From Gluconobacter kondonii (lineage in GTDB: Bacteria; Pseudomonadota; Alphaproteobacteria; Acetobacterales; Acetobacteraceae), in the NCBI RefSeq assembly GCF_002723995.1, contig NZ_BEWP01000003.1, positions 186,001 through 250,000 on the forward strand: a stretch of DNA of 64,000 nt, read 5' to 3'. Made by a program: the position numbers and the translations under genes. Under the pieces are notes generated by a model. It searched no databases. It was not told the origin of the DNA and was given only the letters and a program-made list of their open reading frames with translations. This document shows, in pieces, positions 1 to 64,000 of this stretch. Position 1 is the first letter of the stretch; each line of letters begins with the position of its first letter.

Positions 1-51
1 ATGTCCGGAACGGTTGGTTTATCGACGGATATTCTCTCGGAAGGAGAGAAA

Positions 52-402
52 ATGGATATCCGGCGGTTCTGTGGATATCCCGCGATCGGATCGCGGGAAG
101 GAAACCAGGAATCCTGGCGCTTTTTTCAGGTGGAAGGCGCGCTGGAATGGCGGATGAATTATCTGTCTGTGGCAGAGTTGCAGCAGATCCGGCTTTATCT
201 GTCGCAGCTTTATCCGCTCGAAACCGCAATCACGGCGTCGTCGGACAATCTGGATACGGCACGGGCGGCCAGTTGGTATCATAATGGTCGCGAAGTGCAG
301 GACCGGATGATGCTGTTTACGCTGTGGCGTCGTCGTTTGTGTGCGTTTCTGGGTGTGACGGGTGGACTGGAACTGCAGGACGGCCGGGCGATCGTGGTTT
401 GA
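52..402 (+). CDS. phage structural protein, connector position (116 aa)
   Basis: First complete gene of the tail module, of unknown exact function. The start at 52 is chosen because AAGGAGAG lies just upstream and the protein then begins MDIRRFCGYP; the same frame is open to base 1, which is also an ATG, so a longer product is possible. The protein is a soluble, mainly helical-looking sequence with a conserved-looking FCGYP start and a WRRRLCAFLG stretch near the C-terminus. No catalytic motif is seen. It ends 10 bp before the next gene. From its position upstream of another two small genes and the sheath, I infer a head-tail connector or neck component, comparable in position to Mu gp36/gp37. 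Confidence 0.6.
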   Translation: MDIRRFCGYPAIGSREGNQESWRFFQVEGALEWRMNYLSVAELQQIRLYLSQLYPLETAITASSDNLDTARAASWYHNGREVQDRMMLFTLWRRRLCAFLGVTGGLELQDGRAIVV

Positions 403-412
403 GGAGAGCGGT

Positions 413-1012
413 GTGCAGCAGGCAATGATCGCAGCCCGACTTTCCAGAGGATATACCAAGGCGGCGCAGGTTCTGGGGGCTTCTGGCGAGCAGTATCGTC
501 CTTCGAGCGGTCTGTCGCCGATGAGTGTGCTTTATGCACAGCCGATGCTGGCTTTCGACGTAGATGCCGGGTTTTCGTTTGAGCGTCCGATTGGATGGGG
601 GATTCCGACGGAATATGTGCTGACGGATCGCCGGGATGATACGCAGGTGGGCGATATTCTTGCTGCGAGTGGTCGGACGTATTTCGTAGCATCCGTAGAG
701 CCTCTGCGGCCGCCGCTCTGTGTGGTGTGTAGCCGGACCGTGTCGGTGAGCGGTGTTACGGGAGTGGTGCAGACGCTCGTATCGGACTGTCCGGCGGCTA
801 TTATCATGCGGGCGAAGGGGGAATCTTCGGGAAGTGGTGTTCCGGGGGCGACACGGCCGGGTCAGTCCGTGATGTATCTTCCGCTTCTGCCGGGAGTTGT
901 GCTGACGCCGTATATGACTGTTACGACCGATCTTGGGACGACTTATACGGTCAATGCGGTGGAAATATCCGGGTTCGGTATCCGGTGTACCATGTCGTTT
1001 CAGCAGGTCTGA
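413..1012 (+). CDS. phage structural protein, GTG start (199 aa)
   Basis: Unrecognised phage protein. I place the start at a GTG (413) because GAGGAG sits 6 bases upstream and the preceding gene ends at 402; the in-frame GTG at 362 would overlap that gene. The protein is beta-rich in appearance, with no membrane segment or signal peptide. Its middle (about residues 60-130) carries a short run of Val/Thr/Ser strands typical of virion proteins. It is followed after 12 bp by the next gene behind GAGGAGGGAG. Neck or tail-completion role is inferred from position only. Confidence 0.55.
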   Translation: MQQAMIAARLSRGYTKAAQVLGASGEQYRPSSGLSPMSVLYAQPMLAFDVDAGFSFERPIGWGIPTEYVLTDRRDDTQVGDILAASGRTYFVASVEPLRPPLCVVCSRTVSVSGVTGVVQTLVSDCPAAIIMRAKGESSGSGVPGATRPGQSVMYLPLLPGVVLTPYMTVTTDLGTTYTVNAVEISGFGIRCTMSFQQV

Positions 1013-1024
1013 GGAGGGAGAAGA

Positions 1025-2011
1025 ATGACGGATGCCTCCAAAGTCGGGCTGGCGCTTACTTATAACTGTGCGCAGGTTCTTTATCCGGATGGGTTATCGG
1101 GCGTTTCGGTGACGGGGCGGCAGGTCGTGTTGCGTCGGGGATGGCTTTTGCCGAGCGATCTTTTTACGGCCCAGAATATTCGCAACAATATCGATTTCGT
1201 GACCGTTACGATGGCGCCGCGGAAAATGCCGGAATGGGCGGAACCACTGGGGCGGCCCTGGCGGGTGCAGCAGAAGGTTGAGCCTACGGTCGGAGTTGTT
1301 GTGACGGATGGGGCGGTTGAGATCGTTTTTTCCGGTACTGCGACGCCGGCGGGAGTGGTGGCGGTCTGGCTGGATGATATCCCACAGGGAGGCGAACCGT
1401 CTGCAGCTTATGCGGTGACGGCGCAGGACACGTCTAAGACAGTTGCCGCGGCTTTGGCGGCGGCGTTGACTGGTGGTGTGGCGAATGGTGCGGTTGTCAG
1501 TGTGCCGGGGCGGGTTCTGAATGGTCATGCCGGTGGCTATGGCCAGTCGGTGCGGGTGACGCGTCGGCAGGCGCAGCTCTATCGGGTTTCGATCTGGACG
1601 GCGGATGCGACGGCGCGCGAGACGCTCGCATCTGTTCTGGATACCGCGCTGGCGGGGCAGAGCTGGATCAGCACTCTGGACGGGCGGGAGGCTCAACTTC
1701 GCTTTCAGAGTGTGGAAGATGTCGACACGATGCAGAATGAGGCGTTGTATCGGCGGGATTATTTCTATGAGCTGGTATTCGATACCCTGCAGGTGCAGTG
1801 GGCGTCCGAAATGCTGTGCGGGATTGGAAACCTGTCCGCAGGGGAGGAGCTTTCGGCAGCATTCGGAGTGCTGGCTCCCGGGGCGGCGAATCAGACGGTG
1901 ACGGCGGCTCTGGAGGCCATGCAGGCTGTGATTGCAGCGCAGGCGGTGGCCTCGGCTTATCCGGGGTTGAGTGTTGACCGTTTCGGAACGGTGGTTGCGC
2001 TCGGCAGCTGA
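1025..2011 (+). CDS. phage neck/tail-completion candidate (328 aa)
   Basis: Last gene before the sheath. It starts at an ATG behind GAGGAGGGAGAAG. The N-terminal 80 residues look like one domain, residues about 85-165 form a Gly/Val/Ala-rich beta domain ending in a KTVAAALAAAL helix of the kind often seen inside tail sheath and other tail proteins, and the C-terminal part is helical and acidic. No catalytic motif is visible. Position (immediately upstream of sheath and tube) suggests a tail terminator or completion protein, perhaps fused to an accessory domain; this is inference. The gene ends 96 bases before the sheath start, the largest gap in the upstream half of the module. Confidence 0.5.
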   Translation: MTDASKVGLALTYNCAQVLYPDGLSGVSVTGRQVVLRRGWLLPSDLFTAQNIRNNIDFVTVTMAPRKMPEWAEPLGRPWRVQQKVEPTVGVVVTDGAVEIVFSGTATPAGVVAVWLDDIPQGGEPSAAYAVTAQDTSKTVAAALAAALTGGVANGAVVSVPGRVLNGHAGGYGQSVRVTRRQAQLYRVSIWTADATARETLASVLDTALAGQSWISTLDGREAQLRFQSVEDVDTMQNEALYRRDYFYELVFDTLQVQWASEMLCGIGNLSAGEELSAAFGVLAPGAANQTVTAALEAMQAVIAAQAVASAYPGLSVDRFGTVVALGS

Positions 2012-2048
2012 CGCAGAAGCTGGGTCATAAAAGCTGAAATTTCATTAG

Positions 2049-2083
2049 GAAAGCGGGTGGCCTTCATGGAGGTGCCCGCTTTC
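2049..2083 (+). other. stem-loop in the leader of the sheath gene
   Basis: GAAAGCGGG (2049-2057) pairs perfectly with CCCGCTTTC (2075-2083), and CCT/AGG can extend the helix in the loop. TGCATTTT follows, so it could act as a weak terminator or as a processing/stability hairpin. It lies in the only sizeable non-coding gap before the sheath and separates connector genes from the abundant tail proteins. It also makes a sheath start upstream of 2083 unlikely. Confidence 0.55.
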
Positions 2084-2107
2084 TGCATTTTGGAGAGCGA
2101 TCCGGGG

Positions 2108-3595
2108 ATGTCTCTGGTCTATCAGGCGGGAACGCTGAATACCACGGCACTGACCGTGCCAAATCTTTATGTGCAGATTGCCCAGCCGCAGACGCTGGCC
2201 CTCTCGGGCGTATCGTCTTCGGTGTTGGGGATTGTGGGAACCGCTGGCTGGGGGCCGGTGGGAATGCCGCTGCCGATCGGGGGCATGAGCGATTATGTCG
2301 CGGCGTTCGGCGGTAAGCAGAACAAGACGACGGATGCGGGTCTGGCGGTCAATATTGCTGTGCTGCAGGGAGCGTCGACGTTCGTGGTTGTCCGGGTGAC
2401 GGACGGAACGGATGTGGCTGCTTCCGGTGAGCTTGATGGAGTGACAGTTCAGGCTGTCTGCACTGGCAGTGCGGGTAATGGCATTGTTGCCGCAGTAACG
2501 GCTACGGGGTCCGGTTATGCACTTGCGGTGACACATGCCGAGCTGGGTTCAAGGACTTATGCCGGTGCAAACTGGTCCGGGATTGCCGCTGCTGTGGCGC
2601 AGGATCTGAGTGCGCTCGTGAAAGTCGTGTTGCCGGAAACGGTTCCGGCTGTGGCGGCTGCGAGTGTGACGCTCTCAGGCGGCACGGATGGTGGCGTTCC
2701 GACCACGGCGCAGTTCCTGGGGCAGGACAGCACGGTCCGGACGGGTATGTATGCGCTGCGTGGGCAGGGATGTGCCGTCGGGTTGCTGCATGGTGTGTCG
2801 GACAGTACGTCCTATACAGCGCAGGCGGCTTTTGGGACGTCCGAGGGGGTCTATATGATCGCCGTGGGCCCAGCTGCGGATACGGTGACGAATGCGATTG
2901 CGGTTAAGGCATCGAGTGGTCTGGATGCGGCGTCGGTCAAGCTCATGTTCGGGGACTGGCTGTGGTGGGATGATGACAGCAACGGTGTGATTCTCGTGAG
3001 TCCGCAGGCATTTGCGGGTGGCAGACTGGCCGCGCTTTCACCTGAACAGTCCAGTCTGAACAAGGCGCTGTCGGGGATTGTGGGAAGCCAGAAGGCAGGT
3101 CTGACGGGAAGCAGTGCCACGTATTCCACGGCGGAACTGTCCGTGCTGTTTACGGCTGGAATTGATGTGATCTGCAATCCGGCGCCGGGCGGAAGTTACT
3201 GGGCTGTACGGTGTGGGCATAATTCGTCCAGCAAGAGTACCATGAATGGCGACAATTACACGCGTCTGACGAACTATATTGCGTCTTCGCTTGCGGGCGG
3301 CATGGGCGGTTATGTCGGCGAGGTCATTAACGACACGCTGTTCAGTGATATTCGCTCGACGCTTCTGGGGTTTCTGTCGTCTCTGCTGTCTCAGGGTATT
3401 CTGGGCGTTCAGAATAGTGAACTGCCCTATAGCGTGGTCTGTGATTCGAGCAATAATCCGCAGTCCCGTACGGCGCTGGGCTATGTGCAGGCGGATGTGG
3501 CTGTTCGATATCAGGGCATCAACGAGAAATTCATTGTCAATTTGCAGGGCGGCGCGTCTGTCACTGTGTCGTCTGCGTCGGGGAGTGTCGGCTAA
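2108..3595 (+). CDS. contractile tail sheath protein
   Basis: Forms the contractile outer tube of the tail, equivalent to Mu gpL/P2 FI. The N-terminus MSLVYQAGTLNTTALTVP followed by a V-P-x-LYVQI-type segment, the GIVGTAGWGPVG stretch and the C-terminal NEKFIVNLQGG segment are typical of sheath proteins. I choose ATG 2108 (495 aa) rather than the in-frame GTG at 2057 because the upstream start lies inside a strong hairpin, while GGAGAG precedes 2108. Length fits the family. Residues about 120-215 are a variable Ala/Val/Gly-rich insertion domain likely exposed on the tail surface. The stop codon is followed directly by the tube gene's ATG, as expected for proteins made in equal amounts. Confidence 0.9.
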   Translation: MSLVYQAGTLNTTALTVPNLYVQIAQPQTLALSGVSSSVLGIVGTAGWGPVGMPLPIGGMSDYVAAFGGKQNKTTDAGLAVNIAVLQGASTFVVVRVTDGTDVAASGELDGVTVQAVCTGSAGNGIVAAVTATGSGYALAVTHAELGSRTYAGANWSGIAAAVAQDLSALVKVVLPETVPAVAAASVTLSGGTDGGVPTTAQFLGQDSTVRTGMYALRGQGCAVGLLHGVSDSTSYTAQAAFGTSEGVYMIAVGPAADTVTNAIAVKASSGLDAASVKLMFGDWLWWDDDSNGVILVSPQAFAGGRLAALSPEQSSLNKALSGIVGSQKAGLTGSSATYSTAELSVLFTAGIDVICNPAPGGSYWAVRCGHNSSSKSTMNGDNYTRLTNYIASSLAGGMGGYVGEVINDTLFSDIRSTLLGFLSSLLSQGILGVQNSELPYSVVCDSSNNPQSRTALGYVQADVAVRYQGINEKFIVNLQGGASVTVSSASGSVG

Positions 3596-4021
3596 ATGGC
3601 AAATCCATACAGCATTGGCCGGGATTGCCGGATTACGGTTCTGTGGAATGGTCAGCGGGTTGATCTGAGGGATGTGACGTCTTTCAGCGCCGCTCAGGAA
3701 ACGCACGCTCTGCGTGCCAATCCGTTGAATGGTGTTCCGCTGGAATTCAATGTTCCGAATGGCTGGCGGGGAGCGTTTCAGATCGCCCGCGCCAATGCGG
3801 CGCTGGACAATCTGGTGGCAGCTGTGGAAGCAGCCTACTGGAATGCGGGATCGGTCGGAAGCGGGACGATCTACCAGTACGTTACGGAGCCGGATGGTTC
3901 GACGAGCACATGGGAGTTCAACAATGTGTCCATGCAGCTGAAAAGTGATCCCTGGCAGGCGGATCATATGATCCATCAGACGGTTCAGTTCTTTGCTTCT
4001 ACGAGGACGAAGATTTCGTGA
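3596..4021 (+). CDS. tail tube protein
   Basis: Forms the inner tube inside the sheath (Mu gpM/P2 FII position). The 141-residue product starts immediately after the sheath stop codon. It has the compact all-beta appearance of tube proteins, with NPYSIGRDCRI at the start, an alternating strand pattern, and a C-terminal STWEFNNVSMQLKSDPWQ segment. No signal peptide or cysteine pair. It overlaps the next gene by 4 bases (GTGA), indicating translational coupling. Function is assigned from size and position between sheath and chaperone genes. Confidence 0.85.
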   Translation: MANPYSIGRDCRITVLWNGQRVDLRDVTSFSAAQETHALRANPLNGVPLEFNVPNGWRGAFQIARANAALDNLVAAVEAAYWNAGSVGSGTIYQYVTEPDGSTSTWEFNNVSMQLKSDPWQADHMIHQTVQFFASTRTKIS

Positions 4022-4335
4022 GTGATTTTCCGCAGGAAATTGTTCTGTCAGATAAGCGTCGTCTGACGTTGCGCGAGATTGATCCGGCGGACATGCTGGA
4101 TCTGATCGAAGCGGCGGGAAGTGCGATCAATGGGGCTTCGGCGTCTGCGTGGTTGGGCTATGCGGAAATGATCTGTTCCGTGACGGCGATTGATGGTGTG
4201 CCGGTTCAGATGCCGCAGAGCAAGGACGAGATCCGTGATCTTGCGCGGCGTGTCGGAAAATCCGGGATTGCTGCGCTGACACCGTTGTTTGAGCGTGATG
4301 CGGATGATGATATCCGGGACATCGCAAAAAACTAA
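4018..4335 (+). CDS. tail assembly chaperone, short form (G/E-like)
   Basis: Chaperone that coats the tape measure protein during tail assembly, not part of the finished particle. The 105-residue acidic protein starts at GTG 4018, overlapping the tube stop by 4 bases. It is largely helical, starts with a beta segment (EIVLSDKRRLTLREIDP) and ends RDIAKN right at a slippery A AAA AAC heptamer, exactly where lambda G and P2 E equivalents shift frame. A fraction of ribosomes should therefore make a 162-residue fusion with the downstream frame (to 4505). Family identity is inferred from position, size and the frameshift element rather than from sequence motifs. Confidence 0.8.
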   Translation: MSDFPQEIVLSDKRRLTLREIDPADMLDLIEAAGSAINGASASAWLGYAEMICSVTAIDGVPVQMPQSKDEIRDLARRVGKSGIAALTPLFERDADDDIRDIAKN

Positions 4336-4388
4336 GTCGGCACTCCGGGTTTCAGGAGATGCTTTATCTGCTGGATCACGGGGTGCCG
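4326..4388 (+). promoter_or_regulatory. programmed -1 ribosomal frameshift element
   Basis: The heptamer A AAA AAC (4326-4332) is in the correct register relative to the upstream gene (codons aaa aac), two codons before its stop. Five bases later starts a 9-bp stem: CGGCACTCC (4338-4346) with GGGGTGCCG (4380-4388), one G.U pair included, enclosing 33 bases. Spacer of five bases and a stable stem are the textbook arrangement for stimulating -1 slippage. The -1 frame is open from the slip site to 4505. Confidence 0.85.
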
Positions 4389-4505
4389 TGGGATGTTTTG
4401 CGAGGGTGGTCAGGGGCGCGGCGTTTGGCCGCGTGTGTCATTACCGGTGAGCGGGAAGGACACTGTTTTGACTGGGAAATGATGCGGTATCAGGGAGAGA
4501 TATGA
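4332..4505 (+). CDS. frameshift extension of tail assembly chaperone (T/E'-like)
   Basis: The -1 frame encodes 57 residues fused to the short chaperone after slippage at 4326-4332, giving a predicted 162-residue G-T type protein. The extension reads LSRHSGFQEMLYLLDHG at its start and ends FDWEMMRYQGEI. The domain is small, helical and Trp/Arg-rich, as in other T-type extensions that bind the tape measure. An internal ATG at 4359 is preceded by CAGGAG, so limited independent translation of a 48-residue form is also possible. The stop TGA (4503-4505) overlaps the ATGATG start of the next gene, coupling it to the tape-measure-slot protein. Confidence 0.75.
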   Translation, partial: LSRHSGFQEMLYLLDHGVPWDVLRGWSGARRLAACVITGEREGHCFDWEMMRYQGEI

Positions 4506-5347
4506 TGCGGGAGAACATCTGGCGGAATATTCTCTCGGTCAGGACATTTTCCGGTCAGTATGTCAGAGGGTTGTTGCGAAGGGGAGCGCTGGTTTCGGGG
4601 GTGCCTCGTTTGCGGAAATCGGGCTGGGCGAAGACGGTTCATGCCAGAAATCATCCGGAGATTGCGGTCAGGATGGCGTATTCTGGAACGCGGGAAACAT
4701 CCAGTACTCGGAGCGTGCCCGGCGCAGGGAAGCCGACTGGGTTGCGAAATGAGGCGCACTTTTCAAGGCGAAAAGGGGATGAGGTATCGATGCTGCCCTC
4801 TTTTTCTGTCAGATCTGTTGTTGCTCTTGCTGGGAACAAGGGGCGGATTAAAAGGGTATCTACCTTTCCGAATTCTCCGCGGCAGATGTCGCAGCTGCGT
4901 GTCAAACAAGATAAAATAGTTTCCAATAAGAAACGTATCAACTTTTTTTTCCGAAGAACTGTCTCTCCGGAAAGACAATCGGGGTTGCTCGAAAGAATAT
5001 TCCCTTCAAAGTCTGCGAGGCGTGTTGGGAGTGCTGCATCGTCCGTTGTTCTTGAGATGATGCGGCGGTCTGGAAACTCCTTGTTTGTGCCGCAAGCTCG
5101 GCCTCTCCTTGCGGGGGAGGGGATGTACGGAACGATCGGGCGGGAACAGAAGTCGCAGCATGTTTTTTCAGGGGCTCGACCATATCACGATACTGAAATT
5201 GTGAATGATCGTCTGGAGCATGAGGTGAGGAGCGGGGATTTTCTGCTGGGTCATCGTGATGCCCGTCTGGCGGCACGTCGTTCTGGCGGAGGTGTGGATG
5301 AGATCATGCAGCCTCAGTATCCCGGTCGCAGTATCGGATTTTTCTGA
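4505..5347 (+). CDS. small basic protein in the tape-measure slot (280 aa)
   Basis: By position (after the frameshifted chaperone, before the DNA-circularisation/baseplate gene) this should be the tape measure protein that sets tail length. It does not look like one: only about 280 residues, very rich in Arg/Lys/Ser, poor in long helices, with no obvious hydrophobic segment or coiled coil. Two tandem ATGs (4502, 4505) exist; GGAGAG at 4494-4499 favours the second. The reading frame is intact, translationally coupled upstream and followed by a good ribosome site for the next gene. The DNA around 4790-5000 is visibly richer in A and T than its neighbours. Either a minimal tape measure, a diverged remnant, or an unrelated protein. 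Confidence 0.5.
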   Translation: MRENIWRNILSVRTFSGQYVRGLLRRGALVSGVPRLRKSGWAKTVHARNHPEIAVRMAYSGTRETSSTRSVPGAGKPTGLRNEAHFSRRKGDEVSMLPSFSVRSVVALAGNKGRIKRVSTFPNSPRQMSQLRVKQDKIVSNKKRINFFFRRTVSPERQSGLLERIFPSKSARRVGSAASSVVLEMMRRSGNSLFVPQARPLLAGEGMYGTIGREQKSQHVFSGARPYHDTEIVNDRLEHEVRSGDFLLGHRDARLAARRSGGGVDEIMQPQYPGRSIGFF

Positions 5348-5365
5348 CAGAGGAGATGTTCCCTG

Positions 5366-6280
5366 ATGGGTATTGGCCTTTCTGACATAGAAAATGCCAT
5401 TGGCGCTGTGGGGCGTTTGGGGGCGTCGTCGCCGGTTATACTGGGAAATCTGGTTCTGACGGGAATTGAGGTTCCGGACACGCTTCAGGTTGGCGGTCGT
5501 CAGATGCTGGTTGTGCATCGTTTGCCTGGTGGTGGGCGGGTTGTGGATGCGCTGGGCAATGATCCGGGACGGCTGGAACTGCAGGGACGTTTTCTCGGTC
5601 CTGATGCGCAGATGCGCGCGCAGGCAGTCGAGCGCATGCGTATGGCGGGACAGCAGGTTGCGTTCTCGGCGGCGGGTCTTTCTGTGCAGGTGTGGATTGC
5701 GCAGTTTACTTACGTCTATCAGGCGAAGGGGGCGGTCTGTTCCTATAAGCTGGTGCTTGAGAGGCCTCAGGAAACGGCGTCCGTCCAAAGTGTGTCGACT
5801 CTGTCAGGTTTGCTGGGAGATGATGTCGGGAGTGCTCTCGACAGCTTTTCCGGGGTTGTTTTGGATGTTTCCGAAGGCGTCTTTACGGCGGCGGGGCAGG
5901 TGTCTTCGGTTGTCGGACAGGTGATGCCGCTGGCCAGTTTGGTCGGGGCAGGCGGTTTTGCCTCGAAAGTTACGGATGCACTGGGGACGGTCAATGGCGT
6001 GGCGCAGAGCGGGATGAATCTCGCGACGGTTCCCTCCGCACTGGCGTCTGTGGCGGGAGGGCTGGAAAGTGCGGGAAGCGGTTTGCAGTCCATTATTGCC
6101 GGGGCGGGACAGAATGTTGAGGCTATCCAGCCGGTTAACAGTGTTTCGCTGAATACTCTGGGTCAGAATGCGGCACTTCTGAGTGCGGCGGCTGATGCAG
6201 GGGGGCTGGTCAACCGGTCTGCGGCGAATATTGCGGTGGCTCAGGGGCAGGAGACGGCTTTGCCGTCCGTTTTCGCATGA
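5366..6280 (+). CDS. Mu gpN-like DNA circularisation / tail protein
   Basis: Equivalent in position to Mu gp43 (N), a baseplate-proximal tail protein whose family is named for the DNA circularisation N-terminal domain. AGGAGA lies 9 bases before the ATG. The N-terminal 135 residues contain the recognisable VPDTLQVGGRQMLVVHRLPGG stretch (shortened here) and GNDPGRLELQGRFLGPDA, typical of that domain. Residues about 150-300 are a long Ala/Gly/Ser/Val-rich, amphipathic tail with many small residues, resembling a helical stalk. At 304 residues it is somewhat shorter than Mu N. Because the tape-measure slot protein is odd, this long C-terminal region could contribute to length determination, which is speculation. 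Confidence 0.75.
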   Translation: MGIGLSDIENAIGAVGRLGASSPVILGNLVLTGIEVPDTLQVGGRQMLVVHRLPGGGRVVDALGNDPGRLELQGRFLGPDAQMRAQAVERMRMAGQQVAFSAAGLSVQVWIAQFTYVYQAKGAVCSYKLVLERPQETASVQSVSTLSGLLGDDVGSALDSFSGVVLDVSEGVFTAAGQVSSVVGQVMPLASLVGAGGFASKVTDALGTVNGVAQSGMNLATVPSALASVAGGLESAGSGLQSIIAGAGQNVEAIQPVNSVSLNTLGQNAALLSAAADAGGLVNRSAANIAVAQGQETALPSVFA

Positions 6281-6284
6281 GGGA

Positions 6285-6497
6285 ATGATGCAGGATATTA
6301 TTGTTAGTGCTGCGGATATTTCCTTGTTTCATGTGGCGGCGCGTGAACTCGGAGATGCGTCCCAATGGTGGAGAATTGCGCAGGTTAATGGGATGGCCGA
6401 TCCGGATCTGGGAAGGATTTCTGAAACTGTTGTTTTGAAGGTTCCGTCGGTTGAGCTTGATCTGGTGTCCGGTCTGCCTGATGGAGCATTGGAATGA
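6285..6497 (+). CDS. LysM-like tail protein X
   Basis: Short 70-residue protein of the P2 gpX type. It reads ISLFHVAARELGDASQWWRIAQVNG and then NGMADPDLGRI, which matches the LysM-like pattern found in tail X proteins that bind near the hub and may contact peptidoglycan. Starts at one of two tandem ATGs (6285, 6288). It begins 4 bases after the preceding stop codon and overlaps the next gene by 4 bases. P2 carries this gene upstream in its tail operon whereas Mu lacks it at this point, so the module mixes both layouts. Confidence 0.75.
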   Translation: MMQDIIVSAADISLFHVAARELGDASQWWRIAQVNGMADPDLGRISETVVLKVPSVELDLVSGLPDGALE

Positions 6498-7555
6498 GTG
6501 TCAGAAACCTGGAGATTCAGGTTCTTTTTGACGGGCAGGTCGATCCTGTTCTGGCGCTTGTACAGTTTGAAATCGATGCCAGCCGGTATGAGGCCTGCGA
6601 TGTTGCTACCCTTCGTCTGGCCGTCAGAAAGCAGGGAGCGGCAACGCCGTGGTTTGAGGCGGAGCAGCCGGCGCGGAAATGGGTGACGCTTCAGATGCGG
6701 GATACCCAGAATATTGCGGCGGCCTGGACGACGCTGTTTCAGGGGCGTCTTGATCACATCGATTATGTGGCTGAGCATGCCATTCTGGAGATGGAATGTC
6801 GCGATGCGCTGGCAGCATTAATGGATCTGCGCGTTCAGGATGCGTGGCTCAACCATACCCAGCAGGAACTTATGGAAATCATGGCGCAGGCGGCGGGGCT
6901 TGAGGCGCAGATTACGTTGCCCTCGGATCAGGCGGCGCTGATGGCGGGTCAGTTTTGGCAGATCGAGCACAAACGGGGTGCTCTTATGGGGCAGCACCGT
7001 TTTCAGACTGCGGCGGATCTGGCGTTTACGATTGCAAGGGATGCGTTCTGTGATCTTTATGCCGACGGAACATCTCTTGTCTGTCAGCCGCTGGGGTCTG
7101 CTTCGGATGCTGATGCACAGGTGACGGATATGCGTCAGGCGGTTCTTGAAACCGGAATTGCGCGCGATTTGCAGTTGCTGGCGGGTGTGGTCGTTCATAT
7201 GGCTTCGTGGGATTCCCGGCAGAGAAGTACGACTCACGTCTATTACGATGGTGTTTCTTTTTCTCAGGACGCACCTTCGGGAAATTCTACCATCCATACA
7301 TTCCGTGTTCCTGGACGCCGGCTGGAAGACTTGCAGCGGCTGGCACGAGGTAAACATGCTCGCATTGCTGCTCACGCGTTATCGGTCCGAATTAAAATTC
7401 CGGGAATTATCGGAGTTTCGCCACGGGATTTCATGACCGTGGCGGTAGGAAATGGTGAGAAAACCCTGGGGATCGATCAGGTTCTCTCACGCTTTTCCGT
7501 GGAGCAGGGATTTGTGCAGCATGTCGTTCTAAGAGATCGGGGAGGTGAGGCATGA
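6494..7555 (+). CDS. baseplate hub protein (gpD / Mu gpP family)
   Basis: Forms the hub ring that holds the spike at the tail tip (phage late control gene D family; T4 gp27 fold). The 353-residue protein begins with a beta-rich VRNLEIQVLFDG segment, contains EAEQPARKWVTLQM and LFQGRLDHIDY in the first domain, and a C-terminal portion with GVSPRDFMTVAVG and DQVLSRFSVEQGFVQHVVLRD-like strands typical of the family. It overlaps its neighbours by 4 bases on both sides, consistent with assembly as a tip complex with X and V. No lysozyme-like insertion is present. Confidence 0.88.
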   Translation: MSVRNLEIQVLFDGQVDPVLALVQFEIDASRYEACDVATLRLAVRKQGAATPWFEAEQPARKWVTLQMRDTQNIAAAWTTLFQGRLDHIDYVAEHAILEMECRDALAALMDLRVQDAWLNHTQQELMEIMAQAAGLEAQITLPSDQAALMAGQFWQIEHKRGALMGQHRFQTAADLAFTIARDAFCDLYADGTSLVCQPLGSASDADAQVTDMRQAVLETGIARDLQLLAGVVVHMASWDSRQRSTTHVYYDGVSFSQDAPSGNSTIHTFRVPGRRLEDLQRLARGKHARIAAHALSVRIKIPGIIGVSPRDFMTVAVGNGEKTLGIDQVLSRFSVEQGFVQHVVLRDRGGEA

Positions 7556-8175
7556 ATGACGCCCGTTTTGATGCGGCTGCTCTGCAAGGTCGGACGGCGC
7601 ATACGATGTTTGGAATCGTGTCTGCCGTTGATCCGGTCAATCATGCCGTCAAAGTCCGCATTCAGCCTGAAGACATAGAAACAGGCTGGATCCCGGATGC
7701 GTGCGGTGTGCATGCGGGGGATCTTCGGATTGCACGTCCGTCTTCTCCGGGAACGCATGTTGTTTTGCAACCGGTTGAGGGAGACGGAGAGCATCTGGTC
7801 GTGACGGGAAGTGTGTATGACACTGTGGTCATGGCGCCCGTGTCTCCGCTGACCGGTAAGGTTGCACAACCTGGCGAATTTCTTGTCAAAGGCGGGTGCG
7901 GTCTTCCGCCATTGTCTGCTTCCGGAGGTGTTGGGGCATCGTCTTCCGGTGCGGGGTGGTTACATATTGGTCCGGATGGTGTGGCGGCGGGTGCGGGAAA
8001 TGCGTCTCTCCTTATTAAGAACGGGGCGATAAGTCTTTCTGTTGGTGGAACGGATATGACGCTGACATCTGCCGGACTGACTCTTTCCGGAGGGGATATT
8101 CGCACTGATCAGCATTCTCTGAATGAACATATTCATCTGGCAGGAAGCCAGAAAACGGGAGGGCCGCTTGGATGA
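7552..8175 (+). CDS. tail spike / baseplate protein V (Mu gp45-like)
   Basis: Membrane-puncturing spike at the tail tip. The N-terminal OB-fold region is visible as HTMFGIVSAVDPVNHAVKVR and the GTHVVLQPVEGDGEHLVVTG stretch. Residues about 110-207 are Gly/Ser-rich beta-helix repeats. The C-terminal end has an EHIHLAG segment; His-x-His near the apex binds an iron ion in P2 gpV and phi92 gp138, so the same is likely here. Length (207 aa) matches the family. Overlaps both neighbours by 4 bases. No separate PAAR-tip gene is seen. Confidence 0.88.
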   Translation: MNDARFDAAALQGRTAHTMFGIVSAVDPVNHAVKVRIQPEDIETGWIPDACGVHAGDLRIARPSSPGTHVVLQPVEGDGEHLVVTGSVYDTVVMAPVSPLTGKVAQPGEFLVKGGCGLPPLSASGGVGASSSGAGWLHIGPDGVAAGAGNASLLIKNGAISLSVGGTDMTLTSAGLTLSGGDIRTDQHSLNEHIHLAGSQKTGGPLG

Positions 8176-8531
8176 TCGCTCTTTCGCATGTTTTTGGGAA
8201 TGATCTGGTTCTGTCCGCCGGAGGGCTTCAGACAGTTTCGGGATCGGAGCTTACGAGGCAGGGATTGCTGAGGCGTCTGCTGACGGTTGCGGGAAATTAT
8301 GTCTGGCAGCCCGATTATGGAGTGGGGCTTCCGCTCATGGTGGGACAGCTCATTGCTCCGGAAGCCATGGAATCGGTCATACGTGCGCAGGTTCAGCAAG
8401 ATGCCAATGTGGACGCTTCAGAGGCCGTGACTGTCACCGTGACGGATGAGGGGCTGGGCATTTGCAGATGTGATGTTTCCTATGTGGATGCCGGGTCCGG
8501 CCAGCAGCAGAGCCTGTCTTTTTCCTACTGA
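8172..8531 (+). CDS. baseplate wedge protein (gpW/gp25, Mu gp46-like)
   Basis: A 119-residue wedge component that links the sheath to the baseplate, family GPW_gp25. The pattern of a small domain with TRQGLLRRLLTVAGNYVWQPDYGVGLP followed by strands ending in SYVDAGSGQQQSLSFSY is characteristic: an early helix, a conserved Gly-rich segment before a helix with the EAMESVIRAQV sequence, then paired strands. Starts with ATG overlapping the V stop codon. Followed by a 44-bp gap with a ribosome site for the J gene. Confidence 0.82.
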   Translation: MIALSHVFGNDLVLSAGGLQTVSGSELTRQGLLRRLLTVAGNYVWQPDYGVGLPLMVGQLIAPEAMESVIRAQVQQDANVDASEAVTVTVTDEGLGICRCDVSYVDAGSGQQQSLSFSY

Positions 8532-8575
8532 AATAATGAGAGCGGCACAGTATTGAACCGCTCCAAGAGGATGCG

Positions 8576-9715
8576 ATGTCTCTCTCTTTACGTTCCTTTT
8601 CCACGACCGTTTCCACTGCGGTGACAACGGCGCAGGCATCCTGTTCGCAGTTGCTGGACGTTTCTATCGGTTCTCCCGTTCGGGCCCTGATGGAAAGTGT
8701 TGGCGGTGTTGGTTTGTGGTTGCAGTATCTGGTGTTGCAATCACTGTTACGGACCCGCCTATCGACGTCAACGGGGTCGGACTGTGACAGTTTTGTCTAT
8801 GATTTTGGCATGAGTCGATTGCCCGGCACGGCAGCGACAGGTGTTGTGACGTTTACTTCTTTTCTGGCCAGCGAGCAGTCGGCAGTTGTTCCTCCAGGAG
8901 TGATCGTGCGGACAGTCGGGGGGATCTCCTTTGCGGTGACACAGGATCAGAATTTGCCAACATGGTCTGCCTCTGCGGGAGGATATGTGCGGGCGGCGGG
9001 CGTTGCGACGTTATCGGTTCCTGTGTCTTGTCAGGTGGTCGGATCGGTCGGAAATGTTTCGGTTGGTGCGATCTGTCTGATGGGAACGGCCGTGGCGGGA
9101 CTGGATACGGTGACGAATGGTGCGCCTTTCCTTAATGGTTCCGATCAAGAAACGGATAGCCAGCTGAGGACACGCTTTCCGCTTTGGCTGGCTGCAAAAG
9201 CCTCGGCCAGCAGGGCTGCGGTGGGTAATGCCATTGCCAATGTCCAGACGGATCTGAGTTATTCGCTGCGGGATGGTCTGGATACGGCGGGGAATGCGCG
9301 AAGTGGTTATTTTACGGCTGTAGTGAATGATGGAAGCGGCGTTCCGTCGGACCAGATTTTATCGAATGTCTATGATGCCATTGATTCTGTGCGGGCTCTT
9401 GGGGTCGGTTTTGCTGTGCAGGCGCCTCAGGATCTGACGCTGAATGTATCCATGGATGTCATTGTGCCTTCGTCTGTTCCGATTCAGCAGGCCGTGAGCG
9501 CCATCCAGTCGGCCGTGTCCAAGGATATTGCGTCCACGACAGTGGGTGATGGTTATCCGTACAGCCGCCTGTCCTATCTGGCTTATGCCGGTGCGGGCGT
9601 TACCGTGACGTCTGTTCTGAATGTCCGACTGAATGGCGGGCAGATCGATATTCCTGCAAATGGCAACCAGGCACTCATGGTTGGGAATATTCAGATCAAT
9701 GTCACTCAGGGTTGA
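8576..9715 (+). CDS. baseplate J-like protein (Mu gp47)
   Basis: Large wedge component that surrounds the hub and connects to fibres. The 379-residue sequence shows the baseplate_J signature: a variable N-terminus, then VVPPGVIVRTVGGISFAVTQ, a strand-rich core with VSVPVSCQVVGSVGNVSVGAI, and QETDSQLRTRFPLWLAAKA, which is the conserved D-x-x-LRxR region of the family. AAGAGGATGCG precedes the ATG. Ends 41 bases before the next gene. Confidence 0.88.
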   Translation: MSLSLRSFSTTVSTAVTTAQASCSQLLDVSIGSPVRALMESVGGVGLWLQYLVLQSLLRTRLSTSTGSDCDSFVYDFGMSRLPGTAATGVVTFTSFLASEQSAVVPPGVIVRTVGGISFAVTQDQNLPTWSASAGGYVRAAGVATLSVPVSCQVVGSVGNVSVGAICLMGTAVAGLDTVTNGAPFLNGSDQETDSQLRTRFPLWLAAKASASRAAVGNAIANVQTDLSYSLRDGLDTAGNARSGYFTAVVNDGSGVPSDQILSNVYDAIDSVRALGVGFAVQAPQDLTLNVSMDVIVPSSVPIQQAVSAIQSAVSKDIASTTVGDGYPYSRLSYLAYAGAGVTVTSVLNVRLNGGQIDIPANGNQALMVGNIQINVTQG

Positions 9716-9756
9716 GGGGGTGAATTCTGAATTCTTGGGACGGATGAGGACTTTTT

Positions 9757-10995
9757 ATGGCTGTATTTAATACATATCCCAAACTCGACTCCCTGACGGG
9801 AGAAGAGGTTGTCGTACTGGCAGATTCCAGCGGTACACGAACCGTTACGGCGACGGTCTCCCAGATTATCGAGGCACCCGTCAGTGTTGCGGCAAGTGGG
9901 CAGTTCTACTCTGACAAAGGCGCACAGGTAAAACGGTTTGCGGACCGGCTTCTGGTAGGTGTTGCAGCCGACAATCCTACTCTGAGCGACAGGGCCAGTT
10001 CGTCTCAGAATGACTGGCTTTCGGAAACCATGGGGGCAACATCCATCGGTCCCTGGGCGTTGCAGGATGCTCAGTGTGCGTCGCTCGCGCAGTTTGGCAA
10101 CAGTGCGTTTGTTGCGGGGTCGCGCACATCCGATGCCGTGAGCGGTAAGGCGTTGCTGGGTTTTCAGCCGAGTTCGATCGGGGTGGCGTCCTGGGGAATT
10201 TCCGATGATACGTCCAGTCCGACAACCACGACCGCTTATGCCTATTATGGCGAAGCGTGGCGTCTGGCCGGAGTGGATTATCAACCAACTTTCGGAATGG
10301 AGCTTGAGGCTGTCAATTTTGGTGGCCTTGCAGTGGGACAGTCGACACCTTATGCGCCGAATGTCGGCGGGGGCGTATATGGGATCCAGCTTGGTGCGGG
10401 TGGGGGCCAGACATCGGGGACTTCCGATGCTGCGGCGGGTATGGTGTTCGTTTCCAATCCGAATTCATGGCAAACGGGCATTGTGTTTGGGGCCCAGTCC
10501 CTGACCGGAACGAATGGCAAGGATTCCGGATATGCCTCGGCTGTTTCCCTTGCGCGTAATCAGGCTGTGGAGTGGCATACTCCTGAGACCGTTTCCGGTG
10601 TGGCCGGGTCCAATGTTGGTGCATTTGTTCGTTCTACCGTGACGGAACGCACTAACGGCATGCGTCAGGAATTTACGGATAACGGGATCCTATTTGGTAA
10701 TATTGAAGGTGAGACGCTGTTTTCTGTCGCCAGCATGCCAAGCCCGACCAACGCGCTTCAGGTTCAGGCCGGTGCCGGGACACAGGCGGCCGGTCTGTAT
10801 GTGCAGGAAGGGACGGGTGGATCGGGAAATCTGGGGCTTTTTCCAGCGAGCGGCGGGGAGTTGCAGATTACGTCTCCGGTGACGGGAACAGGGGGGACAA
10901 TGCCCACTGTTGCCAATGGGGGTTTTCTGCATATCAACGTCAACGGTGCAGATTATCGTATTCCGCTGATGGCTCCAGACCAGGTCGGAGGGTGA
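9757..10995 (+). CDS. fibre-like structural protein (412 aa)
   Basis: No exact family recognised. The N-terminus (PKLDSLTGEEVVVLADSS, then TVSQII) resembles short attachment domains at the start of phage tail fibres. The remaining 370 residues are Gly/Ser/Thr/Ala-rich with short beta repeats and a region (residues about 170-260) with Gly-Gly-Val clusters; the C-terminus ends in a compact DYRIPLMAP segment. GAGGA lies upstream of the ATG. It sits between gp47 and gp48 homologues, where Mu has no gene, so it is an extra fibre, tail-tip decoration or receptor-binding component. Composition fits a beta-helical trimer. Confidence 0.6.
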   Translation: MAVFNTYPKLDSLTGEEVVVLADSSGTRTVTATVSQIIEAPVSVAASGQFYSDKGAQVKRFADRLLVGVAADNPTLSDRASSSQNDWLSETMGATSIGPWALQDAQCASLAQFGNSAFVAGSRTSDAVSGKALLGFQPSSIGVASWGISDDTSSPTTTTAYAYYGEAWRLAGVDYQPTFGMELEAVNFGGLAVGQSTPYAPNVGGGVYGIQLGAGGGQTSGTSDAAAGMVFVSNPNSWQTGIVFGAQSLTGTNGKDSGYASAVSLARNQAVEWHTPETVSGVAGSNVGAFVRSTVTERTNGMRQEFTDNGILFGNIEGETLFSVASMPSPTNALQVQAGAGTQAAGLYVQEGTGGSGNLGLFPASGGELQITSPVTGTGGTMPTVANGGFLHINVNGADYRIPLMAPDQVGG

Positions 10996-10999
10996 TGGG

Positions 11000-11686
11000 A
11001 TGGCGGTTCTCTATGATGAAGATAAAGATATCCTCCGGGCTTCTGATGGCAGCGTTCTGCTGGATACGGGGCCAGCGCCTGGCTCGGTAGAGGATTTTGC
11101 AGGTCGGTTCCGGCGCCTTTTACCGACAGGGTGGTTTCCGCCGGCGCCCCAGGGGTTGGAAGCGGAATCTGCACCGGTATTGGCCGCAATTCTGCGTGGC
11201 TTTGGTGCGGTTCTGGCCGGAATCTGGCAACTGATGCAGGAATGTTCCCTGCAAATGCGTCTTGCGACGATGAGCGGCGCTTTTCTTGATATGGCTGCCG
11301 AAGATTATTTCGGGGATGGGGGACTGGTTCGTCAGGCATCCGAGCCGGATGTCGTGTATCGCAAACGCATCCGTGCGGCACTGTTTGCCGAACGCAACAC
11401 CCGTCAGGCTGTAACGAATGCGCTTGTCGCGGTGACGGGTGTGCATCCGGTAATTATCGAAACCCTCAATGCGTCCGACTGTCATGCGCTTGCCTGTGCA
11501 TCGGTTCCTGCCATGGGCGGGGGGCACGGTTATGGTGCGCAGGCCCTGCGCTACGGCAGCCTTCAGGGTGGTCAGTTTTTTGTGGAAACACAGTTGGGAA
11601 AAGCCGCAGATCTGGCGACAGTCTGCCGTGTTGTCGATCAGACAGCAGCCATGGGCGTTACCGGCTGGATCAAGGTGAAAAATTAA
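11000..11686 (+). CDS. tail protein gp48-like / gpI position
   Basis: 228-residue protein resembling Mu gp48 and the DUF2313 group, which caps the wedge and supports fibres. Visible pattern: FAGRFRRLLPTGWFPPAPQG at the N-terminus (a RLLPxGxxW-type motif of this family), helices with LAAILRGFGAVLAGIW, then residues 110-150 with VVYRKRIRAALFAERNTR and a C-terminal beta region. Overlaps the fibre gene by 1 base (TAATG). Position immediately before the terminal fibre matches the Mu and P2 layout. Confidence 0.75.
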   Translation: MAVLYDEDKDILRASDGSVLLDTGPAPGSVEDFAGRFRRLLPTGWFPPAPQGLEAESAPVLAAILRGFGAVLAGIWQLMQECSLQMRLATMSGAFLDMAAEDYFGDGGLVRQASEPDVVYRKRIRAALFAERNTRQAVTNALVAVTGVHPVIIETLNASDCHALACASVPAMGGGHGYGAQALRYGSLQGGQFFVETQLGKAADLATVCRVVDQTAAMGVTGWIKVKN

Positions 11687-12942
11687 TGGATCGGGCCATC
11701 GTTTATGCGGGATCAATCCCGCTCGATACGGATCTGCTGCGGGCAGGGCGCTATACCAAGGCGGCATTCGGTAATCTGGCGTCCATGCTTTACGGACCTA
11801 ATGTCATGGCGGCCTCGGGACTGGGATGTTCGGCGGCTTATAACAGCCTGAATCTGACGATTGAGGCAGGGTCGATTGTTGCTCCCGGCGTTATGGATGC
11901 TTCCACCATTGGTGGCAATGGTGGAGGTCTGGCAGCGGATACGACCGCTCTCACATGCCAGTATATCAGCACGGCCTCGCAGACCATTACTCTGCCAGGC
12001 TCCGGCAATACCTATACGATTTATGCTCTCTGTTCCGAACAGGATGCTGACCTGACGGTGCTTCCGTTCTTCAATGCCAGCAATCCCTCCCAGACACAGG
12101 CTGGTATTGAGAACAACGGCAGCGCGCTTCCTGTGCGTCGGACGGGCACTATGACCTTTGTCGCGGCAACTAACCCTCCTGTTGCTCCGACGGGTGGGTG
12201 TGTTGTAGCGCTTTATACGATTACGGTGCCGCAGGGAGCGTCTACTCTGGCGGGAGTAACAGCTCAACCAGGACAGGTGTTCTGGCCGACCATTCCTGAG
12301 CTGGCGACGCAGGCTCTGCTGAAGGCGTCGACCGAACCCATGACACTCGTGACCGGAAATGGCTCGGTTTCCATCCCGGCCTGGGCATCCAGAGTGGAAT
12401 TGCGCGTTATCGGTGCCGGTGGGGGTGGCGCGGCCTCGCAGGCCACGACGACTGCCAGTTCGTTTTCTGGTGCCGGCGGCGGCGGTGGCGGGGATGCCTG
12501 GGGCATTTATACCGTCAGTCCAACGCAGGGCAGCGGACTGGCGATTACGGTCGGGAATGGCGGCGGGTCCGAACAGACGGGTGGTACGTCTCTTGTCAGC
12601 TATCTCGGGCAGACACTCCTGCAGGCCGAAGGCGGACAGGGTGGCACGTTCTATTCCACGACGGGGTCTGCAGGCGGTGTCGGTGGAAATGCTTCTGGCG
12701 GTACCGTCTGGAACCAGAGCGGAACGTCCGGTGGTGATGGACAGTGTAACGCCTACACGTTCTCAGGCTATGGAGGTGATGGCCCGTGGGGTGGTGCAGG
12801 GCGTTGCGGCAATCAGGGCGGCCGGAACGCCACACGATATGGCGCGGGCGGTGGTGGCTCCTATTCAGCGACGACCGACGGCGCATCGTCCAGTGGTGGC
12901 ACAGGATATCAGGGCTGTGTCCTGTACCGTTTCCTGCCCTGA
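11686..12942 (+). CDS. glycine-rich tail fibre / receptor-binding protein
   Basis: 418-residue terminal fibre. Residues 1-60 carry an N-terminal domain with GRYTKAAFGN; residues about 60-220 are beta-rich; residues about 245-410 are extremely Gly-rich, with GGGG runs (IGAGGGGAAS, GAGGGGGGDA, GAGGGGSYS) and interspersed Ser/Thr/Asn/Tyr. Such glycine-rich tips resemble the polyglycine sandwich adhesins of T-even type gp38 and glycine-rich receptor-binding proteins, in which loops set host range. No chaperone gene follows. The gene ends 5 bp before the convergent dehydrogenase genes and has no terminator of its own, so the phage block ends abruptly here. Confidence 0.75.
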   Translation: MDRAIVYAGSIPLDTDLLRAGRYTKAAFGNLASMLYGPNVMAASGLGCSAAYNSLNLTIEAGSIVAPGVMDASTIGGNGGGLAADTTALTCQYISTASQTITLPGSGNTYTIYALCSEQDADLTVLPFFNASNPSQTQAGIENNGSALPVRRTGTMTFVAATNPPVAPTGGCVVALYTITVPQGASTLAGVTAQPGQVFWPTIPELATQALLKASTEPMTLVTGNGSVSIPAWASRVELRVIGAGGGGAASQATTTASSFSGAGGGGGGDAWGIYTVSPTQGSGLAITVGNGGGSEQTGGTSLVSYLGQTLLQAEGGQGGTFYSTTGSAGGVGGNASGGTVWNQSGTSGGDGQCNAYTFSGYGGDGPWGGAGRCGNQGGRNATRYGAGGGGSYSATTDGASSSGGTGYQGCVLYRFLP

Positions 12943-12947
12943 CAGGC

Positions 12948-14261
12948 TCAGTTCAGCGCAGGTGTGTCATCCGCCATATCGGAAGGTGGCATGCTTTTGC
13001 TGAACTGTTCCACCTCTTCTGCCGAAACAGGGGAGGCGTTGTTTCCCCATGCATGCCGGATGAATGTCACGACATCGGCAATCTGCTGATCGGTCAGCTT
13101 GTGGTTAAACGCAGGCATCGTGAAGGAGGAGGGAGCGGCAGTCATGGCAGGAAGGGTCGCGCCAGCCTGAACGATATGAACGAGTGACACCGGGTCGGTC
13201 TGCATCACGACGGGATTGCCCGCCAGTGGCGGAAAGACGGCAGGATATCCCTTGCCGTCCGTACGATGGCAGGCGGCGCAGCGATCAATATAGACGCGCG
13301 CGCCCTGCGATGAAAGATCCGCTTTGTGAAGCTGGTCCGTAATGGTGGGATCGTATGTCCAGGGTGTCTGGGACTGGTCGGCTGTTTGAAGGCTTTTGAG
13401 ATAATGCGCGATCGCCCGCAAATCCTCATCAGTCAGTTTCTGTGTGCCATGCAGAACGGCAGACGTCATGGAACCGAAGACGCTTCCGGTCTCGGCGCGG
13501 CCAGTCTTGAGGAACGCTACGATATCCTCTTCGCGCCAGCGGCCCAAACCGGTCCGGTTTTCCTGACGCAGGGACGGAGGCGTCCAGCCATCCACCACGG
13601 CTCCACCAGACAGATAAAGACGGCCGCCATCGGCCGTCAGGGATTTTTCCTGCATGGTGATGGCGCGTGGAGAATGACAGGCTCCGCAATGGGCAGGCCC
13701 TTCCACGAGATAGGCGCCCCGTGCCAGTTGGGGATCGGTAAATTCTCCGGCGGTGCGGGTGATGGCTTTATGAGGCGTGGGCGCAAAAATCCAGCGCCAG
13801 AACGTGAGTGGCCAACGCATGGACAGTGGCCACTTAATCTCGTTGTCCGGCGTTGCAACGGAAGCCGCTGGAACGCCTTTCCTGAAATAGACAAATAATG
13901 CGTGAATATCGCTGTCTGTCATCCGGGCATATGAGGGAAATGGCATGGCGGGATAAAGGGTTGAGCCATCCCGGCGAATGCCTTCCCGTACGGCACGGCT
14001 GAACTGTGCTTCCGTATAGCGTCCGATCCCGTGTTCGGGGTCGGGGGTGATATTGGTGGAGTAGATTTTCCCCATAGGAAGAGAAAATGATACTCCTCCA
14101 GAATATTCCGGTTTCCCGTGAACGGAATGGCAGGCCGCGCAGTCGGAGGCAGCTGCCAGATAGCGTCCTTTTTCCAAGGTGGCTGTGTCAGTATCTTGCG
14201 CGATTGCAGATCCCGTAAGTCCGGCTCCGAGAATACAGGCGATGAAGAGAGGTTTCTTCAT
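12948..14261 (-). CDS. membrane-bound dehydrogenase, triheme cytochrome c subunit
   Basis: Passes electrons from the flavoprotein subunit to ubiquinone in the cytoplasmic membrane. A Sec signal peptide (residues 1-21, ending AIA) precedes three heme-binding CAACH/CGACH/CAACH motifs at about residues 41-45, 192-196 and 328-332; three hemes are the norm for this subunit. Length (437 aa) fits family proteins of gluconate, 2-ketogluconate, sorbitol and alcohol dehydrogenases. It overlaps the flavoprotein gene by 4 bases at its start. Genes of this kind in gluconate 2-dehydrogenase are called gndC/gndH in some Gluconobacter work. Ends head-to-head with the tail fibre. Confidence 0.85.
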   Translation of the reverse strand: MKKPLFIACILGAGLTGSAIAQDTDTATLEKGRYLAAASDCAACHSVHGKPEYSGGVSFSLPMGKIYSTNITPDPEHGIGRYTEAQFSRAVREGIRRDGSTLYPAMPFPSYARMTDSDIHALFVYFRKGVPAASVATPDNEIKWPLSMRWPLTFWRWIFAPTPHKAITRTAGEFTDPQLARGAYLVEGPAHCGACHSPRAITMQEKSLTADGGRLYLSGGAVVDGWTPPSLRQENRTGLGRWREEDIVAFLKTGRAETGSVFGSMTSAVLHGTQKLTDEDLRAIAHYLKSLQTADQSQTPWTYDPTITDQLHKADLSSQGARVYIDRCAACHRTDGKGYPAVFPPLAGNPVVMQTDPVSLVHIVQAGATLPAMTAAPSSFTMPAFNHKLTDQQIADVVTFIRHAWGNNASPVSAEEVEQFSKSMPPSDMADDTPALN

Positions 14262-16033
14262 GCTTTCACCAGCGGGCCAGGGGATTTGAGATATGTCGTT
14301 CGAATATGGTGCGCGGCCCAGTAAGCGAGCGCAGCCACCATTCCCGTTGGATTATATCCCATGCCCTGCGGAAACGCATTCGACCCGATGACGAAGACGT
14401 TGGACACATCCCAGCTCTGAAGATAGCGGTTGATCGCACTGGTCTGGGGATTTTCTCCCATAATAGCCCCCCCTCCCAGATGGGTGGTCTGGTAAGTGCG
14501 CGTGTCGAAGGGTTGACCCGCGTTGAGATGAACCAGATTCATTTTCGTTGCCCCCATAGCGCGGGCGATGGGTTCGATCTTGCTCACCACATACTGATTC
14601 ATGCGGATGTCATTGTCCTTCCATGTGAAGGTCATGCGAAGCAACGGCTGTCCGTAAGCATCCTTCCACGTTGGGTCGAGATCCAGATAGACATCCCGAT
14701 ACGCCATGTTGCTGCCATGGGCGTCGATACCGAGCGAATGTTTGTAAGTATTGACGAGGGAGTCCTTGTAGGCCGAACCCCAGCGTGGCGTGCCTCCCCC
14801 TCCGGCGCCGAGTGCGGCGGCAATCGGCTTTACACCCGCCTGATTGACCCAGACAGGCGATCCCCCCACAAAACCGAGCGGTCCGTGATCGAAATTCATG
14901 CTGTTGAAATCGTCAATGGCAACTCCGGCTCCGCCCGCTCCGACAAACTGGTTCGTATAGGTGGAAGGCGGTAACCAGACGCGTGAGGACGTGATCGTCT
15001 GGTAGACGAAATTGCGTCCGACTGTTCCGGTGTTGCTGATGGGATCGTAGGGTTTTCCGATTCCGGACATGAGCATCAGATGAACATTGTGGAATTGGAA
15101 CGCCCCCAGAATAACCAGATCCGCCGAGAGCGAGGTTTCTTTCCGGGTTTTCGTGTCCAGATATGTGACGCCAGTCGCTTTTGTTTTCGTGCTGTCGAGA
15201 TCGACGCGCAGAACATGGGCGTTCGGGATAAGGGAAAATCTCGGATCCTGCCGCAGGACAGGCAAAATGTTCACGTTGGGTGATGCTTTTGAATACAGGT
15301 AGCAGTCATACCCGCTGCAATAACCACAAAAATTACACGGCCCCATCTGGCAGCCGTAAGTGTTGGTATATTGCCGCGACGCATTGGCTGCGGGAAGAGA
15401 ATAGGGGTGATACCCGGCATTTTTCGCGGCATCCCGGAAAACTGATGCTGAAAAGGTATCTTCCATGGCTGGAAGTGGAAAATTATCGGAACGATCCGGA
15501 GAAAAAACATTCCCGTCTCCGACAATTTTTCCCTGAACCTTGTAGGCTTCTCCTGATGTCCCGAAAACCTTTTCTGCTTTGTCGAAAAAAGGTTCGAGCT
15601 CGTCGTAGCTGACGCCATAATCCTGAAGGTTCATACCTTCGGGAATGAATTTCTCGCCATACCGTTCGATCACGGCGCTGCGGAGCCTCAGGTCTTCCGG
15701 AGCAACGCGGAAATGGACGCCAGACCAGTGCAGACCCGCACCGCCGACGCCTTCGCCGGGCAAAAATGCCGCGAGTTGCCGGTACGGCAAGGCTGTCTGG
15801 TCCATGGTATTGCGGATCGTCAGGGTCGACTGGGACAGGTTCTGGAAAAGCCGCTTGCGGATGGCTCCGCGCAGTTCGTCAATGGATTCCGGATAGGCCC
15901 CTTCGACAGGTGTCGTTCTCTCCGACCCCCGCTCCAGCATGACGACCGACAGACCGGCTTCGGTCAGCTCCTTGGCCATGATTGAGCCGGCCCAGCCTGC
16001 TCCTACAATGATCGCATCGATATGTTTGACCAT
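14258..16033 (-). CDS. FAD-dependent GMC oxidoreductase, large subunit (gluconate 2-dehydrogenase-type)
   Basis: Periplasmic catalytic subunit that oxidises a sugar acid or sugar, probably D-gluconate to 2-keto-D-gluconate. GAGWAG (about 11-16) is the FAD-binding glycine motif; the C-terminal THLGGGAIMG and MGYNPTGM segments contain the GMC catalytic His and Asn. A cysteine cluster (C228, C233, C236, C239, C244) matches the region that binds a [3Fe-4S] cluster in related FAD glucose dehydrogenases. No signal peptide: export is expected piggyback with the Tat-signal small subunit. Starts at 16033, one base overlap with the small-subunit stop. Substrate (gluconate vs other polyols) is inferred from context and memory of Gluconobacter gene order, not proven. 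Confidence 0.85.
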   Translation of the reverse strand: MVKHIDAIIVGAGWAGSIMAKELTEAGLSVVMLERGSERTTPVEGAYPESIDELRGAIRKRLFQNLSQSTLTIRNTMDQTALPYRQLAAFLPGEGVGGAGLHWSGVHFRVAPEDLRLRSAVIERYGEKFIPEGMNLQDYGVSYDELEPFFDKAEKVFGTSGEAYKVQGKIVGDGNVFSPDRSDNFPLPAMEDTFSASVFRDAAKNAGYHPYSLPAANASRQYTNTYGCQMGPCNFCGYCSGYDCYLYSKASPNVNILPVLRQDPRFSLIPNAHVLRVDLDSTKTKATGVTYLDTKTRKETSLSADLVILGAFQFHNVHLMLMSGIGKPYDPISNTGTVGRNFVYQTITSSRVWLPPSTYTNQFVGAGGAGVAIDDFNSMNFDHGPLGFVGGSPVWVNQAGVKPIAAALGAGGGGTPRWGSAYKDSLVNTYKHSLGIDAHGSNMAYRDVYLDLDPTWKDAYGQPLLRMTFTWKDNDIRMNQYVVSKIEPIARAMGATKMNLVHLNAGQPFDTRTYQTTHLGGGAIMGENPQTSAINRYLQSWDVSNVFVIGSNAFPQGMGYNPTGMVAALAYWAAHHIRTTYLKSPGPLVKA

Positions 16034-16734
16034 CAGGCGGTCTCCCCGGAAATGGAAACCGGGCCAATGGGATAGGACGCCCCTTCCTGATTGACCCAGT
16101 CCATGAAGTCCGCCCGTGCGCCGGGAAAGCCCAGCATGATCCAGCCCCCAAGGCCCCGGTTGCCGCCGTAAAGCGGATCGGCAAAAGCTCCTTCTAGTGT
16201 GTTGGTCCGAAGCTGCTCGAAAAAGACTCGTCCCGGAATGTCGCCAAGCTGTACGGAGCCACCCTCAAGAGCTGTCAGGATTTCGTCCTGCTGCAAAGCG
16301 GACAGAGCTGAAAATCCCTTCCCGTATTGCTGGCGAGCGTAGTGCTCCACCCCTGCAATTCCTTTGCGGTACAGGTCTTTGGGGACGAAAGGCAGTTGGT
16401 AACCCAGATTGGCTGGCCCCTGCTCGAACGGGCCGGACATGTACCAGTTTTCGCCCCGTGCGTATGGGGTCTGCATCTGCCGGTCCAGAAATTCCGCAAC
16501 ACCGAGTGCCTTTGCGCCCGGGCCATTATGGTCAGCGGGAAACAGACGTTCGCAGGCGGATTCGAGAAACTGGTATTCCGCTGCATTGAAAAAAGCCGGT
16601 TGATAGGGCTGGGCCGCTTCAGCAGCCAGAGCCTCTGCCCAACGGGCGTTTCCTGACGCCATCCAAAATGACGTGGTTCCCAGAAGTCCTTTTACGACAC
16701 TGCGGCGGAATGGATTGTTCAGTGTCGGTTCCAT
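16033..16734 (-). CDS. dehydrogenase small (gamma) subunit with Tat signal
   Basis: Hitch-hiker chaperone-like subunit that carries the folded flavoprotein across the membrane (gluconate 2-dehydrogenase subunit 3 family). A twin-arginine signal (FRRSVVKGLLG) lies near the N-terminus. I choose ATG 16734 (233 aa); a GTG start 39 bases upstream would add a short non-conserved stretch without a ribosome site. The mature part contains FFNAAEYQFLESACERLFPAD, the family hallmark. First gene of the three-gene operon small-large-cytochrome c. An inverted repeat lies about 60 bp upstream. Confidence 0.85.
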   Translation of the reverse strand: MEPTLNNPFRRSVVKGLLGTTSFWMASGNARWAEALAAEAAQPYQPAFFNAAEYQFLESACERLFPADHNGPGAKALGVAEFLDRQMQTPYARGENWYMSGPFEQGPANLGYQLPFVPKDLYRKGIAGVEHYARQQYGKGFSALSALQQDEILTALEGGSVQLGDIPGRVFFEQLRTNTLEGAFADPLYGGNRGLGGWIMLGFPGARADFMDWVNQEGASYPIGPVSISGETA

Positions 16735-16783
16735 GGGGGGCACAGCTTTCTCCGGGGATAGAACCAGGGGCACAGAAGTTCTA

Positions 16784-16811
16784 GAAATGGGTGATTTACA
16801 AAACCCATTTC
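16784..16811 (-). promoter_or_regulatory. inverted repeat upstream of the dehydrogenase operon
   Basis: GAAATGGGT (16784-16792) and ACCCATTTC (16803-16811) are 9-base perfect arms with a 10-base spacer, centred about 63 bases upstream of the small-subunit start. It could be an operator for a dimeric regulator, or a terminator for the lipoprotein gene that ends at 16888. On the - strand the arm is followed by TAG rather than a T-run, which argues mildly for an operator. Confidence 0.4.
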
Positions 16812-16887
16812 CTAACGAAGGCGGACGAAATCCGCCAGAAGGTCGCTCATCACAACATGACGAGAGTTCTGAACCAGATAGGAAAAT

Positions 16888-17709
16888 TCAGTGGTTTCCG
16901 GAACTGCCCGTCGAAGGAAGTTGCAGGGTTCCGGGCTGGGGTGAACGCTGAACGGTGGCGGGAGTGGTTGTGGTGTCGGTTTCCGCACCCGTCGGGAAAA
17001 TGGCGTCCGGAGCACTGGGGGCTGCAACAATGGGCGTTGCGGTTTTTGCAGGAGCAGAAGAGGCCGTGTCCGGTGAGGTTAGCGTAGGCGTTGTGGATGC
17101 AGTCACCGGCTGTGCGCCCGGAACGCCCAGTGTCTGCTGCTGTACGCCTCCATTGACGATTGGCGTTCCGGCGGCATCCGTCATCCAGGACAGGAGCTTT
17201 TTGCGGATCTGGAATTCCAGTTCTACATTCATGTCCTGCATCATCTGGTTGGTGAAGGTGTAGAGTTCCCTGCGGGATGTCGGGTCGCGGTCTCCGGCGT
17301 CCAGCTTGCGCGTAATGCGAGCATGAACGAATCCGGTATGCTGGTTGTTGGCATCTGCGACATTCAACTGCACATCCATGGCGCCCGTCAGCGCGTTATC
17401 GCCCGCGCGGTTCAGATAGGCCTGCTTGATGATGAAGTCCGCCTTGCCCGAGGTTCCGCTGGCGATCAGGCGTTGCGCTGCCATGTTTTTAAGAGCCTGA
17501 TCCGGCGCGATGGGGGCTTTGGCCGACAGCGAATCCGGCGCGGCAGGCGCTTCGTCCTGGATGTTGATCGAAGCCACGTTCAGATGAATTTGGGAAAGGT
17601 AGCTGTAATCAATGGGAGGAAATGTTTCGTCCGAAGTCCCGTCCGAACAGGCAGCCATGCCCAGAGACAGCATCAGAGCCCCCAGACCGGTCCAGTAGCG
17701 TATGCGCAT
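16888..17709 (-). CDS. hypothetical lipoprotein with Pro/Thr/Ala-rich tail
   Basis: Predicted lipoprotein: signal peptide (residues 1-20) with lipobox LGMAAC. AGGAG lies 7 bases upstream of the start, supporting it. The middle (about residues 35-180) is a soluble domain with TGAMDVQLNVADANNQ-like strands and a helix QMMQDMNVELEFQIRKKLL. From about 185 to the end it is a low-complexity Pro/Ala/Thr/Ser/Gln linker with a QQQTLG region. No recognised family. It follows the hypothetical gene at 17729 by 20 bp, last in a five-gene operon with argD, argF and hslO; a functional link is not evident. Confidence 0.6.
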   Translation of the reverse strand: MRIRYWTGLGALMLSLGMAACSDGTSDETFPPIDYSYLSQIHLNVASINIQDEAPAAPDSLSAKAPIAPDQALKNMAAQRLIASGTSGKADFIIKQAYLNRAGDNALTGAMDVQLNVADANNQHTGFVHARITRKLDAGDRDPTSRRELYTFTNQMMQDMNVELEFQIRKKLLSWMTDAAGTPIVNGGVQQQTLGVPGAQPVTASTTPTLTSPDTASSAPAKTATPIVAAPSAPDAIFPTGAETDTTTTPATVQRSPQPGTLQLPSTGSSGNH

Positions 17710-17728
17710 ATTCTGTCTCCTGAAGACG

Positions 17729-18688
17729 TTACCGACGACTGAAAAGGGACTTGATCCGGCTTTTCAGTCTCTGTCCAGATACTGGAGGGTGGGAAATGGG
17801 AGGCGGTTGCTCTGCCGGGATGAAAGAGGACACCGATGTGACGGCAGATGATTGTGAGGCTTCATCTGGAATATTCGGGCGAAAACCAGAAGCCTGCCCG
17901 ACGCCGAAATCTTCTGCTCTGAACGGGCGGGCTTCCTGGATCAGGGACGCATGTTCGGGGTGCCGAGCATACCAACCCAGAATCAGCCCCGGAATCATTG
18001 CGGCGGCTGGATCGTCACTGATCAGCATCGGAGCATCGGGATAGTAAAAAGACGGGCGCAGCGTCGGCAGGGCCTCATTCCAGATCAGGTAAAAGACCGT
18101 ATCGGCGTCCTGAAAGCGGCTTACGCTGGATGAGCCCATCTGAAAGGTAATCTGGGCCAGGAGCGGGAGCGCCGTGAAGGGGGACGAGACGATCAGCGGA
18201 CCATGGCCCCGCTGGGCCGCCAGCAAGGCTGTGATCCGGTTTTCGCCAATCTGGCGCCCGTTCGGACAGGGTAAGGCTTCGCCACTATCGGCATGACCCG
18301 ACGGCAGCAGCAGCGTGTGCGGCGCAAACCCTCCAATCCAAGAGCCAGAAAGTTCATTGACGGCGATTTCAGGTAAAGTTTCGCAGGAAGGCCCAACCTG
18401 TGGAGGGAGAGGAGCGCCTAAAACTCCAGTCGCCAGCGGCCAGAATACTCCGTCCATTGCCACCAGAAGACGCTTCCGGACGGATTCATCGAGCGTCAGG
18501 ATATGGCTTGCGCGGTAATCGTCCCCTTCAAGCCACCAGCAGGCCTGCTTTCCGGTCGCGTCTTCCTTGAAGACCACAACGCTGAAATCATCCGCCACAA
18601 CATCCCGACTGCTCGGACTCCAGCCGGGATAAAGCTGCTCGACCGGAAAGCCATCGAGCTTCACGCCATCAAGCAGGGGCAGAGTCAT
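17729..18688 (-). CDS. conserved hypothetical protein (319 aa)
   Basis: No family recognised. Soluble sequence with no signal peptide. It has a LWWLEGDD-type N-terminal region (seen as CWWLEGDD), a central part with NRITALLAAQRGHGPLIVSS and a C-terminal half ending in a basic KSRIKSLFSRR tail after a Pro/Ser-rich stretch (residues about 275-310). Starts with an ATG that overlaps the hslO stop codon (4 bases), so it is co-translated with hslO. The basic C-terminus may contact membrane or nucleic acid; this is only a guess. Confidence 0.55.
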   Translation of the reverse strand: MTLPLLDGVKLDGFPVEQLYPGWSPSSRDVVADDFSVVVFKEDATGKQACWWLEGDDYRASHILTLDESVRKRLLVAMDGVFWPLATGVLGAPLPPQVGPSCETLPEIAVNELSGSWIGGFAPHTLLLPSGHADSGEALPCPNGRQIGENRITALLAAQRGHGPLIVSSPFTALPLLAQITFQMGSSSVSRFQDADTVFYLIWNEALPTLRPSFYYPDAPMLISDDPAAAMIPGLILGWYARHPEHASLIQEARPFRAEDFGVGQASGFRPNIPDEASQSSAVTSVSSFIPAEQPPPISHPPVSGQRLKSRIKSLFSRR

Positions 18689-19617
18689 GCAGTCCGTTCT
18701 CCCAGTTCCCCGCGCGTAAAGCGGAAACCGACATTGCAGAATTCACAGTTCATCGTGATGGCGCCATTTTCGACCATATGGTCGAGGTCGTCCTCCGGGA
18801 ATGTCTCCAGAACGGACGCCAGCCTTGCCCGGTTGCATCGGCAGCCATAAGCCAGCGCGCGTGGCGTCCCGACACGGACGTCTAGCGTGCCGAAAAGCCG
18901 CTGGATCAGGCGCTTGTTGGACAGGTCCGGGTCAAGGATTTCCTGCTCCGTCACCGTTGCAGCCAGCGTACAGGCGGTTTCCCAGGCGTCTTCATCCTGT
19001 TCGGACGCCTCAATACCGCCTTCTGCCGCGATCCGCTCCAGAACAAGCGCTCCAGCCTTCCATCCATCCGCCGATTTCGCACAGAACAGCCGGATCCAGC
19101 AGTCATGCTGCTCGCTGGTCTGGAAATAGTTCACGGCCATGTCCGCCAGCGTCGTGCCGGTTAGATCCACGATGCCCTGATGCCGGTCCATGTCCGGCCC
19201 CTGATCGATGGTGAACGCCATATAGCCGTCCCCCAGAAGGCCCTTGGCCGTCTCAGGCAGCGTTTCCCGGTCCGTATCCTCGCGCAGACGCGCGAAGAAC
19301 CGCAGATCCCCGCTGTCCGTCGCATCGGCCACGAGCATCGAAACTGGACCGTCGCCCTTGATCTGGAGGGAAAAGGCCCCCTTGAACTTCAGCGCCGACA
19401 CCATGGCCGCCACGAGGGCCAGCGCCTCTCCCCCAAGCTGCGAGACGGCATCCGGATTGTCGTGTCGTGACAGGATGGCATCCGCCAGAGGCCCAAGCCG
19501 CACCAGACGCCCCCGCACCGGGGAGCGTTCCAGATAGAAGGGCGTGACACCGCCCGAGACGACCATGTTTGGAACGTCAGGCCGGTTTGTGTCGAGGAAG
19601 GGTGGTGTATCCATCAA
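18685..19617 (-). CDS. hslO: Hsp33 redox-regulated chaperone
   Basis: Cytoplasmic holdase chaperone turned on by oxidative unfolding stress. The redox switch is seen as YGCRCN (C259, C261) and CEFC (C291, C294), the zinc-binding CxC...CxxC pattern near the C-terminus. The N-terminal ~230 residues form the substrate-binding core. Overlaps argF by 4 bases upstream and the hypothetical gene by 4 bases downstream. In an organism that oxidises sugars at the periplasm, oxidative stress is expected. Length 310 is normal. Confidence 0.9.
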   Translation of the reverse strand: MMDTPPFLDTNRPDVPNMVVSGGVTPFYLERSPVRGRLVRLGPLADAILSRHDNPDAVSQLGGEALALVAAMVSALKFKGAFSLQIKGDGPVSMLVADATDSGDLRFFARLREDTDRETLPETAKGLLGDGYMAFTIDQGPDMDRHQGIVDLTGTTLADMAVNYFQTSEQHDCWIRLFCAKSADGWKAGALVLERIAAEGGIEASEQDEDAWETACTLAATVTEQEILDPDLSNKRLIQRLFGTLDVRVGTPRALAYGCRCNRARLASVLETFPEDDLDHMVENGAITMNCEFCNVGFRFTRGELGERTA

Positions 19618-20558
19618 CTGTTTTCTTTCCCAAGGGCCCAGAGTAGCAGGCCCTTCTGCGTGTGCAGGCGGTTTTCCGCCTCATCGAAGACAACGGACGC
19701 CGGGCCCTCAAAGACCTCCGGCGTCACTTCTTCCCCGATATGGGCAGGCAGGCAGTGCAGGAACAGGGCATCGGGCGCAGCTTTTGCCATCAACGCCGTA
19801 TCGACCTGATAGGGTTGGAACACCTTGAGGCGGGTTTCACGGTCCTTGTCGCCCATGCTGACCCATGTATCCGTCAGCACGGCATCCGCGCCCGCGACGG
19901 CTTCCGCCGGATCGCGGAAGACCTCGATCGTCGCACCATGGGCGCGTGCCCACGCTACGGCGTCCGGATTGGGCGCGAATTCTTCCGGTGTTGCCAGACG
20001 GACATTGAAGCCCAGCAGGGCCGCGCCCTCCATCAGAGACGTGGCAACATTGTTGCCGTCCCCGATCCAGGCCAGCGTCTTGCCGCGGATCGGCCCGCGA
20101 TGTTCCTCGAATGTCAGGACATCTGCCAGAATCTGGATCGGATGGGAAACAGGCGTCAGGCCGTTGATGACCGGAACCGAGCTCCACTGCGCGAGTTCGC
20201 GCAGATTGGCGTCATTCCCGGTCCGCAGCACGATCACGTCCAGAAAACGCGACAGGACGCGGGCCGTGTCGGCCACCGTCTCGCCACGGCCAAGCTGCAT
20301 GTCGCCCGGTGAAAGCACCGAAACGGACCCACCTAGCTGCCCCATCCCGACCTCGAACGACACGCGGGTGCGCGTCGAAGGCTGGGCGAGGATCAGGCCG
20401 AGGGTACGGCCTTCCAGCGGGCGATCCGGATGCAGAGGCTGACGGCGCCCGTTCTGCATGGCCTTGACCTTCGCGGAAAGGTCGATGATCTGCCGGATGG
20501 TTTCGGGGCTGAAATCGCGCAGATCCAGAAAGTGCCGGGGGGCTGTTGTCGCGCTCAC
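19614..20558 (-). CDS. argF: ornithine carbamoyltransferase
   Basis: Transfers carbamoyl phosphate to ornithine to form citrulline in arginine synthesis. STRTR (residues 61-65) binds carbamoyl phosphate and HCLPAH (268-273) is the ornithine-binding signature. Length 314 is typical. Overlaps argD by 4 bases upstream and hslO by 4 bases downstream in the argD-argF-hslO order seen commonly in Alphaproteobacteria. Confidence 0.95.
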   Translation of the reverse strand: MSATTAPRHFLDLRDFSPETIRQIIDLSAKVKAMQNGRRQPLHPDRPLEGRTLGLILAQPSTRTRVSFEVGMGQLGGSVSVLSPGDMQLGRGETVADTARVLSRFLDVIVLRTGNDANLRELAQWSSVPVINGLTPVSHPIQILADVLTFEEHRGPIRGKTLAWIGDGNNVATSLMEGAALLGFNVRLATPEEFAPNPDAVAWARAHGATIEVFRDPAEAVAGADAVLTDTWVSMGDKDRETRLKVFQPYQVDTALMAKAAPDALFLHCLPAHIGEEVTPEVFEGPASVVFDEAENRLHTQKGLLLWALGKENS

Positions 20559-21751
20559 GATGCTTTCTCCTGCGTGGCAGAGGCTTTCAGGGACAGGGCA
20601 GCCTTCACCAGCTGCTCGCAGGCCTCACGGCATTCGGCTTCCGTGACGATCAGCGGCGGAACAAGACGCAGCACATTGTCCCCCGCGCCTACTGTCAGGA
20701 GTCCCTGATCCAGAACGGCCTGCATGACGTCGCCCACAGGCGGCACACAGTGCAGGCCTCGCATCAATCCAAGACCGCGGACATTGTCGAAAACGCCTTC
20801 CGAGCGGCTGACAACGTCTTCCAGCATCTTGCCGAAAGCCTCCCCGACCGTGCGGACATGCTCCAGAAAACCGGGGCTCAGGATTTCTTCCAGAACGGTC
20901 ACACCGGCCGCACAGGCCAGCGGATTGCCGCCAAAGGTCGTCCCGTGGGAGCCCGGTGTCAGGTGTCGCGCCAGTTCTTCCGTCGCAAGAACGGCACCGA
21001 GCGGGAAACCGCCGCCAATGCCCTTGGCCACGGAAATCACGTCCGGACGAATGCCATACCATTCATGCGCGAACAGCTTACCCGTGCGCCCGACGCCGGT
21101 CTGGACTTCATCAAAGCCCAGATACAGCCCGTATTCATCACAGACGGCGCGCAGCCCTTCCATGAACTCGCGGGTCGCAGGCTTGATGCCGCTCTCACCC
21201 TGAACGGGCTCGACGATAATGCCTGCCGTGTGCGACGTAATGGCCTCACGCAGTGTGTTGGTGTTGTTGAACGGTGCATGGTCGAACCCCTCCACCACAG
21301 GGCCAAAGCCTTTCTGATAAGCGGGGTTGCCCGTCGCGGAGATCATGGCGAGCGTCCGGCCATGGAAGGCCCCGTCGAAGCACAGGATGCTGGTCCGTTC
21401 CGGGTGCCCGTTCTCGAACTGGGCGCGGCGGATCATCTTGACCATGCCTTCATTGGCCTCGGCGCCCGAATTGCAGAACAGCACGGAATCCGCGAACGTG
21501 TTCTGCACCAGAAGTTCTGCCAGTTTTTCGGCCTGCGGAACCCGGTACAGGTTCGAGACATGCATGACCTTCGCGGCCTGTTCCGCAATGGTCTTCACCA
21601 GTTTCGGATGGGCATGTCCCAGCGAGGTCACGGCAATTCCGGCCCCGAAATCCAGATATCGTCGTCCGTTCGTCGCCGTCAGCCAGACGCCTTCGCCCTG
21701 CTCGAAAGCGAGGTCGGCACGTTTGTAGTTCGGCATCAGCGCGGGGATCAT
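20555..21751 (-). CDS. argD: acetylornithine aminotransferase
   Basis: PLP enzyme converting N-acetylglutamate semialdehyde to N-acetylornithine. LGFDEVQTGVGRTG and VAKGIGGGFPLGA (with the PLP Lys) are conserved. I choose ATG 21751 (398 aa, starting MIPALMPNY), the normal length; an in-frame extension upstream to 21853 is not conserved in character and would run through the terminator of the preceding gene. Coupled to argF by a 4-base overlap. Likely transcribed from a promoter in the gap after the terminator at 21803-21832. Confidence 0.94.
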   Translation of the reverse strand: MIPALMPNYKRADLAFEQGEGVWLTATNGRRYLDFGAGIAVTSLGHAHPKLVKTIAEQAAKVMHVSNLYRVPQAEKLAELLVQNTFADSVLFCNSGAEANEGMVKMIRRAQFENGHPERTSILCFDGAFHGRTLAMISATGNPAYQKGFGPVVEGFDHAPFNNTNTLREAITSHTAGIIVEPVQGESGIKPATREFMEGLRAVCDEYGLYLGFDEVQTGVGRTGKLFAHEWYGIRPDVISVAKGIGGGFPLGAVLATEELARHLTPGSHGTTFGGNPLACAAGVTVLEEILSPGFLEHVRTVGEAFGKMLEDVVSRSEGVFDNVRGLGLMRGLHCVPPVGDVMQAVLDQGLLTVGAGDNVLRLVPPLIVTEAECREACEQLVKAALSLKASATQEKAS

Positions 21752-21802
21752 GATGGATCTCTGAATATCTGGTTGAAAACGAAACGGTTCATGCGGAATC
21801 GC

Positions 21803-21832
21803 AAAACCCTGCTCCGGTTGCCCGGAGCAGGG
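21803..21832 (-). terminator. rho-independent terminator downstream of the D-aminopeptidase gene
   Basis: CCCTGCTCCGG (21807-21817) and CCGGAGCAGGG (21822-21832) form an 11-bp perfect stem with a TTGC loop. On the - strand it is followed by TTTT (complement of AAAA at 21803-21806). It lies between dap (ends 21920) and argD (start 21751), so it ends dap transcription and insulates argD. Confidence 0.88.
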
Positions 21833-21919
21833 CTTCAAATTCCGCCAGCGCATAGTGAAGGGCAGAACGGGGTTCCGTCAAACCCCGGCGTGCTGGAATG
21901 TCGCGGTTAACCCGGCAGA

Positions 21920-23497
21920 TCAGACCCGCTGATACAACAGATCCCGCGCCAGCCAGCACCCGACCCGTACCGCCGTCACGCTCCCGCTCTGTCGTTCGAA
22001 CGCCAGTGTCCAGTCTCCGGGAGCCGTATGATCGAGTGCGCGCGGGCAGGGCAGAACCCACACATCCTTTGCCAGACGCTGGAGCATTTCCATTCGTCCA
22101 TCGCCCAGAATTCCCGAGAAACCGCCATAAACCACGCCACCCGCCAGTGTGATGGTGACTTCGGCTTCGTCCAGCTCCTCGCAGCGATAGACGCCAGCCA
22201 GTTCAGCAATATCCTCGCCGGGCGTTTCGTCGCAGCGGGTAAGGATGCTCGTCCGGTTTTCGCCCGGACGCTCCACCACGACTTCCGGCCCTTCCGTAGT
22301 CTCCTGTGCCTTCACCACAACCGATCCAGCTTCGGCCCGCGCTGCCGAAACCCCTTCCAGAAGCTCCGGCACCATCAGATAGCGCAGTGTTGCTCCACCG
22401 GGTGCGGGTTCGATTCGGGCCGATAGCCCCGTTTCCCGCTCCAGATAGGTCCCATACAGCGCGGTCGGAGGCTGTGTGCTGCGGTCCGGCTCGTATGGCA
22501 CACCAAGCGCCGCGGCTAGAATCTGCGCCACTGCAACCTGTGCAGCGCTCATGTGATTGAACATCACCACGACCGACAGGCGCTCGGACGCGACATGCAG
22601 CCGATGGGAGCGCCAGCCCCGCAGAGCGCCACCATGCATCGTGACGTCCCGTCCGAACATCGTGCTGCGTTGCAGGCCGAATCCATAAGGCGCGGCCTGA
22701 CCGTCGCTGAACGCCACAGGCGCGGTCAGACGCCGGTACAGACTGTCCGGCGCATCGCGTGTGGCATCAATAAACCGCTCCCAGGCGATCATGTCGTCCA
22801 GAGACGCCCCAAGTCCGGCATCCCCCGTCCAGATGACATTGTTGACCGCTGGACGGAAGCCGCTCTCCACGGTGCCTTCATAGCCGACTGTTCCATCCGG
22901 CATGGCGCGCGTATCAGCGGCCAGAATGGCGCGTTCCATGCCAACCGGATTGAAAATCGATGTCTGGAGCAGCTCGGCGAAGCTGCGCTCCGTCCGGTCC
23001 TGAAGAATGTCGGACATCAGCCGGAAATTCTGGTTCACATAGGAATAGGACGTGCCGGGCTGGAACTGGAGCGTCCGGGTTCCTTCAATGACGCGCCGTG
23101 CCTCGCGGTCTCCGAAATTCCCTTCGATGGGCGCGCCATGCAGCATTGCTACGGCCCAGTAATCCCTAAGCCCCGACTGGTTGTGCGCTAGATGCAGCAT
23201 TCCCGGCGAAGGCTCGTCGAGTTGTGGCAGGCGCGCATCCACATCCGCGTCCAGCTCGGACGGATCGTCATACAGATCCAGCAGCGTCCCACAGGTGAAC
23301 TGCTTGGTGATGGAGCACATGCGAAATAACGTGGAGGGCGTGAACGGAATGCGGCGCTCTACATTCGCATAGCCCCAGCCATGCCGGATCAGAACCTCGC
23401 CGTCCTTCAGAACGGCCACAGCCCCGCCGGGGCCGGGAAAGCGGGCAGGGAGGGCGGAGACGGCCGCTTCAAGACGGGCAAAAAGTGAATCGCTCAT
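21920..23497 (-). CDS. dap: D-aminopeptidase (serine hydrolase, S12 family)
   Basis: Removes N-terminal D-amino acids from peptides and amides. The nucleophile is in CSITK (S62, K65), the second motif is YVN (Y153, N155), and HGG lies at 288-290, as in penicillin-binding-type enzymes of this family. At 525 residues it has the catalytic domain plus two C-terminal beta-barrel domains (about 335-525) typical of D-aminopeptidase, not of beta-lactamases. No signal peptide, so it acts in the cytoplasm. Divergent from recX with a 65-bp gap between starts. A different D-peptide substrate cannot be excluded. Confidence 0.85.
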   Translation of the reverse strand: MSDSLFARLEAAVSALPARFPGPGGAVAVLKDGEVLIRHGWGYANVERRIPFTPSTLFRMCSITKQFTCGTLLDLYDDPSELDADVDARLPQLDEPSPGMLHLAHNQSGLRDYWAVAMLHGAPIEGNFGDREARRVIEGTRTLQFQPGTSYSYVNQNFRLMSDILQDRTERSFAELLQTSIFNPVGMERAILAADTRAMPDGTVGYEGTVESGFRPAVNNVIWTGDAGLGASLDDMIAWERFIDATRDAPDSLYRRLTAPVAFSDGQAAPYGFGLQRSTMFGRDVTMHGGALRGWRSHRLHVASERLSVVVMFNHMSAAQVAVAQILAAALGVPYEPDRSTQPPTALYGTYLERETGLSARIEPAPGGATLRYLMVPELLEGVSAARAEAGSVVVKAQETTEGPEVVVERPGENRTSILTRCDETPGEDIAELAGVYRCEELDEAEVTITLAGGVVYGGFSGILGDGRMEMLQRLAKDVWVLPCPRALDHTAPGDWTLAFERQSGSVTAVRVGCWLARDLLYQRV

Positions 23498-23562
23498 GGA
23501 GGGAATGATGGCTCCAGACCGACTTGCCGTAAATGCCTTTCACCCGGCATAATTGTCCCATC

Positions 23563-24177
23563 ATGGAGGACAATCCCGCCCCGCCCCCCGTTCCGGATGC
23601 CGCGTCTCTGCGTGAGGCCGCGCTGGCGCATCTCGCCCGCTTCGCCACGACCGAACAGGGCCTGCGTCAGATGCTGGACCGTCGTCTGCGCCGCTGGGGC
23701 GTGCGTGCGTCGCATGCCGGTCTGCCGAACGAAGATATTGAAGCTGCCATTGCCGCCCTGCGCCCTGCCATCGACGGAATCGTCGCGTCCATGACCGATC
23801 TGGGCGCCGTGGATGACGCAGGGTTTGCCCGCAGCCGTGCCACCAGTCTGACCCGCACCGGTCGCTCCCGCCGTGCGGTGGAAGCGCATCTCGCCAACAA
23901 GGGTGTCGATCAGGAGACGGTCCGCGACGCCCTCAACGACTCGCTGGGCGAACGCTCGGACAGCAGTGCACGGGAAGCCGAACTCGCTGCCGCCCTCGTT
24001 CTGGCCCGCAAGCGTCGTCTCGGCCCGTTCCAGCGACCCGATCGCGAAGACGACGATTCTCTCAAGACCCTTGGAATCTTTGCCCGGAACGGCTTCTCCC
24101 GCGATGTCGCGCAGAGCGTGCTCGACATGGACCCCGAAGAGGCGGAAGACCGCATCATCGCTTTTCGGAGTCTGTGA
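23563..24177 (+). CDS. recX: RecX recombination regulator
   Basis: Modulates RecA filament activity in recombination and SOS. The three-helix repeats are visible: REAALAHLARFATTEQGLRQ, then DDAGFARSRATSLTRTGRS and later RNGFSRDVAQSVLDMD. Length 204 fits. Start at ATG 23563 gives MEDNPAPP; an in-frame ATG 30 bases earlier is possible but no ribosome site separates them. Here recX is not next to recA; it begins a + strand run of genes through ribF. Confidence 0.85.
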   Translation: MEDNPAPPPVPDAASLREAALAHLARFATTEQGLRQMLDRRLRRWGVRASHAGLPNEDIEAAIAALRPAIDGIVASMTDLGAVDDAGFARSRATSLTRTGRSRRAVEAHLANKGVDQETVRDALNDSLGERSDSSAREAELAAALVLARKRRLGPFQRPDREDDDSLKTLGIFARNGFSRDVAQSVLDMDPEEAEDRIIAFRSL

Positions 24178-24179
24178 GC

Positions 24180-24656
24180 ATGACATCCCGCTTCCTGCCG
24201 CTCGGTCTTCTCGTGATGCTCGCGGCCTGTGGCAACCGCTACGAATACAGCCGCGCCAGCTTCAACGGCCCGTTGCAATGCGCGCCCTATGCCCGTGAAC
24301 GCACCGGCCTGAAACTGAGCGGAAGCGCGGCTTCATGGTGGGGGCAGTCCAGCGGGCGCTATGCCCATACCCATACGCCCCGCCCCGGAGAAGTGCTGGT
24401 TTTCCGCGCCACGTCCCGGGTTCCCAGCGGCCATGTTTCCATCGTGCGCCGACAGGTTTCAGACCGCACGATCCTCGTCGATCACGCCAACTGGGAACCG
24501 GGCCGCATCGATCATGCCGTGCCCGTGACGGATGTGTCGGCCAGTAATGACTGGACGCTGGTGCGGGTCTGGTGGGCGCCGGTTCATGGTCTGGGAAAGC
24601 GCGCTTACCCGACCTACGGCTTCATTTCATCGCATGACAGTGACGACGCTTCCTGA
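24180..24656 (+). CDS. CHAP-domain lipoprotein (peptidoglycan amidase-like)
   Basis: Predicted lipoprotein: the first 19 residues end at LAAC (lipobox VMLAAC). The mature part is a CHAP amidase fold: QCAPYARERTG carries the catalytic Cys (about residue 38), GHVSIVRR carries the His, and DHANWEPG the third polar position. Such enzymes cut stem peptides or amidate linkages in peptidoglycan. 159 residues is a compact single-domain form. Starts 3 bases after the recX stop, and is followed by tatA; no direct link to either is known. Confidence 0.75.
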   Translation: MTSRFLPLGLLVMLAACGNRYEYSRASFNGPLQCAPYARERTGLKLSGSAASWWGQSSGRYAHTHTPRPGEVLVFRATSRVPSGHVSIVRRQVSDRTILVDHANWEPGRIDHAVPVTDVSASNDWTLVRVWWAPVHGLGKRAYPTYGFISSHDSDDAS

Positions 24657-24738
24657 GAGGAATGCTTGCACAATCGTTCAAGCCTTGCCACATGATGAGG
24701 CCTCGGGTGGATGCCCTCGCTTTTCGGAGTAACACACT

Positions 24739-24993
24739 ATGGGTAGCATGAGCCCCGTTCACTGGCTGATCCTGGCGGTCGTCCTGCTCGTCGTGTTTGG
24801 CGGCGGTGGCAAGATCAGCGGCCTGATGGGAGACTTTGCGAAGGGTATCAAGTCCTTCAAGAAGAACATGGCAGACGATGAATCCATGACCGCGACGGAT
24901 GCTCCACAGGCTCCGGGTCATATTTCGCCGCCGAACCAGAACCCCGGCTACAGCCAGACGACCAACAGCGATACGCACCGCAATCAGGTCTGA
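24739..24993 (+). CDS. tatA: Sec-independent protein translocase TatA
   Basis: Pore-forming component of the twin-arginine exporter. One N-terminal membrane helix ([16 protein letters not shown]) is followed by the amphipathic helix with [15 protein letters not shown] and a polar tail. 84 residues is normal. TatB and TatC are not next to it. Tat export is needed here because the dehydrogenase small subunit and probably two other window proteins carry RR signals. Stops with the mtnB ATG overlapping by 1 base. Confidence 0.92.
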
Positions 24994-25619
24994 TGCAGAA
25001 CCTCAAGGTTGATGTAGACTGGGGCAACGCCAGCCGCCAGATCGTGCAGGCTGGCCAGCGGATGGACCAGCGCGGCTGGGTTCCGGCCACAGCGGGAAAT
25101 CTGTCATGCCGTCTGCCGGATGGTCGGATCGCCATTACGCGCTCCGGCGGCCACAAAGGCTTCCTGACGGGCAGCGACGTCATTGAGATCACGCCGGACG
25201 GCGTGCCGGTCGATCCCGCCAATCGTGCGAGTGCGGAAACGCTGCTGCACACGCAGCTTTACGCCCATGACCCTGCGATCGGGGCCGTCCTGCATGGCCA
25301 TTCCGTCGCCGCGACCATCCTCTCGATGGATGAACCGTCCGACGCGATCACGCTGGCAGGCTACGAAGTCCTGAAGGTCTTCGAGGGCCAGACGACCCAC
25401 GACACAAGTCTTGAGCTGCCCCTATTTCACAACGATCAGGACATCGCCCGGCTGGCCACGGTTGTTGCGCCAAAGCTTGGGGACATGCGCCTTGGCTATC
25501 TGATCCGTGGCCACGGCGTCTATGTCTGGGGCAAGGACATGTTCACGGCTCTGGCCCGCCTTGAAGGGCTGGAGTTCCTGCTGGCTTGCGAACTCGCCCG
25601 TCTGCAGAAGAAAGCCTGA
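24993..25619 (+). CDS. mtnB: methylthioribulose-1-phosphate dehydratase
   Basis: Class II aldolase-fold enzyme of the methionine salvage pathway: dehydrates methylthioribulose-1-phosphate. The zinc-binding pattern AVLHGHSVAAT and the GHGVYVWGKD segment are visible, with a TRSGGHKGFLTGSDV N-terminal motif. Length 208 fits. Followed 2 bases later by mtnD. The upstream enzymes MtnK/MtnA or MtnP are not in the window. Confidence 0.9.
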   Translation: MQNLKVDVDWGNASRQIVQAGQRMDQRGWVPATAGNLSCRLPDGRIAITRSGGHKGFLTGSDVIEITPDGVPVDPANRASAETLLHTQLYAHDPAIGAVLHGHSVAATILSMDEPSDAITLAGYEVLKVFEGQTTHDTSLELPLFHNDQDIARLATVVAPKLGDMRLGYLIRGHGVYVWGKDMFTALARLEGLEFLLACELARLQKKA

Positions 25620-25621
25620 CC

Positions 25622-26167
25622 ATGAGCCGCCTGACCGTCTATCGCGACGATGCCCCCGACACGATCCTGCTGGACGTCACCACGCCCGGCGAAATCGCGG
25701 AAACCCTGCGCCCGCACAATATCCGCTTCGACCGCTGGTCGGCGCCCGTCACACCAGCCCCTGACGCTCCGGCGGAAGAGGTTCTGGAGGCTTATCGCCC
25801 CTATCTCGACACGCTGATGGGCGAGACGGGCGCAGGCAGTGCGGACGTGGTGCGGATCAACGCCTCCACGCCAAACCTTCCGGAACTCCGGAAAAAATTC
25901 CTCTCCGAACACACCCACAGCGAAGACGAAGTTCGCTTCTTCGTGCACGGGCAGGGCGCGTTCGTCCTGCATATCCGCGGGCGCGTCTATTCCGTCCTGT
26001 GCACCCAAGGGGACCTGATCTCCGTTCCGGCAGGCATCCCGCACTGGTTTGACGCCGGGCCGAATCCAGACGTGGTGGCCCTGCGCGTCTTCACCGACAC
26101 GACCGGCTGGATCGCGCAATATACCGGCGATGACATCGCCAACCGCTTCCCCGCTGAAGTTCCCTGA
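25622..26167 (+). CDS. mtnD: acireductone dioxygenase
   Basis: Cupin enzyme that oxidises acireductone to the keto-acid precursor of methionine. The metal site is seen as HTHSEDEVRFFVHGQG (His-x-His, Glu and later His in IPHWFDAG). Start is ATG 25622 (MSRLTVYRDD, 181 aa). The order mtnB-mtnD-mtnC is an operon with 10 bp or less between genes. Confidence 0.92.
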   Translation: MSRLTVYRDDAPDTILLDVTTPGEIAETLRPHNIRFDRWSAPVTPAPDAPAEEVLEAYRPYLDTLMGETGAGSADVVRINASTPNLPELRKKFLSEHTHSEDEVRFFVHGQGAFVLHIRGRVYSVLCTQGDLISVPAGIPHWFDAGPNPDVVALRVFTDTTGWIAQYTGDDIANRFPAEVP

Positions 26168-26176
26168 AAGTCTCCC

Positions 26177-26860
26177 ATGATCCGTCTCGTCCTGCTTGAT
26201 ATCGAGGGCACAACCCTGCCGATCTCTTTCGTGCGGGACGTCATGTTCCCCTATGCCGCAAAAGCCCTGCCGGCCCTGCTGCAGGACCACACGAACCCGA
26301 CGGTCGTGGCGGCGCGGGCGGATATCGTTGTGGAATATCCAGGACAGGACCCGCTGAAAGTCTGTCAGGACTGGATGAAAGCGGATGTGAAGGCAGCCCC
26401 CCTCAAGACGCTTCAGGGCCTGACCTGGCGTCAGGGATTCGAGGACGGCACCCTTCAGGCCGATCTGTACCCGGACGTCCCGCCCGCCCTGAAGGCATGG
26501 TCGAAAGGCGGCCTGCGTTTGGCCGTCTACTCATCCGGCTCCATCCCGTCGCAGAAACTGCTCTACGGCCATACGGCACAAGGCGATCTGACGCCCCTGT
26601 TCGAAGACTTCTTCGATCTTTCGACCGGTGGAAAAAAAGACGCCGAATCCTACGAAAAGATCACCGCCGCCGTCGGCCTGCCCGCAGACGAAATCTTGTT
26701 CCTGTCCGATATCGGCGCTGAACTGGATGCCGCCCGGACGGCGGCCATGAGCGTCTGCCAACTCGTTCGGGAACAGGACGGCACCATTCCGCATCCGGGT
26801 GTCGCGCAGGCTCCCGACCTGAACGCCGTTTCCAGTCAGTTCGGTCTGCCCGTCGCATGA
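26177..26860 (+). CDS. mtnC: 2,3-diketo-5-methylthiopentyl-1-phosphate enolase-phosphatase
   Basis: HAD-superfamily enzyme that enolises and dephosphorylates the diketo intermediate made by MtnB, giving MtnD's substrate. DIEGTT (residues 8-13) is the nucleophile motif, SSGS and GKKDAESY come from later HAD motifs, and SDIGAELDAA is motif IV. Length 227 is normal. ATGA overlap with ribF. Confidence 0.92.
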   Translation: MIRLVLLDIEGTTLPISFVRDVMFPYAAKALPALLQDHTNPTVVAARADIVVEYPGQDPLKVCQDWMKADVKAAPLKTLQGLTWRQGFEDGTLQADLYPDVPPALKAWSKGGLRLAVYSSGSIPSQKLLYGHTAQGDLTPLFEDFFDLSTGGKKDAESYEKITAAVGLPADEILFLSDIGAELDAARTAAMSVCQLVREQDGTIPHPGVAQAPDLNAVSSQFGLPVA

Positions 26861-27780
26861 TCCTGCACACGGACTGGCGCCATATCCCTGCCTCCGCTCG
26901 TAATACGGTGGCAGCGCTTGGCAATTTCGACGGCGTGCATCGCGGTCATGTCCACCTGCTCGATACATTGCGGATGGCTCGTCCCGATCATCCGCTGTCA
27001 GTCGTTACGTTCGACCCGCATCCCCGCACGCTGTTCCGCCCGCAGGACCCGCCGTTCCGCCTGATGCTGCCGGATGTTCGCGCCGCAGCCCTCGGCGGGC
27101 AGGGCGTTGAACATGTCTTTCAGATCCCATTCGATGCGGAATTCTCCCGTCTGAGCGACGAGCAGTTCGTGAATGATGTTCTCGTGAGCGGCCTGAGGGT
27201 GGCGCATGTCGCCTGTGGCGCGGATTTCGCCTTCGGCCACCGTCGTCACGGCAATATCGACCGTCTTGAGGCGCTTCTCGCGCCACACGGAATCGGCCTG
27301 ACCATCGTGCCGCAGCTTGTCGATGAGGGCGGCCCGATCTCCTCCAGCCGCATCCGTCGCCTGTTGCAGGAAGGTTATCCCGAGCGCGCCGCCGAGGAAC
27401 TCGGTCGTCCGTGGAGCATCACCGGTCCCGTCATGCACGGAGACCAGCGCGGGCGTCTTCTCGGCTTTCCAACGGCCAATATTCCCCTGACTCAACATCT
27501 CGAACCCGCGCGCGGTGTCTATACCGTTCGCGTTACACTGCCCGATGGCCGTATCGTTCCTGGTGTCGCTAATATCGGCCGTCGTCCCACGATCAATGAC
27601 GGTCGGGAAAGCCGTCTTGAAGTCCATCTCTTCGACTTCAACGAAGATCTGTACGACCAGACCCTCAGCGTTGCCCTGATCGCGCTGCTGCGTGAGGAAA
27701 AGCGGTTCTCCGGTCTCGACGAACTCAAAGCCCAGATTGCCGCTGATGCCGCGCAGGCCCGCGCTATTCTGGCCCACTGA
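26857..27780 (+). CDS. ribF: bifunctional riboflavin kinase / FMN adenylyltransferase
   Basis: Makes FMN and then FAD. NFDGVHRGH is the adenylyltransferase nucleotide-binding motif (residues about 24-33), FTVR-type region and PTANIPLTQ with GVYTVRV mark the kinase domain. 307 residues is standard. No FMN riboswitch-like element was seen upstream, as it sits inside the mtn operon. FAD supply suits an organism with many flavin dehydrogenases. Followed by a strong terminator. Confidence 0.93.
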   Translation: MILHTDWRHIPASARNTVAALGNFDGVHRGHVHLLDTLRMARPDHPLSVVTFDPHPRTLFRPQDPPFRLMLPDVRAAALGGQGVEHVFQIPFDAEFSRLSDEQFVNDVLVSGLRVAHVACGADFAFGHRRHGNIDRLEALLAPHGIGLTIVPQLVDEGGPISSSRIRRLLQEGYPERAAEELGRPWSITGPVMHGDQRGRLLGFPTANIPLTQHLEPARGVYTVRVTLPDGRIVPGVANIGRRPTINDGRESRLEVHLFDFNEDLYDQTLSVALIALLREEKRFSGLDELKAQIAADAAQARAILAH

Positions 27781-27817
27781 GTCTTCTCCTCAATCACCTG
27801 AGCTTTGCTGGATCACG

Positions 27818-27850
27818 GCCCTTCTTCGTTTTCGGAGAAGGGCTTTTTTT
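27818..27850 (+). terminator. rho-independent terminator after ribF
   Basis: GCCCTTCT (27818-27825) pairs with AGAAGGGC (27836-27843), with an additional CG/CG pair nearer a TTTT loop, followed by T7. It ends the recX-to-ribF transcript, 38 bases downstream of the ribF stop. Confidence 0.92.
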
Positions 27851-27897
27851 ATGCTGTATGACATTGTGTGTCATTTTGGCCACTTCTCTAAAGAGAG

Positions 27898-27916
27898 AAT
27901 GAGAATCCTTCTCATT
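27898..27916 (+). promoter_or_regulatory. Fur-box-like palindrome 1
   Basis: AATGAGAA-TCC-TTCTCATT is a perfect inverted repeat (8-base arms, 3-base centre). It is 81 bases upstream of the TonB receptor start and resembles Fur iron boxes with GAGAAT-type half-sites. It is 13 bases from box 2. Confidence 0.8.
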
Positions 27917-27929
27917 TTTACAAAATCTG

Positions 27930-27950
27930 TATTGAGAATAATTCTCAATA
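27930..27950 (+). promoter_or_regulatory. Fur-box-like palindrome 2
   Basis: TATTGAGAAT-A-ATTCTCAATA is a perfect 10-base inverted repeat with a one-base centre. The inner TGAGAATaATTCTCA matches the 7-1-7 layout of Fur sites. Ends 46 bases before the receptor's start codon. Strong repression by iron is inferred. Confidence 0.85.
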
Positions 27951-27996
27951 AATCTTTAAGGGCAGCACCAGTTTTCGTTTGCAGGATTGTGATCCG

Positions 27997-30393
27997 ATGT
28001 CGTCCAGACTACCTCGCCCTCCTCTGGGCCCGCTCTCTCTGGCCGCTGGTCTGACGCTTGTCTGTAGCGCAGCCCATGCCCAGCAGACTGATGCCCGGCA
28101 TCATCACAAGGGCCGCCGTCAGCCCGTTTCCAAAAATACCGTACTCCCGCCGCAGGCCGCCAAGCCAGCAGTCCCGAAGAGCGTAACACCCGCTCCGAAA
28201 ACGGCGGATAACAGCATCAGCGCCGCCCCCGGTGAGGACGAACATCTTCAGGTTCTGGGCTCGCCCATGAACATCCTGCACGAGACCATGGGTCTGAGCC
28301 GGATGCCGGAAGACGCGCTGCACACCCCGCAGACGATCAACATCGTCCCCCAGCTTCTGATGCAGCAGCAGAACGTCAAATCCCTCGACGAAGCCCTGCG
28401 CAACGTGCCGGGCATCACAGCCTCCGTCGGTGAGGGCGAGGGCGGCATGGCGGGCGACCAGTTCCTCATCCGCGGCTTTCAGGCCCAGAACGACATCTAC
28501 GAAAACGGCCTGCGCGATTTCGGCGTCTATACCCGCGACAGCTTCGATTACGATCATGTCTCGGTCATCAAGGGGCCGTCTTCCGAGGTCTTCGGTAATG
28601 GCACCACGGGCGGCGCCATTAACATCACTACCAAGGTCGCCCATCTCGGCGACAGCTATGGCGGCAGCTTCTCGGGAGGCTCGGCGGACTACTACCGGGG
28701 CACGCTCGATTTCAACAAGCAGATCGGGGATTCCACGGCCATCCGCATCACCGGCATGGGCAATGAGAACAATACCGTCGGCCGGGATAATGTTTTCTCC
28801 CATCGCTGGGGGATTGCCCCGTCCATCGCTTTCGGTCTGGGCAAACGCACGACCTTCACGCTGGAATATTTCCACCAGACGGATAACCGTGTGCCGGATT
28901 ATGGTGTGCCGGTCGTCACCAAGCCGGGGACAAGCATTGCGAAGCCACTCACGGAGTATGGTCTGAACCGCAATAACTGGTACGGCACAACGTATGATCA
29001 GGATGCATCGAATGTGGACATGCTGACGGCACGCCTGAAATTCGACCTGAACAAGAACATCACGTTCTACAACGATGCTCGCGGTGGCATGTACAGTCGG
29101 TACTTCTCCGCGTCACAGCCAGGCTGTGATACGACCTGCGCCGCTAATTATTTCACTGATCCTGAAGCGGCGACCATCAATCGTCGTGGTCATCTTGGCG
29201 GTCCGGAGCCCTATCAGCAGAACGACTGGTCCGTGCAGGACGTGTTCTCGGGCATTGCGAAATTCTCGACTGGCAGCATTCGTCACCAGATGATCGCCGG
29301 TGTCGATATCTCGCACGTTTATGATCGTCGCACGAACTATGCCTATAATTTTAACGGCCAGAACGGCACGAAAGCAGACACGACGAGCCTGCTGCACCCA
29401 TCCGCCACCCAGCCCGGTCTTCTGCTCGGGACGCTTGGCCAGTATAGTGGTAATCTCGTAAACATATCCGGTGTTGGTCATGCCATGTACAAGACGGGCG
29501 ATGCCACCGATGTTGGTGCGTTCTTCTCTGAACAGATGTGGCTGGTACCCTGGTTCTCGATCCGTGGCGGCTTTCGTTGGGATCACTGGGACAGTCATTA
29601 TTCCGCTAATGGGGGCACGGCCGGTGCCGGCGTGTCTTACGGACAGACGCAGGACACGTTCAATCCGACCGTCAGCCTGATGTATACGCCGACCAGCAAT
29701 GCCATGGTCTATTTCAACTGGGCGCAGTCCACCACGCCGCTCGGCCTGTATGTGACGAACAGCTCCGAACCCCTGAAATCATCCACGCAGGGTTTCAGCC
29801 CCGAGCGCAGCAGTCTTTACGAACTGGGCGCGAAGTATAACGCCTTCCACGGTCGGATGGGCTTTACGGCCTCCGTGTTCCGTCTGGAGAAGGGCAATGC
29901 CCTCATGACCGATCCTTCGACCGGAGATGTGTCGTCTTCCAGTGACCGTCAGCGGAACCAGGGCGTCGAACTCAGCGTTTCGGGTGAGATCCTGAAGAAC
30001 TGGACGATGATCGGCACCTACGCTTATTACGACGCCACGACCGTCTGGTCCCAGACGGCGGCCGATCTCGGCAAGCGCATTCAGTATGCCCCGAAAAACT
30101 CGGCCACGATCTGGTCCACCTATACGATCGCGCCCAATCGCCCGTGGAACGTCACGTTCGGCGGTGGCCTGACATGGCGCGATGGCGTCTATCTGAACGC
30201 CGCCAATACGGGCCGTGTGCCTGCGACCATGGAGTGGGATGCCGTCGTCTCGCACAATTTCGGCAAGCATTGGCGCGTGGCCATGAACGGCTACAACCTC
30301 GATAACCGCCTGAACTACAGCAACCTGTTCAGCGACCGCGCCACCCCGTCCGTCGGCCGCTCTTTCCTCTTCAATCTTTCGGCGAATTACTGA
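27997..30393 (+). CDS. TonB-dependent siderophore receptor
   Basis: Outer-membrane barrel that imports iron-siderophore complexes. A signal peptide (ending AHA-Q) precedes a Pro/Lys-rich linker; the plug region starts near SMNILHETMG-like residues, with DEALRNVPGITAS and KGPSSEVFGNGTTGGAIN typical plug motifs of the siderophore family. The C-terminus ends in an aromatic residue (LSANY). 798 residues from ATG 27997 (an in-frame TTG lies 18 bases upstream). Two Fur-like boxes precede it. The siderophore type cannot be told. No TonB or ABC importer gene adjacent. Confidence 0.9.
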   Translation: MSSRLPRPPLGPLSLAAGLTLVCSAAHAQQTDARHHHKGRRQPVSKNTVLPPQAAKPAVPKSVTPAPKTADNSISAAPGEDEHLQVLGSPMNILHETMGLSRMPEDALHTPQTINIVPQLLMQQQNVKSLDEALRNVPGITASVGEGEGGMAGDQFLIRGFQAQNDIYENGLRDFGVYTRDSFDYDHVSVIKGPSSEVFGNGTTGGAINITTKVAHLGDSYGGSFSGGSADYYRGTLDFNKQIGDSTAIRITGMGNENNTVGRDNVFSHRWGIAPSIAFGLGKRTTFTLEYFHQTDNRVPDYGVPVVTKPGTSIAKPLTEYGLNRNNWYGTTYDQDASNVDMLTARLKFDLNKNITFYNDARGGMYSRYFSASQPGCDTTCAANYFTDPEAATINRRGHLGGPEPYQQNDWSVQDVFSGIAKFSTGSIRHQMIAGVDISHVYDRRTNYAYNFNGQNGTKADTTSLLHPSATQPGLLLGTLGQYSGNLVNISGVGHAMYKTGDATDVGAFFSEQMWLVPWFSIRGGFRWDHWDSHYSANGGTAGAGVSYGQTQDTFNPTVSLMYTPTSNAMVYFNWAQSTTPLGLYVTNSSEPLKSSTQGFSPERSSLYELGAKYNAFHGRMGFTASVFRLEKGNALMTDPSTGDVSSSSDRQRNQGVELSVSGEILKNWTMIGTYAYYDATTVWSQTAADLGKRIQYAPKNSATIWSTYTIAPNRPWNVTFGGGLTWRDGVYLNAANTGRVPATMEWDAVVSHNFGKHWRVAMNGYNLDNRLNYSNLFSDRATPSVGRSFLFNLSANY

Positions 30394-31166
30394 GCCGAAA
30401 CGGCTTCGCCTGAAGGAGAAATTCCCATCTCCCTCAGGCGCTCGCGGACCCGCTCCAGCAGGTCCGCATCGCCTTGCGGCCCCAGCGCCGTGAGCTTCTG
30501 GTCCATCGCCAGCAGGATGTCGGACGTCGCATCCACAACAGCCTGACGCCACCAGCCCAGCGCCTCTTCGACCTTCCCGGCATCCACGAGCGCCGTCGCA
30601 TAATTATGCTGCCCCCGGTAATCGCCGCCCTCGGCTGACTTCCGGTACCAGCCCAGCGCCGCTGCCCGGTCCTGCGGCACAACCCAGCCCTCTTCCAGAA
30701 ACCGCGCATAGAGGTTCATGGACTTCGCATGACCGTGACCGGCGGCCGTGCGGAACAGATCGAGCGCCCGCGCCAGATCCGCCTCCATGCCGATCCCGCG
30801 CATGGTGAGGATGCCCAGATTATACCGGCCCCATTCGTCGCCCGCAGCAGCAGCGGCGGCGTAACATTGCGCCGCCTGTTGCAGATCCTTCTCGCAGCCC
30901 CAGCCGAACTGGAAACACCGGCCGCGCATGTTGTGCCCCGGCCCGAACCCGGCACTGGCTGCGATTGTAAACCACTCCAGCGCACCAGTCGGATCGCGCG
31001 GAACATGCACGCTGTCCAGCAGCACCTGCCCCCACTGCACGATCTGAAGGTGCTGACCTTTCAGCGCCCCCTGCCGGATCTCCTCGATCTCCGGCGGCAG
31101 GGCAGGGGCCTCAGGACGACGGGGACGGGATTTGCGCCCCAGAAATTTCCGAACGATCCGCTTCAT
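30387..31166 (-). CDS. Sel1-like repeat protein
   Basis: Contains tandem Sel1/TPR-like repeats of about 36 residues, e.g. AALEWFTIAASAGFGPGHNM-type units, QAAQCYAAAAAAGDEWGRY, RALDLFRTAAGHGHAKSMN and AALGWYRKSAEGGDYRGQH. These form a solenoid for protein-protein contacts. No signal peptide is obvious (N-terminus MKRIVRKFLGRKSRPRR is very basic), so the protein is probably cytoplasmic. Its 3' end overlaps the 3' end of the convergent TonB receptor gene by 7 bases. Starts with ATG at 31166, one base from the TraB-family stop. Confidence 0.8.
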   Translation of the reverse strand: MKRIVRKFLGRKSRPRRPEAPALPPEIEEIRQGALKGQHLQIVQWGQVLLDSVHVPRDPTGALEWFTIAASAGFGPGHNMRGRCFQFGWGCEKDLQQAAQCYAAAAAAGDEWGRYNLGILTMRGIGMEADLARALDLFRTAAGHGHAKSMNLYARFLEEGWVVPQDRAAALGWYRKSAEGGDYRGQHNYATALVDAGKVEEALGWWRQAVVDATSDILLAMDQKLTALGPQGDADLLERVRERLREMGISPSGEAVSAQ

Positions 31167-32164
31167 CAGAGTGCCGGCACGATCTGCTGGACCGTGAACC
31201 CGTCCTCCCGCAGAAGAGCGGGCAGTCCTTTCGGCCCTGCCATATGAAGAGAGCCCACCGCCACGAACAGCGAGGTTCCGTTTTCATGGATCTTGGCAAT
31301 TTTTGCAGCCATGCCGACATTCCGATCGTCCAGAAGGCGCGACATGAAGCGCCGTTCCTGCGCAGTGTTCAGACAGTCACACCAGTCCCGGTACGCATCC
31401 AGCCGCTTCACGTCACTGGACGCCCACATTTCCGCAAGTCGCCGGTTTTCGGCCTGTGTCTTGCCCGATGACACGCCCTTGACGATGTCGTCGATGAACG
31501 CATCCTCATCCGCCTGCTCCGGCCCGATCAGCAGGTCACGCTGCATCTGCACCGTCTCCAGCCCGATCAGCGGTTTTTTCAGACTGCCCGCCATGCCCTG
31601 AAGCACGGCATCCACAGCATAATCCGGATAATATCCATCCCCGCGCGCTGAAAGCGCCTCGACGCCCGCTGCTTCGACGCCCACAGCCACATGCGCGAAC
31701 GCCGCACTCGGCACACATTGCTGATCCATGAGCGCATCCACCTTCGCCTTGCGTCCAGACTGCACGAGATGTGCCCAGCGCGCCGCATCTTCGGGTTGGC
31801 GCAGGCTGGTCGCAGTCTCGGGGGCGTTAAGATCAAGCTCCAGCGCCACTTCGTTACTGTGCAAGATCGCAGCCCGCGTCAGCGGACCGGGCATCAGCCA
31901 GTCCTGCTTTGCGACATGCAGCGTCCCGTACAGCCAGGACGAATGCCCGTCCTTCGTCACTTTCCACAAAAAGCCCCGGTCCGGAGCCGTCCTGAACATC
32001 TGCCCCATCCGGGCCTTGTCCGGCACGCTTGCCGCCGCCGGACAGCGGGGCGCCTGCGCGAAGGCTCCCGCGCAGAAAACCAGCATAAGCCCTGCAACAG
32101 ACTGGAAAAGACGATGTGACCGCACGGATCTGCCTTCTGAAAAAAGCGCCATATCTCGCATCAT
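31166..32164 (-). CDS. TraB/GumN family protein (putative)
   Basis: Matches the TraB/GumN family in layout: a signal-peptide-like stretch near FQSVAGLMLVFCAGAFA, then a GHSSWLYGTLHVAKQDWLM motif, ELDLN, and a C-terminal SLFVAVGSLHMAGPKGL with the conserved GxxH element. The family is suspected to be metallo-peptidase-like. Start chosen near 32164 (three Met codons at 32164, 32161, 32152); no clear ribosome site. The gene is adjacent to the Sel1 gene and divergent from ileS. Exact role unknown. Confidence 0.65.
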   Translation of the reverse strand: MMRDMALFSEGRSVRSHRLFQSVAGLMLVFCAGAFAQAPRCPAAASVPDKARMGQMFRTAPDRGFLWKVTKDGHSSWLYGTLHVAKQDWLMPGPLTRAAILHSNEVALELDLNAPETATSLRQPEDAARWAHLVQSGRKAKVDALMDQQCVPSAAFAHVAVGVEAAGVEALSARGDGYYPDYAVDAVLQGMAGSLKKPLIGLETVQMQRDLLIGPEQADEDAFIDDIVKGVSSGKTQAENRRLAEMWASSDVKRLDAYRDWCDCLNTAQERRFMSRLLDDRNVGMAAKIAKIHENGTSLFVAVGSLHMAGPKGLPALLREDGFTVQQIVPAL

Positions 32165-32234
32165 CCGCCAGTCCCGCTGTCCCGGCAACCCGCTTTGAGG
32201 CGCCCTTGCATTGCTGCCGTCCTCAACCCTGGAC

Positions 32235-32264
32235 TTGACCGGATTGGCTCCCGATCTCCATATG
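32235..32264 (+). promoter_or_regulatory. possible sigma70-like promoter of ileS
   Basis: TTGACC (32235-32240) and CATATG (32259-32264) are spaced 18 bases. The -35 match is good, the -10 match is weak. It is the best candidate in the 117-base divergent gap between the TraB-family gene and ileS. Confidence 0.3.
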
Positions 32265-32280
32265 GTCCCCCTTAGTGTGA

Positions 32281-35163
32281 ATGACCGAAACTGGCCCGTC
32301 CCCCATGTCCGATAAGACTCCCGATCCTTCCGTCGCCGCATTCAAGGAACAGCAGGACCGCTACCGCGACACTGTGTTCCTGCCCCGCACCGGCTTTCCG
32401 ATGCGCGGCGGCCTGCCCAAGCGCGAGCCCGAGACGCTCGCCCGCTGGGCCGCGATGGGTCTGGACGACAGGATCCGCGAAGCCGGGAAGGGACGTCCCG
32501 TTTTCACGCTTCACGACGGCCCTCCTTACGCCAACGGTCACATTCATATCGGACATGCCCTGAACAAGGTGATGAAGGACGTGGTCAACCGCGCCCATCG
32601 CATGTCGGGCTACGAGGTCCGCTATCTTCCGGGCTGGGACTGTCATGGCCTGCCGATCGAATGGCGGATCGAGGAACAGTACCGCAAGGCTGGCAAGGAC
32701 AAGGATCAGGTGCCTCTGCTCCAGTTCCGTGCCGAGTGTCGCCAGTACGCTGCCGAATGGGTCCAGAAACAGGCTGAAGACTTCAAACGCATCGGCGTAC
32801 AGGCCGAATGGGCCAACCGCTACGTGACGATGGACTTCAGCTCCGAAGCCAAGATCGTCAACGAGATCGGCAAGTTTCTGCTCAATGGCAGCCTCTATCG
32901 CGGTCTGCGCCCTGTCATGTGGAGCCCGGTCGAGAAAACTGCCCTGGCCGAAGCCGAAATCGAATATCACGACGTCGACTCCACCACGATTTTCGTGGCC
33001 TTCCCGGTTATCAAAGACCCGACCCCCGCCCATGCCCTCGCAGGCGTGTCCGCTGTCATCTGGACGACCACGCCCTGGACCATCCCGGCCAACCGCGCGC
33101 TCGCCTATGGCCCGGACATCACCTATGTCGTCCTGCGGATCGACGAGACAAACGAAAATAGTATCGTTCCGCAGGGCGCAAAGCTGCTGGTGGCCGAAGA
33201 CCGTGTTGAGTCTTTCTGTACGGAAGCGGGCATCACAGCCCATCACACGCTCTACACCCTTCCGGGCACCGCCCTCGAAGGCGCGGTCTGCGCCCATCCG
33301 CTGCGTGGCCGTGGGTATGAATATGACGTGCCGATGCTGCCGGGCGAGTTCGTCACGACCGATGCCGGTACGGGCCTCGTCCACATGGCGCCGTCGCACG
33401 GTCAGGACGACTTTGCACTCTGCCGCCAGTACGGCATCGAAGTCCCCGAACTGGTGGAAGACGACGGTCGTTACGCGCCGTGGGTTCCGCATCTGGCCGG
33501 CATTCACGTCTTCAAGGCCGCCGATCCGGTCTGCGACCTGCTGACGGAAGCCCGCCAGTCCGCCGAACATGACGACGCACCCGCCACCGGTCTTATGGCC
33601 CGCGGCTCGGTCCGCCATTCCTACCCGCATTCCTGGCGCTCCAGAGCCCCGATCATTTTCCGCGCCACGCCGCAATGGTTCATCGCGATGGATGGCGAGA
33701 CGAAGCTGCGCGAAAAATCCCTCAGCGCGCTGGACAACGTTACCTTCGTCCCCGAAGCGGCCCGCCGTCGTCTCACGTCGATGATCGAACAGCGTCCGGA
33801 CTGGTGCATCTCTCGCCAGCGTGCCTGGGGCGTGCCGATCGCAGTCTTCGTTGAGAAGCGCACCGGCGAGGTCCTGCGCGATGCCGCCGTCATGCAGCGC
33901 ATCGTCGATGCCTTTCGTGAGAAGGGGGCCGATGTCTGGTATGAAGCCGACCCGGCCGTGTTCCTCGGCGCTGACCGCAATCCCGCCGATTACGAACAGG
34001 TCTTCGACATCGTGGATGTCTGGTTCGAAAGCGGCTCGTCCCATCGCTTCGATCTGGGGCAGGAGGGGCTGAACTTCCCCGCCGATGTCTATCTTGAAGG
34101 CTCGGATCAGCATCGCGGATGGTTCCAGTCCTCCCTGCTGGAAAGCGTCGGCACGATGGGCGTCGCGCCCTACAAGGCCCTCGTGACCAACGGCTTTGTC
34201 ATGGACGAGCAGGGCCGCAAGATGTCCAAGTCGCTGGGCAATGTCGTGGCCCCGTCTGACGTGACCGACAGTCTGGGTGCGGACATCCTGCGTCTGTGGG
34301 TCCTGAACTCCGACACGAATGAAGACCTTCGTATCGGGCAGGAAATCCTCAAGCAGCAGGGCGAGCTTTACCGCCGTCTGCGCAACACGCTGCGCTGGCT
34401 CCTTGGTGCGCTCGATGGCTTCACGCCTGAAGAGGCTGTTTCTTACGCCGATCTGCCGCCGCTGGAGCAGTATATCCTGCACCGCCTGTCCGAACTGCGC
34501 GGCCTGATCTCCAGCGCGGTCGAAACGCATCAGTGGGTTGGCGTCTATCCGGCGCTGCACGGGTTCTGCACCACCGACCTCTCGGCGTTCTATTTCGACA
34601 TTCGTAAGGACGCGATCTATTGCGACGCCACATCCGATCCAACGCGCCGGGCGGCCCGCACGGTTCTGGACGTCCTGCACCGTGCGCTCTGCACCTGGCT
34701 GGCCCCTGTTCTCGTCTTCACGGCAGAAGAAGCCTGGCAGGCTCGCTTCGGCGAGGAAGACAGCGTGCATCTCGCGCAGTTCTTCGAGCCGGAGGTTGAA
34801 TGGAACGACCCGGAACTCGGCAACCGCTGGGAAGACATCCGCGCCTATCGCCGCCTTGTTACGACCGAGCTGGAAACGGCCCGCCGTGACGGCACGATCG
34901 GCTCCTCGCTCGAAGCCAGCGTCACGCTGCCGCTGTCGCAGGAAGAAGCCGGAATTCTGGGGGGGCTCGACTGGGCCGAACTTCTCATCACGTCCCATGC
35001 CGAAACCGAGCTGCTGCCGGGCGACACGGCCCATGGCGGCCCGCAGGTCGAGCGTGCGCCGGGCCATAAATGCGCCCGCTGCTGGAAAGTCTTGCCGGAA
35101 GTCGGGGAAGACGCCGAACATCCCGCGCTATGCCGCCGCTGCATCGATGTGGTAAGCGCCTAA
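32281..35163 (+). CDS. ileS: isoleucyl-tRNA synthetase
   Basis: Charges tRNA-Ile. HIGH is at 89-92 and KMSKS at 647-651; the C-terminal CARCW...CRRC pair of motifs is the zinc finger. 960 residues from the first ATG; a second in-frame ATG at 32305 (MSDKTPDP) may be the true start, since neither has a clear ribosome site. Editing domain present between the two halves of the Rossmann fold (length normal). lspA starts within the ileS stop codon (TAATG). A long antisense frame here is a shadow. Confidence 0.96.
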   Translation: MTETGPSPMSDKTPDPSVAAFKEQQDRYRDTVFLPRTGFPMRGGLPKREPETLARWAAMGLDDRIREAGKGRPVFTLHDGPPYANGHIHIGHALNKVMKDVVNRAHRMSGYEVRYLPGWDCHGLPIEWRIEEQYRKAGKDKDQVPLLQFRAECRQYAAEWVQKQAEDFKRIGVQAEWANRYVTMDFSSEAKIVNEIGKFLLNGSLYRGLRPVMWSPVEKTALAEAEIEYHDVDSTTIFVAFPVIKDPTPAHALAGVSAVIWTTTPWTIPANRALAYGPDITYVVLRIDETNENSIVPQGAKLLVAEDRVESFCTEAGITAHHTLYTLPGTALEGAVCAHPLRGRGYEYDVPMLPGEFVTTDAGTGLVHMAPSHGQDDFALCRQYGIEVPELVEDDGRYAPWVPHLAGIHVFKAADPVCDLLTEARQSAEHDDAPATGLMARGSVRHSYPHSWRSRAPIIFRATPQWFIAMDGETKLREKSLSALDNVTFVPEAARRRLTSMIEQRPDWCISRQRAWGVPIAVFVEKRTGEVLRDAAVMQRIVDAFREKGADVWYEADPAVFLGADRNPADYEQVFDIVDVWFESGSSHRFDLGQEGLNFPADVYLEGSDQHRGWFQSSLLESVGTMGVAPYKALVTNGFVMDEQGRKMSKSLGNVVAPSDVTDSLGADILRLWVLNSDTNEDLRIGQEILKQQGELYRRLRNTLRWLLGALDGFTPEEAVSYADLPPLEQYILHRLSELRGLISSAVETHQWVGVYPALHGFCTTDLSAFYFDIRKDAIYCDATSDPTRRAARTVLDVLHRALCTWLAPVLVFTAEEAWQARFGEEDSVHLAQFFEPEVEWNDPELGNRWEDIRAYRRLVTTELETARRDGTIGSSLEASVTLPLSQEEAGILGGLDWAELLITSHAETELLPGDTAHGGPQVERAPGHKCARCWKVLPEVGEDAEHPALCRRCIDVVSA

Positions 35164-35687
35164 TGTCCCTGTGGCATGACGGCATGAGCCGCACGGGGCG
35201 GATGGTTCTGGGCTTCGCCCTGCTGGTTCTGGTTCTCGTTCTGGATCAGGCCAGCAAGGACTGGATCCTGTATGTCTATCACCTGCCGGATCGTGGCTCG
35301 GTCGAGATCCTGCCGTTCCTGAACTTCACGATGGTCTGGAACCACGCCGTGACCTTCGGCATGTTCGGCGGCCTCGGCAGCCGGGGGCCGTGGATTTTCT
35401 GCGCGGTCTCGCTGATGGCGGTAGGGCTTCTGGTCTGGACCCTGACGCGGACGAAGCGCACGCTGGTGGCGGCGTCCTGTGGTGCGATCGCCGGGGGCGC
35501 CATCGGCAATGTCATCGACCGCCTGCGCTATGGCGCGGTCGTGGATTTCCTGCATGCCCATGCGTTCGGCTGGTCTTGGTATGTCTTCAACGTTGCGGAT
35601 TCCGGGATCGTCTGTGGCGTCATTGTCTGGCTGATCGACTCCCTTCTTGCCGAACGTCAGGCCGCCAGAGCATCGAACGCGAAGTGA
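35163..35687 (+). CDS. lspA: lipoprotein signal peptidase II
   Basis: Cleaves signal peptides of diacylated lipoproteins in the inner membrane. The 174-residue product has four hydrophobic helices and the catalytic aspartates in GNVIDRLRYGAVVDFL and FNVADSGI. ATG overlaps the ileS TAA by one base; ileS-lspA is a common gene pair. A DUF3035 lipoprotein follows, fitting lspA's substrates. Confidence 0.95.
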   Translation: MSLWHDGMSRTGRMVLGFALLVLVLVLDQASKDWILYVYHLPDRGSVEILPFLNFTMVWNHAVTFGMFGGLGSRGPWIFCAVSLMAVGLLVWTLTRTKRTLVAASCGAIAGGAIGNVIDRLRYGAVVDFLHAHAFGWSWYVFNVADSGIVCGVIVWLIDSLLAERQAARASNAK

Positions 35688-35764
35688 TACGCTGGCGGAA
35701 CTTGTTTCCACGCTCCGCTCCGGCCTTGCTCCCGCGCCGCGCGGACTGTAGGAGTGTTCCAATC

Positions 35765-36337
35765 ATGATCGCGTCCCAGGGGCCCTCCATGCGTCGTAAC
35801 CGTCTTTTCGTTGCCCGTCTCAGTGTCCAGATGGGTGCCATGGCTTCCGTCGGCCTGCTGCTTTCGGGCTGCTCGGGCGCCGATGTCTCCCGCGCGATCG
35901 GCCTCGAACGGGCCATGCCCGACGAGTACACCGTCACAACCCGCGCCCCGCTCTCCATGCCGCCTTCCGAGCAGATGCAGCTCCCCGGTGCGGCGGATGC
36001 CCATCGCCCGGACGAAAGCCCGCGCATGCAGGCGCTCGAAACGCTCTCGCCTGACACGGCCCTGCACCCGGACTCCGGTAAAGGCAGCACCGGCCAGACC
36101 GCACTGGTCGGACAGGTGGACAAGTCTGCCAATGCGCCCAACAACGCCGAACTCGGCGCGGCCGATGCCGGTTTTGTGGACAATCTGATGTTCTGGAAAG
36201 GCGGCAATGCCGGGTCCGTCGTCGATGGTGACGGCGAAAACCGTCGCATCCGCGAGAACTCTGCTCTGGGCCGCAACCCCGCAACCGGCGCCACCCCGAC
36301 GGTCCGTAAGAAGAAAGCCTTTCTCGGCGTTCTCTGA
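35765..36337 (+). CDS. DUF3035 lipoprotein
   Basis: Predicted lipoprotein: signal peptide with lipobox LLLSGC. The mature start PDEYTVTTRAPLSMPP is the DUF3035 hallmark seen in Alphaproteobacterial envelope proteins. TAGGAG lies 10 bases before ATG 35765; an internal ATG (35789) is possible. The tail is Ser/Gly/Asn-rich with a basic VRKKKAFLG end. Role unknown; likely outer-membrane or periplasmic. Transcribed with lspA (77 bp gap). Confidence 0.75.
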   Translation: MIASQGPSMRRNRLFVARLSVQMGAMASVGLLLSGCSGADVSRAIGLERAMPDEYTVTTRAPLSMPPSEQMQLPGAADAHRPDESPRMQALETLSPDTALHPDSGKGSTGQTALVGQVDKSANAPNNAELGAADAGFVDNLMFWKGGNAGSVVDGDGENRRIRENSALGRNPATGATPTVRKKKAFLGVL

Positions 36338-36343
36338 GTATGC

Positions 36344-36380
36344 CCGTTCCTTCCGCTCCCTGACGGAGCAGAAGGAACGG
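36344..36380 (+). other. strong hairpin without T-run between DUF3035 gene and mutL
   Basis: CCGTTCCTTC (36344-36353) pairs with GAAGGAACGG (36371-36380); after one mismatch GCTCC/GGAGC extends it, giving a 15-bp interrupted stem with a CTGAC loop. The following bases are CCCTGTCTGCC, so it is not a standard rho-independent terminator. It may block exonucleases or slow read-through into mutL, whose GTG start is 44 bp downstream. Confidence 0.6.
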
Positions 36381-36424
36381 CCCTGTCTGCCGTCCGGCTC
36401 CTGCCCGGACGATGAGGAGGCATC

Positions 36425-38278
36425 GTGACCGAGGCCCCGTCCTTTCCCCACCCCCCAAGCCGTCCCACAATCCGTCGTCTGTCCGGCCACGTCATTGACC
36501 TGATCGCGGCGGGCGAGGTCATCGAACGTCCTGCCGCCGCGCTGAAGGAACTGGTCGAAAACGCTATCGATGCTGGTGCAACCCGCATTGTGGTCGCACT
36601 GCGCGCTGGTGGGACGGACCGGATCGACGTCACGGATAATGGCTGCGGCATGAGCCCGGTCGAACTGGAACTGGCGGTCGAGCGGCATTGCACCTCCAAA
36701 CTTCAGGACGATCATCTCGTCCAGATCCGGACGCTCGGGTTCCGGGGAGAGGCGCTGCCCTCCATCGGCGCCAGCGCGCGGCTCTCCATCACGTCCCGCA
36801 CGCCCGATGCCGACACCGCCTGGTGCATCCGCGTGGATGGCGGCGTCATCACCCCGCCACAGCCTGCTTCCGGCCCGGTCGGCACGCGCATCGTTGTGAC
36901 AGACCTGTTCTTCGCCACCCCGGCGCGACGCAAGTTTCTTAAGAGCGCGCGCGTCGAGAGCGGTCATGCCGAGTCCGTCATGCGGCGGCTGGCCCTGTCC
37001 GCGCCCCATTGCGCCATGCGTGTCCTGCTGGACGACAAGGTCCTGTTCGACCTGCCCGAACAGAGTCCGATCAGTCGTGCGGCCTCCATTCTCGACACCA
37101 CGCCTGATACGCTGATCCCGCTGGATGAGCAGCGCGGGGCCGTGCGCCTGTCGGGGTTCGCCTGTGGTCCGGCCCGTACCCGCGCCACCGGATCGGGGCA
37201 GTTCATTCTGGTCAACAACCGCCCGGTGACGGACCCGATGCTCCGGACCGCCATTCGCGTGGCCTATCGTCCTGTCATTGAGCGCGGGCGCTTCCCGGTC
37301 ATGGCGCTGCATCTTAAAGTGCCGCTGGAACGGCTGGACGTGAACGTCCATCCCGCCAAGACGGAACTGCGTTTCGCCGATGAAGCCGAAATCCGCTCCC
37401 TCGTCATCGGCGGTCTGGGCAGGGCGCTCGGGCATGGCTCGAAGGGCGGAGGCGGCATTCATGCGAGTTTCGCCCCGCGCTCTTCCATCGTCTATCCGCC
37501 TCGTCCGCCCGAACCGCGCGAGACGGTGACGTCGCTCCCGTTACAGACCACTCAGCCCACGGCCTCAGCGCCCCAAACCCCGCAAGCCGCCTCCCGTCAG
37601 GGCTTCGCGGAAACGGACCCGGCTTTCGCTCCCGCCGCCCGCGCCCCTCAGCAGCCCGAGGCGCTCGATCCGGCATTTCCGCTCGGCGCGTCCATTGCGC
37701 AGGTTTTCGACACCTATATCCTCGCGCTTGCACCCGATGGCGACCTGATCCTCGTGGACCAGCATGCGGCCCATGAGCGCCTGACCCATGAGCGTCTGCG
37801 CGAACAATATGCGAGCGGCGGCACCCTGCGCGCCCAGGCACTGCTCCTGCCCGAAGTGGTGGACCTGCCCCGCCGTGAGGCTGAGGCTCTCATGGCGCGG
37901 GCGGAGGATCTCGCCAAACTCGGGATCGACCTTGAGTCCTTCGGTACCGGCAGTGTTCTGCTGCGCTCGGTTCCAGCCCTTTTGGGCGCGAAGGACATTC
38001 AGGGTCTCCTGAAGGACGTTGCCGACGAACTGGCTGGCGATCCGGATCTGGACGCCGCTAATACGGGAAGTTTCGCGCATCATCTGGACGCCATTCTCGC
38101 TCGGATGGCCTGTCATGGCAGTATTCGTGCAGGTCGTCGGCTAAAGCCCGAAGAAATGGATGCTCTGCTGCGAGAGATGGAACGGACACCGCGGGCTAAT
38201 ACCTGCTCGCATGGACGGCCGACATGGCTCCGATTGACACGACGGGAACTTGAACGTCTCTTTGGGCGCGTAAAATAA
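36425..38278 (+). CDS. mutL: DNA mismatch repair protein MutL
   Basis: Couples mismatch recognition to strand nicking. GHKL ATPase motifs are intact: ELVENAIDAGA, DNGCGM, TLGFRGEAL, and FFATPARRKFL. The C-terminal domain has DQHAAHERLTHE, which fits the DQHA(x)2E(x)4E endonuclease motif, plus ACHGSIRAG and CSHGRPT motifs, so a nicking MutL is expected (as in organisms without MutH). GTG start 36425 behind GAGGAGG. 617 residues is normal; a Pro/Gln-rich linker joins the domains. Confidence 0.94.
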   Translation: MTEAPSFPHPPSRPTIRRLSGHVIDLIAAGEVIERPAAALKELVENAIDAGATRIVVALRAGGTDRIDVTDNGCGMSPVELELAVERHCTSKLQDDHLVQIRTLGFRGEALPSIGASARLSITSRTPDADTAWCIRVDGGVITPPQPASGPVGTRIVVTDLFFATPARRKFLKSARVESGHAESVMRRLALSAPHCAMRVLLDDKVLFDLPEQSPISRAASILDTTPDTLIPLDEQRGAVRLSGFACGPARTRATGSGQFILVNNRPVTDPMLRTAIRVAYRPVIERGRFPVMALHLKVPLERLDVNVHPAKTELRFADEAEIRSLVIGGLGRALGHGSKGGGGIHASFAPRSSIVYPPRPPEPRETVTSLPLQTTQPTASAPQTPQAASRQGFAETDPAFAPAARAPQQPEALDPAFPLGASIAQVFDTYILALAPDGDLILVDQHAAHERLTHERLREQYASGGTLRAQALLLPEVVDLPRREAEALMARAEDLAKLGIDLESFGTGSVLLRSVPALLGAKDIQGLLKDVADELAGDPDLDAANTGSFAHHLDAILARMACHGSIRAGRRLKPEEMDALLREMERTPRANTCSHGRPTWLRLTRRELERLFGRVK

Positions 38279-38359
38279 CACGCAGGGTTGAAGAGTGGTT
38301 TCTTGCAGCCCCATGTTAGGACCAGCGGCGATCACGTTGCCGGCAGGAAAGACAAGAGA

Positions 38360-40102
38360 ATGTCAGCGTCACTACAAGGCAGTTCCGAGGCCAGCTCAGA
38401 AGTCAGCGATGCCTCGCTCATCCACTCTCTCCGCGCCATTCTCGGAGCGCGGCATGTCCTGACGACACCTTCGGCGACCTATCGCTTCCGCAAGGGGTTC
38501 CGTTTCGGCATGGGGGACGTGGTGGCGGTGCTTCAGCCGGGCAGTCTTGTCGAATTGTGGCGTGCCGCGAAGCTCTGCGCTGAGTCCGGCCGGATCATCA
38601 TCATGCAGGCCGCCAATACGGGCCTGACGGGCGGCTCCACTCCTGACGGCAACGACTATGACCGTGGCGTGGTCATCATCAGCACAAACCGTCTGGACGG
38701 CATCTACCTGATCGGCGAGGGGCGGCAAGTCGTGTGTCTGCCCGGCTCCACCCTGCACGATCTGGAAGACAAGCTTGCCGCCATCGGCCGCGAACCGCAT
38801 TCCGTGATCGGATCGTCCTGTATCGGCGCATCAGTTCTGGGTGGTGTCAGCAACAATTCCGGCGGTGCGCTGGTCCAGCGCGGCCCCGCCTTCACCGAAA
38901 TGGCGCTGTTCGGCCAGATGGGCGCGGACGGCAAACTGCATCTCGTCAACCATCTGGGCATCCGTCTGGAGGGCAACCCCGAGGAAATCCTCGCCGCCGT
39001 GCAGGCCGGGCAGCTTCCCGAAGCCGCCATCGACTGGAACGCCGGACGCGGTCACGACGAAAATTACGCCACCCATGTCCGGGACGTGGACGCCGACACG
39101 CCCGCCCGCTTCAATGCCGATCCCAACCGCTGGTATGAAGCCGCGGGATGTGCGGGCAAGCTGGTCGTGTTCGCCGTGCGTCTGGATACGTTTGAGGCGA
39201 ACAAAAATCCGGCTGTCTTCTATATCGGGACGAACAGCACGTCCGATCTCGAAGACCTCCGCCGTTACGCCCTGACCCATTTTGACGAACTGCCGATCGC
39301 CGGTGAGTATCTGCACCGCGATGCGTTCGATATTGCCGAGAAATACGGCAAGGACACGTTTGCGGTCATCCGTTATTTCGGCACGAAATACCTGCCGAAA
39401 TTCTTCTCCATGAAGTCCCGCTTCGACGTTTTCGCGCAGAAACTGCCGTTCCTGTCCGATCATTTCAGCGATCTGGCGATGCAGGCCCTCAGCCGCTTCC
39501 TGCCCAAACAGCTTCCTAAGCGTATGTGCGAGTACCGTGACCGTTTCGAGCATCACCTGATGCTCAAGGTCTCGGCTCCCATGACCGCGCCTGTTCGGAC
39601 CTATCTGGAACAGTGGGCCTCAAGCACGGGCGGGGCTTTCTTTGAATGTACGCCCGAAGAAGGCAAGCTTGCCTTCCTGCACCGCTTTGCCGCAGCCGGT
39701 GCTGCCGTGCGGTACCGCGCAATCCACACGAAAACCGCCGAAGACATTGTGGCGCTCGATGTCGCCCTGCGCCGCAATGATCGTGAATGGTTTGAGGTCC
39801 TGCCGAAGGAGATCGAAGACAAGATCATCGTCAAACTCTATTACGGTCATTTCTTCTGCCATGTGATGCACCAGGATTACGTGATCAAAAAGGGCTACAA
39901 CGCCATGCAGGTGGAGCACGATATGCTCCCCGGACTGGACGCCCGTGGTGCGCGCTATCCGGCGGAACACAATGTCGGGCATCTCTACAAGGCGCCGGAC
40001 GAGATGGTCGCCCATTACCGCAGCCTCGATCCGTGCAACTGCTTCAATCCGGGCATTGGTCTTGCGACAAAGACCCGGAACTGGGTTGCCGAGAGCGTCT
40101 GA
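38360..40102 (+). CDS. dld: FAD-dependent (quinone) D-lactate dehydrogenase
   Basis: Membrane-associated flavoenzyme oxidising D-lactate to pyruvate and feeding electrons to ubiquinone. N-terminal FAD-binding PCMH features: FRFGMGDVVAVLQPGSL, ANTGLTGGSTPDG and ASVLGGVSNNSGGALV. The C-terminal cap has VMHQDYVIKKGYN and HNVGHLYKAPDEM. Start ATG 38360 (580 aa) behind AGGAAAG. D-lactate oxidation fits the periplasmic/respiratory lifestyle of this group. Converges with the copper-type TonB receptor (31 bp between stops). Confidence 0.88.
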   Translation: MSASLQGSSEASSEVSDASLIHSLRAILGARHVLTTPSATYRFRKGFRFGMGDVVAVLQPGSLVELWRAAKLCAESGRIIIMQAANTGLTGGSTPDGNDYDRGVVIISTNRLDGIYLIGEGRQVVCLPGSTLHDLEDKLAAIGREPHSVIGSSCIGASVLGGVSNNSGGALVQRGPAFTEMALFGQMGADGKLHLVNHLGIRLEGNPEEILAAVQAGQLPEAAIDWNAGRGHDENYATHVRDVDADTPARFNADPNRWYEAAGCAGKLVVFAVRLDTFEANKNPAVFYIGTNSTSDLEDLRRYALTHFDELPIAGEYLHRDAFDIAEKYGKDTFAVIRYFGTKYLPKFFSMKSRFDVFAQKLPFLSDHFSDLAMQALSRFLPKQLPKRMCEYRDRFEHHLMLKVSAPMTAPVRTYLEQWASSTGGAFFECTPEEGKLAFLHRFAAAGAAVRYRAIHTKTAEDIVALDVALRRNDREWFEVLPKEIEDKIIVKLYYGHFFCHVMHQDYVIKKGYNAMQVEHDMLPGLDARGARYPAEHNVGHLYKAPDEMVAHYRSLDPCNCFNPGIGLATKTRNWVAESV

Positions 40103-40133
40103 TACTCCAGGTTCTGCTGCGGCCCGACTCTCC

Positions 40134-42272
40134 TTAGAATGCGGCGGTCAGGTTCATGTTGAAAGACCGCCCCATTCCCGGCAACGGCCCCAGAACACCC
40201 GTAGCGTCGTAATCCCCCAGTGAGAGGCCGCCTAGCGGCAGGTAATATCGCTGATTCAGCACGTTCGCGAGTTCGGCATTGAGCGTGAAATACCGCCAGC
40301 GATAGCTCCCCCCAAGCCCCAGCAGCGCATAGCCGGGCGTGCGGGGTTCGTTGCGCAGCCAGTCCACGGTGTCCTTGGATTTCACGAGCGTCACCTCGAC
40401 GCGACCTGTCCAGTTCTCATAGGTCTCGTGTAGCCCGATCAGGCCGTTCGCCGGCATCTGGTGATACAGCCCCGAATGCGTGACCAGATCCACACCGCGC
40501 ACCCAGTTGATGTTCCCGACCAGCTCGCCCCGTCCATAAGCCGTCCTGTCCCACAGACGCACTGAGCCTGAGGCGTTGATGCCATAGCTCTGGGCGTTGT
40601 GATTGACGAAACCCAGCATCGACAGTCCGTTCGAGAAGCTGCTCAACCGTCGGACGTTAATGTAATTGTGCGTATAGGTATAAAACGGCTGGATCTTCAG
40701 ATCCCAGCGCTGGTTCGGATTCGGATCATGCCAGTCCACCGTGACACTGGCCGTATTGGCGACCTCGGGAGACAGGTTCAGGTTTCCCACATAACCGTTG
40801 CCATCGCCAAACCAGCCGATCATCCGCGTCGCCATGCTCCCCATGCCCCAGGCATAACGCTCATAGAGGTTTGGCGAGCGCGTCTTGCGGGCATAACCCC
40901 CTTCGATGGACAGGCTGTCCAGTGGCTTCCAGCGGCCCGTCGCGGTCACGTCGAAATTGACGTCCGTGCGCCCGCGTGACGCCTGATTGAACTGCTCCGC
41001 CGCCATCGCATCGGCCATGGACATCATCCCGGTCCAGGAATAGGGCGCGACCTTGCCCGTATTCATCATCACCAGATCGTTGCGAAATCCAAGCTGCGTG
41101 GAAAAGCGGGGCAGCCACTGTGCGTCCCATTCCGCGAAATGTCCCAGCCGGTCCCGATGACCGTTATTGATGTTGTGATAGGTGCCCGGCCCCATCATCA
41201 TGCTGCCCTGAAGCGGCGGCCACCAGTCGTTCAGTCCGTTATGGTCGAAAGAGCTGCCCAGCTTGAGCGTGTGCTTCAGCCCGAGCGGAATGGTCGCCTT
41301 GATCGCATAGGTCGCCGTCCGCGCATCCGTGTTCATCGGCATGCCCGTGGTCGCGCTGTGGCCGCCCTTGTCCGAAAGCATGTCCATGACATGCGTCACC
41401 CGCTGCCAGGAGCCGCGCACATCGAGTGTGCCCCAGTTGAAGTCGCCTTTGTACTTGCCGTTCACGAAGGTGGAGCGGTTATTGGTCATGTCCATGTACT
41501 GGTTGGGAAATCCCTCATAGGGAATGTCCTGCTGACCGAAGGTCAGGGCCAGAAGATGATTGGCCTTCTTCACGCCCAGCGTCACGGCATGGTTGAAGCT
41601 CAGATACTCGGTGGACCGCACGCGCTGCCCGTTCCCACCGGCCTGATAGTCGCTGGCATGGGAATAGGAGGCCGTATAGCGCAGGCTGAACATGTCATTG
41701 GCGACCGTCAAAGACCCCGAGGCCCCCGAACCGCCGCCATTGCTGCGATAATCACCCCGTACATGCCCCGTCACGAGGATATTGCCCGTTTTGGCAAAGA
41801 GCGGGTCTTTGCGCTCGATCTCGACGGTCCCGCCGATGCTGTCTCCGCCCAGACTCACGGGCGTGATCCCCGCAATTGCCACGGCGCGCGAAACGCTGTC
41901 GGGATCGACATAGGACATGGCGGGATTCATATGGTTCGGACAGGCAGCATCAATCCGCATCCCATCCACGAGCGTCGCCACCCGGTCGTCTGCCATACCG
42001 TTCAGGACGGGCAGGGCGGAGACGCCGCCTGCGGAATAGGTGCTGTAACCGAGCGCATGGTCCAGAAGATGCGCTGTATCCGCGCTGGTCGTCTGGGGCT
42101 GGCGTATGCCGATGACGTTCAACTGCTCGGCTTTGGCAGACTCGACGGAGTCCGGCTGAGAGAGGACATCCTGTGCGGATGCTCCTGAAAAGGCGCTCAG
42201 GGTAAAGAAAAGCGCCGTCAGGCACGGGCGCGCATAACCTGCGTCCGTGCGGGTCCTGTAATGGGGAAGCAT
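40134..42272 (-). CDS. TonB-dependent receptor, copper (OprC/NosA-like)
   Basis: Outer-membrane barrel related to the copper receptor OprC/NosA. Residues 111-124 read CPNHMNPAMSYVDP, the Met/His copper-binding signature of that group; a Met-rich MGSMATRMIGWFGDGNG stretch lies in the barrel. Plug motifs GGVSALPVLNGM and GDSIGGTVEIE are present; C-terminus ends LTAAF. Start chosen at 42272 (MLPHYRTRT, 712 aa) because AGGA is 8 bases upstream. A His/Met-rich DUF2946-like protein lies just upstream, supporting a metal role. It could alternatively take zinc or a metallophore. Confidence 0.8.
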   Translation of the reverse strand: MLPHYRTRTDAGYARPCLTALFFTLSAFSGASAQDVLSQPDSVESAKAEQLNVIGIRQPQTTSADTAHLLDHALGYSTYSAGGVSALPVLNGMADDRVATLVDGMRIDAACPNHMNPAMSYVDPDSVSRAVAIAGITPVSLGGDSIGGTVEIERKDPLFAKTGNILVTGHVRGDYRSNGGGSGASGSLTVANDMFSLRYTASYSHASDYQAGGNGQRVRSTEYLSFNHAVTLGVKKANHLLALTFGQQDIPYEGFPNQYMDMTNNRSTFVNGKYKGDFNWGTLDVRGSWQRVTHVMDMLSDKGGHSATTGMPMNTDARTATYAIKATIPLGLKHTLKLGSSFDHNGLNDWWPPLQGSMMMGPGTYHNINNGHRDRLGHFAEWDAQWLPRFSTQLGFRNDLVMMNTGKVAPYSWTGMMSMADAMAAEQFNQASRGRTDVNFDVTATGRWKPLDSLSIEGGYARKTRSPNLYERYAWGMGSMATRMIGWFGDGNGYVGNLNLSPEVANTASVTVDWHDPNPNQRWDLKIQPFYTYTHNYINVRRLSSFSNGLSMLGFVNHNAQSYGINASGSVRLWDRTAYGRGELVGNINWVRGVDLVTHSGLYHQMPANGLIGLHETYENWTGRVEVTLVKSKDTVDWLRNEPRTPGYALLGLGGSYRWRYFTLNAELANVLNQRYYLPLGGLSLGDYDATGVLGPLPGMGRSFNMNLTAAF

Positions 42273-42387
42273 GATCCACATCCTCGACTGATCTGAAATC
42301 CAGTCACGGCGGATCACGCCTCCGCAGGCTGTCCCGAAAAAGACAGACCGCAGGCAGTTCCTTCCTCCGCCATGACCACAATGGGGG

Positions 42388-42822
42388 TCAGACGAGGCGA
42401 GGTGGTCCTCGGGAAGGGGGAAGCAGTCGCCAGATCGCGGGCGGCGCACGCGGCGCACCGGGCGTTTGGCGGATCTGGCGTCCCAGGGTCCCACAGGTCG
42501 GCAGCACAGGCAGACTGGCCAGAATGACCGCCAGAAGTTGTAACAGCGGACAGAGCGGGCAGGTGCCGTCATGCGAATGGTGATGATGTTGATGTCCGGC
42601 GGCCATGCCGGGCATCGGCCCGGACATGTGTTCCGCCATCACCATGGGGGACGGTGCAATGTCGATGCCCGTCAGGCGCTCGATCGTCGCCCGGGGACTT
42701 TCTTCGGGATAGGAACATCCCTGAAGAACGAGCTGCCCCAGAAATCCCAGAAGAACCACGGCGATGACTGCGAGCGCAGGCAAACCGGACCGTCGGTTCG
42801 AAGGGGAAAAGAGGCAGGACAT
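42388..42822 (-). CDS. DUF2946-like metal-associated protein, His/Met-rich
   Basis: One N-terminal membrane helix (GLPALAVIAVVLLGFLG) is followed by a short linker and a metal-ligand-rich zone (residues about 60-92): MVMAEHMSGPMPGMAAGHQ, then HHHHSHDGTCPLCPLLQ. A second hydrophobic segment (LLAVILASLPVLP) follows. This fits DUF2946-type proteins that accompany copper receptors. Start at 42822 (MSCLFSP) is preferred to the upstream ATG (42846). Upstream of the TonB receptor with 115 bp between, likely same operon. Confidence 0.65.
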   Translation of the reverse strand: MSCLFSPSNRRSGLPALAVIAVVLLGFLGQLVLQGCSYPEESPRATIERLTGIDIAPSPMVMAEHMSGPMPGMAAGHQHHHHSHDGTCPLCPLLQLLAVILASLPVLPTCGTLGRQIRQTPGAPRAPPAIWRLLPPSRGPPRLV

Positions 42823-42880
42823 GACGCCCGCATCTGGCGCCGACATCCCCTGCCGGTCAAGAGAGCGGAATACGTCCCGA

Positions 42881-42916
42881 CCCTATATTTCTGTCTGTTT
42901 TCAGCTGATTATAGGG
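42881..42916 (-). promoter_or_regulatory. inverted repeat upstream of the copper-type pair
   Basis: CCCTATA (42881-42887) and TATAGGG (42910-42916) are 7-base perfect arms 22 bases apart, between the DUF2946-like gene and the exporter gene (both - strand). Could be an operator for the copper pair or a weak terminator of the exporter gene. Evidence is structural only. Confidence 0.3.
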
Positions 42917-42927
42917 CCCGCGTTGCG

Positions 42928-43818
42928 TCAGTGCAGGGACTTCTGCCGTCCGGTCAGCACATTCCCTGCCGAGGCAGCAGCAATACACAATACGCCCATC
43001 CAGCGCATTGCGGACAGGGCCTCATGCAGGAACACGAATCCTGACAGAGCGCCCAGCATCGGCTCCATGCTCAGCAGGATCCCCAGATCGCGCGGGCTGA
43101 GGGTGCGCATCGCCATCATGTCCAGAATATACGGCACCGCCGAAGAGAGGACCGCTACGCTCAGCGCCGCCCCGCCCTGCCAGGGATGGGTCAGGACCGT
43201 CGGAATCGTCGGGATCAGACAGGGCAGTAGCAGGATGGCCGCCGTGCTCATGCCCAGTGTTGTGGCCACAGGCGCGGGGAACATCTTGCCCATCCGGGTG
43301 CCGGTCAGAATATAGACAACCCATCCACACCCACTCAGAAGGGCCGCTGCCACACCGAACAGATTGAGCGACGCCAGACCCACTGTCGGTCCTTCGGGGC
43401 GCAGCAGCAGGAACAGCCCGGCGACCACAAGCCCCGCCCAGCACAGATCCAGCCAGCGCCGGGAGCCGACCAGCGCCAGCGTCAGGGGGCCGGTGAACTC
43501 AAGAGCGACGACCACGCCCAGCGGCAGCCGGACCAGCGCCACGTAAAAGCAGAAATTCATGATCGCGACAGACGCGCCATAAGGCAGCAGCAACTTCAGC
43601 CGCTCGACCGTCAGCGTGCCCGGCGTCGGCCGCCAGATGCACAACAGGATGACCGCTGCCAAACAGACGCGCAGTCCCACCATGCCGGTCGGGCCAAACA
43701 GCGGAAACAGTCCCTTCGCCAGAGTCGCGCCGATCTGAAAGGAGGAAATTCCCCCGATCAGACATCCGACCGCCTTGAGCTGGCTATTCGATTCCGTGGA
43801 GCTGACCTGTGACGACAC
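42928..43818 (-). CDS. rhtA: RhtA-type EamA amino-acid exporter
   Basis: Ten-helix drug/metabolite transporter, probably a threonine/homoserine exporter. Two EamA repeats are visible: the first from GGISSFQIGATLAKGLFP to GLFLLLRPEG, the second from LLSGCGWVVYILTGTRMG to AMRWMGVLCIAAAS. Length 296 is typical. The stop of parE lies 2 bases upstream of its start; cotranscribed with parE, which seems fortuitous. Confidence 0.75.
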   Translation of the reverse strand: MSSQVSSTESNSQLKAVGCLIGGISSFQIGATLAKGLFPLFGPTGMVGLRVCLAAVILLCIWRPTPGTLTVERLKLLLPYGASVAIMNFCFYVALVRLPLGVVVALEFTGPLTLALVGSRRWLDLCWAGLVVAGLFLLLRPEGPTVGLASLNLFGVAAALLSGCGWVVYILTGTRMGKMFPAPVATTLGMSTAAILLLPCLIPTIPTVLTHPWQGGAALSVAVLSSAVPYILDMMAMRTLSPRDLGILLSMEPMLGALSGFVFLHEALSAMRWMGVLCIAAASAGNVLTGRQKSLH

Positions 43819-43820
43819 GC

Positions 43821-45836
43821 TCAGACGTCGAGTTCGTCAACGGAACGGGCATGCTCCTGAATGAAACGGAACCGCAGTTCCGGCTTGCGGCCCATCAGGC
43901 TTTCCACACGCTCGCTGGTTACCAGACGATCCTCGGGCGGGGTGATGACGCGCAGAAGCGTCCGCCGGGCCGGGTCCATGGTGGTTTCCTTGAGATCCTT
44001 CACCGGCATTTCGCCCAGCCCCTTGAACCGGGAGACCTCGACCTTCGCATTGGCCTTGAAATCGGTTTTGATCCGTCGGACGCGGTCCTGATCGTTCATG
44101 GCATAGACCGTCTTGGGTCCATGCGTGATGCGATAGAGCGGTGGCTGCGCCAGATGCAGATGGCCCTGACGGATCAGTTCCGGCATTTCGCGATAGAAGA
44201 ACGTCATCAGAAGCGAGGCGATATGCGCCCCGTCCACGTCGGCATCCGTCATGATGATGACGCGCCCATAGCGCAGACGGCTGATATCGAATGACGCTCC
44301 AATGCCGCAGCCTAGAGCTTCTGTCAGATCCCGAAGTTCCTGATTGGCCCGCAGTTTGTCGGTCGTGGCGGAGGCCACGTTGAGGATCTTACCTCGCAGC
44401 GGCAGCACGGCCTGTGTCTCGCGGTCACGCGCCTGCCGAGCGGAGCCGCCAGCCGATTCGCCCTCCACGAGGAACAGTTCGGTCTCGGCGGCATTTTCGC
44501 GCGTGCAGTCTGTCAGCTTGCCCGGAAGGCGCAGCTTGCGTGTGGCGCTTTTGCGGGCCGTGTCCTTGACTTCGCGGCGGCGCAGACGCTCTTCCGCGCG
44601 CTCCACCATGAAGGCCAGCAAACTGTCCGCCTGTTGCGGATTACCGCCGAGCCAGTGGTCCACGCGGTCGCGCAGCGCCCCCTCGACCAGCCGTGAGGCC
44701 TCCTGCGAGGTCAGTTTATCCTTGGTTTGACCCTGAAACTGCGGATCACGGATGAAGACGGAAAGCTTGGCGGCCACGGACCCGAGAACGTCTTCAGCCG
44801 AAATCGCAGCGGCCCGCTTGACCTTGCGCTGATCGCCCCAGGCGCGCAGGCCCTTGACCAGCGCGGCCCGGAATCCAGCTTCATGCGTGCCGCCCTGAGG
44901 TGTGGGAATCGTGTTGCAGAACGAGGACAGCGTCGCCGTCCCGCTCTCAAGGAACGCCACGGCCCATTCTACGCGCCCGCCCGTGCGCCCATCGGCTGCA
45001 ATCGGCAAGTCCACATCTCCCGCCCAGAGCGGTGTCAGCAGATCCGGATCAGGCCCGAGTTCCGCTGAAAGCGCATCTTCCAGCCCGTTGGGGAATTGGA
45101 TGGTGGCTTCAACCGGCGTCTCGTCGCCCGCTTTGATGAGGGATGCGTCGCATTTCCACTGGATCGTCACTCCCCGGAACAGCGCCGCTTTGGAGCAGCA
45201 CATCCGATAGAGCCGGGCAGGGGAGAAATGATGGTTGCCGAAGATTTCCGGATCGGGCGTAAAGCGCACGGTTGTGCCGCGCCGGTTGGGCGCGTTGCCG
45301 ACTTCCGCCAGTGGCGCCAGCGAGACACCGCGCGCGAAATCCTGCCGGTACAGCGTCCTGTCCCGCGCGACCTCGACTTCCAGTTTCTCGGAGAGCGCAT
45401 TGACGACCGAACTGCCCACGCCATGCAGGCCGCCGGACGTGTCATAGGCCTTGCCCGAGAATTTTCCGCCCGCATGAAGCGTGGTGAAAATCACTTCAAG
45501 CGCGGATTTGTCGGGAAATTTCGGATGAGGGTCGGTCGGAATGCCACGGCCGTTGTCGCGCACCATGAGCGTGCGCGGGCCTTCCAGCCGCACGTCGATG
45601 GTGGTGGCATGACCTGCCACCGCTTCGTCCATCGCGTTGTCGAGGATTTCGGAGGCGAGATGATGATACGCGGTATCATCCGTTCCGCCGATATACATGC
45701 CCGGACGGCGCCGGACGGGCTCAAGCCCTTCCAGCACCTCGATGTCGTGGGCACCATATTCCGTATCGACCGGCCCCTTGCGGGATGTTCCGGCCTTGGG
45801 TTTGCCTGTCTTGCCTGACTCGAACAGATCGCTCAT
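43821..45836 (-). CDS. parE: DNA topoisomerase IV subunit B
   Basis: ATPase and TOPRIM subunit that decatenates chromosomes with ParC. GHKL motifs: EILDNAMDEAVAGHA, DNGRGIPTDPHPK, GGLHGVGSSVVNALS; TOPRIM: LFLVEGESAGGSARQARDR and MTDADVDGAHI. 671 residues is a ParE length rather than GyrB (no long insertion). A Leu/Asp C-terminus ends DELDV. Confidence 0.93.
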   Translation of the reverse strand: MSDLFESGKTGKPKAGTSRKGPVDTEYGAHDIEVLEGLEPVRRRPGMYIGGTDDTAYHHLASEILDNAMDEAVAGHATTIDVRLEGPRTLMVRDNGRGIPTDPHPKFPDKSALEVIFTTLHAGGKFSGKAYDTSGGLHGVGSSVVNALSEKLEVEVARDRTLYRQDFARGVSLAPLAEVGNAPNRRGTTVRFTPDPEIFGNHHFSPARLYRMCCSKAALFRGVTIQWKCDASLIKAGDETPVEATIQFPNGLEDALSAELGPDPDLLTPLWAGDVDLPIAADGRTGGRVEWAVAFLESGTATLSSFCNTIPTPQGGTHEAGFRAALVKGLRAWGDQRKVKRAAAISAEDVLGSVAAKLSVFIRDPQFQGQTKDKLTSQEASRLVEGALRDRVDHWLGGNPQQADSLLAFMVERAEERLRRREVKDTARKSATRKLRLPGKLTDCTRENAAETELFLVEGESAGGSARQARDRETQAVLPLRGKILNVASATTDKLRANQELRDLTEALGCGIGASFDISRLRYGRVIIMTDADVDGAHIASLLMTFFYREMPELIRQGHLHLAQPPLYRITHGPKTVYAMNDQDRVRRIKTDFKANAKVEVSRFKGLGEMPVKDLKETTMDPARRTLLRVITPPEDRLVTSERVESLMGRKPELRFRFIQEHARSVDELDV

Positions 45837-45916
45837 GTCTGCGTTGTCGCCGCCCCGCTAAGGAACGTCAAGCAAACGCTTCGAGGCAGGGCGACCGGCG
45901 GCTTCAGAACAGGGCC

Positions 45917-46477
45917 TCAGGCGCGGTTCGTGCGGCGTGTTGCGGCCTTTTTCGTCACGCCCTTGCGGGAGTGGCGGTCCACGGTCGCTGGGGCTTCGCA
46001 GCTCTCATAGGAAGCAGGCTGGGCCACGTCCTTGGCTTCGGCGTAATGGGCCAGATCGGCAGAGCTTTCGAGAGCGTTGATCTCGTCGAACATTGCTTCG
46101 CGCTGCTGGCAGAACACCGTGCCGGATTTCAGTCCACCGAGCGACTGGATGTCGGCAAGCTGCGTGATGTAGTCGTCATGCTCGACCTGCGCGCGACGGC
46201 CATAGGTCGTGCGGAAATAGCTGTTCAGGCGCTCGTCCGCATTCAGCAGCGCAGGGCGGAACTTGTTGACGAAGGCATTGTAGCGGTCCTGCGCCTTGCA
46301 CGACAGCGCCGTCACCATCAGTTCGGATTTCAGGCCGGCCACATCGAAAGCCTCATGGGCAGGCGAGTTGCCGCAGTCCGCAGCGCGGGCGGACAGGGGA
46401 TGAACGGCAGCAAGCGTAGCGCAGGAAAGGCCCACAGCAAGCAGGCCCTTGACGGAACGACGGAAGATCGACGGCAT
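45917..46477 (-). CDS. exported protein with basic C-terminal tail (hypothetical)
   Basis: Predicted Sec-exported protein: signal peptide MPSIFRRSVKGLLAV...ARA (residues about 1-32). The mature part has conserved-looking cysteines (ADCGN, LSCKAQDRYN, VFCQQRE, ESCEAPA; four Cys that could form disulfides), is helical, and ends in a Lys/Arg-rich RHSRKGVTKKAATRRTNRA tail. ATG 46477 is preceded by GGAG at a good distance. No family recognised. The similar basic tail of the neighbouring divergent lipoprotein is notable. Confidence 0.65.
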   Translation of the reverse strand: MPSIFRRSVKGLLAVGLSCATLAAVHPLSARAADCGNSPAHEAFDVAGLKSELMVTALSCKAQDRYNAFVNKFRPALLNADERLNSYFRTTYGRRAQVEHDDYITQLADIQSLGGLKSGTVFCQQREAMFDEINALESSADLAHYAEAKDVAQPASYESCEAPATVDRHSRKGVTKKAATRRTNRA

Positions 46478-46789
46478 TGACAGACTCCACAAGACCGGAT
46501 CGACCGGCCACAACCACTGGAACAGACTACCCGCGGTCGACCCCCGGCGAAAGCTGATTCTGCGTCTGAGGAACGTGCGGCAAGCCCTTCATCTGAAACA
46601 TGATTTCATGGCAGAAAAGGGGCGTGGCGGCCTTCAGGGGCAATTTATCGGCCCTGTGGCACAAAATACCGTCAAAATGGCCAGAGCATCCGGATGCAGC
46701 CTTTCGCCCCGTGCCGTCCTGCTCTACATGCGAACGTCTGTCTGCTGCGGAAACGCGGCCTGTCCTGTCACGATGCGTTGGAGTTGACC
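46478..46789. other. 312-bp divergent intergenic region
   Basis: Between two divergent envelope genes. It should contain both promoters; I see no convincing sigma70 pair. A short frame across it lacks conserved features and is probably not a gene. No hairpin with T-run, no operator-like palindrome and no small RNA pattern was found. Confidence 0.4.
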
Positions 46790-47335
46790 GTGCGTCTGCG
46801 AGGTTCTGCCATTACCCTGGGTTCGGCACTGGCCGTGTCCCTGCTTCTCTCCGGCTGTGCCCAGCAGCCGATCGTCCAGCGTTCCGTGGCTCCGAATCCT
46901 TTCGGCTACCAGCGGACATCCGCCGTCTGTCACGTCTCTTCCGTCAAGAAGGCTGCCGATGGCACGATGAGCGTGGACATGACGGTCCGCAGCGATGACG
47001 GCCTGTGCTCCATCGCCATCCAGCAGCCGCTGGGAGGCAATTATGCGTCCTTCGGCGTCAATCCTCCGCCGTCACACGGTAAGGCCTTCCTCTACAATTA
47101 TGACGGCAAGACCTATGTCGATTACACGCCCGCTACGGCCTATGCCGGAACGGATTCGTTCACGGCCGAGCTGATCCCAGGGAACGGTCAGAAGCGCGAG
47201 CATCTGACGATTCACGCCACGGTCGATGCAACCGGTGTGGTCGTCGCAAAGCCGCCCGCAGTCGTTGCTCCCACACCGACCAAGGCTACGGCCAAGAAGG
47301 CTCCCGTCCGTCACACGACGCGCCGCAAGAAATAA
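46790..47335 (+). CDS. lipoprotein with basic tail (hypothetical)
   Basis: Predicted lipoprotein: GTG 46790 behind TTGGAG, signal peptide with LLLSGC. The mature part contains a beta domain with a KTYVDYTPATAYAGTDSFTAEL segment, an Ig-like or Big_9 type pattern, and two cysteines (VCHV, GLCS). A Pro/Ala/Lys-rich segment follows, ending KKAPVRHTTRRKK. Faces the similarly tailed exported protein. A strong terminator follows. Role unknown; outer-membrane or periplasm anchoring is likely. Confidence 0.65.
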   Translation: MRLRGSAITLGSALAVSLLLSGCAQQPIVQRSVAPNPFGYQRTSAVCHVSSVKKAADGTMSVDMTVRSDDGLCSIAIQQPLGGNYASFGVNPPPSHGKAFLYNYDGKTYVDYTPATAYAGTDSFTAELIPGNGQKREHLTIHATVDATGVVVAKPPAVVAPTPTKATAKKAPVRHTTRRKK

Positions 47336-47356
47336 GACCCATTCCAGTCATGGACA

Positions 47357-47386
47357 GGGCGGAGAGGCTTCTCTCCGCCCTTTTTT
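47357..47386 (+). terminator. rho-independent terminator
   Basis: GGGCGGAGAG (47357-47366) and CTCTCCGCCC (47371-47380) form a 10-bp perfect stem with a GCTT loop, followed by T6. Ends the lipoprotein gene's transcript 21 bases after its stop. Confidence 0.95.
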
Positions 47387-47401
47387 GTGCCTGACAGACA
47401 C

Positions 47402-47439
47402 AAAAAAAACCGGCGGCTCCCCAAAGGAAACCGCCGGTT
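47402..47439 (-). terminator. rho-independent terminator of the OmpA-family gene
   Basis: Stem AACCGGCGG (47408-47416) with CCGCCGGTT (47431-47439), 14-base loop. On the - strand it is followed by a long T-run (complement of A8 at 47402-47409). It terminates transcription leaving the ompA-like gene (stop at 47469). Confidence 0.92.
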
Positions 47440-47468
47440 GACCGGAAAGGAGAGCCTGCTCGCAGGTG

Positions 47469-48623
47469 TTACTTGAAGTCGATTTCCACGCGCCGGTTCT
47501 GCGGCTCGCGTGTATTGGCGGCCGTCACCACCAGCGGATGGCTCTCGCCGAAACCCTGTGTCGCGATCATTCCCGCCGCTACGCCATCCCGCACCAGCTC
47601 TTCTTTGACGGCACTCGCACGACGCTGGGACAGCGCCATGTTGTAGGCTTCGCCACGCTGGCCCGGATGCGCTGCCGAACTGTCGGTATAACCGCTGACC
47701 TCGATATGCGTGACCTGAACGGACGTGGAGTTGCGCGCTGCTGCCGCGACCACGGCCTTGGCTCGTGCGCTCAGCGTGGCCGAATCCCAATCGAAGAACA
47801 CCAGATAGGTCCGGGTCGGTGCAGGGCCCGGGATCGGCATTGGCGCTTCAACTGGCTTCGGCGGCGGCGGAGCTGGGTTGAACTCGTAGCGCAGACCCAG
47901 CATCAGCGAATGGTTGAAGTCCGTGCGGGTGTCGCGGTTGCCGCTGGATACGCCGAATTCCTTCGTCTTGTCCCAGCCGCCATAGATTCCGGTGGCCGTG
48001 GCATGATGTCCGTTCGGCCCCATCAGCGTGTAGAATCGGTATTCCGCCGTGGCCGACAGACCCACGACCCAAGGGACGGGGAAAGACAGGCCGAAAATAC
48101 CCTGATAGGCAAAGTTTCCGGCCGTGCCGCCGACATGCTGATCAAAGGCGCCGTTCGGGGCATGAACATAGGCGTTCATCGCCTGCCAGCCATAGCCGAT
48201 ACCCGCGCCGAAATACGGGAAGACCCAGGACTTGCCGATATCCATGTCGAACAACGCATTGGCCATGACGCCATAGCCCTGCTGACGTCCGCCGACAGAA
48301 GACGGGAATGTGCTGGAGCGGAACTGCTGCAGACGGTTGTTGCGGTAGTTGCCTTCGACCTCCACACGGAATCCGTTTCCGAGGCCATAGCCCAGACTGC
48401 CGATTCCGGTCACGCCCGCCTGATAGTGGTCACGCCCGCTCGGGAAGACAGGCGACAGACGGACTGTCTGGTCCTGATTGAAGCTCGCGCCGCTTTCACC
48501 TGCAACATACAGTCCTTTGACGGGCTGTGCGGTTGCAGCACCCATGACGAGCATCGAAACGCCTGCAGTGAACCCGGCACGGGTTAGCCAGGTCCTGACA
48601 ACGGATCGGTGCGTCATGTCCAT
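47469..48623 (-). CDS. OmpA-family outer membrane protein
   Basis: Anchors the outer membrane to peptidoglycan. Signal peptide (ending ATA-QPVKG), N-terminal eight-stranded barrel (GLYVAGESGASFN to LRYEFNPAP), a Pro-rich hinge (PPPPKPVEAPMPIPGPAP) and a C-terminal OmpA domain with EVSGYTDSSAA and NMALSQRRASAVKEEL. Start ATG 48623 follows TTGGAGAAAA. 384 residues. Terminated downstream at 47402-47439. No partner genes needed. Confidence 0.9.
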   Translation of the reverse strand: MDMTHRSVVRTWLTRAGFTAGVSMLVMGAATAQPVKGLYVAGESGASFNQDQTVRLSPVFPSGRDHYQAGVTGIGSLGYGLGNGFRVEVEGNYRNNRLQQFRSSTFPSSVGGRQQGYGVMANALFDMDIGKSWVFPYFGAGIGYGWQAMNAYVHAPNGAFDQHVGGTAGNFAYQGIFGLSFPVPWVVGLSATAEYRFYTLMGPNGHHATATGIYGGWDKTKEFGVSSGNRDTRTDFNHSLMLGLRYEFNPAPPPPKPVEAPMPIPGPAPTRTYLVFFDWDSATLSARAKAVVAAAARNSTSVQVTHIEVSGYTDSSAAHPGQRGEAYNMALSQRRASAVKEELVRDGVAAGMIATQGFGESHPLVVTAANTREPQNRRVEIDFK

Positions 48624-48772
48624 TTTTCTCCAACCAGCCAAATCTGCCAACCTTACCGTGTGTGTTCTTGCCGAAAGCTCGGACGATGGCAACGCATCAC
48701 ACAGCATAATGCCGCATCATGCAGTTTTCTTTATGGCAGGTTCGCCATGTGCTGTGTCTTCACTCCCACAGT

Positions 48773-49114
48773 TTACGCCTCTTCGTCCAGATCGAGCCTG
48801 CGTGACCCGAGGGTCCGCTCGATGGGCAGCGAGACGTCGCGCATCTCAAGCTCAACGATCCACAGATCGGGATCATACTGTTTCTGCCGTTCCAGATAGG
48901 CGTCTACAGTGGCGGCATCCGTAGCATCCACGCGGGTCCAGCCCGATCCGTCCTCCCGCAGAACACCAGTCCCGCCCGAGCGGTCTGTCAGGACGATCAG
49001 GACCGCACCGGCATCCTCATCGCCCTTTTTTAGAACCATGGCCGAGGTTCCGTCCGAGGAAATACGGCGCAGGACAGCCCGTACCCACAGTCCTGTTTTC
49101 AATCGTGCGCCCAT
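48773..49114 (-). CDS. DUF1491 protein
   Basis: 113-residue cytoplasmic protein with the DUF1491 pattern: TGLWVRAVLRRISSDG, KGDEDAGAVLIVL and YDPDLWIVELEMRD. Start ATG 49114 chosen because the upstream part of the frame is not family-like. Function unknown; a small conserved Alphaproteobacterial protein. It is preceded (25 bp) by the S41 protease gene in the same direction. Confidence 0.8.
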   Translation of the reverse strand: MGARLKTGLWVRAVLRRISSDGTSAMVLKKGDEDAGAVLIVLTDRSGGTGVLREDGSGWTRVDATDAATVDAYLERQKQYDPDLWIVELEMRDVSLPIERTLGSRRLDLDEEA

Positions 49115-49139
49115 AACCGTTTCCGTTCGTCCTGCAAGG

Positions 49140-50882
49140 TTAGTGGAGAGGCGCGCTGTTCTCGTCGGGAACAGACTCCAGAGCCGCCTTATAGGCGGCA
49201 GGGGAGGACAGCAGCGCCTTTGCTGCGTCCATGTCGGCATCCGAGCCGATGGCGGCCGGACAGTGCTTGCGGATCTCGAGAATTTTCGCGACCGGGACCG
49301 GATAGCGGGCGGCCCGGGCGGTCTGCACGGCCTCGCCCTGAAGGCTGCTTCCTGCTTTCAGGGCGGAAAGCTGTGCTTGAAGCGTGTCCGCTCCAAGCGA
49401 CGTGCAGATCTGCGGCATGACGCCCAGCCCCTGAATCGGCCAGCCTAGTGGGGCCTGATTGCGACTCCACGTCACGAACAGTTCGCCGCCATTGGGCATC
49501 TGCCCGATCACCTGAACCAGCCCCTTGCCCAGCGTTTCGCTCCCGATCACGACGGCGCGCCGGTGATCGGCCAACGCGGACGCCAGAATTTCGGCAGCAC
49601 TCGCTGTCCGTCCGTCCACGAGAACCACCACAGGGGTTCCGTTGGTCATGTCCCCGCCCTGAACGGCCCAGATATGGTTGGCCAGAGGATTCCGGCCCTG
49701 CGTGGTTACGGCGACGCCATGATCGAGCAGGAGGGCCGCAGTCGTCACAGCCTGTTGCAGGACGCCTCCGCGGTCGCCGCGCAGATCGAGAATGATGCCC
49801 GCAGCCTTGCCTTTCCCCGGAGGCGAGGCAGGGGCGTCCGGGGTCGGTTCGTCCACGACCTGATCGATATACTGGCTGATTTCCTCGGCTGTCTGGGTCG
49901 AGAAGGACGTGACGCGCAGAACGGTGAAGGGACCATCGGTGGATGCAAACACGGTTTCGGGCGGAACCTGAACCCGTTGCAGTTTGAAGGTCGTGGGCCG
50001 GTGTCCCTTCGCGGCGATTCCCAGCGTAACGGCGCTGTGTTCGTCGCCTTCCAGCCACTCCTGAACGGTTGCGGCATCCTGACCGTGCGTGGAGCGTCCA
50101 TTGACGGACACCAGATGCTCGCCCGTATCGATGCCTGCTTCCCATGCGGGACCATTGGCGTTGACGGCTGTAATTACGATGTTCCGTCCGCTCTGCCCGA
50201 GGCTCAGCCCCACTGTGCCGGTGCTGCCCGTGCGCCGCGTCCGGTCCGACGTGGCGGGAGAGGGGCCGAGATAGCGGGAATACGGGTCGAGATGATTGAA
50301 CAGTTCGTCAAAAAATCCCTGCAACAGCGCGTCTGATCCGGCATCCCGCAAGGTGGAGGAATGCTGCCAGGCCGCCTGCATAGCCGCCGTGACCAGATCC
50401 GCCCATGCGGTATGGCTGTCCGCCGAGGGCAGAACCCGGCTGAACAGGACGGTCTGGCCCTGAAGGACGCTCAGTGTCGCGGGGGACGGCGCATCGGCAG
50501 GTTTTTCAGCCGCGACGGCCGTTCCGGGCGTATGGACCACGGCAGAGGCAGGTGTTGCGGCCGAGGGCGTGACCGTGACGGATAGGGTCGGGTCGATGGC
50601 CGTCAGACCGTCCAGTCCCCAGACGCAGAAATCTCGCGCGGAATGGGCCTCCAGCGTTCGCGGCTCCAGAAAACCGAGCGCGGCGACCAGAACATCCCGC
50701 GTGATGGGTGCCGAAAAAACGGGAGATGTGGGCGGGGGCGGAGCGGCCGTGGGCGTGGCGGGAGCCGAGGCGGGGCCGGTCGGTGTCTGGGCTTCTACGG
50801 CGCTATTCTGAACTCCGAGAACCATGATGCAGACCGTCAGACACAGCGCCACACGACATGCCGCCTTGCGGCTGTGCGGCAT
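49140..50882 (-). CDS. S41 carboxy-terminal processing protease-like
   Basis: Periplasmic protease with a PDZ domain. Signal-like N-terminus (MPHSRKAACRVALCLTVCIMV; shortened here) and a Pro/Ala-rich linker precede the core. HLDPYSRYL is the S41 hallmark, a PDZ follows (GTVGLSLGQSGRNIVI...), and the catalytic Ser/Lys dyad is in DGRTASAAEILASALADH (Ser) and GSETLGKGLVQV (Lys). 580 residues. The start is uncertain (no clear ribosome site). Role in envelope protein maturation or quality control is inferred. Confidence 0.82.
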   Translation of the reverse strand: MPHSRKAACRVALCLTVCIMVLGVQNSAVEAQTPTGPASAPATPTAAPPPPTSPVFSAPITRDVLVAALGFLEPRTLEAHSARDFCVWGLDGLTAIDPTLSVTVTPSAATPASAVVHTPGTAVAAEKPADAPSPATLSVLQGQTVLFSRVLPSADSHTAWADLVTAAMQAAWQHSSTLRDAGSDALLQGFFDELFNHLDPYSRYLGPSPATSDRTRRTGSTGTVGLSLGQSGRNIVITAVNANGPAWEAGIDTGEHLVSVNGRSTHGQDAATVQEWLEGDEHSAVTLGIAAKGHRPTTFKLQRVQVPPETVFASTDGPFTVLRVTSFSTQTAEEISQYIDQVVDEPTPDAPASPPGKGKAAGIILDLRGDRGGVLQQAVTTAALLLDHGVAVTTQGRNPLANHIWAVQGGDMTNGTPVVVLVDGRTASAAEILASALADHRRAVVIGSETLGKGLVQVIGQMPNGGELFVTWSRNQAPLGWPIQGLGVMPQICTSLGADTLQAQLSALKAGSSLQGEAVQTARAARYPVPVAKILEIRKHCPAAIGSDADMDAAKALLSSPAAYKAALESVPDENSAPLH

Positions 50883-51001
50883 GAAAAAGGTCACAGGGCG
50901 GGCGACATGACGCAAGACGGGGTCCTTGGAGACGGGAGGGCAAAAAACGGCTGCTCCCGTAACGCGACCACGCCACAAACTTCAGCCACGGTAAAGACTT
51001 G

Positions 51002-51050
51002 CCAGATCAAATCTGGGGTCGGCAGTGCCATCTGGCAACACTGCCGACCC
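51002..51050. other. double hairpin between topA and the S41 gene
   Basis: GGGTCGGCAGTG (51016-51027) and CACTGCCGACCC (51039-51050) form a 12-bp perfect stem with an 11-base loop. A second hairpin (CCAGAT/ATCTGG, 51002-51015) sits beside it, and CATCTGGC in the loop can pair with GCCAGAT, so two folds compete. On the - strand topA reads into it 10 bases after its stop; T-runs are weak (CAGATTTG), so termination strength is unclear. Confidence 0.5.
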
Positions 51051-51059
51051 GATCTGTTT

Positions 51060-53756
51060 TCAGTCTTCCGACGACGTGTCGGAGACAGTCTTACGCTTCC
51101 GCGGCGTTGTGGTTTTCGTCTTTGTCGCGGATTTGGCCGGGATACGCTTCGTTACCGTCTTCGGAGCGGCCTCATCCCCTTCCGCAGAGGCAACGGTTTT
51201 CTTGGCCTTTGTGGTCTTTGGAGCCGCTTTTTTCGCGGAAGTTTTTTTTGCGCCACCTTTCAGGGGCTTGCCCTTTTCCGCCAGAAGCGCCACCGCCTCA
51301 TCGAGCGTAACCTCGTCCATGTCCTGCCCCTTGGGCAGGTTGGCGATCAGCTGACCATGCTGGGCATAAGGACCGAACCGCCCCTTGCGGATCATAACTG
51401 GTTCGCCGTCCTTGGGATGCGGACCCAGATTGCGGATGGACGCCAGCTTTTTCGCCAGCGAATCCACAGCCCGGTTCAGTCCGACCGTCAGAACATCGTC
51501 GTCTTTGTCGAGCGTGCCGTAGATCGCGCCCATCTTCACATACGGCCCGAACCGTCCCAGACCGGCCTCGATCTTCTCGCCTGTTTCAGGGTGAATCCCG
51601 ACCAGACGCGGCAGGGACAGCAGCCCTAGCGCCTGTTCCATGGTCATGGTGTTGCCGTCGACTCCCTTGGGAATGGTCGTCCGCTTGGGTTTGGCTTTCT
51701 TGTCCTCGGGATTGGGTTCGCCGCGCTGGATATACAGCCCGTACGGCCCGCGACGGATCGAGATGTCCTCGCCGGTATCCGGGTCCTGACCCAGAACTTT
51801 CGGACCGTCGTTCAGCCCTTCGGTATCGCCTTCTTCGGCCACCAGACGGCGTGTGAACTGGCAGGTCGGATAGTTCGAGCAGCCGATGAAGGCGCCGAAC
51901 TTGCCCAGCCGCAGGCCCAGCCGCCCGGTTCCGCAGGACGTGCAGACGCGCGGATCGCTGCCATCAGGGCGGGGCGGGAAGAAATGCGGCGCGAGGTCTT
52001 CGTCCAGAGCGTCGATGACGTCCGAGATTTTCAGATCCTTGGTCTGTGCCACAGCCGCCGAGAAATCATGCCAGAACGCGGCCATGACATCATGCCAGTC
52101 CGCGCGGCCGCCCGAAATATCGTCGAGCTGTTCTTCAAGCGAGGCCGTGAAGCCCGAATCTACATAGCGCTCGAAGAAGGACGTCAGGAACGCCGTGACC
52201 AGCCGTCCACGGTCCTCGGGGATGAAGCGCCGTGCATCCAGTCGCACGTAATTGCGGTCCCGCAGCACGCCCAGAATGGAGGCATAGGTCGAGGGGCGGC
52301 CAATGCCGATCTCTTCCATTTTCTTGACGAGCGAGGCTTCCGAATAGCGCGGGGGCGGCTGGGTGAAATGCTGTTCGGCCTCCACGGCGCCGGTCGTCAG
52401 GCGGTCGCCTTCCTTCATCGGCGGCAGAAGTTTGCCGTCTTCGTCTTCGGCCTTGGTGTCGTCCCGGCCTTCGATATAGAGCTTGAGGAAGCCGTCGAAT
52501 GCGATGGTCGAGCCTGTGGCGCGCAGAAGCGTCTGGCCGCTGGCATCGGCGAGTGTCACCGCGACCTGATCCAGTTCCGCCGACTGCATCTGCGAGGCGA
52601 CGGAGCGCTTCCAGATCAGTTCGTACAGCTTCTTCTGGTCGGGTGTCAGCGCATGGCCGACCTGCTGGGGCGTCAGGAAGACGTCCGTCGGGCGGATGGC
52701 CTCATGGGCCTCCTGTGCGTTCTTGGCCTTGGTGGAATAGGCGCGCGGGAAATCCGGCACATAGTCGTCGCCGAATGCTTTGCCGATATGCCCGCGGATG
52801 GACCCGATGGCTTCCTTTGCCATCGTCACACCGTCGGTTCGCATATAGGTGATCAGGCCGGTGGTTTCGCCGCGCAGATCCACGCCTTCATAAAGCTGCT
52901 GCGCCGTACGCATCGTCGTCTGCGCGCTCATGCCGAGCTTGCGGGACGCCTCCTGCTGGAGGGTTGATGTCGTGAACGGTGGCGGCGGATTGCGCTTGGT
53001 ACGCTTGCGCTCGACAGAGCGGACCGTGAACTGGCCGCCGAGGACTGTATCGCGCGCTCCGAACGCCAGTTGTTCGTTGTTCAGGTCGAACTGGTCGAGC
53101 TTTTCGCCCTTCAGATGCGTCAGGCGGGCCTGAAACGCAGCCTTGCCGGGTGTCGTGAAGCCGCCGGTAACGGTCCAGTATTCTTTCGGGCGGAAAACCT
53201 CGATTTCGGCTTCGCGCTCACAGATCAGACGTAGTGCGACGGACTGCACGCGCCCGGCACTCCGGCTGCCCGGCAGCTTGCGCCACAGGACGGGGGAGAG
53301 CGTAAAGCCCACCAGATAGTCTAGTGCGCGTCGGGCCAGATAGGCGTCGATCAGCGGGCGGTCCAGCTCGCGCGGGGCCGCCATCGCCGCCGTAACGGCC
53401 GATTTGGTGATTTCGTTGAAGGTGACGCGATGGACGTCCACGTCCTTCAGAAGCTTTTTTTCTTCCAGAACGCTGCGGACATGCCACGAAATCGCTTCGC
53501 CTTCGCGATCCGGGTCAGTGGCGAGATAGAGGTTTTTCGCCCCCTTCAGCGCCTTCGTGATGGCAGAAATCTGCTTTGCGCCGCGTTCATCCGTCTGCCA
53601 GCTCATGGCAAAGTTCTCGTCCGGGCGCACGCTCCCGTCTTTGGGCGGCAGATCCCGCACATGTCCGAATGAAGCGAGCACGGTATATCCGCTTCCCAGA
53701 TACTTGTTGATCGTCTTGGCCTTTGCCGGGCTCTCGACCACCACAACGTCCGTCAT
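51060..53756 (-). CDS. topA: DNA topoisomerase I
   Basis: Relaxes negative supercoils. TOPRIM start VVVESPAKAKTINKYLG, active-site TTGLITYMRTDGV with the tyrosine, GRPSTYASI; C-terminal part has a CTSCGTGRLG...GCSNYPTC zinc-binding motif and repeats such as GRFGPYVKMG and GRFGPYAQHG. A long Lys/Ala/Thr-rich tail (about residues 840-898) looks histone-H1-like and should bind DNA. ATG 53756 behind GGAGTGGCG; 898 residues. Follows dprA by 25 bp. Confidence 0.95.
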   Translation of the reverse strand: MTDVVVVESPAKAKTINKYLGSGYTVLASFGHVRDLPPKDGSVRPDENFAMSWQTDERGAKQISAITKALKGAKNLYLATDPDREGEAISWHVRSVLEEKKLLKDVDVHRVTFNEITKSAVTAAMAAPRELDRPLIDAYLARRALDYLVGFTLSPVLWRKLPGSRSAGRVQSVALRLICEREAEIEVFRPKEYWTVTGGFTTPGKAAFQARLTHLKGEKLDQFDLNNEQLAFGARDTVLGGQFTVRSVERKRTKRNPPPPFTTSTLQQEASRKLGMSAQTTMRTAQQLYEGVDLRGETTGLITYMRTDGVTMAKEAIGSIRGHIGKAFGDDYVPDFPRAYSTKAKNAQEAHEAIRPTDVFLTPQQVGHALTPDQKKLYELIWKRSVASQMQSAELDQVAVTLADASGQTLLRATGSTIAFDGFLKLYIEGRDDTKAEDEDGKLLPPMKEGDRLTTGAVEAEQHFTQPPPRYSEASLVKKMEEIGIGRPSTYASILGVLRDRNYVRLDARRFIPEDRGRLVTAFLTSFFERYVDSGFTASLEEQLDDISGGRADWHDVMAAFWHDFSAAVAQTKDLKISDVIDALDEDLAPHFFPPRPDGSDPRVCTSCGTGRLGLRLGKFGAFIGCSNYPTCQFTRRLVAEEGDTEGLNDGPKVLGQDPDTGEDISIRRGPYGLYIQRGEPNPEDKKAKPKRTTIPKGVDGNTMTMEQALGLLSLPRLVGIHPETGEKIEAGLGRFGPYVKMGAIYGTLDKDDDVLTVGLNRAVDSLAKKLASIRNLGPHPKDGEPVMIRKGRFGPYAQHGQLIANLPKGQDMDEVTLDEAVALLAEKGKPLKGGAKKTSAKKAAPKTTKAKKTVASAEGDEAAPKTVTKRIPAKSATKTKTTTPRKRKTVSDTSSED

Positions 53757-53781
53757 CGCCACTCCGGTATTCCGCGTCACT

Positions 53782-54966
53782 TCAGTTCGGCAGCAACGCC
53801 ACGCGTCCGCCGGGCACAAACTCCACGACCCCGCCAAGCTCAAGCTCGGCCAGCGTCGCAAGCACTGCCGACACGGAGAACTGGCAGCGGCGCACCACAT
53901 CGTCAACTGCTACAGGCGTCACGGAGAGAAGAGACCGCACGCTTTGCTGTACCAGATCGGGGTCGATCCAGCCGGTGTCGGGGAGGTCGCCCCATGCGAG
54001 CGAAGGTTCGGAAAAGCCGGTCAAAGGCGGGTTGTGGCGCGCTGGACGCTGCCACGGCGCGGGTTCGCGTTCTGGAAGCTCCGTCGGCAGGGCCTGAAGA
54101 ATATCGGCGATATTTTCTGTCAGGGTCGCCTGACCGGTTTTCAGCAGATGATTGCCGCCCCGTGACCGCGGATCGAGCGGCGAACCTGGCACGACCAGAA
54201 GCTCGCGGTTGTAGGACTGGGCGAGATCCGCCGTGATCATCGTACCAGAGTCCAGCGCTGCCTCAATGATCAAACATCCCGACGAAATCCCGGCGATCAG
54301 GCGGTTGCGTCGCGGGAAATGGCGGGCCTGCGGGGCGGTTTCGAGCAATGCTTCCGTCACCAGACAACCTTTTTCAGCAATCTGCTGCTGAAGGGATGCA
54401 TTCTCCGGCGGATAGGCATGATCCAGCCCTCCGGCGATCGCACCGATCGTCAGGCCGGGATACAGTGCGGCGGCGTGCGCTGCCGAGTCGATACCCCGCG
54501 CCAGCCCGGAAACCACGCAGATTCCGGCATGGGCCATTTCGGCCGAAAGGCTCTCTGCAATCCGGATTCCCGCAGCCGAGGCATTGCGCGCACCTACCAC
54601 CCCTACAGACCGCATCGACAGCTTCCGGACATCCCCGAGCGCGAACAGTACCGGTGGCGCATCCGGCACATGGGACAGGAGTAGCGGATAGTCCGAATCT
54701 CCCCGAATCAGCAGCTTTCCGCCCAGTTTTTCAAGACGTTCCAGTTCGTCCGTCATGCGCGAAACGGACGGAATGACAGGGTCGTCCCGCCGCCCTGCTT
54801 TGCGCATGCGTCCGGGCAGTGCTGCCAGAGCGGCTCCCGCGCTACCATACTGGGTCATCAGTCGCGCAAAGTTGATCGGACCGACGCCCGTCGTCTGCGA
54901 CAGACGCAGCATGTCGATTCGGTCTGCGGCAGAGATGACGGGAGAGGCGGCTGCGGAATCTGTCAT
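53782..54966 (-). CDS. dprA: DNA processing protein DprA (Smf)
   Basis: Loads RecA on incoming single-stranded DNA during transformation. Rossmann-like core: VGARNASAAGIRIAES, SGLARGIDSAAHAAAL, GGLDHAYPPEN, LAQSYNRELLVVPGS. C-terminal winged-helix (DDVVRRCQFSVSAVLATLAELEL). Start behind AAGGAGAAAGACCTT. 394 residues. Together with comEC in this window it suggests a DNA-uptake capacity, though no pilus genes are here. Confidence 0.93.
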   Translation of the reverse strand: MTDSAAASPVISAADRIDMLRLSQTTGVGPINFARLMTQYGSAGAALAALPGRMRKAGRRDDPVIPSVSRMTDELERLEKLGGKLLIRGDSDYPLLLSHVPDAPPVLFALGDVRKLSMRSVGVVGARNASAAGIRIAESLSAEMAHAGICVVSGLARGIDSAAHAAALYPGLTIGAIAGGLDHAYPPENASLQQQIAEKGCLVTEALLETAPQARHFPRRNRLIAGISSGCLIIEAALDSGTMITADLAQSYNRELLVVPGSPLDPRSRGGNHLLKTGQATLTENIADILQALPTELPEREPAPWQRPARHNPPLTGFSEPSLAWGDLPDTGWIDPDLVQQSVRSLLSVTPVAVDDVVRRCQFSVSAVLATLAELELGGVVEFVPGGRVALLPN

Positions 54967-55012
54967 AAGGTCTTTCTCCTTAAGACAGATTCCTTAATAG
55001 GCGCTTAAAATT

Positions 55013-55645
55013 TTAGGAACGGGGCGCCTGATCCACGTTCACGCGCGGCTCCTGTCCCGTCAGAAGGCGTGCAATATTGCTCCAGTGCCGGGCCCAGATC
55101 AGCACCGAGACGAGGAGCGTCGCCACGGGGATGGGGGAGTGCAGCGCGCGTCCGGACAGCAGCACCATTAGTACCGGTGCGAGCAGGAACGCTGCCAGCG
55201 CGCCTGCCGAGGAAATCCGGCTCAGACGTGCGACCAACAGCCACACCACGCAGCAGGCCAGCCCCACTGGCCAGGACAGAACCCAGATCGTCCCGAGACC
55301 CGTCGCAACGCCCTTGCCCCCCTTGAAGCCGAGCCAGACCGGAAAGCAGTGCCCGATAACGACAGCGACGGTCGCCACGGCCATGGTCATGTCGCTAGCG
55401 CCCGGAAAGAAAAACCGTGCGATCAGGACCGCCGCAACTCCTTTGAGCGCATCCAGCAGCAGCGTGGCCGCAGCCAGACCGCGTCGTCCCGTACGCAGGA
55501 CATTGGTTGCGCCGATATTGCCCGAACCGATCTTGCGGATGTCGCCGCCGCCGGAAAGTGCCGTCAGCAGCAGCCCGAACGGAATGCTTCCGATGACGTA
55601 AGACACGAGAAACAGCAGGATGAGTTGGGCTTGAAAACCGCTCAC
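55013..55645 (-). CDS. plsY: acyl phosphate:glycerol-3-phosphate acyltransferase
   Basis: Integral membrane enzyme making lysophosphatidic acid from acyl-phosphate. Motifs: SYVIGSIPFGLLL, RKIGSGNIGATNVLRTGRR, and GHCFPVWLGFKGGKGVATG. 210 residues with several membrane helices. Overlaps the pyrC-like gene (stop) by 4 bases. dprA follows after 46 bp. Confidence 0.94.
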   Translation of the reverse strand: MSGFQAQLILLFLVSYVIGSIPFGLLLTALSGGGDIRKIGSGNIGATNVLRTGRRGLAAATLLLDALKGVAAVLIARFFFPGASDMTMAVATVAVVIGHCFPVWLGFKGGKGVATGLGTIWVLSWPVGLACCVVWLLVARLSRISSAGALAAFLLAPVLMVLLSGRALHSPIPVATLLVSVLIWARHWSNIARLLTGQEPRVNVDQAPRS

Positions 55646-56928
55646 GCGCGTGTCTCCGCCAGCCCGTCAGCCGTGAAAACTTCCACGCCGCGCTTGAATG
55701 TCCGCAGGACACGGCCTTTCAGATCCCGACCGTCAAAGGGCGTGTTCTGCGCGCGTCCCGGCAGGTCTCCGGCCACCACTGTCCATGAGCCTTCCGGATC
55801 AAACAGGCACAGATCGGCATGGCTCCCGACTGCCAGCGTTCCGGCCTCAAGGCCCAGCAGGGCGGCCGGAGCGGAGGTCAGGAGACGCAACGCATCTACG
55901 AGCGGCAGTCCCGCGCCGAGCGTGACGCCCAGCAGCGTGACCAGTCCGGTGCCGCCAGCGCGGGCCTGTGCGAAGGGCAGCCGCTTGTCATCCGCGTCCG
56001 CCGGCGCATGGTCGGAGGCTACAGCGTCAATTGTTCCGTCTGCCAGCGCGGCACAGACGGCCTGCCGGTCGGCGTCGTTGCGCAGGGGGGGGGAGAGTTT
56101 CGCGTAGGTGCGGAAGTCGCCGATATCGTCTTCGGTCATGGCGAAATAGGGCGGCGCCGTATCGCAGGTCACGCGCACGCCCCGGCTTTTGGCCGCGCGG
56201 ATCAGGTCCAGCCCCTCTGCCGTCGAGACATGGGCGAAATGTAGCCGCGCGCCTGTCATGGCTGCCAGACGCAGATCGCGGGCGATCATGATGGCCTCGG
56301 CTTCCGCCGGAACCTGCGGCAGGCCCATCCGCACCGCGCGTGCTCCGGCCGTGGCACAGGCCCCTTTGGCCAAAGACGGATCTTCCGGATGCTGCACCAC
56401 GATGGCGTCGAGGAAGCGCGAATAGGACAGCAGGTTGCGCATCTGCTTGGCGTCCGAAATTGCGCGGGTTCCATCCGTGAACGCCACGGCTCCGGCGTTG
56501 CGGAGCAGCCCGAGTTCGGCCATTTCGCCGCCCTCGCAGCCGCGCGTCAGCGCGCCGTAAGGATGGATCGAGACCATGCCCGTCTCTTCGCCCCGGACCC
56601 GCAGCAGATGCACGAGGGCCGGATTGTCGATCGGGGGGGAGGTGTTGGGCAGGACCGCCATGGTGGTAATGCCACCCGCGACGGCAGCCCGTGCCCCGGA
56701 AGACACGCTCTCGCGGTATTCCGAACCTGGCTCTCCGAGGGCCACGCGCATGTCCACCAGACCGGGACACAGCACGGCTCCGGCGCCATCAATCACCCGC
56801 GCGCCTTCAGGGACCGACCCGTCTTCGCAGGCGACGATCTTGCCCTGATGTACCACAAGTCGTCCGATTTCGTCCCGGCCCGAAGCCGGATCGATCAGTC
56901 GGACATTTTCAAAAACGATATCAGTCAT
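55642..56928 (-). CDS. pyrC: PyrC-like dihydroorotase homologue, HxH motif lost
   Basis: Amidohydrolase homologous to type I dihydroorotase, next to pyrB. The first metal motif (normally D-x-H-x-H) reads D59-M60-R61-V62-A63, so both zinc-binding His are absent. Other expected positions remain: D152 (FTDG), H180 (QHPED), H233 (FAHVS), D306 (SDHAP), although DHAPH is DHAPA and PHH-type becomes PPY. I infer a non-catalytic or altered PyrC' that supports the ATCase encoded by pyrB, as known for pseudo-dihydroorotases in Pseudomonas. An active dihydroorotase should then exist elsewhere. 428 residues; overlaps pyrB and plsY by 4 bases. Confidence 0.85.
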
Positions 56929-57866
56929 ACCGGCATCCGTGCCCGGGACAGACGGTCCAGAACCGCCATCCGCACAGCCACGCCCATTTCAACCTGTTCG
57001 GAAATCACGCTCTGATCCGAATCCGCCACGTCCGAGGCGATTTCGACGCCACGGTTCATCGGTCCCGGATGCATAACCAGCGCGCCGGGTTTGGCCAGTG
57101 CAAGACGACGGCGGTCCAGCCCAAAGAAATGGAAATATTCCCGCGCGCTCGGCACCAGACCTGCCCCCATGCGCTCCTTCTGAAGGCGCAGGGACATGAC
57201 GACATCCGCGCCATCCAGCGCCTTGTCCATGTCCGAATATAGCTCGACATTGCCGAGCTCAGCCATGGCCCTCGGCAGCAGCGTCGGCGGGCCGACCAGC
57301 CGCACCCGGTTTCCGAATGCCGTCAGCAGATGGATGTTGGAGCGCGCTACCCGGCTGTGCCCGACATCGCCGCAGATGGCGACCGTGAGGCCCTCAAGGT
57401 GGCCGAAATGCCGGCGGATGGTCAGGGCATCTAGCAGCGCCTGTGTCGGATGTTCATGCGTGCCGTCGCCGGCATTGACGACGCTGGCCTCGACTTTCTG
57501 CGACAGCAGAGCCGGGGCGCCGGACTGTGCGTGCCGGATGACCAGCAGGTCACAGCGCATGGCGTTCAGCGTCGCCGCCGTATCCAGAAGCGTCTCGCCC
57601 TTGTTCACCGAACTTGTGGCGACGGACATGTTGATGACGTCCGCTCCAAGCCGCTTGCCCGCAAGTTCGAAACTCGTGCGGGTGCGGGTGCTGTCTTCGT
57701 AGAACAGGTTGATGACCGTCCGCCCCCGCAGCGCATCACGCGGCGCGGAGCGCGAACGGCTCAGCAGCGCATAGCTCTCCGCCAGATCGAGGAACGGCAC
57801 GAGCTGTTCGGCCGACAGCCCCTCGATTCCCAGGAGATGCCGGGGGACGGAGGGCCGCTCAGCCAT
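56925..57866 (-). CDS. pyrB: aspartate carbamoyltransferase catalytic subunit
   Basis: Condenses aspartate and carbamoyl phosphate in pyrimidine synthesis. STRTRTSFE and [14 protein letters not shown] are the phosphate- and aspartate-binding motifs. I use ATG 57866 (MAERPSV, 313 aa), which overlaps the gltX stop by 8 bases; an ATG 30 bases upstream exists. Next gene is the metal-motif-less pyrC homologue, so a pyrB-pyrC' complex is plausible. No pyrI is present. Confidence 0.94.
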
Positions 57867-59277
57867 CGTTGGACGCAGAGGCGAGAACGGCTGCAATGCG
57901 GGCCAGAACTTCGTCCTGTCCCAGCGCAGCGAGCGTCAGATCAATGCCCGGAGACGTCGTGGAGCCCGTCATGGCCGCGCGCAGCGGCTGGGCCACGGAG
58001 CCGAGCTTGATCTCGTGTTTTTCAGCATAGGCGCGCAGCGTTGCGTCGACGGTTTCGGGCGTGAAGTCCGCAAGCGCGGCCAAATCCTTGCCGACGCCCT
58101 GCAGAACGGTGCGTCCGTCCTCGCCTAGCAGCTTCTCGGCCTTGGGCGTGAAGGTCAGGGGCAGGGTGAAGCCTGCGAAAGCAGCATTGTCCGCCAGTTC
58201 TACGAGCGTCTTTGCACGCTCCTTGAGGCCTGGCATCATCGCAAGGATGCGCGCGCGGGTCTTGTCATCCGTCACAACGCCCTCGCGGCCTGCAAGGCGC
58301 TGCATAACGTCATCCGTCAGACGTGCATCGTCAGCCACACGCATCCAGATTCCGTTCAGATGCGCCAGCTTGACGTAATCCATGCGGGACGGGGAGCGGC
58401 CAACGCCATCCAGATCGAACAGCTTGATCTGCTCTTCGCGGGACAGGACTTCGGCATCGCCATGACCCCAGCCCAGACGCAGCAGGTAGTTGCACAGGGC
58501 TTCCGGCAGATAGCCTTCCTCGCGGAAATCCACGACCGACTGTGCGCCATGTCGCTTGGACAGCTTGGCGCCGTCCGGCCCGTGGATCAGCGGCAGATGC
58601 GCGAAATGCGGCAGGTTCCAGCCCATGGCGCGGTAGATCATGGCCTGACGGAATGTGTTTGTCAGATGGTCGTCACCGCGCATGACATGGGTGATGTCCA
58701 TATCGTGATCGTCGACGACCACGGCATGCAGATAGGTCGGTGTGCCGTCCGAGCGCAGCAGGATCAGGTCGTCCATTTCGGAATTTGCGACCCGGACTTC
58801 GCCCTGCACCAGATCCTTGATGATCGTCTCGCCGTCACGCGGGGCCTTCAGACGCACGACATAGGGCGCACCGGCGGGTGCTTCGGACGGATCGCGGTCC
58901 CGCCAGGTGCCATCGTAACGGGGCGGGCGCTTCTCGGCCATGGCCTTCTCACGCATGGCGGTCAGTTCTTCGGGGGTGCAGAAGCACTTGTAGGCCTGAC
59001 CCTTTTCCAGAAGCTCAAGCGCCACTTCCGTATGGCGATCCTGCCGCGCGGACTGGAAAACCGGTTCCGCATCCGCCTCGATTCCCATCCAGGCCAGACC
59101 GTCAAAGATTACGTCCACGGCTTTTTGGGTGGAGCGTTCCTTGTCGGTATCCTCGATCCTCAGGAGGAATTCGCCGCCGTGATGACGGGCAAAGAGGAAA
59201 TTGAACAGGGCGGCGCGGGCGTTGCCGACATGCAGCAGACCCGTCGGGGAGGGGGCAAATCGCGTACGGATGGTCAT
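57859..59277 (-). CDS. gltX: glutamyl-tRNA synthetase
   Basis: Charges tRNA-Glu (possibly also tRNA-Gln for the amidotransferase route). [17 protein letters not shown] contains the HIGH-type motif (HVGN) and KLSKRHGA the KMSKS-type motif. 472 residues is normal; the Cys region near KCFCTPEE is the usual N-terminal part of the family. First gene of the gltX-pyrB-pyrC'-plsY-dprA-topA run, all overlapping or closely spaced. Confidence 0.95.
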
Positions 59278-59455
59278 GCCGCCGTCATATCATGCTCTGA
59301 CCCGCGCTTCCATCCGCCTGCGCCAGCGGGGGTGCGGCGCTCCGTCACGAGCCTGCGCTTTACAAAAAGCTAAGGTTCTTCAAGCGTGTGTGATTTCCAG
59401 CGGCCTCCCGAAGCGGCCTATTGTGACGTTCAATAGTCCGGGTGGTGCCTTTCCA

Positions 59456-60043
59456 ATGAACAGACGCGATTTTAATGCCCTGCTGGCAGGGCTGGGTCTG
59501 ACCTTCGGAGAGGGGAAGATCCATCACGCCAGCGCCACGACCTCCCGTGTGGATGTCTTTACGCTGCGCGCCAATGACTGGGTTCCGAACAATCCGGAAC
59601 TTCCTGTCATCGTCTATCGCAATGCGCTCGAAGCCGGGCCGGATCGCGAGACGGTGTATGAAGACCTGTTCAGCCGGAACGGCTGGCCGCCGCAGTGGCG
59701 CAACGGTGTCTATCCGTTTCATCACTATCACAGCCTTGGCCATGAAGTTCTCGGCTTTTCCAATGGTTCCGCACGCCTGATGCTGGGAGGGCCGAACGCC
59801 CGGACGGTCGAGGTGCGCGGTGGCGATATTGCCGTGCTTCCGGCCGGAACGGGGCACTGCAATCTCGGATCGGATACGGAGTTCACCGTTATCGGCGCCT
59901 ATCCGCCCAACCAGTCTTTCGACATCCTTCGCGCCGCCCCCACGGCGGAGCAGAGTGCCCGTATTCACGGCCTGCCCTTCCCGAAAACCGATCCGGTTCA
60001 GGGTGCCGCAGGTGTTCTCGCCCGGGAATGGCACCCATCATGA
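59456..60043 (+). CDS. exported cupin-domain protein
   Basis: Predicted exported cupin. Start ATG 59456 gives MNRRDFNALLAGLGLTFG, which has an RRDF twin-arginine-like signal. The mature part is a single cupin: FHHYHSLGHEVLGFSNG (His-x-x-His plus Glu pattern) and GGDIAVLPAGTGHCNLG (Gly, Pro, His of motif 2). No enzymatic family identified. It overlaps the next gene by 4 bases (ATGA), so the two are coupled. 195 residues. Ligand or substrate unknown; a sugar or sugar acid would fit the organism but is a guess. Confidence 0.7.
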   Translation: MNRRDFNALLAGLGLTFGEGKIHHASATTSRVDVFTLRANDWVPNNPELPVIVYRNALEAGPDRETVYEDLFSRNGWPPQWRNGVYPFHHYHSLGHEVLGFSNGSARLMLGGPNARTVEVRGGDIAVLPAGTGHCNLGSDTEFTVIGAYPPNQSFDILRAAPTAEQSARIHGLPFPKTDPVQGAAGVLAREWHPS

Positions 60044-60765
60044 CGGGTTTTCCTCTCAGGCGCCGTCCGTTCCTTGCAGCGCTCGCGGGGCTGGCCACGG
60101 TCAGCAGCGCCAGTGCGGTCGAGGCGACGAGCCAGAAAATGCGGATCGGCATTATCGGCACAGGTCATGTCGGTACGACGCTAGCGGAGCTCTGGGTTCA
60201 TGCGGGTTATCCCGTCATGGTGTCGTCGCGCTCCCTGAGCGAGGCGCAGTCTCTGGCCACCTCTCTGGGCCCGCTCGCCACGGCCGGAACCCCGGCGCAG
60301 GCGGCGGCTTATGGCGATGTGGTGGTGCTGGCCGTCCCCTATGGCGCTATTCCGCAGCTCGGCCCGCAGCTCAGCCGGACGTTGTTGGACAAGGTCGTGC
60401 TTGATCCGTCCAATCCCTATCCCTGGCGGGATGGGGCGATTGCGGATACGGCGCAGCGGGACGGGGCAGGGGTGACGACACAGCGTTACTTCCCTTCGGC
60501 GCATGTGGTGCGGGCGTTTAATTCCATCGACATGACCACGCTGCGTTCCGAGGCGCATCGCGCTTCGCCGCTTCTGGCGGTTCCGGTGGCGGGGGATGAT
60601 GCGCAGGCCGTGTCGCAGGTGACGATGCTGGTGAAGGCGGCCGGATTCGACCCTGTCGTGACCGGCAATCTTGCGACCGCAAGGTTGTTTCAGCCGGGAA
60701 GTGCCGGGTTCGAGCTTGAGCGGGATGCTGCGGGTCTGAAACAGGTACTGCATCTTCCTCAATAG
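60040..60765 (+). CDS. exported Rossmann-fold NAD(P)-binding oxidoreductase (F420-reductase-like)
   Basis: Member of the NADPH:F420 reductase / pyrroline-carboxylate-like Rossmann family: RIGIIGTGHVGTTLAELW is the GxGxxG motif, followed by DVVVLAVPYGAIPQL and FNSIDMTTLRS, LLAVPVAGDD motifs. Unusually, residues 1-30 form a signal peptide with a RRRPFLAALAGLA core, possibly Tat. Start at ATG 60040 overlapping the cupin stop (ATGA). 241 residues. Cofactor in the periplasm is not expected, so it may be a non-catalytic binding protein or its signal may be retained as a membrane anchor. Confidence 0.68.
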   Translation: MTGFPLRRRPFLAALAGLATVSSASAVEATSQKMRIGIIGTGHVGTTLAELWVHAGYPVMVSSRSLSEAQSLATSLGPLATAGTPAQAAAYGDVVVLAVPYGAIPQLGPQLSRTLLDKVVLDPSNPYPWRDGAIADTAQRDGAGVTTQRYFPSAHVVRAFNSIDMTTLRSEAHRASPLLAVPVAGDDAQAVSQVTMLVKAAGFDPVVTGNLATARLFQPGSAGFELERDAAGLKQVLHLPQ

Positions 60766-60780
60766 ATTGGGCCGCAGGAG

Positions 60781-62958
60781 GTGCTGACCTTAATCGGGGA
60801 GGCGCGTCCTGCGGAAAAATCCGTTACGGTTCTGTTTGTGAAGACAGAACCCCTTTCCGTCCCGGACCTCGATCCGCGCCGTCAGATGATCTGCTGGCTT
60901 CCGGTCGCGGTCGGGCTCGGGGCCGTGTTCTATCTCGCCCTGCCGTTTGAGCCTTCCATAGTATCTGTTGTGTTTGGCACCCTTCTGATGGGTCTGTCAG
61001 GGGCGGCGTGTCTCCGGTGGGGCTGGCAGCGGCTGTTTCCGCGTTTGCTGGGGTTTACGCTGCTTGCTTTTGCAACCGGTTTTGGTGATCTGGTTTTTCA
61101 GGCCCGGATGCAGCCGCCCATGCCGGTGTTGCCGACCCATGCCACCGTTCTGACGGGCCGCGTACAGTCGCTGGAAATCCTGCCGCCCCGGAATGATGAC
61201 GAAGATGATGGGCATCGCATCACTCTGGCCGATGCCGTGTTCGACACGCCCGTCGATGCCGGAATGGCACCGTTACGGCGCACGTTGCATATTCGCCTGC
61301 GGGACGATGACGATCTGTTGCCCGAGCCGGGAAGCACGATCAGCCTGCGTGCTATGTTGCGACCGCCGCCACCGCCGTCATGGCCCGGCGGACGCGATCT
61401 TCAGCGCGAGGCATGGTTTTCGGGACTGGCGGGAAGCGGTTATGCGCTGGGGCCGGTTAGTCTTTCAGGCGCAGCGGTCCGGGTTTCATGGATCGAGAGT
61501 TTGCGCGAGTCTGTTGCGTTCCGCACTGCGGCTGTGCTGCCTGACCAGACCGCAGCCATTGCGGCCACGCTTCTGGCCGGTGAAGCCGGGGGCATTGACC
61601 AGCAGACGCGGGAAGCATTTTCCGCATCCGGGCTGGCGCATCTTCTGGCCGTTGCAGGGCTGCATCTGGGGCTTGTGATGGCGGCTGTGATCGTGACGTT
61701 GCGCTGTGGTCTGGCATCGATTGAATATGTTGCTCTGCGCTTGCCCTGTCGGCAGATCGCCGCCGTTTGCGGGCTGCTGGCCGGGGCGGGCTATGTGCTG
61801 TTGACGGGCGCGCATCTACCCAGCCTGCGGGCGCTGGGCATGGCGAGCCTCGTGACGCTGGCCATCGTGACCGGGCGGCGCGTTCTGTCCATGCGGTCTT
61901 TGTCCATCGTGGCGCTGCTGATCCTGCTGGTTTCGCCGGTTTCGGTTGTGGATGTGTCGTTCCAGATGTCTTTCGCCGCCGTGATGGGGCTGATTGCGGG
62001 CTATGGCGCACTGCGCGAACCGCTCATGCGTCTGCGCGGGGAAGGGCAGTGGTATCGGGTTGCCGCGTCTTATGGCGCGGCCCTGACGCTGACGAGCCTT
62101 CTCGCCGGGTTGGCGACGTTGCCCGTCAGCATGGCGCATTTCGGGGCGTTTCAGCCGTGGTTTGTGCTGGCCAATCTTGCGGCCGTGCCGCTGGCGGCTG
62201 TCTGGATCATGCCGGTTGGGCTTCTGGCGCTTGTTGCCATGCCGTTTCATGCCGAAGCGCCGTTTCTGAAACTCATGGGTGTGGGCATCCGCATCGTACA
62301 GGCGCTGGCGGAGCGGGTGGCGGCGTTTCCGATGGCGCATCAGCCTGTTCCGGCCATGCCGGGCTGGGGGCTGCTGCTTGTGATGCTTGGGCTCTGCTTC
62401 CTGTGTCTGTGGAAAGGCCGGATTGCTCTTGCCGGTCTGCTCCCGGTGGTGATCGGGGTGGCGTCGATCTGGCTGGCCCCGAAGCCTGATATTTTCGTGT
62501 CGGCGGATGCGGGGCTGATGGCGGTGCATCGCTCGGATGTGTTTCTGGTTGGTCCGCATTCCGGTCTGGAACGGCGCACGCTGGAAGACTGGAAACAGGC
62601 TCTGGCGCTTCCGGTGGCGCCGCTGCCGCCGGACTGTCTGGCGGGTCTGTGCCGGATCAGCATTGGCGCGCAGACTGTGCTGCTGCGTCCGCATGATTTA
62701 TCGGACGGTGCTCATCTCCCGACGGTGCAGCAATGTGACGGGGTGAGCCTGTTCATCAGCGCCTCTCCCGCTCGCAAAGGCTGTGCGGATGTGCCGTTTA
62801 TTGACCGGTTTTCGGTCTGGCGCGACGGGGCTTATGCCGTGTTGGCCGGACGTGCCCTCACGATTGTTTCGGATCGGAGCTGGCGTGGAAACCGACTCTG
62901 GGTGCCGCCCGTGGGTTGGCACGGCATGCCGAACCTGCCGCTGGCTCAGTCCGAGTAA
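60781..62958 (+). CDS. comEC: ComEC/Rec2 family DNA-uptake channel, short form
   Basis: Membrane channel for uptake of single-stranded DNA. N-terminal DUF4131-like region, then the competence domain: SGLAHLLAVAGLHLGLVMA and LTGAHLPSLRALGMASLV are characteristic. About 8-10 membrane helices follow to residue ~560. The C-terminal part (about 565-725) is short and lacks the metallo-beta-lactamase HxHxDH signature seen in many ComEC proteins. Start uncertain: GTG 60781 overlaps its own ribosome site (AGGAGG), and a later GTG (60838) or ATG (60886) is possible. Confidence 0.82.
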   Translation: MLTLIGEARPAEKSVTVLFVKTEPLSVPDLDPRRQMICWLPVAVGLGAVFYLALPFEPSIVSVVFGTLLMGLSGAACLRWGWQRLFPRLLGFTLLAFATGFGDLVFQARMQPPMPVLPTHATVLTGRVQSLEILPPRNDDEDDGHRITLADAVFDTPVDAGMAPLRRTLHIRLRDDDDLLPEPGSTISLRAMLRPPPPPSWPGGRDLQREAWFSGLAGSGYALGPVSLSGAAVRVSWIESLRESVAFRTAAVLPDQTAAIAATLLAGEAGGIDQQTREAFSASGLAHLLAVAGLHLGLVMAAVIVTLRCGLASIEYVALRLPCRQIAAVCGLLAGAGYVLLTGAHLPSLRALGMASLVTLAIVTGRRVLSMRSLSIVALLILLVSPVSVVDVSFQMSFAAVMGLIAGYGALREPLMRLRGEGQWYRVAASYGAALTLTSLLAGLATLPVSMAHFGAFQPWFVLANLAAVPLAAVWIMPVGLLALVAMPFHAEAPFLKLMGVGIRIVQALAERVAAFPMAHQPVPAMPGWGLLLVMLGLCFLCLWKGRIALAGLLPVVIGVASIWLAPKPDIFVSADAGLMAVHRSDVFLVGPHSGLERRTLEDWKQALALPVAPLPPDCLAGLCRISIGAQTVLLRPHDLSDGAHLPTVQQCDGVSLFISASPARKGCADVPFIDRFSVWRDGAYAVLAGRALTIVSDRSWRGNRLWVPPVGWHGMPNLPLAQSE

Positions 62959-62959
62959 G

Positions 62960-62975
62960 GCCTGAATTTTCAGGC
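62960..62975. other. short palindrome between comEC and nth
   Basis: GCCTGAA-TT-TTCAGGC (7-base arms) lies just past the comEC stop and includes the nth stop codon. Converging genes share it; it is too short and lacks a good T-run to be a confident terminator. Confidence 0.35.
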
Positions 62976-63668
62976 TGTGGCTGTTTTCCGTGCGGGCGGG
63001 GCCGCCATGCGTTTGTCCGGATACAGGCACCATGTTGTGGCTGGGCAGCGCCAGCATTCGGGCGCGCGGGCCTTGCAGACATAGCGCCCGTGCAGGATCA
63101 GCCAGTGATGCGCCGGGCGGAGCATGTCTTTCGGGATACGGGCGACCAGCCCGTCCTCGACCTGTCGCACGGTTTTGCCGGGGGCCAGACCGGTGCGGTT
63201 ACCGATGCGGAAGATGTGGGTATCGACTGCCATCGTATCCGCGCCGAATGCGACATTCATCACGACATTCGCCGTCTTGCGCCCCACACCGGCCAGCGCT
63301 TCGAGCGAAGCACGGTCGGAGGGGACCTGTCCGCCGTGACGCTCCAGCAACTGATGGCAGAGCAGGTCCACGTTATGCGCTTTCGCCCGCCACAGGCCGA
63401 TGGTGCGGATGTGTCGCGCAATGCCCTCTTCGCCGATGGCTGCCATGGAGGTTGGGTCGGGGGCTTCCTCGAACAGGCCTTTGGTCGCTTTGTTGACGGA
63501 TTTGTCCGTCGCTTGTGCTGAGAGCACGACGCTTACCAGAAGTTCGAACGGATTGCGGAACACCAGTTCGCTTTCCGCATCGGGATTGGCTTCGGCCAGT
63601 GCCGTGATGAAGGCTTTGGCGGCCGCCTTGCTCATGGCCCGCTTGGCGGTTGCGGGGGCATCGGTCAT
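62970..63668 (-). CDS. nth: endonuclease III (base-excision repair)
   Basis: DNA glycosylase/AP lyase for oxidised pyrimidines. HhH region LEALAGVGRKTANVVMNVAF with the catalytic Lys, AVDTHIFRIGNRTGL with the catalytic Asp, and a C-terminal [4Fe-4S] motif C-x6-C-x2-C-x5-C (in CKARAPECWRCPATTWC). Start ATG 63668 gives 232 residues with a short Ala/Lys-rich N-terminus. Ends 12 bp after comEC's stop on the opposite strand. No T-run terminator follows. Confidence 0.94.
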   Translation of the reverse strand: MTDAPATAKRAMSKAAAKAFITALAEANPDAESELVFRNPFELLVSVVLSAQATDKSVNKATKGLFEEAPDPTSMAAIGEEGIARHIRTIGLWRAKAHNVDLLCHQLLERHGGQVPSDRASLEALAGVGRKTANVVMNVAFGADTMAVDTHIFRIGNRTGLAPGKTVRQVEDGLVARIPKDMLRPAHHWLILHGRYVCKARAPECWRCPATTWCLYPDKRMAAPPARKTATA

Positions 63669-63833
63669 GACGGGCACTCCAAGAGGGTGTGTTGCCGGGG
63701 GTGTGTTGCGTCTGGTCCAGACACACAGCAAGATACGGCAAAGTTCTGAAAACTCCATGCCATCACACCCCATGCCATTACACCGTGGCCGGTTCTGCAT
63801 GACATCGCAGACCGGCAGACGGCGGAGCGCCCT

Positions 63834-64000
63834 GTGCCTGATACCGTTTCCGATACCCCTCTTCCCATGAGTCGCCAGCAACAGGAGGGCCGCAAGCAGG
63901 AAGTGTCCTTCACGGACGTCCTGTCTTTCGTCTGTAGCCGCTGGTGTGATCATCCTCTTCTGCTGGCCAAGACCCTCGGCGGCGTTGCCCTCGCCACGCT
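63834..64000 (+). CDS. truncated gene at window edge, possible ABC exporter
   Basis: The frame is open from GTG 63834 (or ATG 63867) to the window end. GGAG lies about 8 bases upstream of the GTG. The encoded start, MSRQQQEGRKQEVSFT followed by DVLSFVCSRWCDHPLLLAK, looks like the cytoplasmic lead and first membrane helix of an ABC exporter of the MsbA/Atm1 type, but only about 55 residues are present. Divergent from nth. Confidence 0.45.
   Translation, partial: MPDTVSDTPLPMSRQQQEGRKQEVSFTDVLSFVCSRWCDHPLLLAKTLGGVALAT

What the first reader, a model, noticed from the sequence alone, without database searches (positions are those of the whole stretch)
4326..4388. Canonical -1 frameshift element in the tail chaperone gene
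A AAA AAC sits in the correct register two codons before the stop of the short chaperone, 5 bases before a 9-bp stem (4338-4346 with 4380-4388), and the -1 frame is open to 4505 with a T-like domain. A standard gene caller would miss the 162-residue fusion, and the downstream 57 residues would be left unannotated. Mu uses a different shift at this place as far as I recall; this resembles the lambda/P2 solution inside a Mu-ordered module.
Basis: partly seen in the sequence, partly recalled or inferred. Interest (0 to 1): 0.72.

Follow-up and report, generated by a model that had tools for sequence, protein, structure and literature searches.

The report
Conserved frameshift in inherited phage-tail gene

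Summary
A AAA AAC lies at 4326-4332 in register, abuts TAA, and is followed after 5 nt by the 9-bp stem (68 nt fold at -31.4 kcal/mol, z -5.2). The -1 frame runs to TGA 4503-4505, giving a 162-residue fusion. In 161 of 162 loci examined (redundant; [quoted passage not shown] The T domain is under purifying selection in the -1 frame. This is the known lambda-type G/GT frameshift in a new family; Mu uses -2. The unexpected part is the carrier: a head-packaging-contractile-tail locus of about 20 kb that co-diverges with DnaB, shares chromosomal flanks across several genera, is under purifying selection, has no recognised integrase, transposase or replication gene, and has a tape measure of about 250-360 residues against 742 in phage phiKX1. 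That fits an inherited (domesticated) particle locus, possibly a contractile-tailed gene transfer agent. Neither frameshifting nor particle function was tested by experiment.

The parts
4018..4335 (+). G-like tail assembly chaperone, 0 frame, 105 aa, TAA stop
   Evidence: phrog_20383 (unknown function) E 1.1e-15; AlphaFold model pLDDT 84.1; first Foldseek PDB match is the HK97 tail assembly chaperone 2ob9, weak (E 0.26)
4326..4332 (+). slippery heptamer A AAA AAC, abutting the 0-frame stop
4338..4388 (+). putative stimulatory stem-loop: 9-bp stem 4338-4346 with 4380-4388, inner hairpin in the loop
4332..4505 (+). T domain in the -1 frame (57 residues plus TGA)
   Evidence: dN/dS 0 to 0.21 in the -1 frame against 11 relatives
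4502..5347 (+). putative short tape-measure protein, 281 aa; variable middle, nearly invariant C-terminus
   Evidence: position
3596..4021 (+). putative tail tube protein
   Evidence: phrog_12993, unknown function; assigned by position after the sheath
2057..3595 (+). tail sheath protein
   Evidence: phrog_23 tail sheath E 6.3e-49
5366..8531 (+). baseplate region: phrog_36820 protein, small X-like, D-like, V-like spike, W-like
   Evidence: V- and W-like by baseplate families, X-like by weak baseplate/tail hits, D-like (6494-7555) by position only, no family hit
8576..12942 (+). baseplate J (8576-9715), unassigned 412-aa protein, I-like protein, tail fibre (11686-12942); right end of the element
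   Evidence: the 412-aa protein has no family hit
12948..16773 (-). chromosomal right flank (cytochrome c, GMC oxidoreductase, small-subunit-like gene); not part of the element
   Evidence: found right of the tail fibre in several genera; gene names read from the sequence from recall, not searched

Best explanation
Ribosomes translating the tail-assembly chaperone gene slip back one base at A AAA AAC, helped by the stem-loop 5 nt downstream and perhaps by the stop codon right behind the slip site. Most stop at TAA and give the 105-aa G protein; a minority continue in the -1 frame and give the 162-aa G-T fusion. By analogy with lambda, G coats the tape-measure protein and T recruits tail-tube subunits, so the G:GT ratio matters for building the tail. 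Shown here: the signal, its conservation, and selection on T in the -1 frame. Inferred: that slippage happens, its rate, and the roles of G and GT. The A-site codon is Asn (AAC, rarely AAT) in all 159 sites tallied and never Lys AAG; the host has both tRNA-Lys(UUU) and tRNA-Lys(CUU), which may make AAG a poorer slip codon (inference). The signal is kept because the whole particle locus has been inherited and kept intact in acetic acid bacteria (inference from its distribution).
For: Register and open frame. Fold z -5.19. [quoted passage not shown] Stem: 92.2% of 513 cells paired in 57 distinct sequences, covariation score above all 500 shuffles, slid controls 42-53% paired. The 65 nt after the heptamer fold at z < -2 in 106 of 116 distinct sites. 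T in the -1 frame has dN/dS 0 to 0.21 against 11 relatives. AAA is not the preferred Lys codon (33 AAA, 58 AAG) nor AAC the preferred Asn codon (53 AAC, 116 AAT) in 14 genes, 13 of the element plus dnaB. tRNA-Lys UUU and CUU and tRNA-Asn GUU. Gene order. First PDB match of the G model is the HK97 tail chaperone; YqbN and 2ob9 head the VIA list.
Confidence: 0.95

Rival explanations
1. T is made as its own protein by re-initiation or an internal start after the G stop; the A-run is incidental.
For: phiKX1's deposited annotation has T as a separate CDS. The first start codon in the -1 frame is at codon index 9 in 30 and at index 17 in 25 of 116 distinct sites.
Against: The first ATG/GTG/TTG falls at ten different positions among 116 sites, and 2 have none in the 20 codons looked at. 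The heptamer is kept in 161 of 162 loci and changes only to other slippery heptamers. Shine-Dalgarno sequences were not examined.
Confidence: 0.03
2. The two frames are joined by transcriptional slippage on the A6 run rather than by ribosomal slippage.
For: Runs of A can cause polymerase slippage (recalled).
Against: The G GGA AAC members have no long homopolymer yet keep the site (40 of 159 loci), and a stem 5 nt downstream is conserved.
Confidence: 0.02
3. The carrier is an ordinary temperate prophage that re-enters hosts, and the conserved neighbourhood is a preferred insertion site.
For: Head, packaging and tail genes are largely intact; related free phages exist (phiKX1, phiKX2); mitomycin C gave myovirus particles in 15 of 177 acetic acid bacteria, 3 of them Gluconobacter (PMC8566455, section 7 read). 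G401 has a second, less similar G copy. In Neokomagataea the left flank is shared but the right flank was not found. Some phage and host nearest neighbours disagree.
Against: Phage-protein and DnaB distances agree (Mantel r 0.80, 0 of 2000 permutations, 30 genomes). Shared flanks in several genera. One copy in 24 of 26 genomes of the genus, two in one, none in one (one of the single copies a remnant). No integrase, transposase or replication gene recognised in the ORFs scanned.
Confidence: 0.15

Closest known systems
Lambda G/GT -1 programmed frameshift (tail assembly chaperones of dsDNA phages)
   Same: Short G, -1 shift near its end, longer GT product, X XXY YYZ heptamer (passages in PMC5009743); gene order before the tape measure
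   Different: A-site Asn codon AAC here, Lys AAG in lambda (recalled); heptamer directly abuts the stop in most members; contractile-tail module
Haloarchaeal viruses HCTV-1, -2, -5 g-t frameshift
   Same: G_GGA_AAC for HCTV-1 and A_AAA_AAC for HCTV-2 (passage in PMC5009743), the same two heptamers
   Different: Archaeal hosts; tail type recalled as non-contractile; no sequence comparison done here
Phage Mu -2 frameshift in the tail assembly genes
   Same: Similar order of contractile-tail genes (recalled); two-frame tail chaperone
   Different: Mu shifts -2 (passages in PMC5009743, PMC2628397, PMC4378225); here -1
Komagataeibacter phage phiKX1 (and phiKX2)
   Same: Homologous module; G 56% identical in both; phiKX1 has A AAA AAC, T and stem; phiKX2's site was not read
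   Different: 53 kb phage records; phiKX1 has a 742-aa tape measure and an extra 171-aa gene between T and it
Gene transfer agents (Rhodogtaviriformidae and others; some family names recalled)
   Same: Endogenised head-packaging-tail genes and co-diversification with hosts (criteria in passages of PMC9662315)
   Different: Contractile tail; packaged DNA, DNA transfer and head size unknown

Membership tests
Programmed -1 frameshift of tail assembly chaperone genes (G/GT) | Slippery heptamer in register near the 3' end of G | tested here: met
   161 of 162 loci; L134 lacks it
Programmed -1 frameshift of tail assembly chaperone genes (G/GT) | Open -1 frame with a conserved T domain under selection | tested here: met
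   broken in L024/L099; cut by the contig end in L045
Programmed -1 frameshift of tail assembly chaperone genes (G/GT) | Location between tail tube and tape measure | tested here: met
   sheath by family, tube and tape measure by order, tape measure also by a C-terminus resembling phiKX1's
Programmed -1 frameshift of tail assembly chaperone genes (G/GT) | G has the fold of a tail assembly chaperone | tested here: inconclusive
Programmed -1 frameshift of tail assembly chaperone genes (G/GT) | Both G and GT made at a set ratio | not testable with these tools
   needs reporter or proteomics
Mu-like transposable phage | -2 frameshift at this gene | tested here: not met
   the frame kept open and under selection after the heptamer is -1
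Mu-like transposable phage | Transposase (MuA) and MuB | tested here: inconclusive
   none recognised in the ORFs scanned (a few small ORFs were not scanned); TerS has one weak hit to a transposase profile, E 0.0041
Gene transfer agent | Phage-derived particle genes endogenised in the host | tested here: met
   TerS, TerL, portal, scaffold, capsid, sheath, baseplate in the chromosomal contig
Gene transfer agent | Vertical inheritance and co-diversification with hosts | tested here: met
   some discordant placements, and flanks not shown for Acidomonas and Ameyamaea
Gene transfer agent | Packages mostly random host DNA and delivers it to other cells | not testable with these tools
   needs experiment
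Gene transfer agent | Head too small for its own gene set | not tested
   no particle of this locus identified

The most novel reading that the evidence does not exclude
The frameshift is kept because it serves a host-owned particle: an ancient phage locus, inserted once in an ancestor of Gluconobacter, Neokomagataea, Asaia and allied acetic acid bacteria and inherited since, that makes a contractile-tailed particle with a very short tail and acts as a gene transfer agent or a headed bacteriocin, its tail set by a basic, probably disordered ruler of roughly 280 residues.
Probability: 0.45. Interest if true: 0.82.

Novelty: new member of a known kind. Interest (0 to 1): 0.52.

Why it matters
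The frameshift extends a classic recoding signal to a large, poorly annotated family of contractile tails in alphaproteobacteria, in which two slippery heptamers replace each other at one fixed place; in this host, which has two lysine tRNAs, that is a natural test of which heptamers work. If the carrier is a domesticated particle locus, it would be a contractile-tailed candidate gene transfer agent in industrially used bacteria, and it would show the G/GT pair being kept even when the tape measure has shrunk to under half its length.

Tried and rejected
Chance occurrence of the heptamer: rejected by register and conservation. Antisense ORFs over terL, portal and capsid: judged by-products of codon use in the antisense frame; not followed further. 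TerL has lower synonymous divergence than dnaB in all five comparisons (0.10-0.31 against 0.44-1.09 in four, 1.24 against 3.12 in the fifth): noticed, not explained. A longer pairing that would bury the heptamer was not pursued. Pfam found nothing for G, T or the tape measure, PHROGs nothing for T or the tape measure. The tape-measure model is poor (pLDDT 43.5, pTM 0.12) and was not searched. Signs of lysis genes: only a weak endolysin-profile hit of the small X-like protein (phrog_380, E 0.001), taken as a shared binding domain; that is a judgement. Literature on an inherited phage locus in these bacteria: title listings (20 of 68 listed), plus passages of PMC8566455 and PMC9379143, show none; the library lacks most subscription papers. 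PMC3711429 (passages) surveyed frame transitions in 1106 prokaryotic genomes, lists A_AAA_AAC among its consensus heptamers and has a tail-chaperone cluster of 41 genes with 6-7% shifting in two tested; whether this family is among its clusters was not seen. PMC10885494 (passages) predicts such shifts and does not name these hosts in the main text. Capsid protein against plasmids: no match. TerL against phages: 601 records, all below 60% identity.

Full report
What was checked. Searches give the sequence. A AAA AAC occupies 4326-4332 with codons AAA 4327-4329 and AAC 4330-4332, followed by TAA 4333-4335. The -1 frame continues from CTA 4332-4334 through 57 residues to TGA 4503-4505, so a shifted product has 105 + 57 = 162 residues. 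The stem 4338-4346/4380-4388 begins 5 nt after the heptamer and has one G-U pair. The strand 4333-4400 folds at -31.4 kcal/mol against -18.05 (sd 2.57) for 200 shuffles, z -5.19. The heptamer alone occurs 10 times in the window against 3.34 expected.

Relatives. A search with G over 397 genomes of the family found a match in 156. I examined 162 loci: 58 (L001 of the window's own genome; 29 best matches; 27 viral contigs; phage phiKX1); 44 from named genomes; and 60 more distant places picked by hand from the rows that had no locus. The ten rows ranking just above those 60 were not fetched. The loci overlap: the same species occurs in several collections, L103 and L108 are one place, and L024 and L099 are one place. 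A slippery heptamer lies at the homologous position in 161 of 162: 58 of 58, 44 of 44 and 59 of 60 (L134 none, sequence shown). Of the 159 loci tallied together (left out: L045, cut by its contig end; L134; L103, the same as L108), 116 have A AAA AAC, 40 G GGA AAC, 2 A AAA AAT and 1 G GGA AAT; 116 sites are distinct. In seven of the 60 the 0-frame stop lies 18 nt beyond the heptamer instead of abutting it. The T frame is interrupted in L024/L099.

Stem. In an alignment of 57 distinct sequences from L001-L105 the nine pairs form in 92.2% of 513 cells; sliding the partner gives 42-53%; the covariation score 0.162 exceeds all 500 shuffles (mean 0.134), while the number of pairs changed on both sides (2) does not exceed the shuffles. 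Three pairs never vary and the outermost forms in 28 of 57. RNAalifold finds eight pairs, one of them further inward, which changes on both sides in 6 sequences. In 116 distinct sites the 65 nt after the heptamer fold at z < -2 in 106; L109 and L156 show no structure.

Selection. For the window against 11 Gluconobacter loci, dN/dS of T read in the -1 frame is 0 to 0.21. For the other element genes it is at most 0.27 where dS could be computed, except one scaffold value of 0.54 at dS 0.02. The tape measure stands at 0.27-0.78 in the nine loci where it could be computed. Two ORFs were not full length in that set: the 216-aa gene in L073 and the fibre in L065. Codon choice also points to the site: in 14 genes Lys is AAG 58 to AAA 33 and Asn AAT 116 to AAC 53, yet the site keeps AAA and AAC. 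Among 42 tRNA genes found in the genome are tRNA-Lys UUU, tRNA-Lys CUU and tRNA-Asn GUU. [quoted passage not shown] coli, that E. [quoted passage not shown] That a second Lys tRNA explains the Asn codon here is my inference.

The carrier. Upstream (L002) lie dnaB, a divergent helix-turn-helix regulator, small unknown genes, TerS, TerL, portal, scaffold and major head protein (dnaB named from the sequence by recall). In the window follow genes of unknown function, sheath, tube, G/T, tape measure, baseplate and fibre. From the regulator (L002:12805) to the fibre end (window 12942) this is about 20 kb. The closest named relatives are Gluconobacter species, so the window is taken to be Gluconobacter.

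Left flank. In the window's genus 25 of 26 genomes have a G match; G397 has only residues 87-105 and G403 none. The remnant of G397 lies at about the same distance. G378 is about 96 kb away, and in G407 the two are on different contigs. In 29 genomes of other genera dnaB lies on another contig or at least about 90 kb from G.

Right flank. Past the tail fibre the same cytochrome c gene follows on the other strand in 14 of the 16 named or uncultured Gluconobacter loci that reach so far; L072 has only a short 48% hit and L073 none. It also follows in 8 of 8 Asaia loci, Swaminathania L088 and Tanticharoenia L085. In the longer stretches it is followed by the GMC oxidoreductase and further genes in Asaia-type L195 and L196 and in the unnamed G250 (L202), G025 (L203) and G022 (L204); Brytella L079 has the genes from further right. 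These flanking genes were not found in Neokomagataea-type stretches (L078, L082, L198, L200), Acidomonas L083 or Ameyamaea L092. So a shared site is shown on one side or the other for most of these genera, on both sides for Gluconobacter and G250, and not shown for Acidomonas and Ameyamaea.

Inheritance. Across 30 genomes, distances of phage proteins and of DnaB correlate (Mantel r 0.80, 0 of 2000 permutations; Spearman 0.59), and the trees share main clades, with discordant placements inside Asaia and for L019 and L020 among others. In five genomes synonymous distances of TerL, capsid and sheath are below those of dnaB; those of J are above dnaB in three of five but below cytochrome c in the four where that was found. 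Other element genes (V, fibre, 412-aa protein) also exceed dnaB in some of these pairs. Overall they are comparable with host genes. No record in the phage collection is close: G matches only phiKX1 and phiKX2 at 56%, TerL 601 records, all below 60%.

Tape measure. The ORF after T is 274-297 aa in twelve Gluconobacter loci (L062-L073) whose other proteins are about 73-100% identical to the window's, apart from short matches at the stretch ends, but it is itself only 26-34% identical in nine of the twelve, with a nearly invariant C-terminus. Net charge is +28 to +38 in the twelve and -12 in phiKX1. Lengths in the other genera carrying the element are mostly 248-361 aa; L097 and L099 gave shorter ORFs and L083 a frame that does not fit. 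The C-terminal motif persists in most. The 742-aa protein in that slot in phiKX1 ends in QLPGRAIGR, which resembles QYPGRSIGFF and supports a shortened tape measure. AlphaFold gives no structure for the window protein (pLDDT 43.5). The tail estimate of 35-45 nm is arithmetic from phiKX1 (98.9 nm in PMC8566455 Table 1) and is untested.

Judgement. By these computational tests the frameshift signal is real, and it is a new member of a well known kind. The more interesting reading concerns its carrier. PMC9662315 (passages) lists endogenised phage genes and vertical inheritance with co-diversification among the attributes of gene transfer agents; these are met, while packaging and transfer of host DNA cannot be tested here. 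A headed bacteriocin or a still active prophage remain possible. PMC8566455 (section 7 and passages read) reports contractile-tailed particles from 15 of 177 strains, three of them Gluconobacter with 72-95 nm tails. Whether any came from this locus is unknown, and such tails would be longer than a 281-residue ruler suggests.

Noticed in passing
window 4502-5347; L062-L073: The tape-measure-slot protein has a highly variable basic middle of nearly constant length and a nearly invariant C-terminus, and evolves faster than the other element proteins compared.
   Followed up: partly
L002:15203-16516: TerL shows lower synonymous divergence than dnaB in all five comparisons; cause unknown.
   Followed up: no
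L002:12805-13197: Divergent helix-turn-helix regulator at the left end is 83-88% identical in G131, G390, G250 and Brytella G079, more than many element genes there.
   Followed up: no
window 4322-4329 with 4396-4403: In the window the slip site itself can pair with TTTTGCG downstream, which might modulate frameshifting.
   Followed up: no
L061 (phiKX1): G and T are annotated as two separate hypothetical proteins; the fusion is missing from the deposited record.
   Followed up: yes
L024, L099: T frame broken near its middle in Asaia astilbis; sequencing error or decay.
   Followed up: no
L109, L155, L156: A distant group keeps the heptamer and T but has weak or no downstream structure.
   Followed up: no
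G397, G403: Two genomes of the genus have lost G or keep only a remnant of it beside dnaB.
   Followed up: no
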